DNA of 64,000 nucleotides from Chelativorans xinjiangensis. GTDB lineage: Bacteria > Pseudomonadota > Alphaproteobacteria > Rhizobiales > Rhizobiaceae. Position numbers and translations under genes: made by a program. Below the pieces are notes generated by a model. The model saw only the letters and a list, made by a program, of their open reading frames with translations, made no database searches and was not told where the DNA came from. Positions 1-64,000 of the stretch are shown in pieces (positions within the stretch are counted from its first letter, which is position 1; each line of letters starts with the position of its first letter). The stretch spans positions 1 to 64,000 of the forward strand of contig NZ_WQNH01000014.1 in assembly GCF_009812055.1 (NCBI RefSeq), read 5' to 3'.

Positions 1-128
1 TTTCAATGTCAATACGATTGTCCATCATATGCGGCAATGACGGCCCGCTTTTGACGTGGGCGGGGGAAGATGCCTTGGAGCGGGATGACGGCGGTTGGAA
101 TGACCCGGCCTGAATTCATCAGGCTCCC

Positions 129-521
129 TCAGTTGAGCGAAACCTGCTCTCCCGGCAGGTCGAGGGAAAAGGCCGGGATCTCCACCTCGAAGGTCGCCCC
201 GTGCGGGTTCCGCATCGTATAGCGCCCGGCCATGATGCCGGAGGACGTGGTGAGCGGGCAGCCGGAGGTGTACTGATAGCTGTCGCCCGGCTCGAGCTCG
301 GGCTGATCACCCACCACGCCTTCGCCGCGCACTTCCTGCATGCGCCCGAGCCCGTCGGTGATCTGCCAGTAGCGCGACATCAGCTTGACCGTCTCGCGGG
401 AGAAATTGGCGATGGTGATCTGATAGGCCCAGACATAGCGGTTTTCCTCCGGGTCCGATCGCTCGGGCAGGAAGAAGGGCTCGACGCACACCTCTATGTC
501 GTGGGTTATCGCTCGATACAT
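129..521 (-). CDS. apaG: ApaG family protein
   Basis: The 130-residue product is a full-length ApaG (DUF525) protein, a single fibronectin-III-like beta-sandwich domain of unknown precise biochemical role in bacteria; CorD is another name. It shows the family's Y-x-W-x-Y-x-I-T-I-x-N pattern near residue 30 and the P-x-F-S-L/D end of the domain. I start it at the ATG at 521, because the reading frame further upstream only translates a tandem DNA repeat. GAGGTGG lies 5 bases before this ATG. It has no co-directional partner here; the divergent neighbour encodes a phosphatidyltransferase. Confidence 0.93.
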
Positions 522-523
522 TT

Positions 524-571
524 GTCCCACCTCGGGGTCCCACCTCGGGGGTCCACCTTGGGTCCCACCTT
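524..571 (-). repeat. Tandem repeat of a Shine-Dalgarno-like unit before apaG
   Basis: Four head-to-tail copies of an 11-14-bp unit lie directly upstream of the apaG ATG. Read on the minus strand each has a core close to GAGGTGGGACCC or AAGGTGGACCC, so every copy contains a ribosome-binding-like AGGTGG. Only the copy at 524-536 is at the right distance from the start codon. The third copy is one or two bases shorter than the others. Confidence 0.8.
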
Positions 572-672
572 GCCGCGCGCCGCCTCGCAAGAGTCTGACG
601 ACATTGTGACAGGTGATATGTGTCCGGCAAGGCTATAGGTCAATTTGGGTGAATGCCGGGCAGGAGAGAACG

Positions 673-1278
673 GTGATCGACGGTTGGGGAAAACGGAGGC
701 TGGAGCCGGTTCTCGCCGCGCTGGCGGCAAGGCTGGCGGCGGCGGGAGTCTCGCCCAATGCCGTGACGGTCCTGAGCCTGTTGGCCGGGCTCGGCGCCGG
801 CGCGGCCATCGCCACGGGCCATTTCTGGGTGGGGCTTGCGCTCATTGTCCTGAGCCGGCTGGGCGACGGACTCGACGGCGCGCTGGCGCGCATAGGGGGC
901 AACACGGATTTCGGGGGCTATATCGATATCGTCTTCGATTTCGCCTATTACGGCGTCATTCCTCTCGGCTTCGTCCTCTACGATCCCGGCGCCAACGGCG
1001 TGGCCGGTGCGTTCCTGCTCTTTGCCTTCTACGTCAACGGCGCAAGCTTCCTCGCCTATGCGGCACTGGCGGAAAAGCGCCGCATGAAAACGCTGGAGCG
1101 GGGCGAGAAATCCTTCTTCTTCACGACCGGGCTGGCGGAAGCCGGCGAGACGCTGATCGCCTTTGCGCTTGCCTGCCTGTTTCCCGGGTGGTTTCCCCTC
1201 ATCGCCTACGTTTTTGCGGCGATCACGCTCTATACGGCGGCGGCGCGCGTGGTGCTGGCGGGGAAGGTGTTTCGGTGA
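673..1278 (+). CDS. CDP-alcohol phosphatidyltransferase family membrane protein
   Basis: This is a membrane enzyme of the CDP-alcohol phosphatidyltransferase family, which moves a phosphatidyl group from CDP-diacylglycerol to an alcohol. The family signature is visible as D-G-L-D-G-A-L-A-R, then a glycine and two aspartates in the spacing G-x3-D-x3-D (around residues 58-82 counted from the chosen start). Several hydrophobic helices follow it. I start it at the GTG at 673, which has AGGAGA five bases upstream; an ATG at 613 would add 20 unconserved residues. The alcohol substrate cannot be told from sequence. It converges on the CorC-like gene with only 6 bases between the stop codons. Confidence 0.85.
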   Translation: MIDGWGKRRLEPVLAALAARLAAAGVSPNAVTVLSLLAGLGAGAAIATGHFWVGLALIVLSRLGDGLDGALARIGGNTDFGGYIDIVFDFAYYGVIPLGFVLYDPGANGVAGAFLLFAFYVNGASFLAYAALAEKRRMKTLERGEKSFFFTTGLAEAGETLIAFALACLFPGWFPLIAYVFAAITLYTAAARVVLAGKVFR

Positions 1279-1284
1279 AGCGGC

Positions 1285-2340
1285 CTACTTCTCGGCTATC
1301 GGCTTGAGGATGCGGCGGCGGCGTTCGGCGGTGCGGCCCTGGACGATGCGGACCCGCTTGACGCGGCGTGGATCGGCGTCGAGCACGTGGAATTCGAAGC
1401 CGGGGATCGCCTGTACCACCTCGCCGCGCGCCGGCACGCGGCCGAGCGTGTTGAAGATCATGCCGCCGATCGTGTCCACGTCCTCGGCGTGCTCGCCGGC
1501 GCCGAAGCCGTCGCCGATGGCCTTTGCCACGTCCTCGATCTCGGCCCGGGCGTCGACGACGAAGATGCCGTCGCCCGTCCGCTCGATCATCGGCTCGTCT
1601 TCGTCGTGCTCGTCCTCGATGTCGCCGATGACCATCTCGACGATATCCTCAAGCGAGACGAGGCCGTCGGTGCCGCCATATTCGTCGATGACGAGCGCCA
1701 TCTGCGTGCGGCCGGCCTGCATGCGCGCCATGAGGTCGGAGGCGAGCATGGACGGCGGCACGAAAAGCAGAGGCCGCATGATGTTGAGCTCGCCGATGGT
1801 GCGGCCGAGATCGACATTGGCGAGGTCGAGCGGCATGGCGGCCGGATTCTTGCGGCTGCCGCGCCCCTTCTTCTGACGGGAGGTGCGGATGAGATGGGCC
1901 ACCACGTCGCGGATATGCACCATGCCGCGCGGGTCATCGAGCGATTCGGCGTAGACCGGCATGCGCGAATGGGCCCCGCGCTCGAAAATGTTCAAAAGCC
2001 CGCCCAGCGTCGTGGAGAGGTCGACCGCCTCGATATCGGCGCGCGGCACCATGACATCCTCTACGCGCAACTCGCGCAGGCGCAGGATGTTCTGCAGCAT
2101 CGCCCGCTCCCCCGCAGAGAAGGGAGCCGTGTCGGCGGTGTGCTCGTGGAGCACCTCGGCGAGATCGTCGTGCAGCGACGAGCCGTTGCGCAAGCCCAGC
2201 AAAACGGCAAGCCGCCGAAGAAACGTTGGTCTGGTCTGGACGCGTTGAGGCGGTCTACTCGACCCCTCTTCTCCCTCCGCGGGAGAACCGCCTTCGGCGT
2301 CCGAGGTGCCGCCGGCGGCGATCATGGATGTGTCAGTCAT
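1285..2340 (-). CDS. HlyC/CorC family CBS-domain protein
   Basis: The 351-residue protein has no transmembrane DUF21 region. It begins with a low-complexity acidic tail (to about residue 35), followed by two CBS domains (about 92-240, with V-M-V-P-R at 96-100 and D-E-Y-G-G-T-D-G-L-V-S-L-E-D at 219-232) and a C-terminal CorC_HlyC domain (about 255-340). This is the architecture of E. coli CorC (YbeX), a cytoplasmic protein linked to Mg/Co efflux and to ribosome maturation. It is last in the run miaB-phoH-ybeY-corC, 27 bases after ybeY, an arrangement known across proteobacteria. The apolipoprotein N-acyltransferase gene lnt that often follows is not here. Confidence 0.92.
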   Translation of the reverse strand: MTDTSMIAAGGTSDAEGGSPAEGEEGSSRPPQRVQTRPTFLRRLAVLLGLRNGSSLHDDLAEVLHEHTADTAPFSAGERAMLQNILRLRELRVEDVMVPRADIEAVDLSTTLGGLLNIFERGAHSRMPVYAESLDDPRGMVHIRDVVAHLIRTSRQKKGRGSRKNPAAMPLDLANVDLGRTIGELNIMRPLLFVPPSMLASDLMARMQAGRTQMALVIDEYGGTDGLVSLEDIVEMVIGDIEDEHDEDEPMIERTGDGIFVVDARAEIEDVAKAIGDGFGAGEHAEDVDTIGGMIFNTLGRVPARGEVVQAIPGFEFHVLDADPRRVKRVRIVQGRTAERRRRILKPIAEK

Positions 2341-2367
2341 CGTCTTTCAGTCGTTTCACCTACACAG

Positions 2368-2862
2368 TTATGCATAGGGGTCGCCAATGGCAAGGCCCTT
2401 CAAGATGCGCCTTTCCAGGCTTTCCATCTCGTCCGCCTCCTCTGCCGTCTCGTGATCGTAGCCCGCAAGATGAAGGAAACCGTGAACGACAAGATGAGTC
2501 AAATGATGATCGAAGGCCTTTCCTTCCGCTTCGGCCTCGCGGACGATCGTCTCGCGGGCGAGCGCGATGTCCCCCAGGTGCGGCGGCCCACCATGCGGCG
2601 GCATGCCGGGTGGGGCGGGAAAAGACAGGACGTTGGTCGGCTTGTCCTTGCCGCGAAAGCGGGCGTTCAACGCGCGGATGTTCTCGTCGTCCGTGAAAAG
2701 GATGCCGAGTGTCCGGCCGCCGCCGGCACCGGTCGTGGCGGCGGCCGCCGCTACCGCTTCCCCGGCCAGACGCTGCAACGCCTCCGCCGCCGGCCAGCCG
2801 TCGGCTTCCACCGCGATATCGATGGCGACGTCAGGAGCGGACGACGGCTGTCGGTCAGGCAT
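2368..2862 (-). CDS. ybeY: Endoribonuclease YbeY (rRNA maturation factor)
   Basis: YbeY is a single-strand-specific zinc endoribonuclease needed for 16S rRNA 3-prime processing and 70S quality control. The metal-binding motif H-x3-H-x5-H is intact at H127, H131 and H137 in the stretch [11 protein letters not shown], and the upstream N-V-L-S-F-P block is also present. Length (164 residues) is normal. The start codon overlaps the end of phoH by 8 bases, so the two are probably translationally coupled. Confidence 0.96.
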
Positions 2863-3898
2863 CTTTCCTGGGCGACGGTGAGCCGCCGGGCATCTCGCGG
2901 TCGTAGGCTTCGACGATGGCCGCCACCAGCGGATGGCGCACCACGTCCTTCTCGTTGAAGCGGACGGTTACGATGCCCTGCACGTCCTTCAGCACCTGCA
3001 ACGCTTCCACGAGGCCCGATTTGGTGTTCGGCGGCAGGTCGATCTGGCTCGGATCGCCGGTCACGATCATGCGGCCGTTTTCGCCCAATCGCGTCAGGAA
3101 CATCTTCATCTGCATGGGCGTGGTGTTCTGCGCCTCATCGAGGATCACCACAGCATTGTTGAGCGTGCGCCCGCGCATGAAGGCCAGCGGCGCGATCTCG
3201 ATCACGTCGGCGGCGAGCGCGCGCTCCACCTTGTCGGCCGGCATCATGTCGTAGAGCGCGTCGTAGAGCGGGCGCAGATAGGGGTCGACCTTCTCGCGCA
3301 TGTCGCCGGGGAGGAAGCCGAGCCGCTCGCCCGCCTCCACCGCCGGCCGCGACAGCACGATGCGGTCGACCATGCCGCGCTCCAGAAGCATGGCGGCGTA
3401 GGCGACGGCCAGGAACGTCTTGCCCGTGCCGGCGGGCCCGATGCCGAAGACGAGCTCGGAGCGCTCCAGCGCGCGCATATAGGCGTCCTGGTTGGGCGAG
3501 CGGGCGTAGACCGTGCGCTTGCGCGTGGAGATTTGCGCGGCAGCAAGCTTTCCCCTGCCCTCCATGGTGGGGAGGCTCAGCTGATCGTCGGTCGCCTGCG
3601 CAAGGCGCACGGCGCCATCCACCTCGGAGGCCGAAAGCTCCGTGCCGCCCTGCACGAGTTCGTACAGATAATCGAGCGCCCGGCGAGCCTGCTCGGCGGC
3701 GGTCGGCTCGCCCTTGATGGCAAGCTGGTTGCCCTTGGAATGGATGTCGACGCCCAGCTTCTGCTCGATGCGCGCCAGGTTCTCATCGAACGGGCCGTAG
3801 AGGACGCCAGCAAGCTTGTTGTTGTCGAAGGTCAGCACGATGTGCGCCATGTCGGACGCCCCGGAGGGCGTATTCTTCAACTGCGTGCCAGCCGTCAA
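2855..3898 (-). CDS. phoH: PhoH-family ATPase
   Basis: PhoH-like proteins are cytoplasmic P-loop ATPases; in rhizobia and enterics (YbeZ) they act with YbeY on RNA. Walker A, G-P-A-G-T-G-K-T, is at 154-161 and a Walker B of the form V-V-I-L-D-E-A-Q-N lies near residue 250, with an N-terminal RNA-binding-like region ahead of it. The frame opens at a TTG at 3898 that overlaps the miaB stop codon by four bases. An ATG at 3850 is an alternative start that would lose 16 residues. Confidence 0.95.
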
Positions 3899-5358
3899 AC
3901 GTGTTCCTCCTTCGTGGCGGCTGTTCTGGCCGCGCCAAAATCGATAGGCTGCACTGGATCGGCGAACAGGCTGTTGGAGCCTGCCCGCGTTATTCGCACT
4001 TCCACAATGTCGCCGATTTCGCCAGCCTCTTCATCGACGATCACCGGCTGCAGCCAGGGCGAGCGGCCGACAAGCTGACCCGCCTCGCGGCCGGGCTTCT
4101 CCAAGAGAAGATCGATGGTCGTTCCGACGAGGCTTTGCGCGAACGAGCGCTGCTGCTCGGTGAGCAGGGCTTGAAGCCGCTTGAGGCGCGCGTCCTTCAC
4201 GGCCTCGGGCACCTGGTCTTCCATGTCCGCGCCGGGCGTTCCCGGCCGCGGCGAATATTTGAAGGAGAAGGCCTGCGCGTAGCCGACCTCGCGCACGATG
4301 CGCATCGTTTCCTCGAAATCCGCGTCCGTCTCGCCGGGAAAGCCGACGATGAAATCGCCCGACATGGCGATATCCGGGCGGGCAGCGCGAATCCTGTCGA
4401 TGAGGCGCAGGTAATCATCGGCGGTGTGGCGGCGGTTCATTGCCTTGAGGATGCGGTCGGAGCCCGCCTGCACCGGCAGGTGGAGATAGGGCATCAGTTG
4501 CGGCAGGTCGCGGTGGGCGGCGATCAGCGCGTCGTCCATGTCGCGCGGGTGGCTGGTGGTGTAGCGCAGCCGCTCGATGCCCGGCACCTCCGCCAGCCGG
4601 AAGAGAAGCTCGCCCAGGCCCCATTCGCGCCCGTCGGCGCCCTCGCCGTGCCAGGCGTTGACGTTCTGGCCGAGGAGGGTGACCTCGCGCACGCCGGCTT
4701 CTGCCAGCCGCTCGGCCTCGGCGACGATCTGGCCGACCGGCCGCGAGACTTCCGAGCCCCGCGTATAGGGAACCACGCAGAAGGTGCAGAACTTGTCGCA
4801 ACCCTCCTGCACGGTGAGGAAGGCGGTGACGCCGCGGCTCCGGACGGCCTTGCGCTCGGGCGCCGGCAGGTGCTCGAACTTGTCCTCGATGGCGTATTCG
4901 GTCTCGACGATCTTCTCGCCGCCCCTGGCCCGGCTGACGACGGACGGCAGGCGGTGATAGGTCTGCGGGCCGATGACGAGGTCCACCGCCGGCGCGCGGC
5001 GCAGGATCTCGCGCCCTTCTGCCTGCGCCACACAGCCGGCCACGCCAACCACCGTCTCGCGGCCGTTCCTGGCGCGCTCTTCCTTGAGCAGGCGGATGCG
5101 GCCGAGCTCGGAATAGACCTTCTCCGCCGCCTTCTCGCGGATATGGCAGGTGTTCAGGAGCACGAGGTCGGCGTCCTCGATCGCTTCCGTCGGACGATAG
5201 CCGTCGGCTGCCAGCGCATCGGCCATGCGCTGGGAATCGTAGACGTTCATCTGGCAGCCGTAGGTCTTCACGAAGACCTTCTTGGGCGCTGCGCCCGTTG
5301 CGCCCGTGTCGGGCGCTTCTTCACGGCTCATCATGTCCGGCATCGTATTCTGTTCCAT
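3895..5358 (-). CDS. miaB: tRNA-2-methylthio-N6-dimethylallyladenosine synthase MiaB
   Basis: MiaB is a radical-SAM methylthiotransferase that adds the 2-methylthio group to i6A37 in tRNAs reading UNN codons. The auxiliary cluster cysteines C35, C71 and C109 of the N-terminal UPF0004 domain are present, as is the radical SAM triad C187-x3-C191-x2-C194 in [13 protein letters not shown] domain closes the 487-residue protein. The first 25 residues are a poorly conserved extension. It heads the miaB-phoH-ybeY-corC run and overlaps phoH by four bases. Confidence 0.97.
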
Positions 5359-5498
5359 GCCGGTTACCTAGCGTCTTTGGAGGTCAAAAAACAGACGGTT
5401 TTTGAACGCTGCCACGTTTCACCTTACGCACCACCAGATTGATAGCTTGTGGGCTGACTTTTCCAAACAGATGGGCACCATCTGTTCGGGTCAGACCA

Positions 5499-6302
5499 CT
5501 AGCGGCGTCGCAGCGCTGCCACGAGCATCCGCCGCACCTCGTTTTCAGCGGCGCGCGCCACCGCCTTGCGGTCCGATTCCGCGCAAAACGGGATCGGTTC
5601 GCCGAAGTGCACTTCCACATCGATCACGCCCGCGCCGAGCATGGTCTTGAGATGCGGGAGAAGCGCGGTGTCGCCGATCCAGGCGACGTCTCCGCGCTCG
5701 CGCCGGTCGAGCGGCAAACCGTTCTTGCGCATGTAGGCGATGGCGACCGGCTGCACCAGGACGCGCTCGGCCGGGAGCGCGCCGAGCGCAAGCTGGGCGG
5801 CGCCGAAGAGCATGGACTTGAAGGGCAGCACGCGGCTGCCGCCGCCGGTCGTGCCCTCGGCGAAGAGCACCATCGGATCGCCGTCGGCCAGACGCGCGGC
5901 AATCTCGCGCATTTGCCCGGACGAGGCGCGCCTGCGCTCACGCTCGACGAAGACGGTGCGCTGCAGCCGCGCAAGCGAACCCATCACCGGCCAGTCCCGC
6001 ACGTCGGACTTGGCGATGAAATGCATGCCGCCGAGCGAGCCGAGCACCATGATGTCGGTCCACGAGATGTGGTTCGCCGCGATCAGCAGCGGTCGCTCCG
6101 CCGCCGCGGCGCCCTTTGTTTGAACGCGAATGCCCAGCACCTTGAGGGCCAGCCGATGCCAGAGCCGCGGCACGACCCGATCGCTCCACCATCCGGTACG
6201 CAACACCAGCGCCTGCACAAGCGCCAGGGGCACGGTGCCGGCCGCCACGAGCAACAGCGCGCCGGCGAGGCGGATTGTCGGGAAGATAGACCTGTTGCGC
6301 AT
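5499..6302 (-). CDS. plsC: 1-acyl-sn-glycerol-3-phosphate acyltransferase
   Basis: This is a membrane-anchored lysophosphatidic acid acyltransferase-family enzyme, which makes phosphatidic acid in phospholipid synthesis. One N-terminal hydrophobic helix (about 11-35) is followed by the catalytic N-H-x4-D motif (H78, D83 in N-H-I-S-W-T-D) and the substrate-binding E-G-T-T-G-G-G block. Length is 267 residues. It follows rimI by 6 bases. In rhizobia a lysophospholipid acyltransferase at this locus can also act in ornithine-lipid synthesis, so the exact acceptor is not certain. A gap of about 140 bases separates it from miaB. Confidence 0.9.
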   Translation of the reverse strand: MRNRSIFPTIRLAGALLLVAAGTVPLALVQALVLRTGWWSDRVVPRLWHRLALKVLGIRVQTKGAAAAERPLLIAANHISWTDIMVLGSLGGMHFIAKSDVRDWPVMGSLARLQRTVFVERERRRASSGQMREIAARLADGDPMVLFAEGTTGGGSRVLPFKSMLFGAAQLALGALPAERVLVQPVAIAYMRKNGLPLDRRERGDVAWIGDTALLPHLKTMLGAGVIDVEVHFGEPIPFCAESDRKAVARAAENEVRRMLVAALRRR

Positions 6303-6308
6303 GCGCCC

Positions 6309-6800
6309 CTACCGCAAGTCCCGCCGCATGACGAGGGCGTTCGTGCGGCCTGCCGCATTCTCGTAGTAGTGCGGGCGACGTCCGACTTCGCGGAAGCCGA
6401 GGCGGCGGTAGAGGGCGGCGGCGGGCAGGTTGTTCTCGTCCACTTCCAGGAGGAGCGCCTCCGCCCGTTCGGCGTGCAGGGCGCGCAGAACGGCGTCCAT
6501 CAGCATGCGGCCGAGGCCGCGGCGGCGATACGGGCGGGAGACGGCGATGGTGAGGATTTCCGCCTCGCCGGCCGCCAGCCTGGCCAGAACGAAGCCGCAC
6601 GGCCTCGCCCCCACTGCGCCCACCTCCACCGCGACGAAGCCGAAGACGGCGTCCTGGGCGATCAGCGCGGCGAATTCGTCATCCGTCCAGGGGCGTGCGA
6701 AATCTTCCGCATGCAGGGCGGAGACCGCATCGCTGTCGGCGCTCTCGAGCGGGCGCACGGTGAAGTCTCTTCGCCGGAAGGGGGTGAAGGAGAACGCCAT
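6309..6800 (-). CDS. rimI: Ribosomal-protein-alanine N-acetyltransferase (GNAT family)
   Basis: A 163-residue GNAT acetyltransferase. The acetyl-CoA binding motif R-x2-G-x-G appears as R-R-R-G-L-G-R, followed by the L-E-V-D-E-N-N block and the A-x2-L-Y-x2-L-G-F motif typical of RimI. RimI acetylates the N-terminal alanine of ribosomal protein S18. Its place directly after tsaB, sharing one base with the tsaB stop codon, is the common arrangement and strongly supports the assignment. Confidence 0.92.
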   Translation of the reverse strand: MAFSFTPFRRRDFTVRPLESADSDAVSALHAEDFARPWTDDEFAALIAQDAVFGFVAVEVGAVGARPCGFVLARLAAGEAEILTIAVSRPYRRRGLGRMLMDAVLRALHAERAEALLLEVDENNLPAAALYRRLGFREVGRRPHYYENAAGRTNALVMRRDLR

Positions 6801-7477
6801 CAGCGGTCTTTCAGGGGAAGGGCGAAGGCGCCCTGCGGCCTGGCGTCCGGGGCGCGCAGATAGAGCGGCTTCGGCTTGTCGCCGGGTGGGCGCCGGGCGG
6901 CGATGCGGGCGTAGAAGAGGATATCCGCCGTTGCCCTTTGCGGCCCCATGTCGAGGGTGCCGCCCGCAGCCTCAGCGATCAGGCCCGCCGCGTCGCCGGC
7001 GAGAACGGGGCGCCCGGCGCGCGCTGTCGCGGTGACCGTCTCGATTGTGGCCAGGGTCGGCCCCTCAATACAGGCGCCGGAGGCATCGAAGCGGGCCGTG
7101 GCAAGACTTTCCGGCCTGTTGCCGATGACGGCGAGCACCGGGCGATGGGGGAAAGATTCGCGCGCTTCGGCTGCCAGCGCTTCGAGCGTGGTGACACCTA
7201 TGGCCGGGACCTTCAATGCCAGCGCGAGCCCCCGCGCAGCGGCCACGCCCACGCGGACGCCGGTGAACGAGCCGGGGCCGACGGAGACCGCGACTGTGCC
7301 GAGGGCCTCATAAGGAATGCCGGCATGTTCCAGTGCCTGGCCGACGATCGTCATCACATGCTCGGCGTGGCCCTTGCCAAGCTCCAAGACGGCACGTCCC
7401 TTCTCCACACGGGCGGTGGAATCGTAGACGCAGGCCGCGCAGAGCGTGGCGGCGGTGTCGATGGCGAGGATGTTCAT
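6800..7477 (-). CDS. tsaB: tRNA threonylcarbamoyladenosine biosynthesis protein TsaB
   Basis: TsaB is the ASKHA-fold, non-catalytic partner of TsaD in making t6A37 of ANN-decoding tRNAs. The start M-N-I-L-A-I-D-T-A at 7477 is the typical family N-terminus. The conserved G-P-G-S-F-T-G-V-R-V-G block follows near residue 70, and length (225 residues) is normal. Open frame continues upstream of 7477 but is unlike the family and runs into repeated intergenic DNA, so I exclude it. It forms an operon with rimI and probably plsC. Confidence 0.95.
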   Translation of the reverse strand: MNILAIDTAATLCAACVYDSTARVEKGRAVLELGKGHAEHVMTIVGQALEHAGIPYEALGTVAVSVGPGSFTGVRVGVAAARGLALALKVPAIGVTTLEALAAEARESFPHRPVLAVIGNRPESLATARFDASGACIEGPTLATIETVTATARAGRPVLAGDAAGLIAEAAGGTLDMGPQRATADILFYARIAARRPPGDKPKPLYLRAPDARPQGAFALPLKDR

Positions 7478-7572
7478 GGGAGGGTGGCGTCCGATGCCGG
7501 TCGATTGACGAGGCGTGTGGACACCGGACTTGCGGGTGTTGGGGTAAAGGGAGGGGCCGGCGCCCTTTCGCG

Positions 7573-7731
7573 CCCCCCTCTGTCCTGCCGGGCATCTCCC
7601 CCGCAAGGGGGGAGATTAGACTGGCCGCTTGCTCCGGCACCTGTTCTGCAACGCCGATGGTTGGCGAAGCCATATGCGACGGCCGATCTCCCCCCGTGTG
7701 AGGGAGATGCCCGGCAGGACAGAGGGGTGCG
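7573..7731. repeat. Inverted pair of rhizobial-type intergenic repeats
   Basis: Two nearly identical 40-50-bp copies lie in opposite orientation at 7573-7617 and 7685-7731, between tsaB and glcB. Each contains the core CTCTGTCCTGCCGGGCATCT followed by a C-rich/G-rich palindrome. Transcribed together they could fold into one long hairpin with a loop of about 65 bases. Sequences of this kind are scattered between genes in many rhizobia; the family name cannot be settled without a search. Confidence 0.75.
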
Positions 7732-7772
7732 CGAAGGGGCGTGGTCGGCTCCGGACATGGCTGAACCCCGTT

Positions 7773-9947
7773 CTACCCCGCCCGGTCCCGCGCCTTCTTC
7801 TCCAGCCGGCGCGCGTGCAGGACGGGTTCGGTGTAGCCGTTCGGCTGCTCGCGTCCCTTGAAGACGAGGTCGCAGGCGGCCTTAAAGGCGATGGAGGTGT
7901 CGAAATCGGGCGCCATCGGCTCGTAGCCCGGGTCGCCCGCGTTCTGGCGGTCGACGACCTTTGCCATGCGTTTCATGGTCTCCGTCACCTGTTCGCGCGT
8001 CACCACGCCGTGGTGCAGCCAGTTGGCGATGTGCTGGGAGGAGATGCGGAGCGTGGCGCGGTCCTCCATCAGGCCGATGTCGTTGATGTCCGGCACCTTG
8101 GAGCAGCCGACGCCCTGGTCCACCCAGCGCACCACGTAGCCGAGGATCCCTTGCGCGTTGTTGTCGAGTTCGCGCTGGATTTCCTCGGGCGTCCAGTTGG
8201 GCCTGACCGCCACGGGCACCGAAAGTATGTCGGAAAGTTTCGCGCGCGGGCGGTTCTTGAGGCTTTCCTGCACCGCCTTCACGTCGACCTTGTGATAGTG
8301 CGTGGCGTGGAGGACGGCGGCGGTGGGGGACGGTACCCAGGCGGTGTTGGCGCCGGCCTTGGGATGGCCGATCTTCTGCTCCAGCATGGCGGCCATCAGA
8401 TCGGGCATGGCCCACATGCCCTTACCGATCTGGGCACGGCCGGAAAGCCCGCATTGGAGGCCGATGTCGACGTTCCAGTCCTCGTAGGCCTTGATCCAGG
8501 GCGCTTCCTTCATGTCGCCCTTGCGGATCATGGGGCCGGCTTCCATGGAGGTGTGGATCTCGTCGCCGGTGCGGTCGAGGAAGCCGGTGTTGATGAAGAC
8601 GACGCGCTCGGCAGCGGCGCGGATGCACTCCTTCAGGTTGACGGTGGTGCGCCGCTCCTCGTCCATGATGCCCATCTTCACGGTGTTGGCGCGCATGCCG
8701 AGCGCATCCTCGACGCGGGCGAAGAGATCGACCGCGAAGGCGACCTCTTCCGGCCCGTGCATCTTCGGCTTCACCACATACATGGAGCCGGCGCGGCTGT
8801 TCTTGTGGCGGCCGCCCGGGCCGATGTCGTGGAGGGCGATCATGGCGGTGAACATGGCGTCCATGACGCCTTCGGGCACCTCGTTGCCCTCGCGGTCGAG
8901 GATCGCCGGGTTGGTCATCAGGTGGCCGACATTGCGCACCAGCATCAGGGAGCGGCCGGGGAGCGTGAAGGGCTGCCCGGCCGGCGCCTTGAGCCGCACA
9001 TCGTCGCTCAGATCGCGCGTGAGGGTCTTTCCGCCCTTCTCGAACGACGCCGTCAGGTCGCCCTTCATGAGGCCGAGCCAGTTGCGGTAGACCAGCACCT
9101 TGTCTTCCGCATCGACGGCGGCGATCGAATCCTCGCAATCCATGATGGTGGTCATGGCGGCCTCGAGGACGACATCGGCGATGCCGGCCCTGTCCGTCTT
9201 GCCGATCGGGTGGTCGCGGTCGATGACGATGTCGATATGCAGCCCGTTGCGCGTCAGCATCACCTCTTCGAGGCTGTCCGGCTCGTGGCCGTAGGCGACG
9301 AATTGCGCCGGGTCCTTCAGGCCGGCGGGGCCGGCTTCCGTGTCGACGACGAGCTTCCCGTCCTTAACGGCGAGGCCGGTCACCTCGCGCCAGCTTGCGC
9401 CTTCGAGCGGGGCGCTCTCGTCGAGAAAGGCGCGCGCCCAGGCGATGACCTTCTCGCCGCGCCTGGGATTATACGCCTTGCCGCGCTCCGCGCCGTCGCT
9501 CTCAGGAATGGCGTCGGTGCCGTAAAGCGCGTCATAGAGCGAGCCCCAACGGGCATTGGCCGCGTTCAGCGCGTAACGGGCGTTCATCACCGGCACGACG
9601 AGCTGCGGGCCGGCGACGTGAGCGATCTCGGGGTCGACATCCGAGGTCGTCACCCGGAAATCCGGCCCCTCCGGCAGCAGGTAGCCGATCTCGCGCAGAA
9701 AAGCCTCGTAGCCGGCCGGATCGACCGGTGCGCCGTTCTCGCGGTACCAGGCGTCGATCCTGGACTGCATGGCATCCCGCGCTGCAAGCAGCGCCCGGTT
9801 CTTCGGCGAAAGCGCATGCACGATGTCGGAAAGCGCATACCAGAAGGTTTCCGCGTCGACGCCGGTGCCGGGAAGGGCTTCCTCCACCGTGAAATCATGT
9901 AGCGTACGGGCGATCTTCAGCCCGTTGATCTCGACGCGATCGCTCAT
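7773..9947 (-). CDS. glcB: Malate synthase G
   Basis: Malate synthase G condenses glyoxylate with acetyl-CoA to malate in the glyoxylate cycle and glycolate use. The 724-residue length matches the monomeric G form and not the shorter A form. Typical blocks are visible: [25 protein letters not shown] near residue 125, T-I-M-D-C-E-D-S near the catalytic region, and [17 protein letters not shown] near the C-terminus. I start it at the ATG at 9947. It is monocistronic in this window and its 3-prime end abuts the intergenic inverted repeats. Confidence 0.97.
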
Positions 9948-10032
9948 TCGCAACGTCTCCACAGTGCTTGCCTGCCCGCGTTTGACCACGGCGGAGGCGA
10001 GGGGTCAATTGGTCATCCGACTACAGCATCGG

Positions 10033-10058
10033 CCCGAAAATCGGAATCGATTTTCGGG
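10033..10058. repeat. Short interspersed hairpin (11-bp arms)
   Basis: CCCGAAAATCG and CGATTTTCGGG form perfect 11-bp arms around a four-base GAAT loop. Outer GCATCG/CGATGC arms at 10026-10031 and 10064-10069 extend the symmetry. This type of element is common between rhizobial genes. It lies upstream of glcB, pointing away from the coding region. Confidence 0.65.
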
Positions 10059-10082
10059 AAGCACGATGCGTAGATTCAAAAC

Positions 10083-10122
10083 ATAGAGCACTGTGCGTCC
10101 GAACGGACGCACAGTGCTCTAT
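10083..10122. repeat. Perfect 40-bp palindrome
   Basis: The arms ATAGAGCACTGTGCGTCCG (10083-10101) and their exact complement (10104-10122) are separated by two adenines. A 19-bp perfect stem is longer than a normal terminator and has no T-run after it. It sits 25 bases after the 10033 hairpin in a gene-free stretch (9948-10352) upstream of glcB. In that stretch I see nothing else beyond these two elements. Confidence 0.75.
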
Positions 10123-10352
10123 GCGCGGCAGGCGTGCGCCGCGACGCTTTTTCGGCGCCGCTGTAGCGCACGGCACGTTGCTCGGGAAGCGCAAAGATGA
10201 AAGGCCGCGCCGGGACGAGCCCGAGCGGCCTTTCCGCGGTCAGCCCTGGGAGGGAGGGCTTCAGCGTGGCTGTATCCACTTTTTCCTGCGGTGGAGCTTA
10301 CGATCGCGCTCCTCCCCCGCAGGAACGGTATCCGCGGTGCTGCGGTGGACCG

Positions 10353-10671
10353 TCAATATTGCGCGTCCCTGTTGCTCAGAGGCCAGGTCATGGCGCTGGT
10401 CGTGATGCCTTCATCGCCCAAATCATCGCCTTGAACGATGTCCGGCGTAGGAGAATCATTGGGATCGCTGGGCTTGAAGCCGTCCGCCGCGTCCACCTGA
10501 TTGGGGAAAAACGGCACCAGCGGCTCGGGCTCAACGGCGCCTGTCGTGAAGTCGGTGTCGACGTCCTGCGTCTCCACGACATCTGGCACCGGAAGGTTCG
10601 AAATCCTGGGCATAGCTGGCACCCGCGCCGAGCAGGGCCAAAGCCGAGGTAGCCAGGAGAATCTTACGCAT
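10353..10671 (-). pseudogene. Small exported acidic protein, frameshifted
   Basis: An ATG at 10671, preceded by GGGAAG, opens a convincing signal peptide (M-R-K-I-L-L-A-T-S-A-L-A-L-L-G-A-G-A-S-Y-A, then Q-D). That frame stops after about 40 codons. A different frame then stays open to 10353 and encodes an acidic, proline-rich tail of about 80 residues (P-V-P-D-V-V-E-T-Q-D-V-D onwards). The total span of 319 bases is not a multiple of three. The simplest reading is one small periplasmic protein broken by an indel at about 10570-10610, or a sequencing error. I do not recognise the family. Confidence 0.4.
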
Positions 10672-10878
10672 TTATCTTCCCTTTCATGGTTTCATTTCGC
10701 CTTGCTCACGGGCCTAACGAAGCGCACGGATTTACTGTTCCGCACGAGTTTTCACGTCTGAGTGAGGCAAGGCGTCGCGCTGCCACGTGGCGGGGCGCCG
10801 CTTTCGCCGTTGATGAGCGGGGCGTGTTCGGCTATGTAAGCGCGGCGCGCTTTCGGGCTTTTGGCCCGGTCAAGCCCT

Positions 10879-10955
10879 GCACCCGTAGCTCAGTTGGATA
10901 GAGCGCTGCCCTCCGAAGGCAGAGGTCACAGGTTCGAATCCTGTCGGGTGCGCCA
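10879..10955 (+). tRNA. tRNA-Arg (CCG anticodon)
   Basis: A complete 77-base cloverleaf including the encoded CCA. The acceptor arms GCACCCG and CGGGTGC pair perfectly. The D-arm contains the AGCTCAGTTGGATAGAGC block, the anticodon loop reads CTCCGAA with anticodon CCG, and the T-arm has GGTTCGAATCC. It decodes CGG. The DNA just downstream switches from core to accessory genes, so this is a probable integration site. Confidence 0.97.
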
Positions 10956-11199
10956 ACAAAATCAGTTACTTAGCCGACAAGGCGCTACTCCAAAAATTGC
11001 TACAGGAAGCATATAGGAAGCAGACGGCGGCCAATTTCATCCACAGGAAGCGCCAAAAAAATTCGCTCTTGCCTCCTCGGTATCGCTGAGTCAGCCAGAT
11101 TCTCGTCGTGTCAAGCGCTGGCTGTGCTGCGCTAGATAGAGTCGCAGCAATTCTCCACGTGATCGACTTCGGATCAGCCGGGTGGCATGGACGGCTCGG

Positions 11200-12117
11200 C
11201 TAGGGCAGCATCTCCTCGATCGCTTGGCGCTGCTGGGCATGCTTCTCGGGGTTTTGCTCTTTCAGTTTTGCGAGGTTGAGCAGCTTCCACCGCACCGCAG
11301 GTAGGTTCGCCGCCTGGGGCATGCCGATGGCTTCAAAATCCGGCTCGGCATCATGCAATGAAAGCAGGAACCGCATAGCCTTGTCATCCAGCCGCGCGTG
11401 CAAGTCACCGGTCAGCCGCACCCGCGCATCCTCTAGCTCGCTCAGGCTTACCGGCTCGGCGGTCATGCCTTCGAACTCCTTGACGAAACCTTCGTCGAGA
11501 TCGGCAAAGGATGGCTTGATGAGTTCGTGTGGCGGCCGACCGGAACTGGCGACATAAATGAGGAAGGTGCGAAACAGCGCGTCCGTCAGCCCTTCGTTTT
11601 CATAGAGCAGCTTCACATCGAAAAGATCCCGCGGGTGCTGACGGTCAACAGCCGCATGGAGCTTTCCGCCGAACAGATCTTCGAAGGACACAACCTGCAT
11701 TTCGGCAAAGCCGAATGTGTTGGCGACCACGTCAGTCACAGGTCGCAGTTCCGAAGCATGCACTGTCCCTCGCGAAACCGGCGAGGTCTCGATCTTGATT
11801 TCGGTGCCGCCTTGCCGCACCAGCACGCGTGTATCGTTGTTGCCGCCGCCGGCGATCCGCTGGACGGCGACGCCGCGCAAATTCCGCAGCAGGTCCTCGC
11901 GGATGCGGTCGAGCGTGGTGTCGATGCCGTTCAGCGTCGTTTCACGATCCTCGATCGGCAGATAAGTCAGGTCGATGTCGACCGACAGGCGCGGCATGTC
12001 GCGATAGAAGAGATTGATGGCGGTTCCACCCTTGAGCGCGAACGCCTCGTGTCGCGCGATGTAGGGCAGTGTCCGGACCAGCAGTTCGACCTGCCGCATG
12101 TATTGGTCACGCGCCAT
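11200..12117 (-). CDS. AbiEii-family nucleotidyltransferase toxin
   Basis: This is the toxin half of a type IV AbiE toxin-antitoxin system. AbiEii-like proteins are DNA polymerase-beta-like nucleotidyltransferases, several of which modify tRNA 3-prime ends. The core is clear: K-G-G-T-A-I-N-L-F-Y at 29-38 followed by S-V-D-I-D-L-T-Y, with the metal aspartates D47 and D49, and the later G-G-K-L-H-A-A-x-D-R-x3-R-D-L-F-D-V block. I start it at the ATG at 12117 (305 residues); this overlaps the antitoxin stop by 11 bases, as expected for a coupled pair. Confidence 0.9.
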   Translation of the reverse strand: MARDQYMRQVELLVRTLPYIARHEAFALKGGTAINLFYRDMPRLSVDIDLTYLPIEDRETTLNGIDTTLDRIREDLLRNLRGVAVQRIAGGGNNDTRVLVRQGGTEIKIETSPVSRGTVHASELRPVTDVVANTFGFAEMQVVSFEDLFGGKLHAAVDRQHPRDLFDVKLLYENEGLTDALFRTFLIYVASSGRPPHELIKPSFADLDEGFVKEFEGMTAEPVSLSELEDARVRLTGDLHARLDDKAMRFLLSLHDAEPDFEAIGMPQAANLPAVRWKLLNLAKLKEQNPEKHAQQRQAIEEMLP

Positions 12118-12961
12118 GCGCAGCCTCCTGTGGCAACAGGTCGGCGGGGACCGTGATGCGGTAGATTGGATGAAGGCGACCACCCGGAGTGAGCGCCCGA
12201 TCGCCACTTCCCATGTCGATGTTCGACATGTCGATATGCTTGCGCCAGGCATGCGCATGCTTGTCGGCATAGATGAAGAACAAGCGTTTGACTTTCACGC
12301 TCCGACAGTGAGCCAGAAGCGTCATCAGCAATTTGGGGCGCAGATTGACCAGGCCTTCAAACATCATATCGATGGTGTGGAAGCTCTCGTTCTTTGGCAA
12401 CTCGTCAAGTGCCTCAAGGGTCGCCCGCTCGGCCGACGACATTCTTATCGGCCAGCGCCAGGGACTAAGTCCCAGTTCCGCATCCAATCCCTCAGACAGG
12501 CTGAATTCACGGTCTTCGACGCCGGTGGCTTCCTCGCCGAACAGAGCATCGTTCCTCCGGACGAAGCGGACATCGGTTCGCAGCTTCGCTAGCCACGTCG
12601 GTATGTCCGGCCCGTAGAGATAGATTGCGGAGCCGCCACCCAACTGCAGATAGTGTGAATGACCGCGAAGGCTCAGGGCGGTCTGGCCACCGACATGGAA
12701 GTCATGCCCCATGATCCACTGGGCGGATAGCAGAGGGATTTTCCACCCGGTGATGGCTTCCGGATTTTCTCCAGTCGTGAAAGGGCGGCGATAGACGCCC
12801 TGCGTCACCCTCTCAAGCCAGCCCTGCTTGATATAGGCCGACACCGACTGTCGTGAGATGGCGTGGCGCGTCATCCAAGCCGTATCGACCAGAAAGCCCG
12901 GTGGCACGGCTTGAAGGAGTAGCTTTAGCTTCGAGGCGTTATGTCCATCCATAATGGACAT
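12107..12961 (-). CDS. AbiEi-family antitoxin, transcriptional regulator
   Basis: The 284-residue protein has the AbiEi layout: an N-terminal winged-helix DNA-binding region (about 20-62, including R-Q-S-V-S-A-Y-I-K-Q-G-W-L-E-R-V-T-Q-G-V-Y) and a long C-terminal domain with H-V-G-G-Q-T-A-L-S-L-R-G. AbiEi proteins neutralise AbiEii without direct binding and repress their own operon. ATG codons at 12961 and 12952 are both possible starts; neither has a strong ribosome-binding site. It is immediately upstream of the toxin gene. Confidence 0.88.
   Translation of the reverse strand: MSIMDGHNASKLKLLLQAVPPGFLVDTAWMTRHAISRQSVSAYIKQGWLERVTQGVYRRPFTTGENPEAITGWKIPLLSAQWIMGHDFHVGGQTALSLRGHSHYLQLGGGSAIYLYGPDIPTWLAKLRTDVRFVRRNDALFGEEATGVEDREFSLSEGLDAELGLSPWRWPIRMSSAERATLEALDELPKNESFHTIDMMFEGLVNLRPKLLMTLLAHCRSVKVKRLFFIYADKHAHAWRKHIDMSNIDMGSGDRALTPGGRLHPIYRITVPADLLPQEAAHGA
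12941..12961. promoter_or_regulatory. Probable AbiE operator over the antitoxin start
   Basis: ATGTCCAT (12941-12948) and ATGGACAT (12954-12961) form a perfect 8-bp inverted repeat with a 5-base spacer that includes the start codon region of the antitoxin gene. Characterised AbiEi proteins repress by binding inverted repeats in their own promoter, so this is the obvious candidate site. Confidence 0.5.
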
Positions 12962-13367
12962 TATGGCATGATTTCAAAGTGGCTACGAGCAGAACTTTAC
13001 AAGTGATAGTTTTAGTCAACCTAGCGTGGACAAAACACACCCTATTCAAAGCACGGTCGCCACTCGCGACGCTACCCCATATCAGGCTGCGATAGGTAAA
13101 TCATAATCGATCGGCCGTGTGCCCGACCGGGGAGCGAGGAGACTTTCCCCTCGCTCCCCCGCCAACGCCGCCTGCGCCAGAGCGGGGCCGCTTGCTCGCA
13201 AAGCGATGCATAGCCCTCACCATCTGAACTGAACCGATCCGCCTCGCTCGCCGTGCAGCCCAGCTCTGCTCGCCGGCATTGGCCCCCCTCACTCCCGCGC
13301 GCTCACGCGCCCCCGGAAGGCATGTCGAGGGACATGCCTTCGGCATTAACGGAGAAAGGATCAAACA
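12962..13367. promoter_or_regulatory. Gene-free region upstream of the ParB-like gene, with a hairpin
   Basis: The first 140 bases are A+T-rich compared with the surroundings and probably hold the divergent promoters. The rest is G+C-rich with no convincing gene. At 13317-13340, AAGGCATGTC and GACATGCCTT form a 10-bp perfect stem with a four-base loop, 27 bases before the ParB-like ATG. GGAGAAAGGAT just before that ATG is a good ribosome-binding site. The hairpin could be a leader terminator or attenuator. Confidence 0.4.
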
Positions 13368-15581
13368 ATGGCTAGGAATTCAAGGAAGACGAAAGCCGTC
13401 ATCGAGGCGATGGCGGATCAGGTTGATATGACCGGTGAGATCGCCGGCGTGGACGGTGCCGCCGTTGCCGCCAGCGGAGCGGAAATCTTCATTCCGCTCG
13501 ACAAGTTGAAGAAGTCGCCGCGCAATGCGCGGAAGACCCCGCACAGCGAGGCGTCTATCGAAGCCAAGGCCGCGAGCATCCATGCCAAGGGCATCCTGCA
13601 AAACCTTGTGGTGGAGCCGGAGCTTGACGAGGCAGGCGAGCCGACCGGCTTCTATTTCGCCACCATCGGCGAAGGCCGCAGGCTGGCGCAGTTGCTGCGC
13701 GTGAAGCGCAAACAGATCAAGAAGACCGAACCGATCCGCTGCGTCATCGACACCAAGAACGACCCGAGCGAAATCAGCCTTGACGAGAACGTCAACCGCG
13801 AGGACTTGCACCCCGCCGACGAATACGAACGCTTCCGCGAGCTTTCAGAAAATCGCGGATGGGGAGCAGAGGAAATCGCCGCCCGGTTCGGCGTGACGGC
13901 GCATGTGGTCAAGCAGCGGCTTCGCCTTGGCGCGGTCTCGCCTCGGCTGATGCAAGTCTATCGCGACGGCGAATTGACCCTCGACCAGTTGATGGCCTTC
14001 GCCATCACCGAGGACCACGCCCGGCAGGAGCAGGTCTATGAAAACCTCTCCTATAACCGCGAGCCGTGGATCATCCGCCGTGACCTGACCAAGACCAATG
14101 TGGCGGCGACGGATCGGCGCGCGATCTTCGTCGGCGCGGAAGCCTACACCGAGGCCGGCGGCGTCATCATCCGCGACCTGTTCACGGACGATCGCGGCGG
14201 CTTCTATGAAGATGCCGCGCTGCTGGACCAGCTTGTGCTGGAAAAGTTGGAGCGCATCGCTGCCGAGGTTCAAGCGGAAGGCTGGAAATGGGCTTCCGTC
14301 CACATCGACTTCCCGCATGCACATGGCCTGCGCCGGAATTACCCGCAGTCCGTGGCGTTGTCGACGGAAGATGAAGCAGCACGGGAAGCGGTGCAGACGG
14401 AATATGACGCGCTGACCGAGCAATACGACAGCGCCGACGAACTGCCCGATGACGTGGATGAGCGTTTCGGGGAGTTGGAAACCGAGATCGAGCGCATTGA
14501 CGGCCTGCGTCATGCCTACGATCCCGACGACATCGCGCGCGGCGGCGTGCTTGTAGTCCTCTCCCATGACGGGGAGGCCCGTATCGAGCGCGGTTTCATC
14601 CGTCCGGAAGACGAGAAGCCAGAATCGGAAGAAGCCGAGGATGGCGCAGATGGTGATGGTGTTCGCGTCAACGCCGATGGCGAAATCATCGAGGACGGCG
14701 ACTATGACGAGCGGGATACCCAAGTTTCCGCGCGCGATGCTGAGGACGAGGAACCGGAGGATGACGGCAAGCCGCTGTCGGACCTTCTCATCCGCGACCT
14801 GACCGCTCACCGCACGCTTGGGCTTCGCCTTGCCCTTGGCGAGCAGCCGGACATGGCGTTGATTGCCGTCACCCATGCGCTGGCCGTGCAGACCTTCTAT
14901 CGCGGCGTGGAAGCGCATTGCCTCGAAATCCGCCCCACCAGCGCACATCTTGGCGGACACGCGGACGGCATCGAGGACACGGCCCCGGCGAAGCTGCTGG
15001 CGGATCGGCAGGCCGCATGGGCGGCGGACATGCCCCGTGATGTAGGCGACCTGTGGGGCTTCATCGCCTCGCTCGACCATGCGAGCGTCATGGCGCTGTT
15101 CGCGCATTGCGCCTCGCTCACGGTCAACGCCGTGAAGCAGCCTTGGGAGTGCAAGCCCCATGCGCATCAGACGGCGGATAGGCTGGCAACGGCGGTGTCC
15201 CTCGACATGGCCGAGCATTGGACCCCGACGGTGCGGACCTATCTCGGCCGCGTCACCAAGGCGCATATCCTCGCTGCCGTGCGCGAAGCCGTCAGCGACG
15301 AGGCGGCGGACAGGCTTTCGTCCATGAAGAAGCAGCCGATGGCGGAAGCTGCCGAGCAGTTGCTTACCGCAACCGGCTGGCTCCCCGCGATGATGCGGAC
15401 GGCCAAGCCTGCCTGGTTCTCGGAACCGGAAATGGAACGACGGGACGCGCTGGAAAGCGATGCTCTGGCCGAGGCGGATGCGGAGCCTGCGGCAGAAGGA
15501 GCGCCGGATGGTTCGGGCGTTTCGTCTGCCGATGATGGCAGCGGCTCGGATGGCGAAGCCTTCCACATCGCGGCCGAGTAA
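13368..15581 (+). CDS. ParB/RepB/Spo0J-domain protein of an integrative element
   Basis: A 737-residue protein with an N-terminal ParB/sulfiredoxin-like domain. I-P-L-D-K-L-x3-P-x-N-A-R is near residue 43, the ParB box G-E-G-R-R near 102, and N-x-N-R-E-D-L-H-P-A-D-E-Y-E near 143. A helix-turn-helix follows (E-E-I-A-A-R-F-G-V-T-A-H-V-V-K-Q-R-L around 168). The long C-terminal part is specific to this family and contains a very acidic segment around residues 415-465. Such large ParB-type proteins are carried by plasmids and ICEs of alphaproteobacteria, often as a single gene near the element backbone, and probably bind element DNA. No parA partner is seen here. Confidence 0.87.
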   Translation: MARNSRKTKAVIEAMADQVDMTGEIAGVDGAAVAASGAEIFIPLDKLKKSPRNARKTPHSEASIEAKAASIHAKGILQNLVVEPELDEAGEPTGFYFATIGEGRRLAQLLRVKRKQIKKTEPIRCVIDTKNDPSEISLDENVNREDLHPADEYERFRELSENRGWGAEEIAARFGVTAHVVKQRLRLGAVSPRLMQVYRDGELTLDQLMAFAITEDHARQEQVYENLSYNREPWIIRRDLTKTNVAATDRRAIFVGAEAYTEAGGVIIRDLFTDDRGGFYEDAALLDQLVLEKLERIAAEVQAEGWKWASVHIDFPHAHGLRRNYPQSVALSTEDEAAREAVQTEYDALTEQYDSADELPDDVDERFGELETEIERIDGLRHAYDPDDIARGGVLVVLSHDGEARIERGFIRPEDEKPESEEAEDGADGDGVRVNADGEIIEDGDYDERDTQVSARDAEDEEPEDDGKPLSDLLIRDLTAHRTLGLRLALGEQPDMALIAVTHALAVQTFYRGVEAHCLEIRPTSAHLGGHADGIEDTAPAKLLADRQAAWAADMPRDVGDLWGFIASLDHASVMALFAHCASLTVNAVKQPWECKPHAHQTADRLATAVSLDMAEHWTPTVRTYLGRVTKAHILAAVREAVSDEAADRLSSMKKQPMAEAAEQLLTATGWLPAMMRTAKPAWFSEPEMERRDALESDALAEADAEPAAEGAPDGSGVSSADDGSGSDGEAFHIAAE

Positions 15582-15589
15582 GCCGCCCA

Positions 15590-15669
15590 GGCCGGAGCCG
15601 CGACGGCTCCGGCCAGCCTCCCCCATCAGAATCGAGGAAATTTCCGGCCGCGCCGTCTGCGCGGCCGGA
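15590..15669. terminator. Two strong hairpins after the ParB-like gene
   Basis: GGCCGGAGCCG (15590-15600) pairs with CGGCTCCGGCC (15604-15614) around CGA. TCCGGCCGCGC (15643-15653) pairs with GCGCGGCCGGA (15659-15669) around CGTCT. Both stems are 11 bp and perfect. Neither is followed by a clear T-run, so intrinsic termination is probable but unproven. Confidence 0.5.
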
Positions 15670-15802
15670 GACCTCGACAGCACAACAACCGGAATCACGA
15701 CCAGCAGGTTCTCCGCCTACACGTCGCTGCCGCGTTTCTCCATTCTCAAAGAACTCGAAAACTGTACTTGGACGACAGACCCGCCGTGCGTAATCTGGGG
15801 TC

Positions 15803-16255
15803 ATGGCGACGCGGGACGAGGTCTATGCCAAATTCGGCATAACGGCAGAAGCAGCTCAGCTCTTCGAGACAGAGTTGGGTACATTGCTTCTATGCGCCCG
15901 CGGTCTTAGAAACGGTTGGCATGTCACCCCTGACGGTGAGCGCGCGCAGGCGGCTCTGAACGACATAAACCGCAGCACACTAGGCCGCCTGCTCACCACT
16001 CTCAAAAAGCACATCGACCTTGGCGACGATCTTGAGGATCGCTTCGCGTCCGCACTGCAGGCGCGGAACCGGCTAAACCACGGCTTCTTTGAAAAACACA
16101 ATTTCAGGATACAGACCGATGAGGGACGCGACGCGATGCTCGCCGACCTCGAGAGCTTGCATGACGAACTCTTCAATGCGTGGCAGATTGCCAGCGCAAT
16201 GACAACAATCACAGCGCAGGCGGTCGAAGAAGCACACGCCGAAAACGATGTCTAA
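15803..16255 (+). CDS. Small HEPN-like protein (putative)
   Basis: I do not recognise a named family for this 150-residue, mostly helical soluble protein. It carries A-R-N-R-L-N-H-G-F-F, in which R88 and H93 form an R-N-x3-H motif; this is the catalytic signature of HEPN ribonucleases such as HepT, RnlA or abortive-infection effectors. The motif lies in the C-terminal half, as usual for HEPN folds. GGGG seven bases before the ATG is a plausible ribosome-binding site. It is alone in orientation: two hairpins separate it from the ParB-like gene and the helicase gene converges on it. HEPN membership is an inference from one motif. Confidence 0.55.
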   Translation: MATRDEVYAKFGITAEAAQLFETELGTLLLCARGLRNGWHVTPDGERAQAALNDINRSTLGRLLTTLKKHIDLGDDLEDRFASALQARNRLNHGFFEKHNFRIQTDEGRDAMLADLESLHDELFNAWQIASAMTTITAQAVEEAHAENDV

Positions 16256-16271
16256 ATCGCGAGAGCCAGAT

Positions 16272-18221
16272 TCAGCCAGCGATTGCCTGGGGCGCAGCGG
16301 GACCTAATTCAGCGATAAATTGGCTCGCGTGGAGCGATGCAAGACCGTATTGCATCTGTGCAGGCGCAATGCCCGCCCCAAGTGCGGACGCCACCGGCAT
16401 GGTCTGTGAATAGGTCAGGATCAGCGTGCCCGGGCTACCTACGTTCGGTGCTGCCTTTACGCGCGTTATGCCGACATAGAACAGCCGTCGTTGCTCCTCC
16501 ATTTCTAGAGCCTGTTGAACGGCGGGAAGGGCGTTGTCGGGTTGCTTAGGGAGCAAGCCTTGAATACAGCCTGCAATAATTGTGACGGGCGCGCTGAGGC
16601 CTTTGCTCTTGTGCAGGCTCATGATTCTTACGTCTTGGATTTCCGAAGGGATTTCAGGCTGATTGATCGCCTCTTGAAGGCGCGCCAAGAACTCACTTCT
16701 GACATCCTCGCCTTCGACATCATCTTCCATGTCCATTTCGGCCAGAATATCAAGCGACAGTTGCCTAATGTCGCGTGTCGCAAGCTGCCCCTGTGGGAAT
16801 AGCGTGTTGACGATCGCAGCTAGGTCAGGGAGTGCCTCCAAGGCGTTAAGTTCGGCCACGAGGTTATTAAAGGCGACGACGATTCCGCCAGTGTGCGGTA
16901 GAGCAGGGTTTCCTGCCGCGATCTGCTCCAGCGCCTGCCACGGCGTCAGGCCAGACGCCTCGCAATGCTGGCGCACACGCCGGTAGCCTGCCGCGTGCCA
17001 ATTGTTTCCATCAATGCCGACCAGCCATCGCAGAGCTACACGGTCGTCTCGGTTGATGAGGAGCTTTAGCTTGGCAAACGCACGGCGGGCTTCTGGCGCG
17101 TCAAGCTCTGCCTCCGCGTAGTAAGAGCGAACCGGAATGTGTCGGGCCACAAGCGCCTCATAGATCGGCGTTCCGATCACGCCGCGCTGCGCAAGCACCA
17201 GTATGTCGCCCGGAGGCGTGCCGTTCGCGACCATCCCGGCAATGATGTTCGCGACACCATTCACCTCGTTTGCGAGCGACGGGTATTGGATGATCCTGAC
17301 ATCGCCCGGCCCATTTGCCGGCATGGTGACAAGCGCGCGAGGCACTGGCCTGATTTGGTTGTGGCCGATTAGGCTGTTAGCCATCTGAACGACGCGGGTC
17401 GGGCAACGCCGACAGTCATCCAGCCCAAGATCGTCCGCGCTAGCATTTACAACAAGCCATTCGCGTATACCGTCCGGATGAGCGTGCTTGAAGCTGTAGA
17501 TCGATTGATCGTCGTCGCCAACGATGCAGACATGTGCCTGATCTGAAAGAAGCTCGACTACCGATTGTTCGGCCCTGTTCAGGTCCTGATATTCGTCCAC
17601 CAGTATGTGTTGGAATTCGCTGCGCTCCTGAGCGGCCGGATTGTTTCGCAGGTATTGATATAGCTGCGGGATCACCTCACCGATCAGCATCGCGCGATGG
17701 AAACGGAGCCAGCCTAACAGGTCCTGTTGGAACGCAGCGTCCTCCGCATTCAGGACATACCCCGGCTGTTCATGTTGCAGTCGAGACCATGCCGCCTCAT
17801 AAGCTTGCTTGAATTTCTTTACTGCCTTCTTTCCTCCATGCGCGGCCATCAGGTCGCAGATGAGGGGTTCAAGTTCAAAGTCGTTAAGCGGCCTTGGCAC
17901 TCGGCCGGTTGCGCCAAGCACGTGATTTCGCATTAGCATACGCATGGCGAGACTATGGAGCGTAACGCCCGTCAATCCGTCGCTGCCTTCCACGTCCATG
18001 CTGACTAGCTCACGATGAAGGTCTTCTGCAGCGACACGGGTGAATGTGACGGGTAGAATCACCGCAGGCTCTACTCCTTGCTCCAAGAGCCGAGCCACGC
18101 GCCGTTTCATCGCGAAAGATTTGCCAGTGCCGGGACCTGCCACCACCCGCACCCGAGGGTTAGTTGACGATGCGATTTGGTGCGCAGGACTTCCTATCGC
18201 TAATCGATCAGACCAAGGCAT
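16272..18221 (-). CDS. UvrD/Rep-type ATP-dependent DNA helicase
   Basis: A 649-residue SF1A helicase. The motifs are easy to follow: Q-motif region at the N-terminus, Walker A G-P-G-T-G-K-S at 29-35, Walker B L-V-D-E-Y-Q-D-L-N near 208, motif III V-G-D-D-D-Q-S-I-Y-S-F, motif V M-S-L-H-K-S-K-G-L-S near 550 and motif VI L-F-Y-V-G-I-T-R. There is no C-terminal nuclease domain, and the protein is shorter than chromosomal UvrD (about 720-800 residues). Such free-standing helicases are frequent island cargo, sometimes in defence modules. Here no partner gene is adjacent in the same direction. Confidence 0.9.
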   Translation of the reverse strand: MPWSDRLAIGSPAHQIASSTNPRVRVVAGPGTGKSFAMKRRVARLLEQGVEPAVILPVTFTRVAAEDLHRELVSMDVEGSDGLTGVTLHSLAMRMLMRNHVLGATGRVPRPLNDFELEPLICDLMAAHGGKKAVKKFKQAYEAAWSRLQHEQPGYVLNAEDAAFQQDLLGWLRFHRAMLIGEVIPQLYQYLRNNPAAQERSEFQHILVDEYQDLNRAEQSVVELLSDQAHVCIVGDDDQSIYSFKHAHPDGIREWLVVNASADDLGLDDCRRCPTRVVQMANSLIGHNQIRPVPRALVTMPANGPGDVRIIQYPSLANEVNGVANIIAGMVANGTPPGDILVLAQRGVIGTPIYEALVARHIPVRSYYAEAELDAPEARRAFAKLKLLINRDDRVALRWLVGIDGNNWHAAGYRRVRQHCEASGLTPWQALEQIAAGNPALPHTGGIVVAFNNLVAELNALEALPDLAAIVNTLFPQGQLATRDIRQLSLDILAEMDMEDDVEGEDVRSEFLARLQEAINQPEIPSEIQDVRIMSLHKSKGLSAPVTIIAGCIQGLLPKQPDNALPAVQQALEMEEQRRLFYVGITRVKAAPNVGSPGTLILTYSQTMPVASALGAGIAPAQMQYGLASLHASQFIAELGPAAPQAIAG

Positions 18222-18457
18222 GTTCCCCCCAAAGATTCTTGTGCCCAGAATGGTTCAGAGCCTAATTCAAGTCGGTTGCCGGCGCGAGTTATTCATGAAT
18301 TGCTTTCATTCTATAGTCTTCGGCTTTGGGGAGTGAGATATGGGCAAATGGTTTCGTAGGGGAGGCAAGGTGACAGCCGAAGCCGCGCGGCGTATCACTG
18401 GGATCAGCACGCCGAGCGTTCGTTACCTTCGCTTACGTAGACCTGCTTTTATGGATT

Positions 18458-18908
18458 TCAGGAAACCTTGGTGATTCCGACTATGATCCCGCTCACGCGA
18501 TCGACAGCATCTGCAAACGGCAGATAAAGCCTCGCTATGCGTGTAGGGCCGCGTGGAAGTTGCACATGATCTTCCATCATTAGCGCCGGACTCGAACACG
18601 ATAGCCGCTTCATTCTCCGCATCCTCGCTCGACGGCGTGAGCCGGCTGATTGTTTCGCCTGCAAGCGCGATTCCGTAAAGCTGATCGACCATCTTGCCGC
18701 TGCGCACAATCTGCGGCGTTGCGTCCGGTCCGATCGGCCGGAGGATCACCACAATCACATCCTCCAGATCAGCCAGACGCTGCGTGATAGCTTCGGCCAG
18801 AGGCATGGCGGCACCGTCTGCCCGCGCGAGCCAGACCCGATAGAGCCGTCCTAGCACCGGATGGCGATCCGCAATCAATCGAGAATCCATGCAGGTGTCG
18901 TCGTTCAC
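18458..18908 (-). pseudogene. PAS-domain protein, frameshifted
   Basis: The first frame, from about 18890-18908, encodes a PAS_5-like segment (H-P-V-L-G-R-L-Y-R-V-W-L-A-R then I-V-R-S-G-K-M-V-D-Q-L-Y-G) and drifts into unrelated residues after F-E-S-G. The natural continuation, M-M-E-D-H-V-Q-L-P-R-G-P-T-R-I-A-R-L-Y-L-P-F-A-D, is found in another frame and ends at 18458. The switch point is at about 18583-18592, where a one- or two-base indel would restore a protein of about 150 residues. Either the gene is broken or the assembly has an error here. Confidence 0.6.
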
Positions 18909-18985
18909 GAGTTCAACCAGATTTTCTGGTTATCTGTATTTCGGTTTAATTGATCTGCCGGTTTCGTCAATGGCCGGCAGGGCAT

Positions 18986-19255
18986 ATGCAGAAAACGCTT
19001 CGATCTCCAAGGCATATGCGCCTCATTCAGCTCATCGTCGACAAACGCAAGGAAGCCGGCATGAGCCAGTCCGATCTGGCCGAAGCCCTCGATCGATACC
19101 AGTCAGTTGTGGCGGCTATCGAATCCGGCGGCCGCCGAGTCGATGTCGTCGAATTCTTGGAACTGGCGGAAGTCATAGGTTTCGATCCTCATGAAATCAT
19201 CCGCGAAGTCGTTGCAATATCGCGAGAGAATGAAACGGCGTCCAAGACGGCATGA
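18986..19255 (+). CDS. XRE-family helix-turn-helix regulator
   Basis: An 89-residue DNA-binding protein consisting of little more than a Cro/CI-type helix-turn-helix. The helices are visible in L-I-Q-L-I-V-D-K-R-K-E-A-G-M-S-Q-S-D-L-A-E-A-L-D-R, then V-V-A-A-I-E-S-G-G-R-R-V-D-V-V-E-F-L-E-L-A. I start it at the ATG at 18986, behind GGCAGGG. Regulators of this size are typical of rhizobial islands and phages. Its target is unknown; it diverges from the broken PAS gene. Confidence 0.82.
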   Translation: MQKTLRSPRHMRLIQLIVDKRKEAGMSQSDLAEALDRYQSVVAAIESGGRRVDVVEFLELAEVIGFDPHEIIREVVAISRENETASKTA

Positions 19256-19545
19256 TTGCGATTGTATCGAAAGCAGATCGCCGAAACTGAAATGATCTAG
19301 TCCAATCTGACGTTTGGTACCCGATGCGGAATACCTGTTCCGACCCCTTTCGGAAGTTCGTTCGCCCCTGCCGAATTCACACCCATGACCCTTGCGGAAG
19401 TTCCCGCGCGGAGGCTGATGGGGCAATCCTGGTAGAGTCGAGGTGTGGCGCGGTGGCGGTAGGTTGAACATATCTGTTTCCGCCCCTTTCGTCTGGCGGT
19501 GCCTTACTGGTTCAACCCTGGCTCCGTTTCCACACCCCGCTCATC

Positions 19546-19578
19546 GAACCGGACGTGCGGATCGCCCGCATCCGGCTC
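19546..19578 (-). ncRNA. Group II intron domain V
   Basis: On the minus strand, GAGCCGGATGCGG pairs with CCGCACGTCCGGTTC around a short loop, giving the 33-base hairpin with two-base bulge that defines group II domain V, the catalytic core. It lies immediately 3-prime of the reverse transcriptase gene, and is followed by a G-rich stretch that should form domain VI. Confidence 0.75.
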
Positions 19579-19590
19579 TCGGACAAGAAC

Positions 19591-20922
19591 TCACGCCTTC
19601 ACCCACGGCACACCACGTCCAAGTTGGGTCAGACGTACGAGCCTAAAGTGCTCATAAAGGTGCGAGTCTGGATAGGCCCCGCCCTTGCTTCGTCTGGTCT
19701 TGTGCTTGGAGCGCAGCCACCGGCGCAACCGCACTGCGGTGTAGCTGTCGAGTGCCCGATACGCTGGGTTGACGGTGCCTACAGAGAAGTAGTTCGCCCA
19801 TCCGCGCAGCGTGCGGTTCAACTTGCCCACCAGCTTTGTGGTCTCTTGCCATGTACCCTTTCGGTCGGTCAGCGCGTGGACATTTTCGACCGCGCGCCTG
19901 ATGCTCTTCTTCGATGGCCGCTGTCCCAGGCGAGCCTGGCCGGTCCTCGGAGAATACATCCGTCCGAACGAGTATCCCAAGAAGTCGAACTCGCCTTCCG
20001 GCACCTTGCAGATGCGTGTCTTGTCCTCGTTCACCGTCACCTTCAGCTTGCCCATGATCGCGCGCAGGTGCTGGAGCGCCGCTTCCGCATTGCCCCTCCT
20101 GCACAAGATCACAAGATCGTCGGCGTAGGTGACGAGCCGAGTGCCGAGGCTTTGCTCAAGCCCGAGCTTCTTCCATCCCAACACGAACCGGCGCATGTAC
20201 AGATTTGCCAGCAAGGGTGAGACGGGTGAGCCCTGCGGAATGCCGCGCCGCTTGTCCCGTGCTTCGGTCGTGCGTGTCTTCCGGCCTCGATCATCGGTTT
20301 CTTCCACGGGGCATTCCAGCCACATCTTGATGAGGTGCAGCACGCGCCGATCAACGATCCGGCGCGCCACTGACGTCATCAGTTCGGCATGGGGAATACT
20401 CCCGTAGTAGTCCGCGAGGTCGGCGTCAACGACGTCCGGATGACCACGGAACAGCAACTCCTCCACCTCGATCGCCGCCTGCTGGGCATTGCGCCCGGCA
20501 CGGTAGGCGTAGAGTTCCGGTGGAAGGTCGGCTTCGAAGATCGGCTCCAGCACCAGCATTGCTGCCGTCATGCAGACCCGATCCCGCACGGTCGAGATGC
20601 CCAGCGGCCTGAGTTTGCCGTTGGCCTTCGGTATAAACACTCGTCTGATTGGTTCCGGTCGGTAAGTCTCCTTTCTGAGCGCAAGCGCCAGTTCGCCGAG
20701 CCACCGTTCGACCCCGTAAGCTTCGATGTCCGCAAAGTCCTGACCGTCTACGCCCGGCACGCCCTTGTTGGAGCGGCACTGGGCATAGGCGTATGCCAGA
20801 ATATCCTCGCGGCTGATCTTGTCGTACAGGGCGTAGAAGCGATAGCCGGCTTCTGCCTTCGCTTTCGCGTGTAACGCCGTCTGCAGTTTCTGGACACTCT
20901 TCGGAGTTGATAGGTTGCCCAA
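19591..20922 (-). CDS. ltrA: Group II intron reverse transcriptase/maturase
   Basis: A 443-residue intron-encoded protein. Reverse transcriptase blocks are all present: [13 protein letters not shown] near 98-110, [11 protein letters not shown] near 168-178, [15 protein letters not shown] near 226-240, and the catalytic Y-A-D-D at 266-269. The maturase domain X is seen as [12 protein letters not shown]. No HNH endonuclease domain follows, so it would rely on an endonuclease-independent route. It opens with a TTG at 20922 in the conserved intron leader. The reading frame is intact. Confidence 0.93.
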
Positions 20923-21247
20923 TCTCCAGGTCCCTCTCCACTTGTTGCGTTCGTCTTGAACTGAGGTCCCTTCCCTCCTCCGGCATTACCCGGCTTCAAC
21001 AGTACTACGAACCCCTCCGCCACCCCAGGGCGCCCGGCCTGTCCCTCGCGGGTGTCCGGTTGGTCATCCCTGACCACGTCCTGGGGCTTCCCGTGTTGCG
21101 TGCGCTTTCCTTGCGTACATGCTGCCGCCACTACCCCGGTGCAGCGGCTGGGCGTCGTCTTCGCTCATTCACCCAGCCGTATCAGCCTTCCCCGAAAGGG
21201 CGGTCGGGTCGGCCTGCACATCGACCTTTTCGAGGCTTGCTCAGCGT

Positions 21248-21321
21248 ATCGCGGTAGGGACGGCCATTACTGGCCGCCCCCCCGCACAGATCCGGACACG
21301 CCCAACTAAGGCATCCGGCTC
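21248..21321 (-). ncRNA. Domains V and VI of a second, truncated group II intron
   Basis: Directly after the stop codon of the maturase fragment, GAGCCGGATGCC and GGGCGTGTCCGGATC (21289-21321) form a domain V hairpin. GGGGGGGCGGCC and GGCCGTCCCTACCGCGAT form domain VI, ending near 21248. These are the classic 3-prime elements of an LtrA-type intron. The neighbouring intact intron begins at or within a few bases of this end. Confidence 0.7.
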
Positions 21322-21609
21322 CTACCTCGGGTGTCTGACGTCAAAGCGTTCGTCTGGCCAGGGATGAAGGACGCGGGGTGAAGGAAGCCAATCAGCAACC
21401 AACTTCGCCATGCGTTCCCATGTGAATCCGTCCTTCTGACTGCGCCGCCGAAGCGTTCGCCGCCAGAGGTCGGTCACATAACGCCGGAACGCCGAGAGCG
21501 CCCGGCTGTTGGTCGGGACCGCATAGTAAGCGAAGTGGCCAGCCACGACTTGCCTTAGCCATTTCCCCTGCTCAGGAATGGGATGATGCATTCGACGCCG
21601 TAACCGGCT
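21322..21609 (-). pseudogene. C-terminal fragment of a group II intron maturase
   Basis: The open frame encodes only the end of an intron-encoded protein: L-R-R-R-M-H-H-P-I-P-E-Q-G-K-W-L-R-Q-V-V-A-G-H, then Y-A-V-P-T-N-S-R-A-L-S-A-F and the domain X tail T-L-R-R-R-S-Q-K-D ending in L-P-S-P-R-V-L-H-P-W-P. All reverse transcriptase blocks are missing. The frame stays open upstream of about 21609 but no longer resembles the family, so the truncation point is there. It belongs to a different intron from the intact one next to it. Confidence 0.8.
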
Positions 21610-22010
21610 CGGCCAGAAAAGGAGATCAAGCTTGCAAGGACGATGAGAAGTGATGGCGATCCGGGTCAGACCGGGGGCCGAGCAAACCCGCCCGACGTCT
21701 GGGACATCAAATGTCCGCGAAGTAGAATGGGACTCGATCCACGGAAACCATCAGGGCCAGCGGCAAACACTCTGCGACAACAGGCCGGACACAAGACTGT
21801 AACTGACTACGGTATGCCGAAACTTCAAAAAAGCCTTGCAATGCAGGAGCCATCCACACAAGACGTCGGCCCAATGGCGCTTCCCCACGTGGATTTTAGC
21901 GGCCGAACTCATCCAACGCTGAGCGAAGTACGGCGAGTGTGCGCTCATCTTGTGCCTGAGAAACGTTCAACCTGAGGAAACCGGTCGCACTCTGCGCAAG
22001 GCTGAAGGCG
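21610..22010. other. Gene-free stretch between intron remnant and TraF fragment
   Basis: I see no convincing gene, RNA or repeat here. A plus-strand frame of 110 codons at 21643-21975 has no family resemblance and no good ribosome-binding site. The stretch probably contains debris from the deletion or insertion that truncated the neighbouring intron and tra genes. Confidence 0.4.
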
Positions 22011-22424
22011 TTACTCGGTCCATAGCGGCACGAGCCTCCCGACGATGCCGGCGAGCGGCACCGGCCCGAAATACCAGCTGTCGAAGGAGCCGGGGGTGCC
22101 GCCGTTGAGCAGGAAAACCTCGTTGCCGGTGAGCCTGCGGCAGGCATTCCACCAGGGCAGCGGGCGGTCCTGGCGGTCCGCCTTAAGCCGGCGCGCGACG
22201 ATCTCGCCGCCGATGATGATGGCGTCCTTGAAGGCGCAGACATGGCCGCCAGGGAGTGCCGCGACCCGCTTCACCAGCGGCAGGTTGCGGGGCAGATAGC
22301 CGCGTCCGGCGGCGAACGCGGTGAGGGACTCCGGCATGCGGACGAGCACGAATTCGCCGCGGGCGGGCGCGGCGGAGTCGATGCGATAAAGCCCGACCGA
22401 CGCGCTGGCCGAGACGTTCCACAT
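22011..22424 (-). pseudogene. TraF-type S26 signal peptidase, N-terminally truncated
   Basis: The 137-residue frame matches the C-terminal part of conjugal-transfer TraF peptidases (S26 family), which mature the cyclic pilin TrbC. R-L-M-W-N-V-S-A-S-x-S-V-G-L-Y-R-I, P-L-V-K-R-V-A-A-L-P-G-G-H-V-C (catalytic Lys region), N-E-V-F-L-L-N and S-W-Y-F-G-P-V can be recognised. The N-terminal membrane segment is absent; the frame fades into the neighbouring LuxR fragment about five codons upstream of the ATG. It overlaps that fragment's stop by TGATG. It is probably non-functional. Confidence 0.7.
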
Positions 22425-22660
22425 CAGCCGTGGAGACGGATCTGCTCATATTGACGGAGCAGGTAGTGGGAGGTCCAACTGGACGGGTAGTTCGATATGA
22501 GGATGGGCTTGTCGGCCGGCTTGGGTGGGAGCGACAGATACGCATATGTCCGCAGATCGAGGGCAGCAGACGCCGCGGACATGGTACGGCGAAGATCGGC
22601 TGCATCAACGCTCGCCAGCAAACTCTCGAAGAAAGACTCGAAAATCCGATGTGGCTGCAT
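22424..22660 (-). pseudogene. LuxR/TraR-type autoinducer-binding domain, truncated
   Basis: The 78 codons from the ATG at 22660 (with AGGAA before it) resemble the first half of an acyl-homoserine-lactone receptor: F-E-S-F-F-E-S-L-L-A-S-V-D-A-A-D-L-R, A-L-D-L-R-T-Y-A-Y-L and I-S-N-Y-P-S-S-W-T-S-H-Y-L-L-R-Q-Y-E. The W and Y-P-x2-W residues contact the ligand in TraR. The protein breaks off after Y-E-Q-I, before the rest of the ligand pocket and the DNA-binding domain, where tra sequence is joined. A deletion between traR-like and traF-like genes explains this. Confidence 0.7.
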
Positions 22661-22693
22661 TTCCTGTAACCGGAGCGGTCCAATTGAGAGCCA

Positions 22694-22721
22694 TTGAAGA
22701 ATACGGAATACCATTTATAAT
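22694..22721 (+). promoter_or_regulatory. Promoter of the creatininase-family gene with embedded operator
   Basis: A -35 TTGAAG (22694-22699) and a perfect -10 TATAAT (22716-22721) are 16 bases apart. The spacer and the last -35 base hold GAATACGGAATAC (22699-22711), the complement of the recurring GTATTCCGTATNC motif of this region. A repressor bound there would block RNA polymerase directly. Confidence 0.6.
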
Positions 22722-22806
22722 GTCCAAACTTCACGAATGAAACCTGCCAGCGCAGCCCCAAAAAGCCGTTTTTGCCGAGTTGCTCGATCTCCGTTGGAGA
22801 AAGCCC

Positions 22807-23541
22807 ATGAAGAAGACACACCTTGCCACCCTCACTCGAGACGAGATCAGGGAGAGTGCCCCCCATTCCCTGGTGGTTCTGCCCATCGCCGCCATCGAGC
22901 AGCATGGCCCGCACCTGCCGATTTCGACCGATACCATGATCGTCACCCAAGTGGCCGACACGATCGCCCGCCGCCTCGCGCCCGAGTTGAAGATACTGGT
23001 CGCGCCGACGCTGCCCTACGGCATTTCCCATCACCACAAGCCGCATCCGGGCGTGATGACGGTCGGTACGGCGAACATGCTGGGCATCCTTGAGGACCTG
23101 GTCGGCAGCCTGGTCGGGTCCGGTTTCAGGCGGATTGCCATCCTGAACGGCCACGGCGGTAATGTCGACGTCATGAACATCATTGCCCGCGAGATGAACT
23201 ATCGGCACGATGTGACCATCACGGCGCTCGACGTGTGGGAGTTCTACGAGGATCCGGAGGGGATCGTCGTGGGGCACGCCGGGAAGGCCGAAACCGCGGT
23301 CATGATGCACCTCACGCCTGAGCTGGTCTCCGCAACGCTGCCGGGACCGGCCGAGATGGTGACCAAGAGCCGCATCGACGGTGTGCGGGTCTTTCAGGCG
23401 GGCAAGCGGCTGGGGCTCGGGCCGGGCTACGGCGACGACCCGTCGAAGGCGACGGCTGCGCTCGGCGAGGAGATTTTCGAACACTTGTGCGAACGTTGCT
23501 CGGATTTCATCCGCAAGGTCTGCGCGCTCGATGATCGCTGA
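22807..23541 (+). CDS. Creatininase-family amidohydrolase
   Basis: A 244-residue metal-dependent cyclic-amide hydrolase. The family's metal ligands are in E-Q-H-G-P-H-L-P-I-S-T-D (near 39-50) and the N-G-H-G-G-N motif near 121. Members open creatinine or related lactam/amide rings (others act in riboflavin or mycofactocin pathways). Here it heads the catabolic region, behind a promoter with the shared 13-bp motif, which favours a degradative role on a creatinine- or betaine-like compound. The ATG at 22807 has GGAG in front. Its 3-prime end overlaps the convergent lysR-type gene by 35 bases. Confidence 0.88.
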   Translation: MKKTHLATLTRDEIRESAPHSLVVLPIAAIEQHGPHLPISTDTMIVTQVADTIARRLAPELKILVAPTLPYGISHHHKPHPGVMTVGTANMLGILEDLVGSLVGSGFRRIAILNGHGGNVDVMNIIAREMNYRHDVTITALDVWEFYEDPEGIVVGHAGKAETAVMMHLTPELVSATLPGPAEMVTKSRIDGVRVFQAGKRLGLGPGYGDDPSKATAALGEEIFEHLCERCSDFIRKVCALDDR

Positions 23542-24400
23542 GGACGGCGTCGCAGAACCAGGAGACGAAGCTCGAGACGGTCTTCTCGCGCGAGGTCCGC
23601 GTGATCAGGAAATAGCTTTCATCCTCCAGCATGGCGACATCCGATAGCACCACAAGCTCCCCGCGAACGATCTCCCGGCGGAAGACCTCGACTGGGCAGA
23701 GCGCCACGCCGCTGCCGGCCAGAACCGCTCCAGCCAGCAGGTTGATGTCCTGGAACACCGGCCCCCGCGGCCGGCCCGACGAGGGGACGCCCGCCTTGTC
23801 GAGCCAGTCCCGCCAGCGCGCTCGCGTCTCGTCGTGCAGCAGGTCGGCTGCGGCAATCTCCGGCGCGGTGGCAAGCGGACCGGCCCTTTCGAGATAGCGC
23901 GGGCTTGCGACCGGAAGGGTCCTGCGCGAGAAGAGCCGCTTGCACCGAACGGCTTCCGAACGGTCGGCGCCGACGGTGATCAGCACATCCGCGTCCGTCT
24001 CGCGCAGGCGCTGGCCTGCTCCCGCGTAGATCACTTTCACGCCGACATCCCGGTGCCGTTCCAGGAAATCGCGCAGCGCCGGGATGAGCCAGCGGACGGC
24101 GACGGACGGGATCGAGGCGACGGTGATGTCGCCGGATGCCCTCGTCCTCAGCCGCTCCACCTCGCCGGCGATGCTCTCAAAGCCGGCCGTCAGCGTGGCT
24201 GCAAGCCCTGCCGCTTCCGGCGACAGTCGCACGCCCCGCCTCTCCCTCAGGAACAGCGGTCGTCCGAACCACGCCTCGAGCTGGCGGATCTGGTGGCTGA
24301 CGGCGGCGTGCGTGACGTGCAGCTCGTCGCCGGCCCGCGAGAAGCTGGAAAGCCGCGCGGCCGCCTCGAAGACCCTCAACGCACCGAGCGGCGGAAGCAT
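23507..24400 (-). CDS. LysR-family transcriptional regulator (GcvA-like)
   Basis: A 297-residue LysR protein. The N-terminal winged helix covers about residues 3-60, with the recognition block F-S-R-A-G-D-E-L-H-V-T-H-A-A-V-S-H-Q-I-R-Q-L-E and F-x-R-x3-G-V-x-L-S. The effector domain has the I-P-S-V-A-V-R-W-L-I-P-A-L and G-S-G-V-A-L-C-P blocks of the GcvA subgroup. It diverges from the ectoine-synthase-like gene 131 bases away, which is its most likely target. Confidence 0.92.
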   Translation of the reverse strand: MLPPLGALRVFEAAARLSSFSRAGDELHVTHAAVSHQIRQLEAWFGRPLFLRERRGVRLSPEAAGLAATLTAGFESIAGEVERLRTRASGDITVASIPSVAVRWLIPALRDFLERHRDVGVKVIYAGAGQRLRETDADVLITVGADRSEAVRCKRLFSRRTLPVASPRYLERAGPLATAPEIAAADLLHDETRARWRDWLDKAGVPSSGRPRGPVFQDINLLAGAVLAGSGVALCPVEVFRREIVRGELVVLSDVAMLEDESYFLITRTSREKTVSSFVSWFCDAVLSDHRARRPCG

Positions 24401-24531
24401 GTGTGAGCCCTCTTTGACGACCGGGTGAGAACTCCTCGTTTGTGAGAGTGCCGCTCCTGCGGAATAAGAAGGGCGCGGTCCCTGTCGTGCCGCCCTGTTT
24501 CAGCAACGGCTCCCAGAACGGGGAAAGGTTC

Positions 24532-24918
24532 ATGTTCGTGCGCAGCCTGCGGGACGTCGAGGCGTCCGGGCATTTCGTCGAGTGGGGCAACGGCACCAGC
24601 CACCGGCTTCTGACCGAGGCAGACGGCATGGGTTTCACGATCTGCCACACGATGGTGCGGGCGGGTACCGTCTCGCTGCTCCAGTACCGCCGACATCTCG
24701 AAGCCTGCTACTGCATCGGCGGCGAAGGCGAGGTGGAGGACATGGACGGCAACGTCTTTTCCATCCGTAGGGGCGACATGTATGTGCTCGACCGGCACGA
24801 CCGGCACTATCTGCGCAGCGGGAAGACGAGCGACCTGATTCTGGTCAGCGTCTTCAACCCGCCGCTCAAGGGCACGGAGCGGCACGACCTCAGCAATGCC
24901 TCCGGATCCGAATACTAG
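24532..24918 (+). CDS. ectC: Ectoine synthase-like cupin (EctC family)
   Basis: The 128-residue cupin follows L-ectoine synthase from end to end: [10 protein letters not shown] at the start, [33 protein letters not shown], and [12 protein letters not shown] followed by S-V-F-N-P-P-L. EctC closes N-gamma-acetyl-diaminobutyrate to ectoine. The iron-binding glutamate and tyrosine/histidine positions appear kept. No ectA or ectB is nearby, so this is an orphan EctC. The ATG at 24532, behind GGGGAAAGG, is chosen. It may use an imported or breakdown intermediate, or a related substrate. Confidence 0.85.
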
Positions 24919-24975
24919 ATCACCCATCGCACCTTGCCTGCCGTACCGCACTTCCTGTTTGCGCCGACTTCCGCT

Positions 24976-26637
24976 TCAAGCCCCACCCGCGCCCAGGCCC
25001 GCCTCTGCGCTCCATGTCCGTCCCGGAACGGCCGCGAGCAGGCTGCGGGTATACTCGTGCTTCGGACTGGCGAAGATCTCCGACGTGCTGCCCATCTCCA
25101 CGATGCGGCCGCGATGCATCACCGCCACCTCGTCGCACACCTTTGCGGCCACGCGCAGGTCGTGCGTGATGAAGAGGATGGCCAGATCGAACTTCTCGCG
25201 GATGCCGTTCAGAAGCTCCAGCACTTGCGCCTGGACCGTGACGTCGAGCGCCGAGACGATCTCGTCCGCCACCAGCAGCCGCGGTTCCATGGCCAGCGCC
25301 CGGGCGATGCAGATGCGCTGCCGCTGCCCGCCGGAGAACTGGTGCGGGTAGCGCGAGAGCGCGTCCGGATCGAGGCTGACGAGCGTCATCAGCCGCCGCG
25401 CCCTTTCCCAGGCCTCCCTCTTCGGTACGCCGAAATTCATCGGCCCCTCGATGATGGACTGACCCACCGTGCGGCGCGGATTGAGCGACCGGTAGGGGTC
25501 CTGGAAGACCATCTGGACGTCCTTGCGCGCGTCGTGCAGGCGGCGCTTGGAGGCCGCGGCGAGATCGACCCCGTCCAGCCTGATCCTGCCGCCGTCGCAG
25601 TCGATCAGGCGCATCACGCAGCGGGCGACCGAGGTCTTGCCGGAGCCCGACTCGCCCACGACGCCGAGCACCCTTCCGCCGCGCACGGTGAAGCCGACGT
25701 CGTCGATCGCCCTCACCTCGCGTTTCGAACCGAAGAAGCTTGTGCCCCTATAGATCTTCGACAGCCCCTCGACGGACAGCGCTACCGGCTTGACGGGCGC
25801 TTCAGCTCGAGTTCCTGGCGTCAGGCTTGGGACGGACGATATGAGCATCTTCGTATAGGGGTGCTCCGGCGCGTCGAGCACGCGGCCGGCATCGCCTTGC
25901 TCGACCACCCGGCCCGACTGCATGACCACCACGCGGTCCGCGATCTCCGCCACCACGCCGATGTCATGGGTGATGAACAGGATCGCGGTGTCGTGGGAGC
26001 CTTGGATCTCCTTCAGAATGCGCAGGATCTGCGCCTGCGTGGTGACGTCGAGCGCGGTGGTCGGCTCGTCGGCGATGAGCAGCTTGGGCTCCAGCGCAAG
26101 GGCGGCTGCGATCATCACCCGCTGCCGCTGGCCGCCCGAAAGCTGATGCGGATAGAGACGGCGGATGAGCTCCGGGTCCGGCAGGCTCACCGCACGGATC
26201 ACCTCCAGGACGCGGCGCGTCCGCTGGTCCCGGCTCATGTCGGTATGCGTGGTCAGCACCTCCTCGATCTGCCTGCCCGCCGTCATCACGGGGTTCAGCG
26301 CCGTCATCGGCTCCTGGAAGATCATCGACATGCGGCTGCCGCGCAATTGCCTCAGCCGCTCAGGAGAGGCGCGCAGCAGGTCTTCTCGTTGGAAAAGGAT
26401 TTCGCCGCCGACCGGAACCAGTTCCTTCGACAAAAGGCCCATGACCGCAAAGGAGGTGATCGACTTGCCCGACCCGGATTCGCCGACCAGGCAGAGGATC
26501 TCCCGCGCCGCGATCGACAGGCTGACACCCTCGACGGCGTGTTCGCGGTCCGCGCCCTTCGGGAGGCGGACGGTCAGGTTCCGGATGTCGAGAACGGGCG
26601 CGCCACTCGCCGGCCGGGTCTTTTCGGATAGGTTCAT
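24976..26637 (-). CDS. Dipeptide/oligopeptide ABC transporter, fused double ATPase
   Basis: A 553-residue protein with two complete ABC ATPase cassettes in one chain, equal to DppD plus DppF. The first has G-E-S-G-S-G-K-S at 52-59 and an L-S-G-G-Q-R-Q-R-V signature; the second has G-E-S-G-S-G-K-T and F-S-G-G-Q-R-Q-R-I. Each has its own Walker B and a switch histidine in L-F-I-T-H-D. It would power import by the permeases encoded just upstream in the same operon (gap of 11 bases). The ATG at 26637 is chosen. Its stop converges on the orphan ectC. Confidence 0.94.
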   Translation of the reverse strand: MNLSEKTRPASGAPVLDIRNLTVRLPKGADREHAVEGVSLSIAAREILCLVGESGSGKSITSFAVMGLLSKELVPVGGEILFQREDLLRASPERLRQLRGSRMSMIFQEPMTALNPVMTAGRQIEEVLTTHTDMSRDQRTRRVLEVIRAVSLPDPELIRRLYPHQLSGGQRQRVMIAAALALEPKLLIADEPTTALDVTTQAQILRILKEIQGSHDTAILFITHDIGVVAEIADRVVVMQSGRVVEQGDAGRVLDAPEHPYTKMLISSVPSLTPGTRAEAPVKPVALSVEGLSKIYRGTSFFGSKREVRAIDDVGFTVRGGRVLGVVGESGSGKTSVARCVMRLIDCDGGRIRLDGVDLAAASKRRLHDARKDVQMVFQDPYRSLNPRRTVGQSIIEGPMNFGVPKREAWERARRLMTLVSLDPDALSRYPHQFSGGQRQRICIARALAMEPRLLVADEIVSALDVTVQAQVLELLNGIREKFDLAILFITHDLRVAAKVCDEVAVMHRGRIVEMGSTSEIFASPKHEYTRSLLAAVPGRTWSAEAGLGAGGA

Positions 26638-26648
26638 CTGGGGACGCC

Positions 26649-27470
26649 TCACATTTTCTTTGCCAGCCGCGGGTCGAGCGTATCGCGCAAGCCGTCGCCG
26701 AGGACGTTGACGCCGAGCACGATGAGCACGAGGCAGGCGCTGGGGAAGAAGAGGATCCAGGGCGCGATCTGGAACGACACCCTGGCTTCGGCGATGATGT
26801 TGCCCCAACTCGGGATCTCCGGCGAAATCCCGGCACCCAGAAAGCCCAGCGACGCCTCCGTCAGCACCGCGGAGGCGCCGATGTAGGAAGCGAGCACGAT
26901 GAGGGCCGCGATCGTGTTGGGCAGGATGTGGCGCCAGAGGATCGCCACCGTGCTCGTGCCGGCGGTGACCGCCGCCTCCACATAGGCCTCCTCCCTGATG
27001 GTGAGCACGATGCCCCGGACGAGCCGGACGACACGCGGGATCTCCGGCAGGGTGATGGCGACGACGACGCTCGTCAGGCTCGCGCCGCCGACCGACACCA
27101 TGGCGATGGCCAGCAGCAGGCTCGGAATGGCCATCAGCCCGTCCATGATCCGCATGACGACGGCATCTATCACGCGGATGTAGCCGGATGCAGCGCCGAT
27201 CACCATGCCGATCACGATCGAGATCGCCGCGACGGTCAGACCGACGAGCAGGCTCGTCCGCCCGCCATGGACGACCCGGCTATAGACGTCGCGCCCGAAC
27301 AGATCGGTGCCGAACCAGTGGGAGGCAGACGGCGGCTTGATCCGCTCCATGGGCGCCATGGCGGTCGGGTCGATGCTTGAGACAAGGGGAGCGAAGAGCG
27401 CCGGGACGGCCATGATCACCACGATGACCAGGCCGAGGGCGACACTGGGGTTGTCGAGAATTTTCTTCAA
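26649..27470 (-). CDS. Dipeptide-type ABC transporter permease (DppC-like)
   Basis: The inner-membrane permease has the N-terminal helix, the W-F-G-T-D-x-F-G-R-D-V-Y-S-R block that marks DppC/OppC, five further helices and the E-A-A-x4-G loop that contacts the ATPase. No ATG lies near the expected N-terminus. A TTG at 27470 (L-K-K-I-L-D-N-P) 16 bases after the dppB-like stop is the best choice, giving 273 residues. The frame continues upstream but only as a shadow of the preceding gene. Confidence 0.9.
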   Translation of the reverse strand: MKKILDNPSVALGLVIVVIMAVPALFAPLVSSIDPTAMAPMERIKPPSASHWFGTDLFGRDVYSRVVHGGRTSLLVGLTVAAISIVIGMVIGAASGYIRVIDAVVMRIMDGLMAIPSLLLAIAMVSVGGASLTSVVVAITLPEIPRVVRLVRGIVLTIREEAYVEAAVTAGTSTVAILWRHILPNTIAALIVLASYIGASAVLTEASLGFLGAGISPEIPSWGNIIAEARVSFQIAPWILFFPSACLVLIVLGVNVLGDGLRDTLDPRLAKKM

Positions 27471-27486
27471 GGCGTCGTGTTCCCGG

Positions 27487-28428
27487 TCAGTAGCGGATGC
27501 GGGGGTCGAAGAAGGCATAGGTGATGTCGGTGGCGGTGTTGATGAGCACGTAGGTCGCCGAGACCAGCAGGATGAGGCCCTGTATGACGGGATAGTCACG
27601 CTTGGAGATCGCCTCCACCGTTAGCCGCCCGAGCCCGGGGATGTTGAACACACTTTCCGTGATCACGACGCCCGAGACGAGAAAGGCGAAGCCGAGGCTG
27701 ACGACGGTGACGATCGGCACCGCGGCGTTGCGCAGTGCGTGTCGGGTCAGGATTTTCCGCTCCGGAACGCCTTTCGCCCGTGCCGTCCTGATGTAATCCT
27801 CGTTGAGGATTTCCAGCACGCTTGCGCGGGTGATGCGCATGATCAGCACCATGTAGCTGGTCCCCAGCATGAAGGTCGGCAGGGCGATGTGCCTCAGAAA
27901 GGGCGCGAGGCCCTCCCTGATGCTGACAAAGCCCTGCACCGGGAAGGGGGTTCCCCTTCCGGCGAAGAAATAGATGAGCAGATAGCCGAGCACGAAAGTT
28001 GGAACCGAGAAGCCGAGCACCGAGAAGATCATTACCGCCCGATCGCCGAGGCTCCCCGCCCGCCAGGCGGCATAGGCGCCGAGCGGTATGGCGACCACGA
28101 CCGAGAAGATGATCGTCGTGATCGCCAGCGAGATCGTCGGCTCCAGCCGCTGCCGCACCAGTTCCAGAACCGGCAGGCTGGTGTAGATCGAGACGCCGAA
28201 ATCGCCGTTGACGAGGCCCCAGAGCCACAGCCCGAATTGCTCGGGAAGCGGGCGGTCGAGGTTCAGCGCCTCGTAGATTCGCGCGATATCTTCCGGGCTC
28301 GCCTCCTCGCCGGCGATGATCCCGGCGGGGTCGCCGGGGGCAAGATGGAGCAGTGCGAAGACGAACAGGGCGATGAACCCCAGGACGGGCACGGCACCCA
28401 GAAGGCGTCTTATGGTGAAGTTCAGCAT
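27487..28428 (-). CDS. Dipeptide-type ABC transporter permease (DppB-like)
   Basis: A 313-residue permease with the DppB/OppB layout: the first helix starts right after M-L-N-F-T-I-R-R-L-L-G, then a long periplasmic loop containing H-L-A-P-G-D-P-A, five further helices and the cytoplasmic E-D-Y-I-R-T-A-R-A-K-G coupling loop. The ATG at 28428 follows the binding-protein gene by 22 bases. It forms the channel together with the DppC-like subunit. Confidence 0.93.
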   Translation of the reverse strand: MLNFTIRRLLGAVPVLGFIALFVFALLHLAPGDPAGIIAGEEASPEDIARIYEALNLDRPLPEQFGLWLWGLVNGDFGVSIYTSLPVLELVRQRLEPTISLAITTIIFSVVVAIPLGAYAAWRAGSLGDRAVMIFSVLGFSVPTFVLGYLLIYFFAGRGTPFPVQGFVSIREGLAPFLRHIALPTFMLGTSYMVLIMRITRASVLEILNEDYIRTARAKGVPERKILTRHALRNAAVPIVTVVSLGFAFLVSGVVITESVFNIPGLGRLTVEAISKRDYPVIQGLILLVSATYVLINTATDITYAFFDPRIRY

Positions 28429-28450
28429 CGATACCCCCGGCGGATGCTTA

Positions 28451-30034
28451 CTACTGCTTCTCGATATTCCAGAAGACGGGATAGTTGATCCCGGCGATAA
28501 AGCCGTCAATCTTGGTGCTGACAGCATACGGGACCGCCCACTGCCCGAGCGGATACCAGGGGGTGTGGAGGCTAAAGGCCCGCGCCTGGAAGTCCCCGGC
28601 AATGCCGACGCGCTCGTCGTGACTGCCCGCCTTGGCCCATGCGAGCCTCAGATCCTGCAGCTCTTTGTCGCATGCTCCTGCGAGATAAGGCTTTTCGCAA
28701 TCGACGCCGAAGCGCGAATGGAAAAACGGATCGCCGAAGGTTGTAGAGGCTCCGAAGGTCATCATGATGTCCCATCCGCCCTCGCTGGTGGGGCCGGTCA
28801 CGGCGCGGCGCTTGGTGAGCGTCGCCCAGTCCATCGCCTGGTGATCGACGGTCAGGCCGATACTCCTCAGCCGGTCCGTAGTCAGCAGCATGGCGGCGTG
28901 GATCTCCGGCTCATCCGTGGGGTCGAGAATGACGATCGGCTGGGAGAAATCCCACCCCGATTCTTCGAATAGCTGCCGCGCCTTCTCAGGATCGTAGCCG
29001 GCAATGGCCTCGCTGTTCACATCCGATGCCGAGGCGGATTTGCAGTCGTACATCGAAGCGCAAGTGAAGTAGAGGCTTGGATTGCCGACCATCACCTGCA
29101 GATAGGCGGTCTGGTCGATCAGCCAGGCCAAGGCCTCGCGCGCCTTCACATTGTCGAAGGGCGGGTGGCGATGGTTGACCATCAGATACGCGAACCAGCC
29201 TGTGGAGTCTTCGAATTTGACGGTCGGATCGGCTTCCAGTATGGGGAGCAGATCGCTCGGCACCCCCTCCCATATGTCGATCTCGCCGGCCAACAGGGCG
29301 GTCATCGCGGATTGCTTGTCGGGCTGGATGTTCCATACGACACGGTCGACTTTGACGACTTTGCCGCCGGCCCAGCCGCTCGCCGGCTCGTTGCGGGGCA
29401 CATAGTCCGGGTTCTTACGGTAGACGAGCTTGTTGCCGGGAACCCATTCCTCCTCGACGAAGATGAAGGGGCCCGACCCGGTATAGTCGGTGATGGGTGT
29501 GCCCGGATCGGTCATCGCCACCCGCTCGGGAAAGATGAAGGGAATTCGCGAGAGGCTCCGCCCCAGCACCTCGATGGTGGCGCCGAAAGGCTCGTTCAGC
29601 TCGAATTCGAAGTTCGACCTATCGACGACGCGGAATTCCTTGATGAAGTCAAACAGCAGCTTTCCACTCGTGTCCGCTGCGCCCCAGCGCTTCAGAGAAG
29701 CGATGCAATCCTCCGGCGTGACCGGCACGCCGTCGTGCCATTTCAGGCCCTCCCGGAGAGTGAACCTGTAGGTCAGCCCGCCCTCCGAAAGCGTATAGTT
29801 CTCGACCATCTGAGGCTGCACGATGCCCTTTCCGTCGATCGCAAACAGCGTATCATAGATCATGAGGGCGTGAATCTTCGGTACGCTTCCCGTCGATGCG
29901 ATCGGATCGAGCGAGGCCAGGTCCGAAGACGGCGCATAGTAGAGGGTGGTTTCGGCCGACGCTTGCGACGGAGAAGCCGCGCTGGCGGCGACCGCAAGCA
30001 TCAAACCTGCGATGCCTTTTCCCATTGAATTCAT
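28451..30034 (-). CDS. Peptide-type ABC transporter substrate-binding protein
   Basis: A 527-residue SBP family 5 (DppA/OppA-like) periplasmic receptor. The signal peptide M-N-S-M-G-K-G-I-A-G-L-M-L-A-V-A-A ends in A-S-A before E-T-T-L-Y-Y. The family block Y-R-F-T-L-R-E-G-L-K-W-H-D-G occurs near residue 95. The ATG at 30034 has GGGAGA at good spacing. The ligand cannot be told from sequence; family members bind peptides but also opines, nickel or glycine-betaine-like cations. It is the first gene of the four-gene transporter operon. Confidence 0.93.
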   Translation of the reverse strand: MNSMGKGIAGLMLAVAASAASPSQASAETTLYYAPSSDLASLDPIASTGSVPKIHALMIYDTLFAIDGKGIVQPQMVENYTLSEGGLTYRFTLREGLKWHDGVPVTPEDCIASLKRWGAADTSGKLLFDFIKEFRVVDRSNFEFELNEPFGATIEVLGRSLSRIPFIFPERVAMTDPGTPITDYTGSGPFIFVEEEWVPGNKLVYRKNPDYVPRNEPASGWAGGKVVKVDRVVWNIQPDKQSAMTALLAGEIDIWEGVPSDLLPILEADPTVKFEDSTGWFAYLMVNHRHPPFDNVKAREALAWLIDQTAYLQVMVGNPSLYFTCASMYDCKSASASDVNSEAIAGYDPEKARQLFEESGWDFSQPIVILDPTDEPEIHAAMLLTTDRLRSIGLTVDHQAMDWATLTKRRAVTGPTSEGGWDIMMTFGASTTFGDPFFHSRFGVDCEKPYLAGACDKELQDLRLAWAKAGSHDERVGIAGDFQARAFSLHTPWYPLGQWAVPYAVSTKIDGFIAGINYPVFWNIEKQ

Positions 30035-30127
30035 GTCATTTCTCCCTTCTGAAGTTCGCCACCGCCACCACCCACCACGCGTCTTCGCGCGCTTGATGCG
30101 GATGACAGTTCGACACTGGCGACTCTG

Positions 30128-30156
30128 CCTATAGCATCGATGCTGTATACAGGTCA
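30128..30156 (-). promoter_or_regulatory. Probable promoter of the first ABC operon
   Basis: On the minus strand TGACCT (-35, 30151-30156) and TATAGG (-10, 30128-30133) are 17 bases apart, and about 95 bases before the binding-protein ATG. The spacer carries the palindrome CTGTATACAG (30143-30152), related to the GTATAC half of the shared operator motif. Confidence 0.4.
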
Positions 30157-30244
30157 TCCTCTTTTCTGCTGCTTGCTATTCGCCTGTCGAATCTCTCCAC
30201 GGGATTCTTATCGGCACGACAACCCGACTATAGCGCAAAATTCG

Positions 30245-30257
30245 GAATACGGAATAC
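30245..30257. promoter_or_regulatory. GTATTCCGTATTC motif between ABC operon and gntR gene
   Basis: A full copy of the recurring 13-bp motif lies in the 523-base divergent region between the binding-protein gene and the GntR regulator gene. A TATAGT hexamer follows 11 bases away on the minus strand. Nothing else convincing is present in the region apart from this and the promoter at 30128-30156. Confidence 0.5.
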
Positions 30258-30557
30258 CCAACTCGTAATTTTCAACCGGCATCTCTGCAGGCGGGAATTC
30301 ATCGGAAGGCGGCACCCGCCCTTGCCGGCTGGGCAATGGGGTGCCTTTCGGAGGTGCCGGTTTCGGCGGCGAACCCCTTGAAGGACCGGCGATTCATCCG
30401 TCTTCGTCCCGTGCTGACTGCATGCGCGGTCAGATTGACGGGAACGCGGGGACGGCCTAAGGAAATGTGCTGAAAATCATGCATGCGGGATTCTTTACCC
30501 AATGTCATGCGGCGCGGAGCGGCGCGCGAAACGACCAGATCAGGAGAGAGGCGGTTC

Positions 30558-31238
30558 ATGGAACTCCCGACCCGGACATCCCATCTTTACCGGCAAATCC
30601 ACGACATCCTTTGGGAAAAGATCCTGCACGGCGAGATCGAGCCGCTGGAGCGTCTCAAGGATGTCGAGTGGGCGCAGAAGCTCGGCGTCAGCCGGACGCC
30701 CGTCCGCGAAGCCATGCGGAAGATGGAGCAGGAGGGAATCCTGCGGCCTCTGAGCCAAGGAGGCTACGAGGTGCGCCCCGTCTCCGATGAGGATCGGCGC
30801 GAGCTCTACCTGTGCCGTGCGGCGCTCGAAGCGGTCGCCGTGCGGGAGGCGGCCGGCAAGGCCAAGCCGCGTGCAATCAAGAAACTCGAGCGCTATCTTC
30901 ATGACGGTGACGAGGCGATCAGGAAGGGTGACATCGACCATGTTTTCGAGCTGAATACAGCTTTTCATCGAGAACTCATCGATCTCAGCCAGAACAAGCA
31001 TCTCATTGGGCTGTGCAATACGGTGCAGAAGCTCGTGCATCTCTACCGCTCGGCGCGGCTCAACCGCGTCAAGACCGGCAAGACGAACAAGGCAGAGTAT
31101 CTCGAGCATCTCGCTGCGGAGCAGAGGGAACATCATGCCATTCTCGACGCGGTGAAGGCAGGGGAGGGAGAGACTGCAGCCCGGCTTATCGAACGGCACC
31201 TCCTGAAGACGGTTCAGGAGATGCACGTTGACCCTTAG
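30558..31238 (+). CDS. GntR-family regulator, FCD subfamily
   Basis: A 226-residue regulator. The winged helix spans about 8-75 (L-Y-R-Q-I-H-D-I-L-W, G-V-S-R-T-P-V-R-E-A-M-R-K-M, G-G-Y-E-V-R-P-V). An all-helical FCD ligand-binding domain follows, with the metal/ligand residues of F-H-R-E-L-I near 137 and E-H-H-A-I-L-D-A near 194. FCD regulators usually sense carboxylic acids. The ATG at 30558 has AGGAGAG upstream. Position opposite the transporter operon, beside a copy of the 13-bp motif, makes it the first candidate for the protein that binds that motif. Confidence 0.92.
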   Translation: MELPTRTSHLYRQIHDILWEKILHGEIEPLERLKDVEWAQKLGVSRTPVREAMRKMEQEGILRPLSQGGYEVRPVSDEDRRELYLCRAALEAVAVREAAGKAKPRAIKKLERYLHDGDEAIRKGDIDHVFELNTAFHRELIDLSQNKHLIGLCNTVQKLVHLYRSARLNRVKTGKTNKAEYLEHLAAEQREHHAILDAVKAGEGETAARLIERHLLKTVQEMHVDP

Positions 31239-31269
31239 GCTCCCGTGATATCAGGAGACGGGGGGCGGG

Positions 31270-32433
31270 TCACATTGCGCCGCGTGCGTCGACCTTCCAG
31301 ATGTCGACCAGCATTTCGCCATCGACGACGTGATAGCGGTCGTAGAGGTTGACGGTCGGGTCGCAGTGCGGGATTTGGCACTCCATCCCCTCATCGAGCG
31401 CCAGATGTCGTCGGTCGTCGCTCAGGTGGACCGCCCCGTGTTCGTCGCTCCGCGGCTCATACCGCCCGAGCCCCTTGGGCGAGACGATCTCGGGCAGAGC
31501 CTTGTTGCCGGAGAAGTGCTTGAAGCCGGCGTCGGTCGTCGCCATCCCCAGCCAATTGTTGCTGATGACGCTCGTTCGGACGAAGAGGGACGGCAGAAAA
31601 GGTGCGCGGCCAAGCCGATCCAGCGCCACCGCGTCGTACTCGACATCCATGAAGACATAGCTGCCGTATTGGAGCTCGGTATAGAGCTTCAGCTCGGCAT
31701 CGATGAATAGAGTGCCGGTGCTCCCGCCCGAGATCCGCTCCACGCAAATCCCGTCGGCGGTCAGTGATGCGACGATCTCGGCTATCCTGACCGCCGCCAG
31801 ACGCCCGCCGGCCAGGCGCTCGTCGTGATCGGGAACATGCGACAGATGTCCCGCATAGGCCTGCAGGCCGGCGAACGTCAATCGTCCATGCGATGCGAGA
31901 AAGCGGGCGAGCTCGATCGCCGCCTCCATCGTGCCGACGCCGGTCCGGTGCCGGCCCATGTCGATGTCGAGGAGCACGTCGAGGCCGAGCTCCGACTGAT
32001 CGGCAAATTCGCCCAGCCTCTTGGCCGCGTCCCGATTGTCCACGACGATCGAAACGCGATTTCCTTGCCTCAAGAGCCGGGCAAGCCGCTCGAATTTCGC
32101 CTCGGACACCAGAGGCGAGGTGACCAGAATGTCGCTTATGCCGCCTGCCGCGAAGATTTCAGCCTCGCCGATATTGGCCACGCAGATTCCGGCTGCGCCT
32201 GCCAATTGCAGTCTTCGGGCGATCTCGACGCACTTGTGGGTCTTGGCATGGGGGCGCAGCGCAAAGCCGTGGCTCCGGCAGTGGTCCGACATGGCGCGTA
32301 TGTTCGCTTCAAGGGCATTGATATCGAGCACGAGGCAGGGTGTCATCAAGCGGTTTCGCGATCCAAGAAGGCCGACGAGCGCACCATTGGGGCCGAGTCC
32401 GGCGACTGCGCATGACGTCCGTAGGCTCTGCAT
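31270..32433 (-). CDS. D-threonine aldolase/D-serine dehydratase-like PLP enzyme
   Basis: A 387-residue fold-type III PLP enzyme with an N-terminal alanine-racemase barrel. The PLP lysine is in R-P-H-A-K-T-H-K near residue 60. The C-terminal beta domain has I-P-H-C-D-P-T-V-N-L-Y, where the His and Cys bind the metal cofactor in D-threonine aldolases and DSD1-type D-serine dehydratases. It should split or dehydrate a D-3-hydroxy amino acid; N-methylated or betaine-derived substrates are possible in this setting. The ATG at 32433 has GGAGG six bases upstream. It converges on the gntR gene. Confidence 0.85.
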   Translation of the reverse strand: MQSLRTSCAVAGLGPNGALVGLLGSRNRLMTPCLVLDINALEANIRAMSDHCRSHGFALRPHAKTHKCVEIARRLQLAGAAGICVANIGEAEIFAAGGISDILVTSPLVSEAKFERLARLLRQGNRVSIVVDNRDAAKRLGEFADQSELGLDVLLDIDMGRHRTGVGTMEAAIELARFLASHGRLTFAGLQAYAGHLSHVPDHDERLAGGRLAAVRIAEIVASLTADGICVERISGGSTGTLFIDAELKLYTELQYGSYVFMDVEYDAVALDRLGRAPFLPSLFVRTSVISNNWLGMATTDAGFKHFSGNKALPEIVSPKGLGRYEPRSDEHGAVHLSDDRRHLALDEGMECQIPHCDPTVNLYDRYHVVDGEMLVDIWKVDARGAM

Positions 32434-32470
32434 TCCGCGCCTCCGATTCGGCAGGGCCTCATCAATATCA

Positions 32471-32483
32471 GTATTCCGTATAC
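32471..32483. promoter_or_regulatory. GTATTCCGTATAC motif upstream of the aldolase-like gene
   Basis: A perfect copy of the 13-bp motif is 38 bases before the ATG of the D-threonine aldolase-like gene on the minus strand, flanked by ACAATT. It lies in the 179-base gap that also terminates the oxygenase-reductase operon. Confidence 0.5.
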
Positions 32484-32612
32484 AATTTCTCGCGATCGGA
32501 CAACAGCGCTGCCGGAAAGAAGACTTTCTTTCCGACGCTGGTCTTCGACGTCCGGTTCGCGGAATGGGCGAGGTCGGTAACGGGAGTATCGGAAGGGTGG
32601 TTCGAGGCGATG

Positions 32613-33674
32613 TCAGATCTCGATCTCGGTGTCGGATGCCACGCGTGTCACGCAGGCGAGGACGAAACCGCCCTCCTTCTGTCCTTCGGTTACTCCGCCA
32701 CGGTCGTGCATCAGGACCGTCCCCCCTTTCTTCCGAACGAGGCACGTGCCGCACAGGCCCTCCCGGCAGCCGAAGGGAAGCGCGATGCCCTGGCGGCGGC
32801 AGGCCTGGAGAATCGTCTCGCCGGCGCCGATGCCGATCGTCTGGCCGCCGACCTTCAGGCGAAACGCCGCAGCATCGGCAGGGGACGAGACATCCTCCCG
32901 ATGCTGCTCCTCGAGTTCGGCGCCGAACGACTCGGTGTAAAAGGCATCGGGGTCGCCGCCTTCGGCGCGGTGGATCAGCCTCGCTTCGCGCATGAAGTCC
33001 CCAGGACCGCAGCAGAATACCTCGCGCCGCGCAAGGTCGGGTATGGCGACAGACAGAAGCCGGCGCCCTATGCGGCCCCGATAGCCGAACCAGCCGGGCT
33101 CCGGCCGGCTGGCGACGAAGCCGACCGAAAGCCGCCCCATGCGGCCCTGCAAGCGCGCCAAAGCGCCGGAGAACAGCATCTCGGCGGGTGTGCGCGCGAA
33201 ATGCAGCCACGCGACATCCGCCTCCGGTTCGGTGCCAGCGAGACGGCGGAGCATGGAAACGAGCGGCGTGGCGCCTGAGCCCGCCGAGATGAAGGCGAGC
33301 GGTCCGCCTCGCCGCAGGCCGAGGGTGAAGCGCCCGTGCGGCGGGCTTGCCTCAACCGCGAAACCCGGTGTGAAGGCGCGGTGCATCCACGGCGTCACCC
33401 GCCCCTGCGGGTGCGCCTTGACGGTCAACTCGATCCCCTCGCCTTCGCCAACCGCCGAGGAGATGGAGAACGTGCGGAAGTGGCGCTCTCCGTCCAAATC
33501 GAGTGCAAGCGTGATCGCCTGTCCGGGCTCGTGCCGGACAGTCCCGTCTTCCGAGCGGAAGGCGAAGGTCCTGATCGACGGCGTCTCGACGCGCACGCCC
33601 GTGCAGCGCAGCCGAAGCCATCCACACCTTGCCCGCGCCGAGGCGTTCTCGGGAATCTCCAGAACATCGCTCAT
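32613..33674 (-). CDS. Oxygenase reductase, FNR domain plus 2Fe-2S ferredoxin
   Basis: A 353-residue electron-transfer protein. The flavin motif R-T-F-S-I-S is near 67, the NAD(P)H block G-S-G-A-T-P near 132, and C-G-P-G-D-F-M near 222. A C-terminal plant-type ferredoxin has C-R-E-G-L-C-G-T-C plus a final cysteine near 341. This order (FAD, NAD, then ferredoxin) is that of GbcB and the stachydrine demethylase reductase. It begins 10 bases after the Rieske oxygenase gene and must be its electron donor. Confidence 0.92.
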   Translation of the reverse strand: MSDVLEIPENASARARCGWLRLRCTGVRVETPSIRTFAFRSEDGTVRHEPGQAITLALDLDGERHFRTFSISSAVGEGEGIELTVKAHPQGRVTPWMHRAFTPGFAVEASPPHGRFTLGLRRGGPLAFISAGSGATPLVSMLRRLAGTEPEADVAWLHFARTPAEMLFSGALARLQGRMGRLSVGFVASRPEPGWFGYRGRIGRRLLSVAIPDLARREVFCCGPGDFMREARLIHRAEGGDPDAFYTESFGAELEEQHREDVSSPADAAAFRLKVGGQTIGIGAGETILQACRRQGIALPFGCREGLCGTCLVRKKGGTVLMHDRGGVTEGQKEGGFVLACVTRVASDTEIEI

Positions 33675-33684
33675 GGTGGCGGCC

Positions 33685-34917
33685 CTACCCCGCTCGCGCC
33701 AGCGCCGCAGTGGGTCGGCCGGCGAAGGCGCCCATGCGCGCCCTGTACCAGTTCACGAAATTGCGGATCATGAATTCCGATGGCGCATAGGGGCCCGGGC
33801 GATAGGCGCTCGACCGCACGCCACGGTGGTTGTTCTCGGCAAGCGCGCGGTCCTGGTTGTTTGTGGCTAGCCACACCTTCGTCAGCCGCTCCAGATCGTA
33901 GTCGACGCCTTCGACCGCATCCTCGTGGACGAGCCAGGTCGTACGAACGGCGGTGCGGTCGGCGCAAAGCGGTGTGACGCGGAAATGCAGGATGTGGTCG
34001 GAGAGGAAATGATGCCAGTTGTTCGGCGCGCGGAACATGCGCACCGAGCCGAGGTCCGGGTCCGTGAAGTCGCCGAGGAGCTTTTTGCATGCAGGCTTGC
34101 CGTCCGTCGTGAAGGAGACGGCGCCGCGGTTGAAGGGAAGCCGGATGCAGCGGAATTCGTCGCCGCCCTCGGCAGGCCGGTGCGGCAGTCGGAGTGCCTC
34201 CCACCGCCGCGCCGCATCCTGCATCAGCGCGGCTAACCCCTCCTCCTCTTCGGCATCCTCCGGTAAGGCGAACTCGACCAGCGAAACCAGGAGTTCGGGA
34301 TGGCTGCCGGCGCAGTGGTAGCACTCGCGGTTGTTCTCGATGACGAGCTTCCAGTTCGCCTTCTCGACGATGGTCGAGGTGAAGGCGACCTTCGTGCGGT
34401 CCGGCTGGTGCGGCGCGATATAGGGCGTGACCGCCGCGCGGAAGCCTTCCAAGGCCGGCGGGTCCGGCGCCATCGAAACATAGACGAGCCCGCAGACGAA
34501 CTGCACCGCCACTGGCGCCAGGCCGTAGCGCGAAGTGTCGAAGCCGGCGGGCATTTGGCGCGCATGAAGAAGCCTGCCGTCGAGCCCGTAGACCCACTGG
34601 TGATAGGGGCAGACGAGGCGGCTCGCCGAGCCGGACGCGTCGGTGCAGATGCGCGCGCCGCGATGCCGGCAGGTGTTGTGGAAGGCGCGGATCTCGCCGT
34701 CCGGGCCGCGCAGCACCACGATGGACTCGCGCCCGACCTCCAAGGTCAGATAGTCCCCCGGCCGCGAAATCTCGGCGGCATTGCAGGCGAACAGCCATTC
34801 GCCCCCGAAGATCGCCTGTATGTCGGCCTCGAAGAGGTCGTGGTCGGTATAGAATGCCTGCGGCAGGGAAAAGCCATCGCGGGCTTCGTCCAGCAGGGCG
34901 CGAAGTCGGTTCTTCAT
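33685..34917 (-). CDS. Rieske non-heme iron oxygenase (betaine demethylase type)
   Basis: A 410-residue oxygenase alpha subunit. The Rieske cluster ligands are C83-x-H85 and C103-x2-H106 (C-R-H-R-G, C-P-Y-H-Q-W). The mononuclear iron site is N-N-R-E-C-Y-H-C-A-G-S-H-P-E-L, with H201 and H206. This N-x2-E-C-x-H-C-x3-H pattern is typical of glycine betaine monooxygenase GbcA and stachydrine demethylase, which oxidatively remove one N-methyl group as formaldehyde. Which betaine is used is not visible. It pairs with the reductase gene downstream. The ATG at 34917 is chosen over a longer frame without family similarity. Confidence 0.92.
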   Translation of the reverse strand: MKNRLRALLDEARDGFSLPQAFYTDHDLFEADIQAIFGGEWLFACNAAEISRPGDYLTLEVGRESIVVLRGPDGEIRAFHNTCRHRGARICTDASGSASRLVCPYHQWVYGLDGRLLHARQMPAGFDTSRYGLAPVAVQFVCGLVYVSMAPDPPALEGFRAAVTPYIAPHQPDRTKVAFTSTIVEKANWKLVIENNRECYHCAGSHPELLVSLVEFALPEDAEEEEGLAALMQDAARRWEALRLPHRPAEGGDEFRCIRLPFNRGAVSFTTDGKPACKKLLGDFTDPDLGSVRMFRAPNNWHHFLSDHILHFRVTPLCADRTAVRTTWLVHEDAVEGVDYDLERLTKVWLATNNQDRALAENNHRGVRSSAYRPGPYAPSEFMIRNFVNWYRARMGAFAGRPTAALARAG

Positions 34918-35005
34918 GAGATGTCGCGGTTCCGTATCGGGTTCTATCGTCACGAGCGGAGGATAGTCGCCTGTGAAGTCGGGACTTTCACCTTTCCGAC
35001 AGCTC

Positions 35006-35018
35006 GGATACGGAATAC
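35006..35018. promoter_or_regulatory. GTATTCCGTATCC motif between Rieske and flavoprotein genes
   Basis: A copy of the 13-bp motif (seen as GGATACGGAATAC on the plus strand) lies in the 219-base divergent region, 89 bases before the Rieske gene ATG and 119 bases before the DAO-family gene. One site could control both directions. Confidence 0.5.
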
Positions 35019-35136
35019 GCCAGACGTGCATTCGCAGCCTCTGGTCGCATTTCTAGAGCAAATGGTCGCAAATTCGGTCCTGTAGCGATCCGAAGCTTGG
35101 GAGGATATCCGTCGTTTCGACAATCTGGAGCGACCC

Positions 35137-36480
35137 ATGCCCCCTCAGGTGAAGACGCGCTATGTGATCATCGGCGCGGGAATTCACGGCCTTTCGACCG
35201 CCTACAACCTTGCCCGCATGCTGGAGGCCAAGGGGCGCCGGTCTTCGGCGGAAATCACGGTTCTCGACAAAGGCACGGTCGGCTCCGGCGCCTCCGGCAT
35301 CGCTTGCGGCGTCGTGCGCAACAACTACTACCAGCCGGCCATGCGCGAACTGATGGCGCATTCGGTCGGGGTCTGGGAGAGCGATCCCGAAGCCTACGCC
35401 TATCATCCGGTCGGCTATATGCAGATAAGCCCGGAGGTCATGCGCGAGGACGTCGCCGCCATCTTCGCGCAGCAGCAGGCGATCGGCTACGACTCCGTCT
35501 TCATCGAGGGAGAGCGGGACTGTCACCGCTACATGAGAGGCCTGTTCGAGGACTGGCAGGCGAAGGGCATCACCTCGGTCCTGCACGAAAAGCGCGGCGG
35601 CTATGCCAACAATCTCGCCTCGCTCGGCGGACTTGCCGCCAAGGCGAGGGAGGCCGGCGTGACGATCCGAGAGGGCGTGACCGTCACGGGCTTCGAGTTC
35701 GGGCGACAAAGCGGGGCTGTCGCGGCGGTGAACACGCATGCGGGGCGGTTCGACTGCGACCATGTGGTGATCGGAGCCGGCCCGTGGGTGCGCGATTTCT
35801 GGGCGATGCTCGGCCTGCCGCGCGCGATCCGCGTCAAGGGCCGCGACGGTCGCATGCACGATGATGTGCCGATGTGGCGCTACTGGCAGCTCGAGGAGGG
35901 CGTGCTGGAGGTCGAGCCCGGCTGCCTCGTCACCAATGACGGCGGGATGCCGCCCGTGATCCACCTCGATACCGACGCGCCGCTCTATTCGCAGGCAACA
36001 GGCCGGCTCATCGCCGAGGGATTGTGGGGCGTCTATTACAAGCCGGATTTCAATTTCGGCGGCATTCAGGGCGGTGCCATGCCCTACGAGGTGGGCCTTC
36101 CCGCCGAGGAGGTCGCCGTCGACCCCTACGGCCCCAAGAGCCCGCAATTCGTCGCCTCGGCGGATTTCGCCGACATGTGGACGTCCGCGCTCGCCTTCTG
36201 CCACAAGCGCTTCGAGGGCAAGCACATGCGCTATCGGCGGGAGAGCTCCGGCGGGATCGGCTGCTTCACGCCCGATTCCTTCCCCGTCTTCGACGTCTTC
36301 CGGGAGAATTGCACCGTGATCGCCGACTCCAACCACGGCTACAAGATGCTGGGCGTGGGGGCATTGGTCGCCGGCGAGCTTCTCGGCGAGAAGAGCGCGC
36401 TCCTGGAGCCGTTCCGGATGTCGCGCTATGAGGAAGGCAGGCTGCATCCCGTCTCGCACAGCCCCTTTCCCTGGAGCTGA
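35137..36480 (+). CDS. DAO-family FAD-dependent oxidoreductase
   Basis: A 447-residue flavoprotein related to sarcosine oxidase beta subunit. The dinucleotide-binding motif G-A-G-I-H-G-L-S-T-A-Y is at residues 13-23, with E-I-T-V-L-D-K-G as the second strand, and C-terminal F-T-P-D-S-F-P-V-F-D plus N-H-G-Y-K-M-L-G-V-G is the FAD-closing region. Such enzymes oxidise secondary or tertiary amines. Beside a betaine-demethylase pair it may act on the N-methylated product. The araC-type regulator gene follows it by two bases. Confidence 0.9.
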   Translation: MPPQVKTRYVIIGAGIHGLSTAYNLARMLEAKGRRSSAEITVLDKGTVGSGASGIACGVVRNNYYQPAMRELMAHSVGVWESDPEAYAYHPVGYMQISPEVMREDVAAIFAQQQAIGYDSVFIEGERDCHRYMRGLFEDWQAKGITSVLHEKRGGYANNLASLGGLAAKAREAGVTIREGVTVTGFEFGRQSGAVAAVNTHAGRFDCDHVVIGAGPWVRDFWAMLGLPRAIRVKGRDGRMHDDVPMWRYWQLEEGVLEVEPGCLVTNDGGMPPVIHLDTDAPLYSQATGRLIAEGLWGVYYKPDFNFGGIQGGAMPYEVGLPAEEVAVDPYGPKSPQFVASADFADMWTSALAFCHKRFEGKHMRYRRESSGGIGCFTPDSFPVFDVFRENCTVIADSNHGYKMLGVGALVAGELLGEKSALLEPFRMSRYEEGRLHPVSHSPFPWS

Positions 36481-36482
36481 CG

Positions 36483-37508
36483 GTGGAAGCGGCGCGGGGC
36501 GAGAGTTCGATGATGAACGTCTTCCATCCATCGCTGCGGGTCCAGGCGGAAGACAGGACGCAGGCCTTCGCGCTCCTGCCGGTGCCGAGCTTTTCCATGA
36601 TGAGCCTGTCGGCGGCGATCGAGCCGCTGCGCTCGCTCAACCGACTTTCTGCCAGGCAGGCCTATAGCTGGCGGCTGGTGAGCCCCGAGGGCGGCGAAGT
36701 GGAGGCATCGAACGGCATCGCGGTGAAGACCGTCAGCTACGGGGAAGCGCTGGAGGGTGCCGATCATCTGCTCGTCTGCGGCGGCCCGCCCGTCGATGCA
36801 TCCTACGAACGCGCCTATCTGAAGGTCCTGCGTTACGCGGCGCACAAGGGAATTCCTCTGGGCTCCCTGTCGACGGGCACCTATCTGCTCGCCCGCGCGG
36901 GCCTGCTCGACGGCTATCGCTGCACGATCCACTGGGAGAACCGGACCGCCTTCCAGGAGGATTTCCCGGACATCGAATGCACCAACAATCTCTACGAGAT
37001 CGACCGCGACCGGATGACCTGCTCCGGCGGCACGGCGGCGATGGACCTGATGCTTCACCTGATCGCGGCGCGCCACGGCGAGGAGCTGGCCTGCGCGGTC
37101 GCCAACCAGTTCCACCACGAGCGCATCCGCGGCGACGGGGCGGAGCAGCGCGGCGGGCGCATGGAATTCGTCGAGCGAATGCCCGAGCGCCTGCGCACCG
37201 CCGTCGGCATCATGCGCAGCAACATCGAGGACCCGGTCCCGCTTCCCGCCATCGCCCAGAGGTCCGGAACGAGCTCACGGCAGCTCGAGCGCCTATTCAT
37301 GAGGCATACGGGCCTCACGCCGCACCGCTATTACATGCAGATGCGCCTGGAGCGGGCGCGCGAGCTGCTCATCTATTCCGACCGTCCGATCATCGACATC
37401 GCCGTGCAGACGGGCTTCGCATCCACTTCCTACTTCGCGACCTGCTATCGGCGCGTCTTCGGCGTAAAGCCCTCGGAGGCGCGCGTCCGCAGCACGCTTC
37501 AGGGGTGA
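36483..37508 (+). CDS. GlxA/AraC-family regulator (GbdR-like)
   Basis: A 341-residue regulator with an N-terminal DJ-1/PfpI-like glutamine amidotransferase domain (about 28-195, with G-G-P-P near 100 and a degenerate nucleophile in G-S-L-S-T-G-T-Y-L-L-A-R) and a C-terminal double helix-turn-helix AraC domain (Q-L-E-R-L-F-M-R-H-T-G-L-T-P-H-R-Y, then I-I-D-I-A-V-Q-T-G-F-A-S-T-S-Y-F). This is the layout of GbdR, the activator of glycine betaine and dimethylglycine catabolism. It is transcribed with the DAO-family gene. A GTG at 36483 or an ATG at 36513 may be the start. Confidence 0.9.
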   Translation: MEAARGESSMMNVFHPSLRVQAEDRTQAFALLPVPSFSMMSLSAAIEPLRSLNRLSARQAYSWRLVSPEGGEVEASNGIAVKTVSYGEALEGADHLLVCGGPPVDASYERAYLKVLRYAAHKGIPLGSLSTGTYLLARAGLLDGYRCTIHWENRTAFQEDFPDIECTNNLYEIDRDRMTCSGGTAAMDLMLHLIAARHGEELACAVANQFHHERIRGDGAEQRGGRMEFVERMPERLRTAVGIMRSNIEDPVPLPAIAQRSGTSSRQLERLFMRHTGLTPHRYYMQMRLERARELLIYSDRPIIDIAVQTGFASTSYFATCYRRVFGVKPSEARVRSTLQG

Positions 37509-38863
37509 CGCGCGGCCAACATGCCCAGGCCTTGCCCCTCAAGCGCGTGTGCGGCGGCGAGCACGAGGGCGTCGGCTCCGACATCGCCGACGAGTTGGAC
37601 CCCGACCGGAAGGCCGGCCGGGTCGGCGCCGGCGCGCAGCACGACGGCCGGCGCGCCAACGAGATTGAAGAACGAGGTGAACAGGGTCAGCGCGTTGCCG
37701 ACCGGCATCTTTTCACCGCCGACCTCGACGTGAACGGCGCCGATCGGGGGAGCGACGACGGGACATGCGGGCGTCAGGAGGATGTCGACGTCGTCGTCGA
37801 AAAGAGCCCGGAACGCCTCCAGATACCGCGCAACGAGCCGCTTGCACTGGATGTAGCTCTCGGCGGAGAGGAACTGGCCGAGCACCAATCCGGCGCGAAT
37901 GTCGTCGCCGAAGGCGGCACCCGGCCGGCGCAGGTTCGGCCCGTGATAGGTCAGCGTTTCGGCAAGCTGGATGGTCAGCGAGACGGTCCGCGCCTCCTCG
38001 AGGTCCGGGAGGTCCACGTCGCACAGCACCGCACCCATTCCGGCGAGGGCGTCCCGCGCCGTTTTGAAGCCCTGTCGCACCGCCGGCGCCGACCTTTCCG
38101 CCCATCCGCGCACCAAGCCCACCCGCAGCGGCCGCGCGGGCAGAGCAGCCACGACGACGCCTACGCCGACCGCGCCGAGGCATTCGGCCACGGCGATCAG
38201 GTCTCCGGCGGTCGAACCAAGAATGCCGGCGTGGTCGAGACTCCAGCAATAGGGAATGGCCCCTTCGAGACTGATGCGCCCCATGCTCGGCTTGTAGCCT
38301 GCGATTCCACAGAGCGCCGCGGGCACGCGCGCCGAGCCGCCCGTGTCGGTGCCGAGCGCGAAGGGCACAACGCCGACGGCGACGGCCGCCGCCGACCCGC
38401 CGCTCGACCCGCCCGCCAGCCGTGTCTCGTCGTGCGGATTGGCGACGGTGCCCGACCAGGCGTTCTCCCCCGTCGCGCCATAGGCGAATTCATGCAGGTT
38501 GGTCTTGCCGATCAGCACGGCGCCTGCATCGGCAAGGCGTTCTATGGCGACGGCCGACCGGTCGGGAATCCAGTCCTCGAGCACCCGGCTGCCCGCAGTG
38601 GTGCGGATTCCTCGCGTCTGGAAGATGTCCTTGGCGGCATAAGGCATGCCGTCCAGAGGACCGAGCTGCCCCCCGACCTTTCGCCTTAGGTCGGACTCTG
38701 TAGCCTGCGCCAGCGCTTCTTCGGCAGCAATCGTGATGAAGCTCCTGAGCGAGGCCTGCGTGCGCTTGGCAGCAGCAAGACTCGCCTTCGTGAGCTCGAC
38801 GGCCGACCGGCGGCCCGCCAAAAGATCGGCGGCGAAGCTTTCGACCGACCGGCCGCCGCTCAC
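37499..38863 (-). CDS. Amidase, amidase-signature family
   Basis: A 454-residue serine amidase. The Lys-cisSer-Ser triad is present: A-A-K-D-I-F near 71, G-G-S-S-G-G-S-A-A-A-V near 145, and T-D-T-G-G-S-A-R-V-P-A near 169. The substrate is not predictable; family members include AtzE and GatA. A GTG at 38863 overlaps the stop codon of the small upstream gene (GTGA), so the two are translationally coupled, like AtzG-AtzE or GatC-GatA. Its end overlaps the convergent glxA-type gene by 10 bases. Confidence 0.9.
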   Translation of the reverse strand: MSGGRSVESFAADLLAGRRSAVELTKASLAAAKRTQASLRSFITIAAEEALAQATESDLRRKVGGQLGPLDGMPYAAKDIFQTRGIRTTAGSRVLEDWIPDRSAVAIERLADAGAVLIGKTNLHEFAYGATGENAWSGTVANPHDETRLAGGSSGGSAAAVAVGVVPFALGTDTGGSARVPAALCGIAGYKPSMGRISLEGAIPYCWSLDHAGILGSTAGDLIAVAECLGAVGVGVVVAALPARPLRVGLVRGWAERSAPAVRQGFKTARDALAGMGAVLCDVDLPDLEEARTVSLTIQLAETLTYHGPNLRRPGAAFGDDIRAGLVLGQFLSAESYIQCKRLVARYLEAFRALFDDDVDILLTPACPVVAPPIGAVHVEVGGEKMPVGNALTLFTSFFNLVGAPAVVLRAGADPAGLPVGVQLVGDVGADALVLAAAHALEGQGLGMLAARHP

Positions 38864-39069
38864 TCGCCGCACCCCGCAACGGGGCTGTCGGGCGGCAGGT
38901 CGCCCAAATCTTTGTCGAGGATTCGCTCGAGACCGTGCAGCATGCTTTCGAAGTCCGACACCACGCCGAAGCGCGGATCGACGAGCTGGCGCAGATCGTC
39001 CTCGCTCCAGCGCCCGCCGAACATCTCCCTGTTCAGTGCTCTCAGCGTCTCGAACGTCACTTTGGACAT
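38860..39069 (-). CDS. Small acidic protein coupled to the amidase
   Basis: A 69-residue protein that I cannot place in a family. It is acidic, probably helical, with L-R-A-L-N-R-E-M-F-G-G-R-W then L-R-Q-L-V-D-P-R-F-G-V-V-S-D-F. The ATG at 39069 has GGGAGGA upstream, a strong site. Four bases are shared with the amidase start, and M24-type gene precedes it by 12 bases. By analogy with AtzG and GatC it may be a small subunit that stabilises the amidase; this is inferred only from size and coupling. Confidence 0.7.
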   Translation of the reverse strand: MSKVTFETLRALNREMFGGRWSEDDLRQLVDPRFGVVSDFESMLHGLERILDKDLGDLPPDSPVAGCGE

Positions 39070-39081
39070 CAAATCCTCCCT

Positions 39082-40257
39082 TCAGATGATCGTCAGATCG
39101 CGCGGATAGGGCGTCAGGTACTCGAACCCGTCCTCGGTCACGACGATGGAATCGCCGACCCGGCCGCCGAACTTGCCCGACACGGTGATGCCGCCGTCGA
39201 CGGCGAAGGTCATGCCCGGCTGGAGCACACTCTTCTCGCCGCGCTTGAGCTCCGGCGGCTCGAGGAAGGAGCAGCCGATCGAGCGGCCCGTGCGGTAGCC
39301 CGCCTCGAAGCCTTCCTGCCGGTAGACCTCCTCGGCGGCGGCGTTGACCTCCTCGCAAGCGATGCCGGGCCGGATCGCCGCGAGCGCGGCCTGCTGCGCG
39401 GCAACCGCCGTTTCGTAGACCCGCGCCTCCTCGTCGGTCACCGTTCCGACGAAGAACTCGCGGTCGAAGCCGAGCTTGTAGTTGCGGAAATTGGCGATGC
39501 CGCAAAAGCACAGATAGACGGGATCGCCGCGCTGCATGCGTCGCACGGAAGAGCGGCGGTGCACCATACAGGTGTCCGAACCCGATTGCAGGATCTGCAG
39601 GTTGTGGATGGTCGGGGAGACGAAGCGGTCGTTGCCGTCTTCGAGGAACGACGCCGCCTTGCGCGTGCCCGCCGCGATCACCGAAAGGGCGACCTCGTAT
39701 TCCGGCGCGCCCTCGCCGATCGCCTCCTTCGCGCCCTCCACCATTGCGATCGCCACCTCGCCCGCCCGGCGCATGACAGCGATCTCGTCGGCCGATTTGA
39801 CCATCCGCATCCGGGCAACGAGCGGGCCGACATCCATGATTTCGGTGTCGGCCAGCATCGGCAGAAGCTCGTTCGCGACGAGCGCCGGGATCGACCGCTT
39901 CTCGATGCCGATCCGGCCTGCAAGTCCGCTGCCGAGAACCGATCGCAGAGCGCCGCGCCATTCCTCGCCAGCCCCGTCGCTCCAGGGGCGGATATCCTGG
40001 ATCCACGTCATGGCGGTGCACATCTCGGCTTCCATGCGTGGCGTGACGATCACGGGATCGCGGTCGCAAAAGACGGCAAGCAGCGTCGGTCGCCCGAACT
40101 CGACGCCGAGGTAGTTCCAGTACCCGGCGAAATAGGCGATGGAGTCAGGATCGGCCAGTACCGCCGCCGACAGGCCGCCCTCGGCGAGCGCGGCGCGCAG
40201 GTCGGCCGTCCTTTTCCGGAGGCTTGAATGCGTTCCCGAGCTGTATGCAGCTTGCAT
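39082..40257 (-). CDS. Creatinase/M24-fold protein lacking metal ligands
   Basis: The 391-residue protein has a Creatinase_N domain (to about 140) and a pita-bread M24 domain. At the positions of the five M24 metal ligands I see replacements: L-G-F-D instead of a Y-x-S-D-x-T core, R-S-I-G-C-S-F-L-E-P-P for the H-x-G-x3-H-E-P-P motif, and V-D-G-G and R-V-G-D for V-E-P-G and R-x-E-D. It is therefore not a metallopeptidase. Creatinase itself is a metal-free M24-fold enzyme that splits creatine into sarcosine and urea, and is the closest functional model. It heads the operon with the small gene and the amidase. Confidence 0.83.
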   Translation of the reverse strand: MQAAYSSGTHSSLRKRTADLRAALAEGGLSAAVLADPDSIAYFAGYWNYLGVEFGRPTLLAVFCDRDPVIVTPRMEAEMCTAMTWIQDIRPWSDGAGEEWRGALRSVLGSGLAGRIGIEKRSIPALVANELLPMLADTEIMDVGPLVARMRMVKSADEIAVMRRAGEVAIAMVEGAKEAIGEGAPEYEVALSVIAAGTRKAASFLEDGNDRFVSPTIHNLQILQSGSDTCMVHRRSSVRRMQRGDPVYLCFCGIANFRNYKLGFDREFFVGTVTDEEARVYETAVAAQQAALAAIRPGIACEEVNAAAEEVYRQEGFEAGYRTGRSIGCSFLEPPELKRGEKSVLQPGMTFAVDGGITVSGKFGGRVGDSIVVTEDGFEYLTPYPRDLTII

Positions 40258-40362
40258 GTCGCACTGTAGATCACGTCATAAATTTCCCGTCAACGCGGAA
40301 AAAATAGCTGGCTTTCCTGCAAAGTCATGTAAGCTGTGCACAGATTGCCGATGGAGGCCCCG

Positions 40363-41139
40363 ATGAACAGTGGGGAAGTCACGAAGCCGCGCGCCCGCTC
40401 CAGCCCCGAAGTCCGCTTCGATGGGGGGCGCCACCATCGCGCCAGGCTGGGTTTCGTCGTGCTGGCGATGGAGCAGACGGTGGAAAGCGACATGTTCGCC
40501 CTGGTGCCGCCCGGCGTCGGCGTCCACTTCTCCCGCGCGGCGATGGCCAACCGCATCGACGTCGCCACGCTTCTGGAGATGGCGGAAGGCATCGGCGAGG
40601 CGGCCGCGCTCCTGCTCCCCGACCGGCAACCAGACGTCGTGTGCTATGCATGCACCTCGGGCAGCGTCGTCATCGGCGAGGAGCGTGTGTTCGCCGAACT
40701 CCGCCGTGGCGCGCCCAAGGCCCGCGCCACGTGCCTGATCAGCTCGGTCATGCAGGCGCTCCGTGCCGTGGGGGCCAGGAAGGTTGCAGTCGCGACCCCC
40801 TATCTCGACCCCGTCAACGAGATCGAACGTGTCTATCTCGAGAGGAACGGCTTCGAGATCGTCAACATGGAGGGGCTCGGCATCGAGAACGATGCGGACA
40901 TGGCACGCCTTGCACCGGATTTCATCGCTGAGTTCGCCCGCTACGTGGACCGCGCTGAGGCCGATGCCCTGTTCGTCAGTTGCGGTGCGTTGCGCGCCGT
41001 CGAGATCATCGATGGACTCGAGGCCCAGTTGAACAAGCCGGTTATCACCAGCAACCAGGCTATGCTATGGAACTGTCTGAGATTGGCAGGGGTGCACGAC
41101 CGGATGCCCCGCCATGGCCAGTTGCTCCGGGACCACTGA
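40363..41139 (+). CDS. Asp/Glu racemase-superfamily enzyme (maleate isomerase/arylmalonate decarboxylase type)
   Basis: A 258-residue enzyme. The characteristic nucleophilic cysteine sits in C-Y-A-C-T-S-G-S (C97), as in maleate cis-trans isomerase and arylmalonate decarboxylase. A second conserved cysteine is in F-V-S-C-G-A-L-R. The substrate should be a short dicarboxylate or related acid. I start it at the ATG at 40363 because GGAGG lies five bases upstream; ATG 40351 and GTG 40336 are alternatives. It diverges from the creatinase-like gene and overlaps the downstream gntR gene by 26 bases. Confidence 0.85.
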   Translation: MNSGEVTKPRARSSPEVRFDGGRHHRARLGFVVLAMEQTVESDMFALVPPGVGVHFSRAAMANRIDVATLLEMAEGIGEAAALLLPDRQPDVVCYACTSGSVVIGEERVFAELRRGAPKARATCLISSVMQALRAVGARKVAVATPYLDPVNEIERVYLERNGFEIVNMEGLGIENDADMARLAPDFIAEFARYVDRAEADALFVSCGALRAVEIIDGLEAQLNKPVITSNQAMLWNCLRLAGVHDRMPRHGQLLRDH

Positions 41140-41851
41140 TTTGCAGGATCACGCTACACAGGCCCGTCCTTCGCGGAAGAGCAAGGGTGCCGCGCAGCGG
41201 TTCCCGGCGCCGCGTGGCCAGGCTCCCGACATCCATCGCGCCTTGCGCGAACGGATCTGCCTGCTGCGCTATCCACCGGGCACACTGCTCGTGGAGACGA
41301 CGCTCGCCAACGAGTTCCAGGTCAGCCGCACGCCAATCCGGCAGGCGCTGCAGCGGCTGGTCTATGAGGGACTAGCGGAGACGAGGAACGGCGTCGGCAC
41401 GAGCGTGACCGGCGTCGACTTCCCCGAGTTCAAGGAGATCTATGCCTTCAGGCTGCGGCTGAGCGAGATGATCGGCGACTTCAGCTCGCTTGACGGCGTG
41501 CCTGAAGCGTTGGAGCGGATCGAGGGCCTCATACCCCGCGTCGAGGCGCTCAAGGGCTCGCAGAACTTCGAGGAGTTCTGGGCGGTCAACCACGAACTGC
41601 AGTTCGCCACCAACAGCCTGATTGCGAACGCCTCCTTAAAGGAGGTCCACGACAGGCTCTATTTCCAGGCGTCGCGGGTCTGGTACAGCTTCGTCGACAA
41701 GATGTGGGAAGAGGAGGTCGATTTCCTGCTCGAAGAGCTGTTGGAGCATCGCCGAGCGCTGCGCGCGGGCGACCTGCGCGCAGTCGGATTCATCCAGCGC
41801 AACCACATCGCCTTCGGCCTGTCGCGCGTGGCAAGATATGTCTCAGGCTGA
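41114..41851 (+). CDS. GntR-family regulator, second copy
   Basis: A 245-residue GntR regulator. The winged helix is at about 40-105 (I-H-R-A-L-R-E-R-I, V-S-R-T-P-I-R-Q-A-L-Q-R-L, G-V-G-T-S-V). The helical C-terminal domain is FCD-like but less conserved. The first 35 residues are a basic, disordered tail. It is co-transcribed with the racemase-superfamily gene and probably senses that enzyme's substrate or product. Its end overlaps the convergent prpD-type gene by nine bases. Confidence 0.9.
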   Translation: MASCSGTTDLQDHATQARPSRKSKGAAQRFPAPRGQAPDIHRALRERICLLRYPPGTLLVETTLANEFQVSRTPIRQALQRLVYEGLAETRNGVGTSVTGVDFPEFKEIYAFRLRLSEMIGDFSSLDGVPEALERIEGLIPRVEALKGSQNFEEFWAVNHELQFATNSLIANASLKEVHDRLYFQASRVWYSFVDKMWEEEVDFLLEELLEHRRALRAGDLRAVGFIQRNHIAFGLSRVARYVSG

Positions 41852-43225
41852 GGCGGCCGGAAGCACCGCGGGCGCGCGCGCAAGACGCGCGGCGATGGCT
41901 GTGATGTCCGGCGCCTGCTCCAGCCGCATCAGGCGCTCGTAAAGTTCGCTTGCCTGCCCCGGCGCGATGGCGCGGGCCGCGCAATCGAGAAATTTCGACC
42001 GCAGTTCCTCGTCCCTCATGGGGTTGTCGCGACCGCGCCCGAACGGGGTCGAAGCCGACGCGCGTCGTACGGTGCCGTCCCTCATCCGAACGACCACCTC
42101 GGCGAAATATTCGTCGTCCAGCCGATGCGCACGGACCCCGGCGACGTCCATGAGACGGTGCGTATCGTGTGTCATGAAGCCTCCGTCGTCGAAATCGTCC
42201 AGGGTAATGGCGCCCGCAAGCAGCGCCTTGGCGGTGAGGAACTGCACGCTGAACTTGGCATCCAGCCCCGACTTGGGAAACGGCCGGTCCACATGCGCCA
42301 GGCGGCGCTCGTGCAGCGTGACCTCGATGCCGGCGATGGAGTCGGGCGGAAAGGAGCCGAACTCGCGGCGCAGCTTGATCGCGGCGTCGATCGCCGAATG
42401 CGCGCTGCCGCAGCACGGATGCTGCTTGATGGAGATGCCGCTTGCGAGAATTTCCCAATTCTCGTGCCACGCGCCCAGAGCTTTTTCGGGATCGAAGCCC
42501 GTTGCACCGTTGAAGAGGTTGAAGAAGCCCTGCGGGTGCTCGAACGCGCTCCCGTTCGCGTCAATGCCGTTCTTTGCCAGAAGCGCCGCAACAAGCCCGT
42601 TGCGCGCGGCCTGGCCCACCTGCAGCGGCTTCACGGGCGTACCGAAATTCGCTTTCAGACCGGCCGCGAAGGAGGCGGCGATGGAGAATGCGGCCGCCAA
42701 ACGCGCGTCGTCGAGCCGCAGCAGGAACCCGCAGGCGGCGGCCGCACCGAAGGTGCCGATGGTGCTCGTAGGGTGCCATCCCTTGTCGTAGTGGACGGGC
42801 ATGAGCGCGCGCGCGAGGTGCGTCTGCGTTTCGAAGCCCACGACATAGGCTTCCAGCAACGTCCTGCCGCCCGACCCCTCGACCTCGGCGAGCGCCAGAA
42901 TTCCCGGCACGACGGGTGCGGAGGGGTGCCCGCCCATGGTGGTCGAATCGTCGTCGAAATCGACCGCATGAGCAGAAACGCCGTTGACGAGCGCCGCATC
43001 CAGCATCCCCCTCTTGCCTGGGTGGCCGATCGTCGTGCACGCATCTTTTCCCGTGGCCGGTGGGAAGGTGGCGAGGATACTGGGGACAAATCTCGCTCGG
43101 GAACCCACGAGAGCCACGCCGAGCGTATCGAGGACGGCGCGCTTGGCGATCCTGATGGCCTCGGGCGGCACCTCGTGCTTTCGGATCGCGTTGGCTCTCG
43201 TCGCCAACTCCATTGAAAAAGTCAT
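41843..43225 (-). CDS. MmgE/PrpD family protein, copy 1
   Basis: A 460-residue protein of the family that includes 2-methylcitrate dehydratase, cis-aconitate decarboxylase and iminodisuccinate epimerase. Typical blocks are A-V-L-D-T-L-G-V-A near 30, A-L-V-N-G-V-S-A-H-A-V-D-F-D-D near 78, H-P-S-A-P-V-V-P-G-I-L-A near 98 and G-W-H-P-T-S-T-I-G-T-F-G-A-A-A-A near 142. The substrate within this varied family is unknown. The ATG at 43225 is chosen. It follows the amidohydrolase gene by 127 bases in the same direction. Confidence 0.9.
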   Translation of the reverse strand: MTFSMELATRANAIRKHEVPPEAIRIAKRAVLDTLGVALVGSRARFVPSILATFPPATGKDACTTIGHPGKRGMLDAALVNGVSAHAVDFDDDSTTMGGHPSAPVVPGILALAEVEGSGGRTLLEAYVVGFETQTHLARALMPVHYDKGWHPTSTIGTFGAAAACGFLLRLDDARLAAAFSIAASFAAGLKANFGTPVKPLQVGQAARNGLVAALLAKNGIDANGSAFEHPQGFFNLFNGATGFDPEKALGAWHENWEILASGISIKQHPCCGSAHSAIDAAIKLRREFGSFPPDSIAGIEVTLHERRLAHVDRPFPKSGLDAKFSVQFLTAKALLAGAITLDDFDDGGFMTHDTHRLMDVAGVRAHRLDDEYFAEVVVRMRDGTVRRASASTPFGRGRDNPMRDEELRSKFLDCAARAIAPGQASELYERLMRLEQAPDITAIAARLARAPAVLPAASA

Positions 43226-43352
43226 TTTCCTTGATCCCACCAATACCGGTTCACTGGATGTCGTCGCCCCACTCGGGGTGGTCCACGATCCAACTAAGGC
43301 GATGCGAGAGGCGACCGGGCGAACGGTCGTTTCGTCTCCACATCCGCATGCC

Positions 43353-44543
43353 CTATTCATTCCGGACAATAGCGCCGTCTTTCATGACAAAGATCGGCCG
43401 ACGCAGTGCTCCGATAGCGTTCAGGGGATCGTCGGTGAAAGCCACGACGTCGGCGCGCTTGCCGATTTCGAGGCTGCCCAGTTCCTTTTCCAGGCCCATG
43501 AGCTCAGCTGCGATCAAGGTGGCCGAACGTATGGCTTCCACGGGCTGGTAGCCTGCCTCCTCCACCATGACCTCCAACTCGAACAGATTGTCGCCGCAGT
43601 GGCATCCCGGAGCCCCCACGTCCGAGCCCATCGCCACCTTGACGCCACGCTCGCGAGCGAGCTTCAGATTGGCGACCTTGATCTTATGCGCCTTCTCCTT
43701 GCGTTCGCGAATGTGCGGTGGAACGTCCCTTGCAAAGGTTTCGTCCCCGAGCAGGCCAGGCGTAGTGCACAACGTGGGCACCAGATAGGTTCCGCGCTCG
43801 ACCATCAGATCGAATATATCGGCCGAACCATAGGTCCCATGCTCAATACTGTGGCAACCGCATTCGACGGCGTTGCGAATGGCCTTGTTCGCATGTGCGT
43901 GTGCGGCAACATGGGTGAAGTTGTCCTCAGCGATTTCGACGGCGGCGCGGATTTCGTCGGGGCGGTATTGGATGGCATCCGCCCTTTCGTATCTTGACGA
44001 CTGAAGCGAGCCGGAAGCGAGTATCTTGATGAGATTGGCCCCTTTGGCAAACTGCTTGCGCGCCGCCGCTCGAACCGCCTCCGGCCCATCCGCCTCCTCA
44101 TACATGCCCGCAAAGTAAGGGGTGGTGGAGGAGGTGATCGTAAGGATCCTGCCTGAGCAGAACAGGCGAGGACCCTCGATCCAGCCTGCATCGATCGCAT
44201 CGCGCACTGCGATCTCGTGATAGTCCCAGCCGCCCACCTCGCGGGCCGTCGTCACGCCTGCGTGCAGCATCCGTTTTGCGGCCCGCACTCCCCAGATGGC
44301 AATGGTGCCAGGCAATACATCGCGCCAGGGATTGTGCGGATTGGCATTGTCCGACTTGACGCAGATATGCACATGACAATCGATGAACCCTGGGAAGAGA
44401 TAGCGGCCATCCAGATCGACAACCTCTGCCCCCTGGTTGGGCGCGCGCGCGACATCGGCGATGCGACCGTCCTCCACCAAGATATCGGCATTCCGGTATT
44501 CGCCGGTATTGGCGTCGAAGATTCGGCCGGATTTGAGCCACAT
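43353..44543 (-). CDS. Metal-dependent amidohydrolase (imidazolonepropionase/prolidase-like)
   Basis: A 396-residue amidohydrolase of the COG1228 group. The H-x-H metal motif is in F-I-D-C-H-V-H-I-C near 55. A probable carbamylated lysine is in the G-A-N-L-I-K-I block, followed by histidines in H-A-H-A, H-S-I-E-H-G-T-Y and the aspartate of G-S-D-V-G-A-P-G. Relatives hydrolyse cyclic amides, N-acyl or Xaa-Pro/Xaa-Arg dipeptides. The ATG at 44543 begins M-W-L-K-S-G-R-I-F-D-A-N-T-G. Its promoter region carries two GACA-N4-TGTC palindromes shared with the flavoprotein gene. Confidence 0.9.
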   Translation of the reverse strand: MWLKSGRIFDANTGEYRNADILVEDGRIADVARAPNQGAEVVDLDGRYLFPGFIDCHVHICVKSDNANPHNPWRDVLPGTIAIWGVRAAKRMLHAGVTTAREVGGWDYHEIAVRDAIDAGWIEGPRLFCSGRILTITSSTTPYFAGMYEEADGPEAVRAAARKQFAKGANLIKILASGSLQSSRYERADAIQYRPDEIRAAVEIAEDNFTHVAAHAHANKAIRNAVECGCHSIEHGTYGSADIFDLMVERGTYLVPTLCTTPGLLGDETFARDVPPHIRERKEKAHKIKVANLKLARERGVKVAMGSDVGAPGCHCGDNLFELEVMVEEAGYQPVEAIRSATLIAAELMGLEKELGSLEIGKRADVVAFTDDPLNAIGALRRPIFVMKDGAIVRNE

Positions 44544-44623
44544 GAAAATCCCTCCTGTTTTGCCGTGGGTGAGCCGAAAGAACGCAGAACTGCACGCCTG
44601 CCGGGCACCATTCGACACTACTT

Positions 44624-44635
44624 GACATATGTGTC
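44624..44635. promoter_or_regulatory. GACA-N4-TGTC operator, copy 1
   Basis: GACATATGTGTC, embedded in a larger imperfect palindrome from CTTGAC to GTCAAG, 81 bases before the amidohydrolase ATG. TTGACA at 44622-44627 is also a consensus -35 hexamer on the plus strand. Confidence 0.55.
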
Positions 44636-44650
44636 TAGTCAAGCAATTCT

Positions 44651-44663
44651 GTATTCAGTATTC
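44651..44663. promoter_or_regulatory. GTATTCAGTATTC motif in the divergent promoter
   Basis: A one-mismatch relative of the 13-bp motif lies between the two GACA-N4-TGTC palindromes, so two regulatory systems may meet here. Confidence 0.4.
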
Positions 44664-44678
44664 AGCGTAGTGCACACG

Positions 44679-44690
44679 GACATATCTGTC
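44679..44690. promoter_or_regulatory. GACA-N4-TGTC operator, copy 2
   Basis: GACATATCTGTC, with flanks CG and GAGTCCG extending the symmetry (CGGAC to GTCCG). It is 55 bases from copy 1, close to five helical turns, and 89 bases before the flavoprotein ATG. Confidence 0.55.
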
Positions 44691-44778
44691 GAGTCCGTTG
44701 GCGCAGTGATGTTCCGGACGGGTGAACGGACTCCCTCAAAGGCCCGCGAACCCCCACAATCCAGGCTTGGGGATGCCA

Positions 44779-46350
44779 ATGAGAAGTAGCGATATTGATG
44801 TTGTGGTCGTCGGCTACGGGTATGCCGGTGCGGCCGCGGCGCTTTCCGCCGCCAGCAGCGGTGCCCGCGTGCTGCTCCTGGAAAAGGCAGCAACGCCGGG
44901 GGGTATCTCGATCTGTTCAGGTGGCGGCGTTCGCGCCGCGACGGATGAGGACAACGCATTTGCCTATTTGAAGGCCACTTGCGCGGGAAAAACCCCGGAC
45001 CCGATATTGCGTCGGCTCGCCGAGGGCATGGTCAGGATGCGCGAGACACTCACCGGATTCGCGCGGGTCAACGGCGCCGTGGTCGCGCAGCGCGTGTATC
45101 CCGGCAATTATCCCTTGCCCGGCACGGGGTCTCTTGGCTCGATGTTCATCGAGAGCATACCGAATTTCGACCCCGCCGTGTCTTATCCGCATGTAAGGGG
45201 CTCCGCCGAGAACGGGGCGCTGCTGTTCAAGGTCATGGAGGACAATGTCTCCGCCAATACGGATAAGATCGAGGTCGTGACGAACTGCGCCGCCAGGCGT
45301 CTGCGCCGGACCGACAGCGGTGCCTTGCAGCTTGAACTCGCCGGCGGCACAACCGTCGCACCCAGGGGGGGCATTATCCTTGCCTGCGGTGGTTTTGAAG
45401 CCGATGCCGAGCTTCAAGCGCAATACTGGCCCGGCGGACCAGCCCTTCCATGCGGCTATAGGCACAATACCGGTGACGGTCTGCGCATGGCGCAAGCACT
45501 CGGGGCGGGCCTATGGCATATGTGGCACTACCACGGATCCTACGGCTACCGACTTCCTGATCCTAGCTACCCATACGGGATCCGCGTGAAGTCTCTTCCC
45601 AATTGGTGGTCGATCGACAATCCCCACATTCCCAAAATGGTTTGGATTCTGCTGGACTGCTACGGCCGGCGCTTCATGAACGAGTACGAGCCATACGGCC
45701 AGGACACGGGGCACCGCCCTCTCGCTCACTTCGACCCGGCAACGCAATCCTATCCGCGCAAGCCATCCTACTTGGTGACGAACGAGGCAGGACGCCTGCT
45801 CTACCCGCTAGGTCGCCCAATCCGGAACGACCCTGAGGTGAGCTACGAATGGAGCCGCGACAACAGCCGCGAGATTGCCAGCGGCCTCTTCCGGAAGGCG
45901 GCAACCGTGGAGGAACTCGCGAGCCTGATTGATGCCGACCCGCAGGTGGTCGCTAACAGCATTGACCGGTGGAACTCCGCCTGCGCCAACGGGCTTGATC
46001 CGGAATTCGGCCGTCCCCCGAATTCAATGCATCCCCTGCGGGAGCCGCCGTTCTACGTCGCCGAGGTTCACCAGATCGTCTCGAACACGCAAGGCGGCCC
46101 GTTGCGTGACGAGGAGCAGCGCGTCCTCGACGCCTTTGGTGATCCGATTCCGGGCCTTTATGTGGCGGGAGAGTGCAGCAGCGCGTTCGGCCATCTCTAT
46201 CTGGGCAGCGGAAATGTCACCGAATGCTTCGTGAGCGGCGAGATAGCGGGCCGGAACGCCGCACGGTTCCGCTGGGAAGACAAAGTTGAGCAAGTCGGCT
46301 CCGCTTTCAGCCGTTTGCGAGCGCGCGAGCGGTCTCGTGCGACTTGGTGA
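44779..46350 (+). CDS. FAD-dependent fumarate reductase/ketosteroid dehydrogenase-like flavoprotein
   Basis: A 523-residue flavoprotein of the fumarate reductase/KstD superfamily. The N-terminal FAD motif is V-V-G-Y-G-Y-A-G-A-A-A-A-L-S-A, followed by L-L-L-E-K-A; P-R-G-G-I-I-L-A-C-G-G-F-E lies near 200, and the C-terminal G-L-Y-V-A-G-E-C-S-S-A-F-G-H-L-Y-L-G-S-G-N block closes the FAD site. It has no signal peptide or heme motif. The substrate is unknown. ATGs at 44773 and 44779 are both possible starts. The dimethylglycine dehydrogenase-like gene follows in the same direction. Confidence 0.88.
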   Translation: MRSSDIDVVVVGYGYAGAAAALSAASSGARVLLLEKAATPGGISICSGGGVRAATDEDNAFAYLKATCAGKTPDPILRRLAEGMVRMRETLTGFARVNGAVVAQRVYPGNYPLPGTGSLGSMFIESIPNFDPAVSYPHVRGSAENGALLFKVMEDNVSANTDKIEVVTNCAARRLRRTDSGALQLELAGGTTVAPRGGIILACGGFEADAELQAQYWPGGPALPCGYRHNTGDGLRMAQALGAGLWHMWHYHGSYGYRLPDPSYPYGIRVKSLPNWWSIDNPHIPKMVWILLDCYGRRFMNEYEPYGQDTGHRPLAHFDPATQSYPRKPSYLVTNEAGRLLYPLGRPIRNDPEVSYEWSRDNSREIASGLFRKAATVEELASLIDADPQVVANSIDRWNSACANGLDPEFGRPPNSMHPLREPPFYVAEVHQIVSNTQGGPLRDEEQRVLDAFGDPIPGLYVAGECSSAFGHLYLGSGNVTECFVSGEIAGRNAARFRWEDKVEQVGSAFSRLRARERSRATW

Positions 46351-46425
46351 GTGAGCCATAGGCGATAGCTGCCTTTCGAGCGGCTGTATGGCGGTCGAGC
46401 GGTGAGCCTTAGTTCCGGAGGGCAC

Positions 46426-48834
46426 ATGAAACACTACCGCGCAATCGTGATCGGCGGCGGCGTCGTCGGAGCATCGGTGCTCTATCACCTGGCGAAGTTG
46501 GGGTGGACGGATGTCGCGTTGATCGAGCGCAACGTTCTGACGGCCGGTTCGAGCTGGCACGCAGCGGGTGGATTCCATGCCCTGAACGCCGATCCCAACA
46601 TCGCCGCGCTGCAAGCCTATACGATCGATCTTCTTTCGGAAGTCGAGCGGGAATCCGGTCAGAATATCGGCATGCACATGACCGGAGGCATATCGATCGC
46701 ATCGGCACCGGAGCGCTGGACGTGGCTCAAGGCCTCCTACCGCGTCTTCCAGACAATGGGCATCGAGGACGTATATCTGGTGGGCGCCGACGAGATAGGG
46801 AAGCTCTGTCCGATCCTCGACACCGATGGAGTCCTGGGAGGGCTATACGCGTCACGGGAAGGCCACATCGACCCGTCGGGAACGGTCCACGCCTATGCCA
46901 GGGCTGCCAAGCTGCGCGGCGCCGACATTATCGAGCACAACCGGGTCCTGGAACTGAACCGGCGCAGCGACGGCAATTGGGATGTCGTCGCGGAGAAAGG
47001 CACCGTCGTGGCCGAGCATGTCGTCAACGCCGGAGGCCTCTGGGCCAAACAGGTCGGCCGCATGGCGGGCATCGACCTGCCCGTCTCGCCGCTGGAGCAC
47101 CACTATCTCGTCACCGAAGCCCTTCCCGAGATTGGGGCGCTTGAACGCGAGCTACCTCTCGTCGTCGACCTCGAGGGCTTCACTTATATGCGGCAGGAGC
47201 AGAAGGGGCTGCTCCTCGGCATCTATGAGATCCAGCACAAGCACTGGAACATGGATGGCGCGCCGTGGGACTACGGCATTGAGCTCATTCAGGAGGACAC
47301 CGATCGGATCGCCGACGAGCTGGCGCTCGGGTTCAGCAGATATCCCTGCTTGGAGAGGGCTGGCATCAAGCGGTGGGTGAACGGCGCCTTCACCTTCTCA
47401 CCCGACGGCAATCCGCTCGTCGGGCCTGTGCGCGGCGTTCCGAACTACTGGGTCGCGTGCGGCGTCATGGCCGGCTTTCTGCAAGGGGGCGGCGTCGGCA
47501 AATCGCTCGCCGAATGGATGGTCCACGGCGAGCCGGAGGTCGACGTCTACGGCATGGACATCGCGCGCTACGGCGCCTTCGCATCGAACCGCGAATATGT
47601 CCGGCAGACGACGGGGCAGTTCTATTCCCGGCGCTTCGTCATGAGCTATCCGAACGAGCAGCTTCCTGCCGGACGGCCTCGGCGCATGGCAGGCGCGCAT
47701 GACGCCATGGACGCGGCAGGTGCCCGCTGGGGCAGCGTATGGGGGATGGAAGTTCCCCTTTATTTCGCGCCGAAGGATTTTTCCGAAACGCCGACGCTCA
47801 ACCGCTCGAACGCCTTCGACATCGTCGGCGAGGAGTGTCGCAGCGTGCGCGAGGGCGTCGGCATCCTCGATATCACGGCCTTCTCCAGGTACGAGATCAC
47901 CGGCCAGCAAGCCGAGGCATGGCTCGACCGGCTGCTTGCCTGCCGTCTCCCGAGGCCGGGGCGGGCAAAGTTGGCGCCCATGTTGAAGCCGAACGGCAAG
48001 CTGCATGGCGATCTCACGGTCTTCAACTGGGGCGGCGGCAAATGGTGGATCATGGGATCTTACTATTTGCGCGAGTGGCATATGCGCTGGTTTGAAAAGC
48101 ATTTGGCCAAAGGTGTCGCCATACGCGACATTTCGGACGCGGTTGTCGGACTCTCGCTCTCTGGGCCGAATTCCCGCAAACTCTTGCAGCGTCTCACGCA
48201 CCAGGACATCTCCCACGAGACGCTGGGCTTTATGGGGTGCACGGAGGTGGATGTCGGGCTGATCCGGGCCAAGGTCGGACGGCTCTCCGTGACGGGCGAA
48301 CTCGGCTATGAGATCCATTGCCAAGCCAATGAGCACGCGACGCTTAGAAGGACATTGCTGGAGGCGGGCAAGGACCTCGAGGCGCGGGAATACGGATTCA
48401 ACGCACTGAACGCGCTTCGGCTGGAGAAGAGCTTCGGCATATGGTCGCGTGAATTTACCCAGGAATACACCCCCGGCATGACCGGAATGCACCGCTGGAT
48501 CGCATTCGACAAGGGCGATTTCATTGGCAGGCAGGCCGCCTTGGACGAGAGGTGTGCCGGCCCTTCCAGGCTGCTGGTCACGCTCGAAGTCGACGCAAAG
48601 GATGCGGACGCCAGCGGATACGAGCCCGTTTGGCGCAACGGCGAGCGGATCGGGTTCGTCACATCGGGCGGCTATGGCCATACGATCGGCAAGAGCCTGG
48701 CAATGGCGCTTGTAGATTGGGAAGCCTCCGAGACCGGCCTCGAGCTGACGGCCCATATCGTGGGTGTCGAGCGGAGCGCCCGGATAATCCCGCCGTCCCC
48801 CTACGATCCGGAAGGCCTGAAGATGCGCGCGTGA
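46426..48834 (+). CDS. Dimethylglycine/sarcosine dehydrogenase-like protein
   Basis: An 802-residue fusion of an N-terminal DAO-type FAD domain and a C-terminal GcvT-like tetrahydrofolate domain. The FAD motif is I-G-G-G-V-V-G-A-S at the N-terminus. H45 in S-S-W-H-A-A-G-G corresponds to the histidine that holds FAD covalently in mammalian dimethylglycine dehydrogenase. The folate domain (from about 430) includes L-D-I-T-A-F-S-R-Y-E and G-E-L-G-Y-E-I-H. It should oxidatively demethylate an N-methylated glycine and pass the one-carbon unit to tetrahydrofolate. The ATG at 46426 has GGAGG upstream. Confidence 0.93.
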   Translation: MKHYRAIVIGGGVVGASVLYHLAKLGWTDVALIERNVLTAGSSWHAAGGFHALNADPNIAALQAYTIDLLSEVERESGQNIGMHMTGGISIASAPERWTWLKASYRVFQTMGIEDVYLVGADEIGKLCPILDTDGVLGGLYASREGHIDPSGTVHAYARAAKLRGADIIEHNRVLELNRRSDGNWDVVAEKGTVVAEHVVNAGGLWAKQVGRMAGIDLPVSPLEHHYLVTEALPEIGALERELPLVVDLEGFTYMRQEQKGLLLGIYEIQHKHWNMDGAPWDYGIELIQEDTDRIADELALGFSRYPCLERAGIKRWVNGAFTFSPDGNPLVGPVRGVPNYWVACGVMAGFLQGGGVGKSLAEWMVHGEPEVDVYGMDIARYGAFASNREYVRQTTGQFYSRRFVMSYPNEQLPAGRPRRMAGAHDAMDAAGARWGSVWGMEVPLYFAPKDFSETPTLNRSNAFDIVGEECRSVREGVGILDITAFSRYEITGQQAEAWLDRLLACRLPRPGRAKLAPMLKPNGKLHGDLTVFNWGGGKWWIMGSYYLREWHMRWFEKHLAKGVAIRDISDAVVGLSLSGPNSRKLLQRLTHQDISHETLGFMGCTEVDVGLIRAKVGRLSVTGELGYEIHCQANEHATLRRTLLEAGKDLEAREYGFNALNALRLEKSFGIWSREFTQEYTPGMTGMHRWIAFDKGDFIGRQAALDERCAGPSRLLVTLEVDAKDADASGYEPVWRNGERIGFVTSGGYGHTIGKSLAMALVDWEASETGLELTAHIVGVERSARIIPPSPYDPEGLKMRA

Positions 48835-49059
48835 TGCGCCATGCATGCCGCCGCGCATCGGCCTCTCGGACGTTGTCTGGCGTTGAGCGGAGGCGTGCCG
48901 TCTCCAGTCGCGAAAGCGCCCATCCGTCCCCAAACCTGCCAAAGAGCATTCGGCCACCGGCCACGATCAATGGCGACCTCGCCGCACATGCCCTATGCGA
49001 TGAGCAGGCTTCACTGGGCAACTCATCGATTGAACCCGTATTGAAAGTAGCTATCATCT

Positions 49060-49072
49060 GGATACGGAATAC
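49060..49072. promoter_or_regulatory. GTATTCCGTATCC motif before the CapA-like gene
   Basis: A copy of the 13-bp motif (GGATACGGAATAC on the plus strand) ends 18 bases before the likely ATG of the CapA-like gene, so it could lie over the transcription start or the leader. The rest of the 256-base gap (48835-49090) shows no gene. Confidence 0.5.
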
Positions 49073-49090
49073 GATCATTTGGAGATGGAC

Positions 49091-50404
49091 ATGTTGTATG
49101 AGGCGGAAAGCGGGAACCTGAGCTTGGTCGCAGTGGGCGACGCGATAGTTGGTCGGCGGCTGTCGATACATGGTGAGGAACGATTCAAGGCTGTGATCGA
49201 CCGCATCCGGCAAGCAGACGTTTCCTTCGCCAATCTGGAAGTGCTCATCAACGACTTCGAAGGCTTTCCTTCCGAGCACAGCGGCGGAACCTATATGGCA
49301 ATGCCCTCTTTCATCGCCGAGGAAATGAAGTGGGCAGGTTTCAATCTCTTATCTCGCGCCAACAATCATGCCATGGATTTTTCGCACGGCGGGTTGGCGG
49401 CCACGTCCCGTCACCTCGACGCTCAAGGTCTGGCTTATTCGGGTGTCGGGGAAAACCTCGCCAAAGCTCGCAGCCCCGCCTATCTGGACACTCCCAGGGG
49501 CCGTATCGCCCTGCTCTCGATTTGCTCCACCTGTCCGCCGGGGTCGCGGGCGGGCCAGCAGCGACCGGACATGCAGGGGCGGCCCGGAATCAGCGGGCTG
49601 CGGCACAAGAAGAGATTTGTCGTACCGGTAGAGCAAATCGACGCGTTGCGGCGCATCGGAAGCAGCATCGGATTGGAAGAATCTGAACCGGCAACGACAG
49701 AACGCGGCGACTCCGAGGCTAAGCTCGGTCGGTACGATTTCCTCGGCCACGAGTTCATTTCCGGCGAAAATCCCGGCGCATGCAGCGAGCCGGATGCTTC
49801 AGACCTTCAGGCGATGATCAAGGGCATTGAAGCGGCAAAACGCCAGGCTGATTTCGTGTTTGTCAGTCTTCATCATCACGAGACCGATGATGCGATAGAA
49901 AATCCAAGCCAATTCGTGCGGACCTTCGCGAGAGCGTGCATCGACGCGGGGGCGCACGCAATTCTTGGCCACGGCCCTCACATTCTCCAGGGCGTCGAGA
50001 TCTATTCCGGATGTCCGATCTTCTACAGCCTGGGAAACTTCATCTATCAGAGCCAGACCATCGAATATCTTCCTGCGGATGTCTACGAACAGCACGGGCT
50101 CGATGAGCTCCGGGGGCTTCCGGCGGATACGTCCGACGCCCGCATGTGGGATTACGGCCTGCGGCGTGACCCGCGCTGGTGGCACACGATTATCGCGCGC
50201 TGCGATTTCGAAGCAGGCAAATTGGCAAGGCTGTTCCTCTATCCCGTTGAACTCGGCCAGCATGCGCACCGGGCACAGCAGGGGCGACCGATGGTCGCGC
50301 GCAACGGGAAGGCGGAGGACGTCGTTCGAGAGCTGGAACAACTGTCGCAGCAGTTTGGTACCAGGGTAAGGTTTGAAGACGGGGTAGGCGTTGTTGCATT
50401 GTAA
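49091..50404 (+). CDS. CapA-family metallophosphoesterase-like protein
   Basis: A 437-residue protein of the CapA/PgsA (PGA_cap) family with a calcineurin-like fold. The expected ligands are seen: A-V-G-D near 15, N-L-E near 47, A-N-N-H-A-M-D near 92, the double histidine of S-L-H-H-H near 258, and G-H-G-P-H near 293. Members take part in poly-gamma-glutamate capsule synthesis, but soluble members like this, with no membrane anchor or signal peptide, are of unknown function and probably hydrolytic. The ATG at 49091 has GGAG six bases upstream. The upstream 13-bp motif ties it to the catabolic genes. Confidence 0.85.
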   Translation: MLYEAESGNLSLVAVGDAIVGRRLSIHGEERFKAVIDRIRQADVSFANLEVLINDFEGFPSEHSGGTYMAMPSFIAEEMKWAGFNLLSRANNHAMDFSHGGLAATSRHLDAQGLAYSGVGENLAKARSPAYLDTPRGRIALLSICSTCPPGSRAGQQRPDMQGRPGISGLRHKKRFVVPVEQIDALRRIGSSIGLEESEPATTERGDSEAKLGRYDFLGHEFISGENPGACSEPDASDLQAMIKGIEAAKRQADFVFVSLHHHETDDAIENPSQFVRTFARACIDAGAHAILGHGPHILQGVEIYSGCPIFYSLGNFIYQSQTIEYLPADVYEQHGLDELRGLPADTSDARMWDYGLRRDPRWWHTIIARCDFEAGKLARLFLYPVELGQHAHRAQQGRPMVARNGKAEDVVRELEQLSQQFGTRVRFEDGVGVVAL

Positions 50405-50444
50405 GGAACCTACGCCAGCGGATTCAACCTCGGCACGGGCGGAT

Positions 50445-51060
50445 TCAGCAATCCAACACCACGTCTGACTTCGGCTTGCTACAGCAGGGCAGGATCCAGT
50501 CCCATTCGATTTCCCGTGCCTTTATCCCAATCGATCCAGGTCGTAGTCGATGCCTTCCATCGCGTCCTTGTGGACAAGCCAACGCGTCCGGACCAGCGTT
50601 TGCCGAGGAGCTAGCGGAAGGATGAACGTGGTGACCGCATGGTCGCCACGGAAGTGTTTCCACGAGTTGAGTGACAAGAAGTGGAAGTCTCCGAAGCGCT
50701 TCTGGGGGACGCTCCCGAGCGGCTTTTCGCAGGCGGCGCGTGTATCGATCGTCAACGACTCCCGCGCACCCGCGATGGCGAAACGCTCTGTGCGGAAAGG
50801 TGTCGCGCACCCGGTCATCTCTTCGACAAGCTTCGAGGGAACGCCGGCTTTCTCCCACCGTTTGATTTCAACCAGGGCTGGTCGGGGTTGACCGGCGGGC
50901 TGGAAGCATCCGGCCAATTGGTGGGGGTCTTGCAGCACGCCCACAAGCCGGAGGGATGCTTTTACTGCGTGGTCGCGGATGGCCGAAGAGTTCATGGGAT
51001 GGTGCATAGATTTTGCGAGTGGCTGCAGTGCGAAGCACACACCTCTTCGACAATCTGATC
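50445..51060 (-). pseudogene. Remnant of a second Rieske oxygenase-reductase pair
   Basis: On the minus strand one frame encodes part of a Rieske oxygenase catalytic domain (R-F-G-D-F-H-F-L-S-L-N-S-W-K-H-F, then V-R-T-R-W-L-V-H-K-D-A-M-E-G-I-D-Y-D-L-D-R-L). It runs straight into the end of a ferredoxin domain in another frame (W-I-L-P-C-C-S-K-P-K-S-D-V-V-L-D-C, ending at 50445). The Rieske cluster domain, the oxygenase C-terminus and nearly all of the reductase are missing. Gene order is that of the intact pair at 32613-34917, so a deletion of about 1-2 kb fused the two remains. Confidence 0.75.
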
Positions 51061-51168
51061 GACGGCTCGATAATCGGCATTCTGAGCAGTCTGGCTTCGA
51101 GCCTTGCCGATTGCTCGTCTTGATCGAAGGGCTGCTGCCACGCCGGTGCAGCCCGTGATCGGCTCTCG

Positions 51169-51196
51169 ATGTACTAGACATTGATGTCTAGTACAT
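51169..51196. promoter_or_regulatory. GACA-N4-TGTC operator, copy 3, upstream of mttB-like gene
   Basis: Arms ATGTACTAGACA and TGTCTAGTACAT are perfectly complementary over 12 bp around a TTGA spacer. The site is 51 bases before the methyltransferase ATG. Size and symmetry fit a TetR-family dimer, and a tetR-type gene follows the methyltransferase. Confidence 0.7.
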
Positions 51197-51246
51197 GTAT
51201 CTTCATTTTTGAAGACCGTTGAACTGCGGCAAGGGGTGAGTGCCCG

Positions 51247-52800
51247 ATGGCGAGCGACTCCGAGGGCGGACAACAGCAGGAGCGAAGACGCCGACGTCGG
51301 AGTTCTGACAGCATACCGGCAGTCCGCACAACTGGCTATAAAGCCCTGCGCAATCCATTTAAGCCGCAGCCCATCTTCTCAGCAGATCAGATCGAGGCCA
51401 TTCACCATTCAGCCGTGAGAATTCTGAAGGACCTCGGCATCAGGATCCTTCTTCCCGAGGCGCGTGAGATTTTTCGCTCCATCGGGTGCTGCGTCGATGA
51501 GGAGAGCCTTCTCGTCCGCATAGGACCGGAGGCTGTGGCCGATGCGCTTTCCTGCTCACCGAAGTCCATTTCCGCGAAAGCGGGCAGCCGCCAACGCGAC
51601 TCCGTATTTGAGCACGGGACGCTGGCTTTCGTGGCCGGTTGCGGCGCGCCGAACGTGACGGATCTCGACCGCGGCCGCCGCACGGGGATGCTTGCCGATT
51701 TCGAGGACCTCGTGCGCCTTGCGCAGCATTTCGACGTCCTGCATCTACATGGACCATATGTGGAGCCGCAGGATCTCGAACTGCCCGTTCGCCACTACGG
51801 AACGATGCGCGCACAACTCACGCTCTCCGACAAGCTGCCGTTCATCTTCTCACGCGGGACGCCGCAGGTGGAAGATTGCTTCGAGATGGTTCGTCTGGCG
51901 CGTGGACTTTCACGGGAAGAGTTCCGCGACGGCGTCCACTGCTACACGATCGTGAACACCAACTCGCCGCGCCAGCTCGACGTGCCGATGGCGCAAGGCA
52001 TCATCGACTTTGCCAGGGCCGGGCAGGCCTCGATCATCACACCATTTTGCCTGGCAGGCGCCATGGCGCCAATCACCGTTGCTGGTGCGCTCGCGCTGCA
52101 GCATGCCGAAGCGCTCGCAGGTATTGTTCTGGCTCAGGCAAGCCGGAAGGGAGCGCCGGTCATATACGGAAGCTTCTCATCGAATGTCGACATGAAGTCG
52201 GGGGCACCGGCCTTCGGTACGCCCGAGCACGTGAAGGCAACGCTCGGCGCGGGGCAGCTCGCCAGATATATCGGCCTTCCCTGGAGGGCGGGCGGCGGCA
52301 GCGCATCGAACGACGCCGATGCGCAAGCCGCGAACGAAACGCAGTTCGCGCTTTGGGGAGCGGTGCTGGCTGGCGCAACCGTGCTCGTGCATGCCGCCGG
52401 ATGGCTCGAAGGCGGCCTCAGTGTTTCCTATGAAAAGCTAGTTACCGATGTTGAAGTCCTCCAAGGGATGGCCGAGCTCTTCTCGGCACCACCGGGAGAT
52501 GAGGAGGCTATCGGCTATGATGCCGTCGCCGATGTCCAGCCGGGCGGGCACTTCTTCTCGACGCCGCACACCATGGGCCGCTTTCGGACGGCGTTCTACG
52601 AGCCAATTGTTGCGGACTGGTCTAACTTCGGCAACTGGACCGAGTCAGGAAGCTTGAATGCGACGCAGCGGGCAAACCTCGTCTGGAAGAAGGTCCTCGT
52701 CGATTTCGAGCCTCCCGCGTCTGCTGCGGCCGCCGGAGAAGTGCTCGACGCGTTCATCGCACCACGCATTGCGGAGGGAGGGGCCCCGCCGATTTCCTGA
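51247..52800 (+). CDS. Trimethylamine methyltransferase (MttB) family protein, non-pyrrolysine
   Basis: A 517-residue MttB-superfamily protein with an N-terminal basic tail (R-R-R-R-R-R) and a TIM-barrel core. Family blocks include P-F-K-P-Q-P-I-F-S-A-D-Q-I-E near 38, I-L-K-D-L-G-I-R-I near 58, C-G-A-P-N-V-T-D near 130 and G-G-S-A-S-N-D-A-D-A-Q-A near 348. There is no in-frame amber codon, so it is a non-pyrrolysine member; characterised ones (MtgB, MtpB) demethylate glycine betaine or proline betaine with a corrinoid protein. No corrinoid-binding gene is nearby. It is likely co-transcribed with the tetR gene. Confidence 0.9.
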   Translation: MASDSEGGQQQERRRRRRSSDSIPAVRTTGYKALRNPFKPQPIFSADQIEAIHHSAVRILKDLGIRILLPEAREIFRSIGCCVDEESLLVRIGPEAVADALSCSPKSISAKAGSRQRDSVFEHGTLAFVAGCGAPNVTDLDRGRRTGMLADFEDLVRLAQHFDVLHLHGPYVEPQDLELPVRHYGTMRAQLTLSDKLPFIFSRGTPQVEDCFEMVRLARGLSREEFRDGVHCYTIVNTNSPRQLDVPMAQGIIDFARAGQASIITPFCLAGAMAPITVAGALALQHAEALAGIVLAQASRKGAPVIYGSFSSNVDMKSGAPAFGTPEHVKATLGAGQLARYIGLPWRAGGGSASNDADAQAANETQFALWGAVLAGATVLVHAAGWLEGGLSVSYEKLVTDVEVLQGMAELFSAPPGDEEAIGYDAVADVQPGGHFFSTPHTMGRFRTAFYEPIVADWSNFGNWTESGSLNATQRANLVWKKVLVDFEPPASAAAAGEVLDAFIAPRIAEGGAPPIS

Positions 52801-52904
52801 GTTCCCACGCGAGTTGCGCAGATAGCGTCATGCCGGACCAAGCCGCGCTTCCCCAGCGACGATGGGGGTTTGATTTGCGTGATCAACCGTGGCATTTCAC
52901 GCCA

Positions 52905-53561
52905 ATGAGCGATATCAGTACAGACTCTCCGATCGCCAACGGAAACATCAAGGCGACCAAGCAAGACTGGATAAATGCCGCGCTCGACGCGTTGATCTCC
53001 GATGGAGTCGAAAGCGTTCGCGTGCAGACGTTGGGACATAAGCTGGGTGTCTCCCGGTCGAGCTTCTACTGGTACTTCAAGAGCAGACAGGATTTGCTGG
53101 ATCAGTTGCTCGACTATTGGCGGGTAAAGAATACGCGCGTCATAGTCGAACGAACTCGGCGGCCCTCACGGGTCATTGTTCGCGGGGTACTCAACGTTTT
53201 TGAATGCTGGGTCAATGATCAGCTTTTTGACCCGCGGCTTGACTTTGCAATTCGGGCATGGTCGCGCAAGTCCGGCTCCGTCCGGCGCGCCATCGATCAG
53301 GCCGATGATGAGAGGGTCGACGCCATTCGGCAAATGTTTGCGCGCCACGGCTATTCGGACGAGGATGCCTTCGTTCGGGCCCGGGTGCTGTACTACATGC
53401 AGATCGGTTATTATGCACTTGAGCTCCGCGAGTCCATGGAAAGCCGCCTGTCGCATGTGGAGGCCTACCTCCGGGCGTTCACCGGAGAGGAGCCGGCCCG
53501 GGACGACCTCGAATCCTTCCGCCGCCATGTCCAAGCCTCGGCAACAAGCGAGAGCAGCTAG
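52905..53561 (+). CDS. TetR-family transcriptional regulator
   Basis: A 218-residue TetR regulator. The helix-turn-helix is at about 12-58 (W-I-N-A-A-L-D-A-L-I-S-D-G, then V-R-V-Q-T-L-G-H-K-L-G-V-S-R-S-S-F-Y-W-Y-F-K-S-R-Q-D-L-L). The rest is a helical ligand domain. It follows the mttB-like gene by 104 bases, and a 28-bp palindrome of TetR type lies before mttB. It is the natural candidate for binding the three GACA-N4-TGTC sites. The ATG at 52905 is chosen. Confidence 0.92.
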   Translation: MSDISTDSPIANGNIKATKQDWINAALDALISDGVESVRVQTLGHKLGVSRSSFYWYFKSRQDLLDQLLDYWRVKNTRVIVERTRRPSRVIVRGVLNVFECWVNDQLFDPRLDFAIRAWSRKSGSVRRAIDQADDERVDAIRQMFARHGYSDEDAFVRARVLYYMQIGYYALELRESMESRLSHVEAYLRAFTGEEPARDDLESFRRHVQASATSESS

Positions 53562-53601
53562 AGCAAGCCGTGCTTAGCTCGATGCGGGTGTAGCCTCTGC
53601 C

Positions 53602-53628
53602 TTTGTCCCTCCTCTGCCCTGCCGGGCA
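53602..53628. repeat. Partial copy of the rhizobial-type intergenic repeat
   Basis: CCTCTGCCCTGCCGGGCA matches the core of the inverted repeat pair at 7573-7731 with one substitution, but lacks the C-rich palindrome. It lies in the 370-base gap between tetR and the MFS gene. Confidence 0.5.
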
Positions 53629-53788
53629 AACCTGACGCCACTTGAATGCATCCCGCCCCAGAGGCAGCCATTCTCCAGCGTGTCAAAGTGCCATGTCCGC
53701 GGGGACAGATCGCGGCATTCCAGGTTCAGTATCCGATCCTTTCATCGATCTGCCCCTTTCCCGACTCCCACCGGCACAATGGCACGAT

Positions 53789-53829
53789 TTGACATCATCC
53801 CCATCGCTGGATAAGAGAATCCAGTATAC
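53789..53829 (+). promoter_or_regulatory. Probable promoter of the MFS transporter gene
   Basis: A perfect -35 TTGACA (53789-53794) and TAAGAG (53812-53817) are 17 bases apart. GAATCCAGTATAC (53817-53829), a degenerate copy of the 13-bp motif, follows directly and would overlap the transcription start. The MFS ATG is about 100 bases downstream. Confidence 0.5.
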
Positions 53830-53931
53830 ATGAACTATCGCTCGAATCTCGAGAGGCGAGGCTGGGAAGCTCCCTGCGGCCGGCTGCGACTGCACGCCCG
53901 CGTCGACTGATGGCCGCAGCGGGACCCAGAT

Positions 53932-55182
53932 ATGACGGGAGGGAGGGGTCAAACGTCGTTGCCGAACGGCCTGCGCACCCTGGTCCCGCTGAAGCTCAAG
54001 GCGAGCGTCAGCGGCTTGCCGCGACTGGTCTGGGTGCTGGGTGCGATCTCGTTCCTCACGTCGCTTGGGAAGATGGTGGCGACCTTTCTCGCCGTCTATC
54101 TCCTGGCGGTGCTGAATTTCTCGGAAAACCAGATCGGCATCACCGTCGCCGCCTATGGCGCCGGCATCGTCACCGGTACGCTCATCGGCGGCTGGGCCTC
54201 CGCCCGCCTGTCGGCGGTTGCGCAGATGGCCGCGTCCATGGTCTGCCTCGGCGCTGGCTTCATCTTGCTCTCCGCCGTCGCAAGCCCTCTCTTCTTTCTC
54301 GCCGGCATCTTTGCCTGCGCGAATTTCGAGGGGGCGCTTCGCACGCCGATCATGCTCTTGTTTCTCAAGCACTGCGCGCCGATCGACCGGCCGCGCGCGC
54401 ACGCGGTCTACTACACCGCGATCGGTCTCGGCTATGCGGTCGGGTCGGTGATCGGCGGGCTCGTCTCCCGGATCGATTTTTCCCTGATGTTCTGGGCGAG
54501 CGGCGGCGTGTATCTGGCCGCGGCCGCCGCGGTGCTCGTCTGGCTGCCCGCTCATCTCGCCGGCGGTGTGGCCGGGATGCCCGGGAACGCCCCCGCGACA
54601 CCTGAAGATGCGAACGCGCCGCCCAAGGGCCGCTGGCCGTTCATCGTCCTTTGCGGTGCGGCCGTGCTGCACCATTGCGTCGGCAATCAGCGGCACGCGA
54701 TCTATCCCCTGTACCTGACCAGCCACTACGGCCTCGACACGACGCAACTCGGCGCCATCTTCGCGGTCAACGGCCTCCTGATCGCGCTGATGGGGCTCGT
54801 GACGACGAACCTGCTCAAACATGTCGACCAGCGCAAGGTCGCCGGGTGGGGCACGCTGCTCCTGTGCCTCAGCCTCGCCCTGCTGCCGGTCAGCACCCAC
54901 ATCGCCGTCGCATTCCTTCTGTGCGTCGTCATGTCGGTGGGCGATGTGCTGTTCGCCCCGTCGATGGTGTCGCTGGCCTATTTCCTGGTGCTCGAGAAGA
55001 ACAAGGGAAAGCTGCTCGGCGTCTATTTCGCGACGGTCTCGGCGTGCCGCAGCCTCGGGCCGCTGATCGGCATCTGGGGCTTCGCGCTCATCGGCGCGAC
55101 GCCGACATGGCTTCTGTGCGGCGTGATCGGTGTCGTCAACATGCTGGTCCTGCGCAGCGTCCTGCGCGTGCGCTGGCCCTGA
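53932..55182 (+). CDS. MFS transporter
   Basis: A 416-residue major facilitator with about twelve hydrophobic segments, split by a cytoplasmic loop at about 205-235 (A-P-A-T-P-E-D-A-N-A-P-P). The A-motif loop after helix 2 is weak (G-G-W-A-S-A-R-L). The substrate is unknown. Being upstream of a prpD-type gene, it may take up an organic acid. The ATG at 53932 gives a short hydrophilic start before the first helix. Confidence 0.87.
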   Translation: MTGGRGQTSLPNGLRTLVPLKLKASVSGLPRLVWVLGAISFLTSLGKMVATFLAVYLLAVLNFSENQIGITVAAYGAGIVTGTLIGGWASARLSAVAQMAASMVCLGAGFILLSAVASPLFFLAGIFACANFEGALRTPIMLLFLKHCAPIDRPRAHAVYYTAIGLGYAVGSVIGGLVSRIDFSLMFWASGGVYLAAAAAVLVWLPAHLAGGVAGMPGNAPATPEDANAPPKGRWPFIVLCGAAVLHHCVGNQRHAIYPLYLTSHYGLDTTQLGAIFAVNGLLIALMGLVTTNLLKHVDQRKVAGWGTLLLCLSLALLPVSTHIAVAFLLCVVMSVGDVLFAPSMVSLAYFLVLEKNKGKLLGVYFATVSACRSLGPLIGIWGFALIGATPTWLLCGVIGVVNMLVLRSVLRVRWP

Positions 55183-55346
55183 GGCGGCGCGCCTTTGTCA
55201 AGACGCGCCGGCCGCCGCGGACGATGTCGGAGCTTTGCCGTCGGCTGACGGATTCTCGCGGTTCAGTTCGGCCCGCCGGCGTATTCTCTCATACGAAAAT
55301 TCTCAGCGGGGACCGCGTTCCGCCCAGACGCCGGATTGGTCGAACG

Positions 55347-56708
55347 ATGGCTGCTTTCGACGACTTTGTGCACGGGCTGACCTATGAGGATCTGCCGGAG
55401 GCGGTCCGTGGCCATGCGCGGCGCTGGCTGCTCGACCTCGTCGGCGTCGCCGTAGGCGGACGCCGGACCCAGCTCGCGCAGATCATCTGCGATCACGCAG
55501 CCGAACATTTTTGCACGGAAGGGAGCAGCGCGCGCATGCTGTTCGACGGGCGCAGCGTCAGCCCGGCCGGGGCGGCGCTCGCCGGCGGCATGACCATCGA
55601 TGCGCTCGACGGTCATGACGGGCACAAGCTGACCAAGGGCCATGTCGGCTGCGGCGTGCTGCCGGCCTGCCTCGCCTTCGCCGAGACGCAGCGGCAGGAT
55701 GATGGCGGGGAATTCCTCACCGCACTCGTGCTCGGCTACGAGATCGGCACGCGCGCCGGCATCGCGCTGCATCGCACGGCGCCCGACTATCACTCCTCGG
55801 GCGCCTGGGTGACGATCGCGGCGGCGGCGATCGGCGCGCGCTATCTCGGCCTCGGCCCCGCCGCCACGCGCGAGGCGATAGGCATCGCCGAGTATCACGG
55901 GCCGCGCAGCCAGATGATGCGATGCATCGACTGGCCGACCATGGTGAAGGACGGCTCCGGCTGGGGCGCGATGGCGGGCGTGTCGGCCGCCTTCCTGGCC
56001 GAGGCCGGCTTCACGGGCGCGCCGGCGGTCACAGTCGAAGGCGACGAGGTCGCCGACCTCTGGTCCGATCTCGGCAGCAACTGGCGGATATGCGAGCAGT
56101 ACTACAAGCCCTATCCCGTGTGCCGCTGGGCCCAGCCGGCCGTCAAGGCGGCCCTGGATCTTTCCCGCGAGCATGGCCTTGCGTCGGAACAGATCGAGCG
56201 CGTCGAGGTCGCGACCTTCCACCAGGCGATCCGCCTGGCCGTGCGGCGCCCGCTGACGACCGAGCAGGCGCAGTATTCGACATCCTTCCCAACGGCGGTC
56301 GTCCTCGTGCGCGGCGGGCTCGGGCCGCGGGACGTGAGCGAGGATGCCTTCGCGGATCCGGAGGTCATGCGCCTGTCGGACGGCATGAGTTTTACTGAGG
56401 AGCAGGGCTTCAACGAGGCCTTTCCCGCCCGCCGGCTTGCGCGGGTAAGCCTTGTCCTCTCCGACGGCCGGCGGCTGACCTCGCCGCCAACCGAAGCGCC
56501 CGGCGATCCGGAGCGGCCGGCGGCCCATGAAGAGGTCCGCCGCAAATATCAGGACATGACCGTGCCTTCGCTCGGCCCCGAGCGCAGCGCCGAGATTGCA
56601 CGACTCGTCGAAGGGCTTGGACCGGAGACGGCACTTGGCCAGCTGCTCGACCTCGTCACGGACGGCATCGGTGCGCCGTGCCAGCCTTCACACCGGATCG
56701 AGCACTGA
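55347..56708 (+). CDS. MmgE/PrpD family protein, copy 2
   Basis: A 453-residue MmgE/PrpD protein, clearly different from copy 1. Blocks are W-L-L-D-L-V-G-V-A-V-G-G near 28, A-L-D-G-H-D-G-H-K-L-T-K-G-H-V-G-C-G-V-L-P near 92, H-S-S-G-A-W near 150 and Y-K-P-Y-P-V-C-R-W near 255. The family covers 2-methylcitrate dehydratase, cis-aconitate decarboxylase and epimerases. PrpF-family and transporter genes converge on it. The ATG at 55347 is chosen; the upstream open frame is a shadow of the MFS gene. It overlaps the prpF-type gene by 21 bases. Confidence 0.9.
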   Translation: MAAFDDFVHGLTYEDLPEAVRGHARRWLLDLVGVAVGGRRTQLAQIICDHAAEHFCTEGSSARMLFDGRSVSPAGAALAGGMTIDALDGHDGHKLTKGHVGCGVLPACLAFAETQRQDDGGEFLTALVLGYEIGTRAGIALHRTAPDYHSSGAWVTIAAAAIGARYLGLGPAATREAIGIAEYHGPRSQMMRCIDWPTMVKDGSGWGAMAGVSAAFLAEAGFTGAPAVTVEGDEVADLWSDLGSNWRICEQYYKPYPVCRWAQPAVKAALDLSREHGLASEQIERVEVATFHQAIRLAVRRPLTTEQAQYSTSFPTAVVLVRGGLGPRDVSEDAFADPEVMRLSDGMSFTEEQGFNEAFPARRLARVSLVLSDGRRLTSPPTEAPGDPERPAAHEEVRRKYQDMTVPSLGPERSAEIARLVEGLGPETALGQLLDLVTDGIGAPCQPSHRIEH

Positions 56709-57836
56709 AACCGGAACGCAAACCTCGCCGCGAAAGAGCTTGCGGCAGGTCCTGAGAGCCGAAACGCCGTCGACCTTCCCATCCTCCTCGCCCATCTCGA
56801 CGGATACGTTCATGGTGCCGGACGGATGCTCCAGAGCCACGAAGGTGGTGTTCCCGTCGCGGCGTACGTCCGCAAGGCCGAACGGGACCGTGCCCGGCAG
56901 CGCCTGGGCGAGCGCCAGTTTCACGGCGCCCGAGGCGGAGTGCGCGGGGTGGCAATGGTGCGGAGCCTCGGGCTTGGTGGTGAGGTCGCGGGCGCTGATC
57001 GTGCCGCCCTGCGTCGGGGGCGCGACCATGATCGGCTTGAGGATAGCGGCGATGGGGGTTCCATTCATACCGGCGAGGCGCACCGCCGCGGCCCTGATCG
57101 GCTCCACCTGGGCGACAAGCGTGTCGTCGGCGTCGAGCTCTGCCGCGCTTTCATAGCCGGTCCTGCCGATGGCGGCGGCTGGGAAGATGACCGCAACGCC
57201 GCCGCCGGCGTCGACGATGGTGACCGGCACGCCGTCGATCTCATCCTGCCTGTTGCCGGTCGGCAGGAGCTTGCCGGTGAATTTGCCGTAGGGCGGGAGG
57301 TATGTGAGCTCGACGGGTGCGGCCGTGCCGTCGACGCCCGCGACCCTGGCATCGCCCCGGTAGCTGACGCGGCCGCCCGGTGTCTCGACCCGCGCGCTCA
57401 TCAGCATGTTGGAATCGACAGCGAAGATGCGCACGACGGACCGGCCGTCCGTCGCTGCGACCAGCCCCATTTCCAGAGCGAAGGGGCCGACGACGGTCGA
57501 CATGTTGCCGCAGGTGCCCTCGTCGTCGCCGATATGGCTGCTGCCCGGGTAGAACTGGAGGAACTTGTAATCGACATCGGCGTCCGGACGGCGCGATTTC
57601 GAGACGATCACCACCTTGTTCGAATGGGTTTCCGCGCCGCCGATGCCGTCGATCTGGCGCGGGTGAGAGGAATTGAGCGCGGCGAGGATCACCCGGTTGC
57701 GCAGGCGCGGGTCCGGCGGCAGGTCCGAGGCGAGGAAGGCGGGCCCCTTCGAGGTGCCGCCGCGATAGAAGGTGCAGGGCAGCGTCAAGAGGTCGTTCTC
57801 GATCCGGGGCGTCCAGCGCGGCGTCATCTCGTTCAT
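56688..57836 (-). CDS. PrpF-family isomerase (4-oxalomesaconate tautomerase-like)
   Basis: A 382-residue two-domain diaminopimelate epimerase-fold protein. The PrpF start T-L-P-C-T-F-Y-R-G-G-T-S-K-G and the G-T-C-G-N-M-S block, holding one catalytic cysteine region, are present, together with G-I-G-G-A-E-T-H-S-N-K-V. PrpF and GalD move C=C bonds in aconitate- or oxalomesaconate-type acids. It is the last gene of the oligopeptide-type ABC operon (one base after the ATPase stop) and faces a PrpD protein, which suggests a shared tricarboxylate-like intermediate. Confidence 0.9.
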   Translation of the reverse strand: MNEMTPRWTPRIENDLLTLPCTFYRGGTSKGPAFLASDLPPDPRLRNRVILAALNSSHPRQIDGIGGAETHSNKVVIVSKSRRPDADVDYKFLQFYPGSSHIGDDEGTCGNMSTVVGPFALEMGLVAATDGRSVVRIFAVDSNMLMSARVETPGGRVSYRGDARVAGVDGTAAPVELTYLPPYGKFTGKLLPTGNRQDEIDGVPVTIVDAGGGVAVIFPAAAIGRTGYESAAELDADDTLVAQVEPIRAAAVRLAGMNGTPIAAILKPIMVAPPTQGGTISARDLTTKPEAPHHCHPAHSASGAVKLALAQALPGTVPFGLADVRRDGNTTFVALEHPSGTMNVSVEMGEEDGKVDGVSALRTCRKLFRGEVCVPVSVLDPV

Positions 57837-57837
57837 C

Positions 57838-59883
57838 TCAGGCCCTCTGCTTCAGGTGCTCGCGGTTGAGCGGAAAGTGGCAGGCGGCGGCATGCGCCGG
57901 CGCGATGTCGCGTGCTTGCGGCGCCTCGCGGCTGCACATCGGTTCGGCAATGGGGCAGCGTGGGTGGAACTCGCAGCCGCGCGGCCTGTCCTTGAGGCTC
58001 GGCACCTCGCCCTCGATGGACAGGAGGGTGCGGCGGCGGTCGGGGTCCGGGTGCGGCGTGCCCTCGATCAGGGCGCGGGTATAGGGATGCGCCGGGTTCT
58101 CGAAAATCTCGGCAACCGGCCCCTCCTCGACGAGGCGCCCGAGATACATGACGCCGATGCGGTCGCTGATGTGCCGTATGGCGGGCAGATTGTGCGAGAT
58201 GACGAGATAGCTCAGCCCGTGCTCGCGCTGTAGTTCGCCCATCAGGTTCAGGATCTCGCCCTGCACGGACGTGTCGAGGCCCGCCGTCGGCTCGTCGGCG
58301 ATGATCAGCTCCGGCGAGAGCGCCAGAGCGCGCGCTGCGCCCACCCGCCGCGCCTGGCCGCCCGAAAGCTCGTGCGGATAGCGGTTGAAGAAGGCGGTCG
58401 ACAGCCCGACCATGGCGAACAGGCGCTCGGCTTCCGCGTCTTCGTCCTCCAGCTTGATGCCGTGGATCTCGAAGGGCTCCATGACGAGGCTGCGCGCCGT
58501 ACGGCGCGGGCTCAAGGAGGCGATCGGGTCCTGGAACATCATCGCCATCTTGCGGCGCTGGAGATTGTATTCGGCATCGGGCAGCCCCACGAGCTCGGTG
58601 CCGTCGAATCGGATCGATCCCGAATGGCAAGGGGTGAGGCCGATTATCGCCCGGCCGAGCGAGGTCTTGCCGGAACCGCTTTCACCCACCAGCCCCAGCG
58701 TCTCGCCCCGCCGCAACATCAGCGAAACCTGCTTCACGCCATCGAGGAACGGATCGCGGTTGCCGCTGGCGAGCGCCTTGAGAAAACCCTCGGTCCTATA
58801 GCGCACGCGGAGGTTCTCGACGGCAAGCAGCGGCTCGCCGGCATGTTTGCGGCGAAGGCCCCCGCCCTGCGGACGCGGCTCGGCGCGTCGCACCGGCGCC
58901 CCCGTCAGCCCGCTCGCCAGATGGCAACGGACGGACTGCGTGTCGGAGATCTCGACGGGTGCCGGATGCCGTTCCCGGCACACGGAAAAGGCCTTGTGGC
59001 AGCGCGCCTCGAAGATGCAGGCTTCCGGAATCACCCTGAGGTCGGGAACGCGCCCGGGGATGGTCGGCAGGGTCCGCCTTCCGTCCTTGACCAGCGCCGG
59101 GTCGCATTCGAGCAGTCTTTGCGTATAGGGGTGCTGCGGCTCATGGAAGATGTCGCGCACGCTGCCCCTCTCCACCACCTCGCCGGCATACATGACGACG
59201 ACGTCGTCGCACAGCTCGGCAATGAGGCCGAGATTGTGCGAGGCGAACAAGAGGCTTGTGCCGAACTCCTGCTGCAATTCGCGCAACAGGAAGATGATCT
59301 GCGCTTCCATGTTGACGTCGAGGGCTGTGGTCGGCTCGTCGGCGATCAGCAGGTCGGGCCTTACCAGGAGCGCCATAGCGATGGAGATGCGCTGCCGCAT
59401 GCCGCCGGAGAACTCGTGCGGGTAGCCGTCGATCCTGCTCTCGGGATCGGGGATGCCGACCCGACGCAGCATCGCGACCGCGCGCTTGCGCTTTTCTTCC
59501 GTGCTCAGCCGCTCGCGGTACTGGATGTCGACCATCTGCCGGGCGATGGGGATCACCGGGTTCTGCGCGGTCATCGGGTCCTGGAAGACCATCGAGACCT
59601 TGTTGCCGCGCAGATCCCGCAGCGCGTCCTCTCCGAGCGTCAACGTATCGATGCCGTTGAAGAGGATCTGGCCGGCCGGCACGCGCGCGTTCCTCGACAT
59701 GAGATGCAGGATCGAGGCGATCAGCGTGCTCTTGCCGCAGCCGGACTCGCCGACGATGCCGACGGTCTTCTTCCTCGGCACGCAGAGGCTGACGTCGCGC
59801 AACGCGTGGACCGCGCCGCGCGCCGTGGCGTATTCCACACTCAGCTTCCGGATGTCGAGCACGTCGGTCATGGTCGGCGTCAT
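57838..59883 (-). CDS. Oligopeptide-type ABC transporter, fused double ATPase
   Basis: A 681-residue chain with two ABC cassettes. The first has G-E-S-G-C-G-K-S at 45-52, F-S-G-G-M-R-Q-R-I, and ends in the Cys-rich oligopeptide C-terminal segment (C-I-F-E-A-R-C then C-R-E-R-H-P). The second has G-E-S-G-S-G-K-T, L-S-G-G-Q-A-R-R-V and a similar tail C-E-F-H-P-R-C. It equals DppD plus DppF. The ATG at 59883 overlaps the permease stop (ATGA), so translation is coupled. Confidence 0.94.
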   Translation of the reverse strand: MTPTMTDVLDIRKLSVEYATARGAVHALRDVSLCVPRKKTVGIVGESGCGKSTLIASILHLMSRNARVPAGQILFNGIDTLTLGEDALRDLRGNKVSMVFQDPMTAQNPVIPIARQMVDIQYRERLSTEEKRKRAVAMLRRVGIPDPESRIDGYPHEFSGGMRQRISIAMALLVRPDLLIADEPTTALDVNMEAQIIFLLRELQQEFGTSLLFASHNLGLIAELCDDVVVMYAGEVVERGSVRDIFHEPQHPYTQRLLECDPALVKDGRRTLPTIPGRVPDLRVIPEACIFEARCHKAFSVCRERHPAPVEISDTQSVRCHLASGLTGAPVRRAEPRPQGGGLRRKHAGEPLLAVENLRVRYRTEGFLKALASGNRDPFLDGVKQVSLMLRRGETLGLVGESGSGKTSLGRAIIGLTPCHSGSIRFDGTELVGLPDAEYNLQRRKMAMMFQDPIASLSPRRTARSLVMEPFEIHGIKLEDEDAEAERLFAMVGLSTAFFNRYPHELSGGQARRVGAARALALSPELIIADEPTAGLDTSVQGEILNLMGELQREHGLSYLVISHNLPAIRHISDRIGVMYLGRLVEEGPVAEIFENPAHPYTRALIEGTPHPDPDRRRTLLSIEGEVPSLKDRPRGCEFHPRCPIAEPMCSREAPQARDIAPAHAAACHFPLNREHLKQRA

Positions 59884-60785
59884 CTCGCCTCGCGCAGCTT
59901 GGGGTCGAAGCTGTCGCGCAGGGCCTCGCCGAGGAAGGTGAAGCCGAGCGTGGTGAGCACCAGCGGCATGCCGCCGGCGATGACCAGCCACGGCGTCTCG
60001 CGCAGGACGGAATAGCCCTCCTTGAGGATGCCGCCCCAACTCGCCGTCGGCGGCTGGATGCCGAGGCCGAGAAAGCTCAGGCCCGCTTCGACCGTCACCA
60101 CCACCGGCACGTCCATGGCGGCCAGGATCAGGAGCGGCCCCAGCACGTTCGGCATCATGTGGCGGGTGAGCACCAGGGGGGTGCGCGCGCCGAGCGATTT
60201 CTCCGCCAAGATGAACTCGGTGTTCTTGAGCGCCATGGTCTGCGTCCTGGCGATACGGCCGAAGGCCGGGGCGGCGTGCAGGACGAAGATCACCATGATG
60301 ACCGTGAGGCTCGGCTGCGTCACGGCGACGATGGCGAGCCCCATGATGATGGTCGGGAAGGAGCGCAGCGTGTCGAAGACGAGGATCAGGATGCTGTCGA
60401 GCCAGCGCGGGCCGTAGCCGGCGATCATGCCGAGCACGAGTCCGATGACCAGCGCCGCCGTCACCGCGACCAGGGCGAGCTGCATGGCGATCCGCCCGCC
60501 ATAGAGCACGCGCGTAAAAGTGTCCCGGCCGAGTTGGTCAGTACCCAGAAGATGCTCGAAGGAGGGCCGCGCAAGCCGCGACGGAACGTCGAGGGCATAG
60601 GGATCGTAGGGCGTGAGATAGGGCGCGAAGAGAGCGCTGAGGAAGAACAGGACGACGATTACGAGACCGACCGCGCCGAACGGGTTGCGTGTGAGCTCCT
60701 TCAGGCCTTGCCAAAAGGCGCGGGCGCGCCTTGCAGCCGGCGTCTCGGGCAGGGAGGAGGAAGGGACATCGGGTGCGACGGCCAT
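59880..60785 (-). CDS. Oligopeptide-type ABC transporter permease (DppC-like)
   Basis: A 301-residue inner-membrane permease with the DppC marker L-L-G-T-D-Q-L-G-R-D-T-F-T-R-V-L-Y-G-G-R near 80, six helices, and the coupling loop E-K-S-L-G-A-R. It starts one base after the DppB-like stop and overlaps the ATPase gene by four bases. Confidence 0.94.
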   Translation of the reverse strand: MAVAPDVPSSSLPETPAARRARAFWQGLKELTRNPFGAVGLVIVVLFFLSALFAPYLTPYDPYALDVPSRLARPSFEHLLGTDQLGRDTFTRVLYGGRIAMQLALVAVTAALVIGLVLGMIAGYGPRWLDSILILVFDTLRSFPTIIMGLAIVAVTQPSLTVIMVIFVLHAAPAFGRIARTQTMALKNTEFILAEKSLGARTPLVLTRHMMPNVLGPLLILAAMDVPVVVTVEAGLSFLGLGIQPPTASWGGILKEGYSVLRETPWLVIAGGMPLVLTTLGFTFLGEALRDSFDPKLREAR

Positions 60786-60786
60786 G

Positions 60787-61731
60787 TCAGAGATTCGCTC
60801 TCATGCGAGGGTCGAGGGCGGCCGCGACCAGGTCGGCGATGAGGGTGGCGGTGACGAAAAGGATCGCCGCGGTCATCACGCCGCCCTGAACGACCGGATA
60901 GTTGCGCGCCACCACCATGTCGTAGATCAGCTTGCCGATGCCCGGCCGGGAGAAGATGATCTCGGCGAACACCGCGCCCGAAAATGCGCTGCCGAAGCCC
61001 ATGCCGAGAAGCGTCACCGTGGGCAGGATCGCCACGCGCAGCGCATAGCGGTAGACGACGACGCGCTCGGGCAGGCCGAAGGCCCGGGCCGAGCGGATAT
61101 GCGTCTCGCCCAGCACCTCCAGCATCGAGGCGCGCACCATGCGCGCCAGATAGCCGACCCAGCCGAGCCCGACCGCGAAGGCGGGCAGCACCAGATGCCA
61201 GAGCTGGTCGCCCAGATCGCCCGCCTCGCCCGCGCCGATCACCGGGAACCAACGGAGGGTCACCGAGAAAATGAGCAAGGAATAGATCGAAACCACGAAG
61301 GAGGGGATGGTGATCGTGGCGATCGAGATCACACCCGTCAGCCTGTCGATCCAGGAATTGGGATGGGCCGCCGAGAAGCAGCCGAGCGGAATGCCGATGA
61401 GGATGGCCCACCCGAGCGAGGCGAAGGCGAGCGCGATCGTGTAGGGCAGCGCCTCGGCAACGATGCGGCTCACCGGCCGCTCCGAGAAGATATCCTCGCC
61501 CAGATTACCTTGCAGCGCGTTCCAGGCGAAGGAGAGAAAGCGTACATGGACCGGCTTGTCGAGCTGCATCTTCTCGATAAAGCGCGCCTCCATCTCCGGC
61601 GTGGCGTAGGGTCCGAGCGCCACAGCAGCCGGATCGCCCGGGATCAGATGAATCAGGCAGAACAGCGTGAAAACGATCGCCGTGACGATCACCGCGGTCA
61701 GGCCGATGCGCTTTGCGGCGTAGAACAGCAA
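60787..61731 (-). CDS. Oligopeptide-type ABC transporter permease (DppB-like)
   Basis: A 314-residue permease with the standard start M-L-F-Y-A-A-K-R-I-G-L, H-L-I-P-G-D-P-A after helix 1, and the R-S-A-R-A-F-G-L-P coupling loop. It follows the binding-protein gene by 39 bases and pairs with the DppC-like subunit. Confidence 0.94.
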   Translation of the reverse strand: MLFYAAKRIGLTAVIVTAIVFTLFCLIHLIPGDPAAVALGPYATPEMEARFIEKMQLDKPVHVRFLSFAWNALQGNLGEDIFSERPVSRIVAEALPYTIALAFASLGWAILIGIPLGCFSAAHPNSWIDRLTGVISIATITIPSFVVSIYSLLIFSVTLRWFPVIGAGEAGDLGDQLWHLVLPAFAVGLGWVGYLARMVRASMLEVLGETHIRSARAFGLPERVVVYRYALRVAILPTVTLLGMGFGSAFSGAVFAEIIFSRPGIGKLIYDMVVARNYPVVQGGVMTAAILFVTATLIADLVAAALDPRMRANL

Positions 61732-61770
61732 CGGGTTTGCCCTCCATTGGCGGCGAGAACCGGTCCTCGT

Positions 61771-63318
61771 TCAAGCCTTCTTGAAGTAAGCGTATTCGAA
61801 TTCACCGCCGGGAACGATAGAGGGCACGATCGCGGTGCGATGGATGAAGGACTCGGGGTCGTGCCATAGCCACACATAAGCGCCGGTGTCTTCCATGATC
61901 TGCTGCATGCGCAGATACATTTCGGCTCTCTTCTCCGTGTCGGACTCCTTGGCCGCCGCCAGATAGAGTTCCTCGAACTCCGGATCCGTCCAGCGCTCCC
62001 AATTCCAGTTGCCAATCTGCTCCTTGACGAACCAGTTGACGTAGCCGGACGGATCGAGCCCGCCGCCGAAACGCGTGAGGTAGATCTGCAGGTCCTTCCA
62101 CTCCTCGCCTTTTTTCTCGCGACCCTGATTCCAGTAAGTTCCGACCTCCAGGGGAATAATGTTCACCTTGATGCCGACCGCCGCGAGATTGGCCTGGAAG
62201 ACCTGGGCGATGACCAGCCGCTCGGGAAGGTTCATGGTCTTCAGGTCCAGCTCGAGCCCGGAAACGCCGGCTTCCGCCAGAACGGCGCGCGCCTTCTCGG
62301 GATCGTAATCATAGCCCGACTTTTCGCGATGCCCCGCGAGGCCGGGCGGGATGATCCCGTTCGCCTTGATCACCGATCCCGAGAAGCCCGCCTGCAGGGC
62401 GGTGTCGACATCGATCGCGTGCTGGATGGCCTTGCGCACCCGAATGTCCGACAATTTCGGGTGCTCGGTATTCATGCCGAGCCAGGCGTAGTTCAGATGC
62501 CCCGCATTGGCGATCGCCGAACCTGCCGGGAGCGCCTCCTCATAGCGAAGGAACCCCTCCGGCGAAATCTGTGTCACGTCCAGTTCACCCGCCTCGTAGG
62601 CAAGCTCGGCGGCCGTGATCTCGGCCACGAGAATCGCCTGAACCTCGTCGAAATCCGGCTTTTCCCCCGGCCACTGCGGGTCCGGCACCAACGACATGCG
62701 TTGCTTTGGAATCCACTCCTTGACCATGTAGGGACCACAGGTCGCGGGCATCTCAACGGTATATTTGCCGCCGGCCGCCTCGACCGCCGCTCGGCTTACG
62801 ACGCAGGCCATGCCATGCGCCAGGACGGTGAGCGTGAATGCCGGAAAGGGGTAGGCGAGAACGATGTTGCCGCTGTATTCGCCGGTCACCTCCACGCGGT
62901 CGAAAGCGGCCCACTTGTCCTTCCATTGCGAGTCCCCCTTGGCGCGCTCGAAGGAATACTTCACGTCCTCGGCGGTCAGTTCGCCGAAATCGCTCGACCA
63001 ATTGAAGCCGGGTTTGAGCTTGAATGCTATCGTCGTATCGTCGACAATCTCGAAGGATTCGACATAGACGCTGGGCTCCCAGTCGTAGGCACCCCCAGTC
63101 GTCACCACGCGCGCCAGACGCGGCAGGGTGGCCGTCATCACCTCGCGCTCCTGCGTCGTCCCCATCGTCAGCGGGTCGAGGGACTCGATATCCGCCTTGT
63201 TGCGCGAGCGCAGGATCGTCCTGCCCTGGGCATATATCACCTCGCCGGTCAGGCAGCCGGCGGTCAACACCCCGGCGCCCAGCATCAGGTCGCGGCGTGA
63301 AATCCCTTCCTGCAACAT
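61771..63318 (-). CDS. Peptide-type ABC transporter substrate-binding protein, Tat-type signal
   Basis: A 515-residue SBP family 5 receptor. The N-terminus I-S-R-R-D-L-M-L-G-A-G-V-L-T-A-G has a twin arginine followed by a hydrophobic run, so export through Tat is likely; the cysteine in A-G-C-L could also be a lipobox. E-S-L-D-P-L-T near residue 43 and F-K-L-K-P-G-F-N-W are family blocks. The ATG at 63318 has GGAGG. It is the first gene of the five-gene operon ending in prpF. Confidence 0.93.
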   Translation of the reverse strand: MLQEGISRRDLMLGAGVLTAGCLTGEVIYAQGRTILRSRNKADIESLDPLTMGTTQEREVMTATLPRLARVVTTGGAYDWEPSVYVESFEIVDDTTIAFKLKPGFNWSSDFGELTAEDVKYSFERAKGDSQWKDKWAAFDRVEVTGEYSGNIVLAYPFPAFTLTVLAHGMACVVSRAAVEAAGGKYTVEMPATCGPYMVKEWIPKQRMSLVPDPQWPGEKPDFDEVQAILVAEITAAELAYEAGELDVTQISPEGFLRYEEALPAGSAIANAGHLNYAWLGMNTEHPKLSDIRVRKAIQHAIDVDTALQAGFSGSVIKANGIIPPGLAGHREKSGYDYDPEKARAVLAEAGVSGLELDLKTMNLPERLVIAQVFQANLAAVGIKVNIIPLEVGTYWNQGREKKGEEWKDLQIYLTRFGGGLDPSGYVNWFVKEQIGNWNWERWTDPEFEELYLAAAKESDTEKRAEMYLRMQQIMEDTGAYVWLWHDPESFIHRTAIVPSIVPGGEFEYAYFKKA

Positions 63319-63404
63319 GATTACCTCCGCTTTCAGCGCTGGCAGGTCGCTCCCTCTTCGAGATGGCCCTGATGCGCCACTATCAACGTTCCACTCCAAA
63401 GATA

Positions 63405-63432
63405 ATTGTATACCGGATACATTCTTTTTCAA
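63405..63432 (-). promoter_or_regulatory. Promoter of the second ABC operon with embedded operator
   Basis: On the minus strand TTGAAA (63427-63432) and TACAAT (63405-63410) are 16 bases apart. The spacer and the start of the -10 hold GTATCCGGTATAC (63408-63420), a variant of the 13-bp motif. The layout equals that of the creatininase promoter 41 kb away. The rest of the 389-base gap to the next gene shows nothing else. Confidence 0.6.
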
Positions 63433-63707
63433 GCTGAAATTTGCGGGAGGATTAGGCGAGACGAGGCTCTGTGAGAGCGAAGATCGGCCTCCGTGACGCA
63501 TTCCTCGACAAGGATCGCGCCAGGGGGCGGGGTGAGAGAAGCCATCCGGCTGGATGGGCCCGGCGCATCCCGCGCCGGGGCGGCCAGCGCGGCCAGGCTC
63601 GACCGCGAATTCCGCTGTCGGCGTCTTGCTGCAGAAAAACGACCGGGATCGCGGGCATCGGCCTGTGGAAATATTTATCCCGGAAGGACGGGCGCGGCTG
63701 ATGACGC

Positions 63708-64000
63708 TCAGATACCGTCCCGTGGGATCTTTTCCAGCCAGCTTCTAGCGAAGACAGGATGGCCGCTCTCATAGGCCTGCTGGTGCGCCTCCACCGCGAA
63801 GTGCTCCGCATCGGCCGTCACTGTACAGGACATCTCCACCCGGAGGTCGAGCTGCCCGGCGCGGAAATAGACCATCTCGGCCTCGAACTCGGCCGTCGCC
63901 GTCAGCGGATCGTCGTCAACGATCGACCGCCGCTCCCGCCAGCGGCGGCCGAACTTCCAGCCGAACCGGTCGATGCGCTTGCGGCCGAAATCCTTTTCGT
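63708..64000 (-). CDS. CocE/NonD-type hydrolase, C-terminal part
   Basis: The last 97 codons of a minus-strand gene that continues past the window edge. The end, with I-V-D-D-D-P-L-T-A-T-A-E-F, V-E-M-S-C-T-V-T-A-D-A-E-H-F-A-V-E-A and V-F-A-R-S-W-L-E-K-I-P-R-D, resembles the C-terminal jelly-roll (X-Pro dipeptidyl-peptidase C-domain-like) of CocE/NonD family acyl hydrolases. The catalytic domain is outside the window. The stop codon is at 63708. Confidence 0.6.
   Translation of the reverse strand, partial: EKDFGRKRIDRFGWKFGRRWRERRSIVDDDPLTATAEFEAEMVYFRAGQLDLRVEMSCTVTADAEHFAVEAHQQAYESGHPVFARSWLEKIPRDGI

Follow-up and report, generated by a model that had tools for sequence, protein, structure and literature searches.

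A 64-kb stretch of DNA from a soil bacterium (called the window here, meaning the whole stretch that was analysed) carries GACA-N4-TGTC palindromes in front of several enzyme genes and a nearby gene for a TetR-family regulator, which raises the question of whether this regulator reads the palindromes and which enzymes they would place in one circuit. The regulator gene (tetR; positions 52830 to 53561, forward strand) lies 29 bp after mttB on the same strand, in agreement with an earlier note on this DNA that had placed it there, and the N-terminal TetR_N domain of its product (PF00440; 42.1 bits, cut-off 24) assigns the protein to the TetR family. The matches of relatives to this protein mostly start near residue 25-38, and the true start may lie downstream of 52830. 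The preceding mttB gene (51247 to 52800, forward strand) has no in-frame stop and encodes an MttB-family corrinoid methyltransferase, PF06253 (608.7 bits) spanning positions 3-500 of its 500 residues and assigning it to the superfamily; it resembles a glycine betaine methyltransferase (PDB 9yce, 7.3e-80), a likeness that does not fix the substrate. A dimethylglycine dehydrogenase-like enzyme (DMGDH; 46426 to 48834, forward strand) is predicted from its domains (DAO, FAO_M, GCV_T and GCV_T_C) as well as from its similarity to dimethylglycine dehydrogenase (PDB 4pab, 1.1e-167). The gene for an FAD_binding_2 flavoprotein resembling fumarate/urocanate reductases (44773 to 46350, forward strand) ends 75 bp before the DMGDH start, and divergent from it lies an amidohydrolase gene (43353 to 44543, reverse strand), the product of which resembles Xaa-Pro dipeptidases and arginine carboxypeptidases. 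A PGA_cap (CapA-type) protein gene after DMGDH (49079 to 50404, forward strand) is a candidate regulon member only.

Candidate operators and their rarity in the genome

The three GACA-N4-TGTC sites claimed in the earlier note were all present where it had put them, two of them 55 bp apart. Predicted operator 1 (51169 to 51196), before mttB-tetR, is a 28-bp palindrome with the sequence ATGTACTAGACAT-TG-ATGTCTAGTACAT, the perfect arms of which measure 13 bp and not 12 bp as had been claimed. It overlaps a promoter-like TAGACA-17-TATCTT element at 51175-51203, and it contains the first codons of an open frame on the reverse strand (50525 to 51181) that matches GbcA-like Rieske oxygenases over part of the model (NF058607, 7e-26, model positions 253-361 of 420) and is probably a gene remnant. 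Predicted operator 2 (ACTTGACATATGTGTCTAGT, 44620 to 44639) lies in the amidohydrolase/flavoprotein divergent promoter and has symmetry at 8 of its 10 half-site positions. A sigma-70-like pair was looked for at 44620 but not found. The borderline candidate operator 3 (CACGGACATATCTGTCGAGT, 44675 to 44694), 55 bp from operator 2, is symmetric at 5 of 10 half-site positions, namely the GACA core and one further base. A fourth match to the core in the window, at 57114, falls within the prpF coding region and was treated as a decoy.

The four core matches in the window compare with 0.54 in shuffled sequences, none of 100 shuffles reaching four. Across the 5.69-Mb genome, 87 matches were found against 31 for the reversed control, or about one per 64 kb; by itself the core therefore has no discriminating power and was ruled out as stand-alone evidence. 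The extended 20-bp form ACTNGACANNNNTGTCNAGT has just two exact occurrences in the 5.69 Mb, at 44620 and 51173. When up to two mismatches were allowed there were three genomic matches, against 15 for the reversed control; the third of these (C28:72634, two mismatches) had a score of -2.9 with the first motif matrix described below and was rejected as a regulon member. The pattern derived from the family picked the same two sites and one other match in the genome (C108:17207), the control giving one. The many unrelated genomic sites of equal quality that, according to the earlier note, would speak against a dedicated regulon were thus absent for the extended motif throughout the 5.69 Mb searched.

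Linkage of the palindrome to tetR in relatives

Relatives of the regulator were collected as the best 80 of 210 tetR loci, the proteins being 61-70% identical to that of the window and 75 of the 80 coming from genomes named Mesorhizobium, and these were dereplicated to 46 representatives (flanks less than 92% identical). The window half-site ACTAGACAT gave the locus-best 20-mer by tetR in 40.8 of the 46 representatives (ties shared), compared to a mean of 6.3, a 95th percentile of 17.8 and a maximum of 32.7 for 120 shuffled half-sites in the same loci. For 47 more distant tetR loci, the corresponding value was 20.2, against a mean of 6.1 and a maximum of 13.1 (about 60 shuffles). The locus-best match was next to tetR in 77 of the best 80 loci with a consensus derived by eye and in 79 of the 80 with the first matrix, both counts being partly circular. 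The link between the TetR gene and the palindrome that the earlier note had proposed is supported by its recurrence in Mesorhizobium and several other families.

The first matrix was built from 67 distinct 32-mers from 75 loci and held no window sequence; it is nevertheless partly circular because its sites were chosen by means of a consensus inspired by the window. Its three best-scoring positions in the window were 51173 (33.9), 44620 (23.3) and 44675 (7.9), scores reached in 0, 0 and 6 of 100 simulated windows, respectively (maximum 15.1). At least two first-matrix sites were present in 36 of the 46 representatives (16 pairs 14 bp apart, three pairs 21 bp apart, and most others flanking tetR), and this frequency of paired operators in the family favours 44675 somewhat. 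A naive de novo approach, in which the 20-mer of greatest self-complementarity was taken beside each tetR, produced mixed palindromes and did not recover the three sites, which ranked 48th, 264th and 1733rd. After this attempt, a symmetric 20-bp motif was fitted de novo to the 220-bp regions preceding tetR in the 46 representatives, without input from the consensus or the window. The resulting motif, TCTGGACAYATRTGTCCAGA (full form TCTGGACA[CT]AT[GA]TGTCCAGA), was estimated to be present in 93% of the 46 regions, and within the window it scored highest at 44620 (23.8), 51173 (23.2) and 44675 (14.9), scores reached in 0, 0 and 1 of 100 simulated windows, respectively. As judged from the null windows for both matrices, 44620 and 51173 are secure predicted sites and 44675 is borderline. 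A motif obtained solely from the regions upstream of tetR thus picks the three window sites, which makes the TetR protein (52830-53561) the likely binder of the palindromes; the one at 51169-51196, situated by sequence at the promoter of mttB-tetR and hence at tetR's own, is a putative operator of the kind expected for the family. That the protein binds 51173 and 44620 is regarded as very probable on these comparisons.

It is most improbable that the core matches are simply chance palindromes of a GC-rich genome, as the 87 genome-wide copies and the decoy in prpF might suggest, given the rarity of ACTNGACANNNNTGTCNAGT, the linkage of the half-site to tetR and the covariation described below; for 44620 and 51173 this explanation is also contradicted by the de novo motif.

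In the structure model of the TetR protein (mean pLDDT 60.8, which is low), helices span residues 44-58, 65-72 and 76-82, the last being the recognition helix according to this low-confidence model. Variation in the helix was compared with that of the operator in 54 TetR proteins (that of the window, seven from the 80 and 46 others), where the operator search required an ACA-N4-TGT core and a match meant at least 12 of 14 positions. The classes of helix and operator were defined after the operator search and follow the tetR tree, so they do not represent independent events. Among relatives with the helix residues RSS (18, including the window), 12 had CTRGACA half-sites and none CATACA, while all eight RGS relatives had CATACA and none CTRGACA. 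Both RTSFYG relatives had ACGACA, and the other RTS relatives were mixed (TTGACA or TGTACA in 10 of 25, CTRGACA in 2 of 25); one locus (L194, helix ARAS) was classed as 'other'. Six RSS loci lacked a nearby site (L142, L192, L195, L196, L197 and L200), five of which had an operator farther off, upstream of DMGDH or soxB as judged by position; in L192, no operator was found either near or farther off. A palindrome read by the TetR protein would be expected to covary with the helix in this way.

Two other regulators encoded in the same cluster of the window, a GntR-type protein (41114-41851) and an AraC protein (36483-37508) resembling the choline metabolism regulator GbdR (NF052371 327.7 bits, cut-off 480), could be thought to bind the palindromes, with tetR as a bystander. 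However, the palindrome is kept by tetR in the best 80 of 210 loci, where no GntR match was found at E 1e-10 and the GbdR-like protein had a single match (36% identity), and the operator varies together with the TetR recognition helix. From these 80 loci and the covariation, either protein was judged unlikely as the binder, and the bystander explanation is considered improbable.

Gene content of the predicted regulon

Among the best 80 of 210 tetR loci, DMGDH was present in 53, MttB in 44 and SoxB together with SoxA in 31, at least one of these four being found in 74. The most frequent combination was DMGDH with MttB (32 of the 80), followed by SoxB, SoxA, aldehyde dehydrogenase and DMGDH (20), MttB without the others (11), SoxB, SoxA and aldehyde dehydrogenase (10), and aldehyde dehydrogenase alone (4); one locus had SoxB, SoxA, DMGDH and MttB, and two had none of these. 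In one locus inspected (L036), SoxB and SoxA scored above the curated cut-offs. DMGDH and/or MttB, with operators, were also found in six loci outside the 80 (L142, L191, L193, L194, L195 and L197). Altogether, of eleven tetR loci outside the 80 with 46-61% identity (L191-L200 and L142), eight had MttB, DMGDH or SoxB/SoxA, none of which was found at L192, L198 or L199. In the 47 distant tetR loci, MttB occurred in 11, DMGDH in six and a GbcA-like Rieske gene in nine, with at least one of these in 22.

The arrangement DMGDH-MttB-tetR with an operator upstream was seen in L142, L195 and L197, and an operator upstream of soxB-soxA, as judged by position, in L196 and L200; in L150-L153 DMGDH follows the operator directly. 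Twelve genomes, chosen by the authors among those of the 80 loci, were scanned for operators with the strict family pattern, giving 26 matches where the reversed control gave 9, and some single sites must therefore be due to chance. Four of the twelve (G061, G062, G071 and G072) have an operator in front of a DMGDH-MttB operon located away from tetR, no tetR match being found in the 17-kb stretch around any of the four operons. G062 has two further operators, one in the divergent promoter of a DAO gene and an M19 dipeptidase gene and one before an oligopeptide-type ABC transporter; in G072, operators accompany the M19 dipeptidase gene and the transporter in the same relative positions, but the DAO gene is some 2 kb off, separated by a different stretch. 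Mesorhizobium ciceri WSM1271 likewise carries predicted operators by tetR, in front of a DMGDH-MttB operon and in a DAO/M19-dipeptidase promoter. The regulon theme shared by the relatives is N-demethylation of betaines and of the compounds formed from them, and the comparison as a whole suggests that MttB and DMGDH act in a betaine/dimethylglycine/sarcosine pathway. From this gene content, it is probable that the regulon serves betaine-type demethylation.

The earlier note had put four enzymes in one circuit. The coupling of DMGDH with MttB held, as it recurs in Mesorhizobium and other families, but the inclusion of the amidohydrolase and the flavoprotein was seen in this window only. Among 397 genomes of the order (top few candidates per genome), flavoprotein relatives were found in six including this one (E<=1e-40), and amidohydrolase relatives in this genome alone (E<=1e-80); the place of both enzymes in the circuit therefore rests on the window. 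The best flavoprotein relative (56%) lies on a 6.8-kb contig without a TetR match or an operator, and no match to the window TetR was found in the four of the five other flavoprotein loci that were searched (L138-L141, G299 being left out). The best first-matrix scores in these four were -7.7, -3.4, 8.5 and 2.7, respectively; the value of 8.5 in L140, an unrelated and AT-richer locus, exceeds the 7.9 of 44675, but the match, some 7 kb away from the flavoprotein gene, was put down to chance. As TetR matches were absent at L138-L141, the flavoprotein relatives were discarded as a way of judging which genes belong to the regulon. Neither the amidohydrolase nor the flavoprotein accompanies the regulon.

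It is accordingly possible, if the less probable case, that the TetR protein binds here with the operator pair belonging to the DMGDH promoter, the amidohydrolase and flavoprotein genes having ended up next to it and being controlled incidentally, with no metabolic connection. The rarity of their relatives in the order and the four loci in which DMGDH is directly downstream of the operator (L150-L153) agree with this. Against it, a gap of 75 bp separates the flavoprotein gene from DMGDH, which follows on the same strand, and the promoter is shared by the amidohydrolase gene, an arrangement usual for co-regulated enzymes. Whether the two enzymes belong to the same pathway as DMGDH and MttB is thus nearly balanced, with the doubt slightly the heavier.

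A predicted repressor of betaine demethylation

The reading favoured, with good though not full confidence, is that the TetR protein (52830-53561) is an autoregulated repressor of stepwise betaine demethylation with the palindromes as its operators. The computed support consists of the sites, their rarity, their conservation by tetR, the operators before DMGDH-MttB operons distant from tetR, and the covariation of helix and operator. A TetR dimer would occupy sites resembling ACTRGACAY-NN-RTGTCYAGT and block transcription, the site before mttB-tetR providing autoregulation and those in the promoter of the flavoprotein-DMGDH genes, which the divergent amidohydrolase gene shares, controlling the other group. 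The protein would be released by an inducer, most likely a betaine or an N-methyl breakdown product (candidates are glycine betaine, dimethylglycine, sarcosine or a close analogue). MttB would then transfer one methyl group from a quaternary amine to a stand-alone corrinoid protein, the gene of which lies in another part of the genome. The next methyl would be removed by DMGDH, oxidatively and on folate; any roles of the amidohydrolase and the flavoprotein in this scheme are presumptive. No corrinoid partner was found on the window's contig among PF02310 matches. A stand-alone protein with B12-binding and B12-binding_2 domains, as required of such a partner, is encoded at C64 beside DUF1638. 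One further MttB gene in the genome adjoins a second DMGDH-like gene, and no operator was found in its 17-kb stretch.

More tentatively, the TetR proteins compared here might form a subfamily, distributed over many families of the order, that constitutes an undescribed dedicated repressor of quaternary-amine N-demethylation with at least four operator classes following the helix, the amidohydrolase and the flavoprotein of the window having been taken over to release or prepare a betaine. The genes concerned would be those of MttB, DMGDH and sarcosine oxidase, with Rieske oxygenases in deeper branches.

BetI is a TetR-family repressor of the genes converting choline to glycine betaine. The window TetR shares with it the family, an association with quaternary-amine metabolism and the expected repressor function, but an identity as BetI was rejected (TIGR03384 20.9 bits, cut-off 201.3), and its neighbours are demethylation genes. 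GbdR is an AraC-type activator, the regulon of which covers glycine betaine catabolism including the dimethylglycine and sarcosine steps. The window TetR adjoins the kinds of genes that GbdR controls elsewhere, and a GbdR-like gene lies near GbcA/GbcB-like genes in the window, but the regulator families differ and the TetR-linked genes use the MttB route. The operon for heterotetrameric sarcosine oxidase has its counterpart in the soxB and soxA genes that share the locus with tetR in 31 of the best 80 of 210 loci; neither was found above cut-off among the annotated genes of the window.

A corrinoid system, MtgBCD, was recently described as demethylating glycine betaine in aerobic bacteria, according to the parts of the report available (PMC12478193). 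It has in common with this genome an MttB-family enzyme, a stand-alone corrinoid protein and DUF1638; the available parts name no TetR-type regulator, and the MttB of the window is a putative glycine betaine enzyme. In the accessible portion of another report, the function of mttB in Mesorhizobium is called unknown (PMC4302635). The TetR gene blr7984 of Bradyrhizobium was set aside as a precedent, its glutathione transferase cluster having a different gene content in the sections seen (PMC5017801). No TetR regulator acting on rhizobial MttB, DMGDH or sox genes was found among the open-access matches listed, most subscription journals being outside that scope. Given a conserved repressor and an operator that can be read, the copies of MttB, DMGDH and sarcosine oxidase that act together could be listed for each genome, and the inducer would become directly testable. 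The GbdR-like gene and the GbcA/GbcB-like genes mentioned above occupy positions 32613-37508, and with these present the window may hold two parallel routes.

Rieske-type genes in the window

In the gap from the CapA-type gene to mttB, an open frame (50525-51181, minus strand) contains part of a GbcA-like Rieske oxygenase. This piece matched NF058607 with an E-value of 7e-26 over approximately one quarter of the model, and PDB entries 3vca and 4qup with E-values of about 2e-18. The start of this frame falls within the predicted TetR operator (51169-51196), and the piece is probably a gene remnant. Positions 32613-37508 are predicted from sequence to be a second quaternary-amine demethylation cluster, of Rieske type. 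They encode a GbdR-like regulator and a DAO oxidoreductase, together with a GbcA-like oxygenase that scored 516.7 bits against a cut-off of 670 and a GbcB-like reductase that scored 214 bits against a cut-off of 500.

Predicted operators at other loci and core-motif matches in the whole genome

Predicted family operators were located in two Mesorhizobium genomes, at positions 6959 and 8269 of one fetched locus (L154) and 7064 and 8356 of the other (L155). At each locus, one of the two precedes the gene for an M19 dipeptidase and the other an oligopeptide-type ABC transporter, with a DAO gene and a Rieske oxygenase also present nearby. One TetR-family branch (loci L143, L201, L204, L206, L207, L209, L214 and L215) had a different predicted operator, CATACA-N4-TGTATG, and MttB adjoined TetR in five of these eight loci (L143, L201, L206, L207 and L215). 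Across the whole C. xinjiangensis genome, GACA-N4-TGTC produced 87 matches versus 31 for the reversed control, an almost threefold excess.

The second MttB-DMGDH pair

No operator was found at the second MttB-DMGDH pair of this genome (8499-12914 of locus L189, contig C31 of G000). A CobB/CobQ-like gene was located approximately 2.6 kb from the pair.
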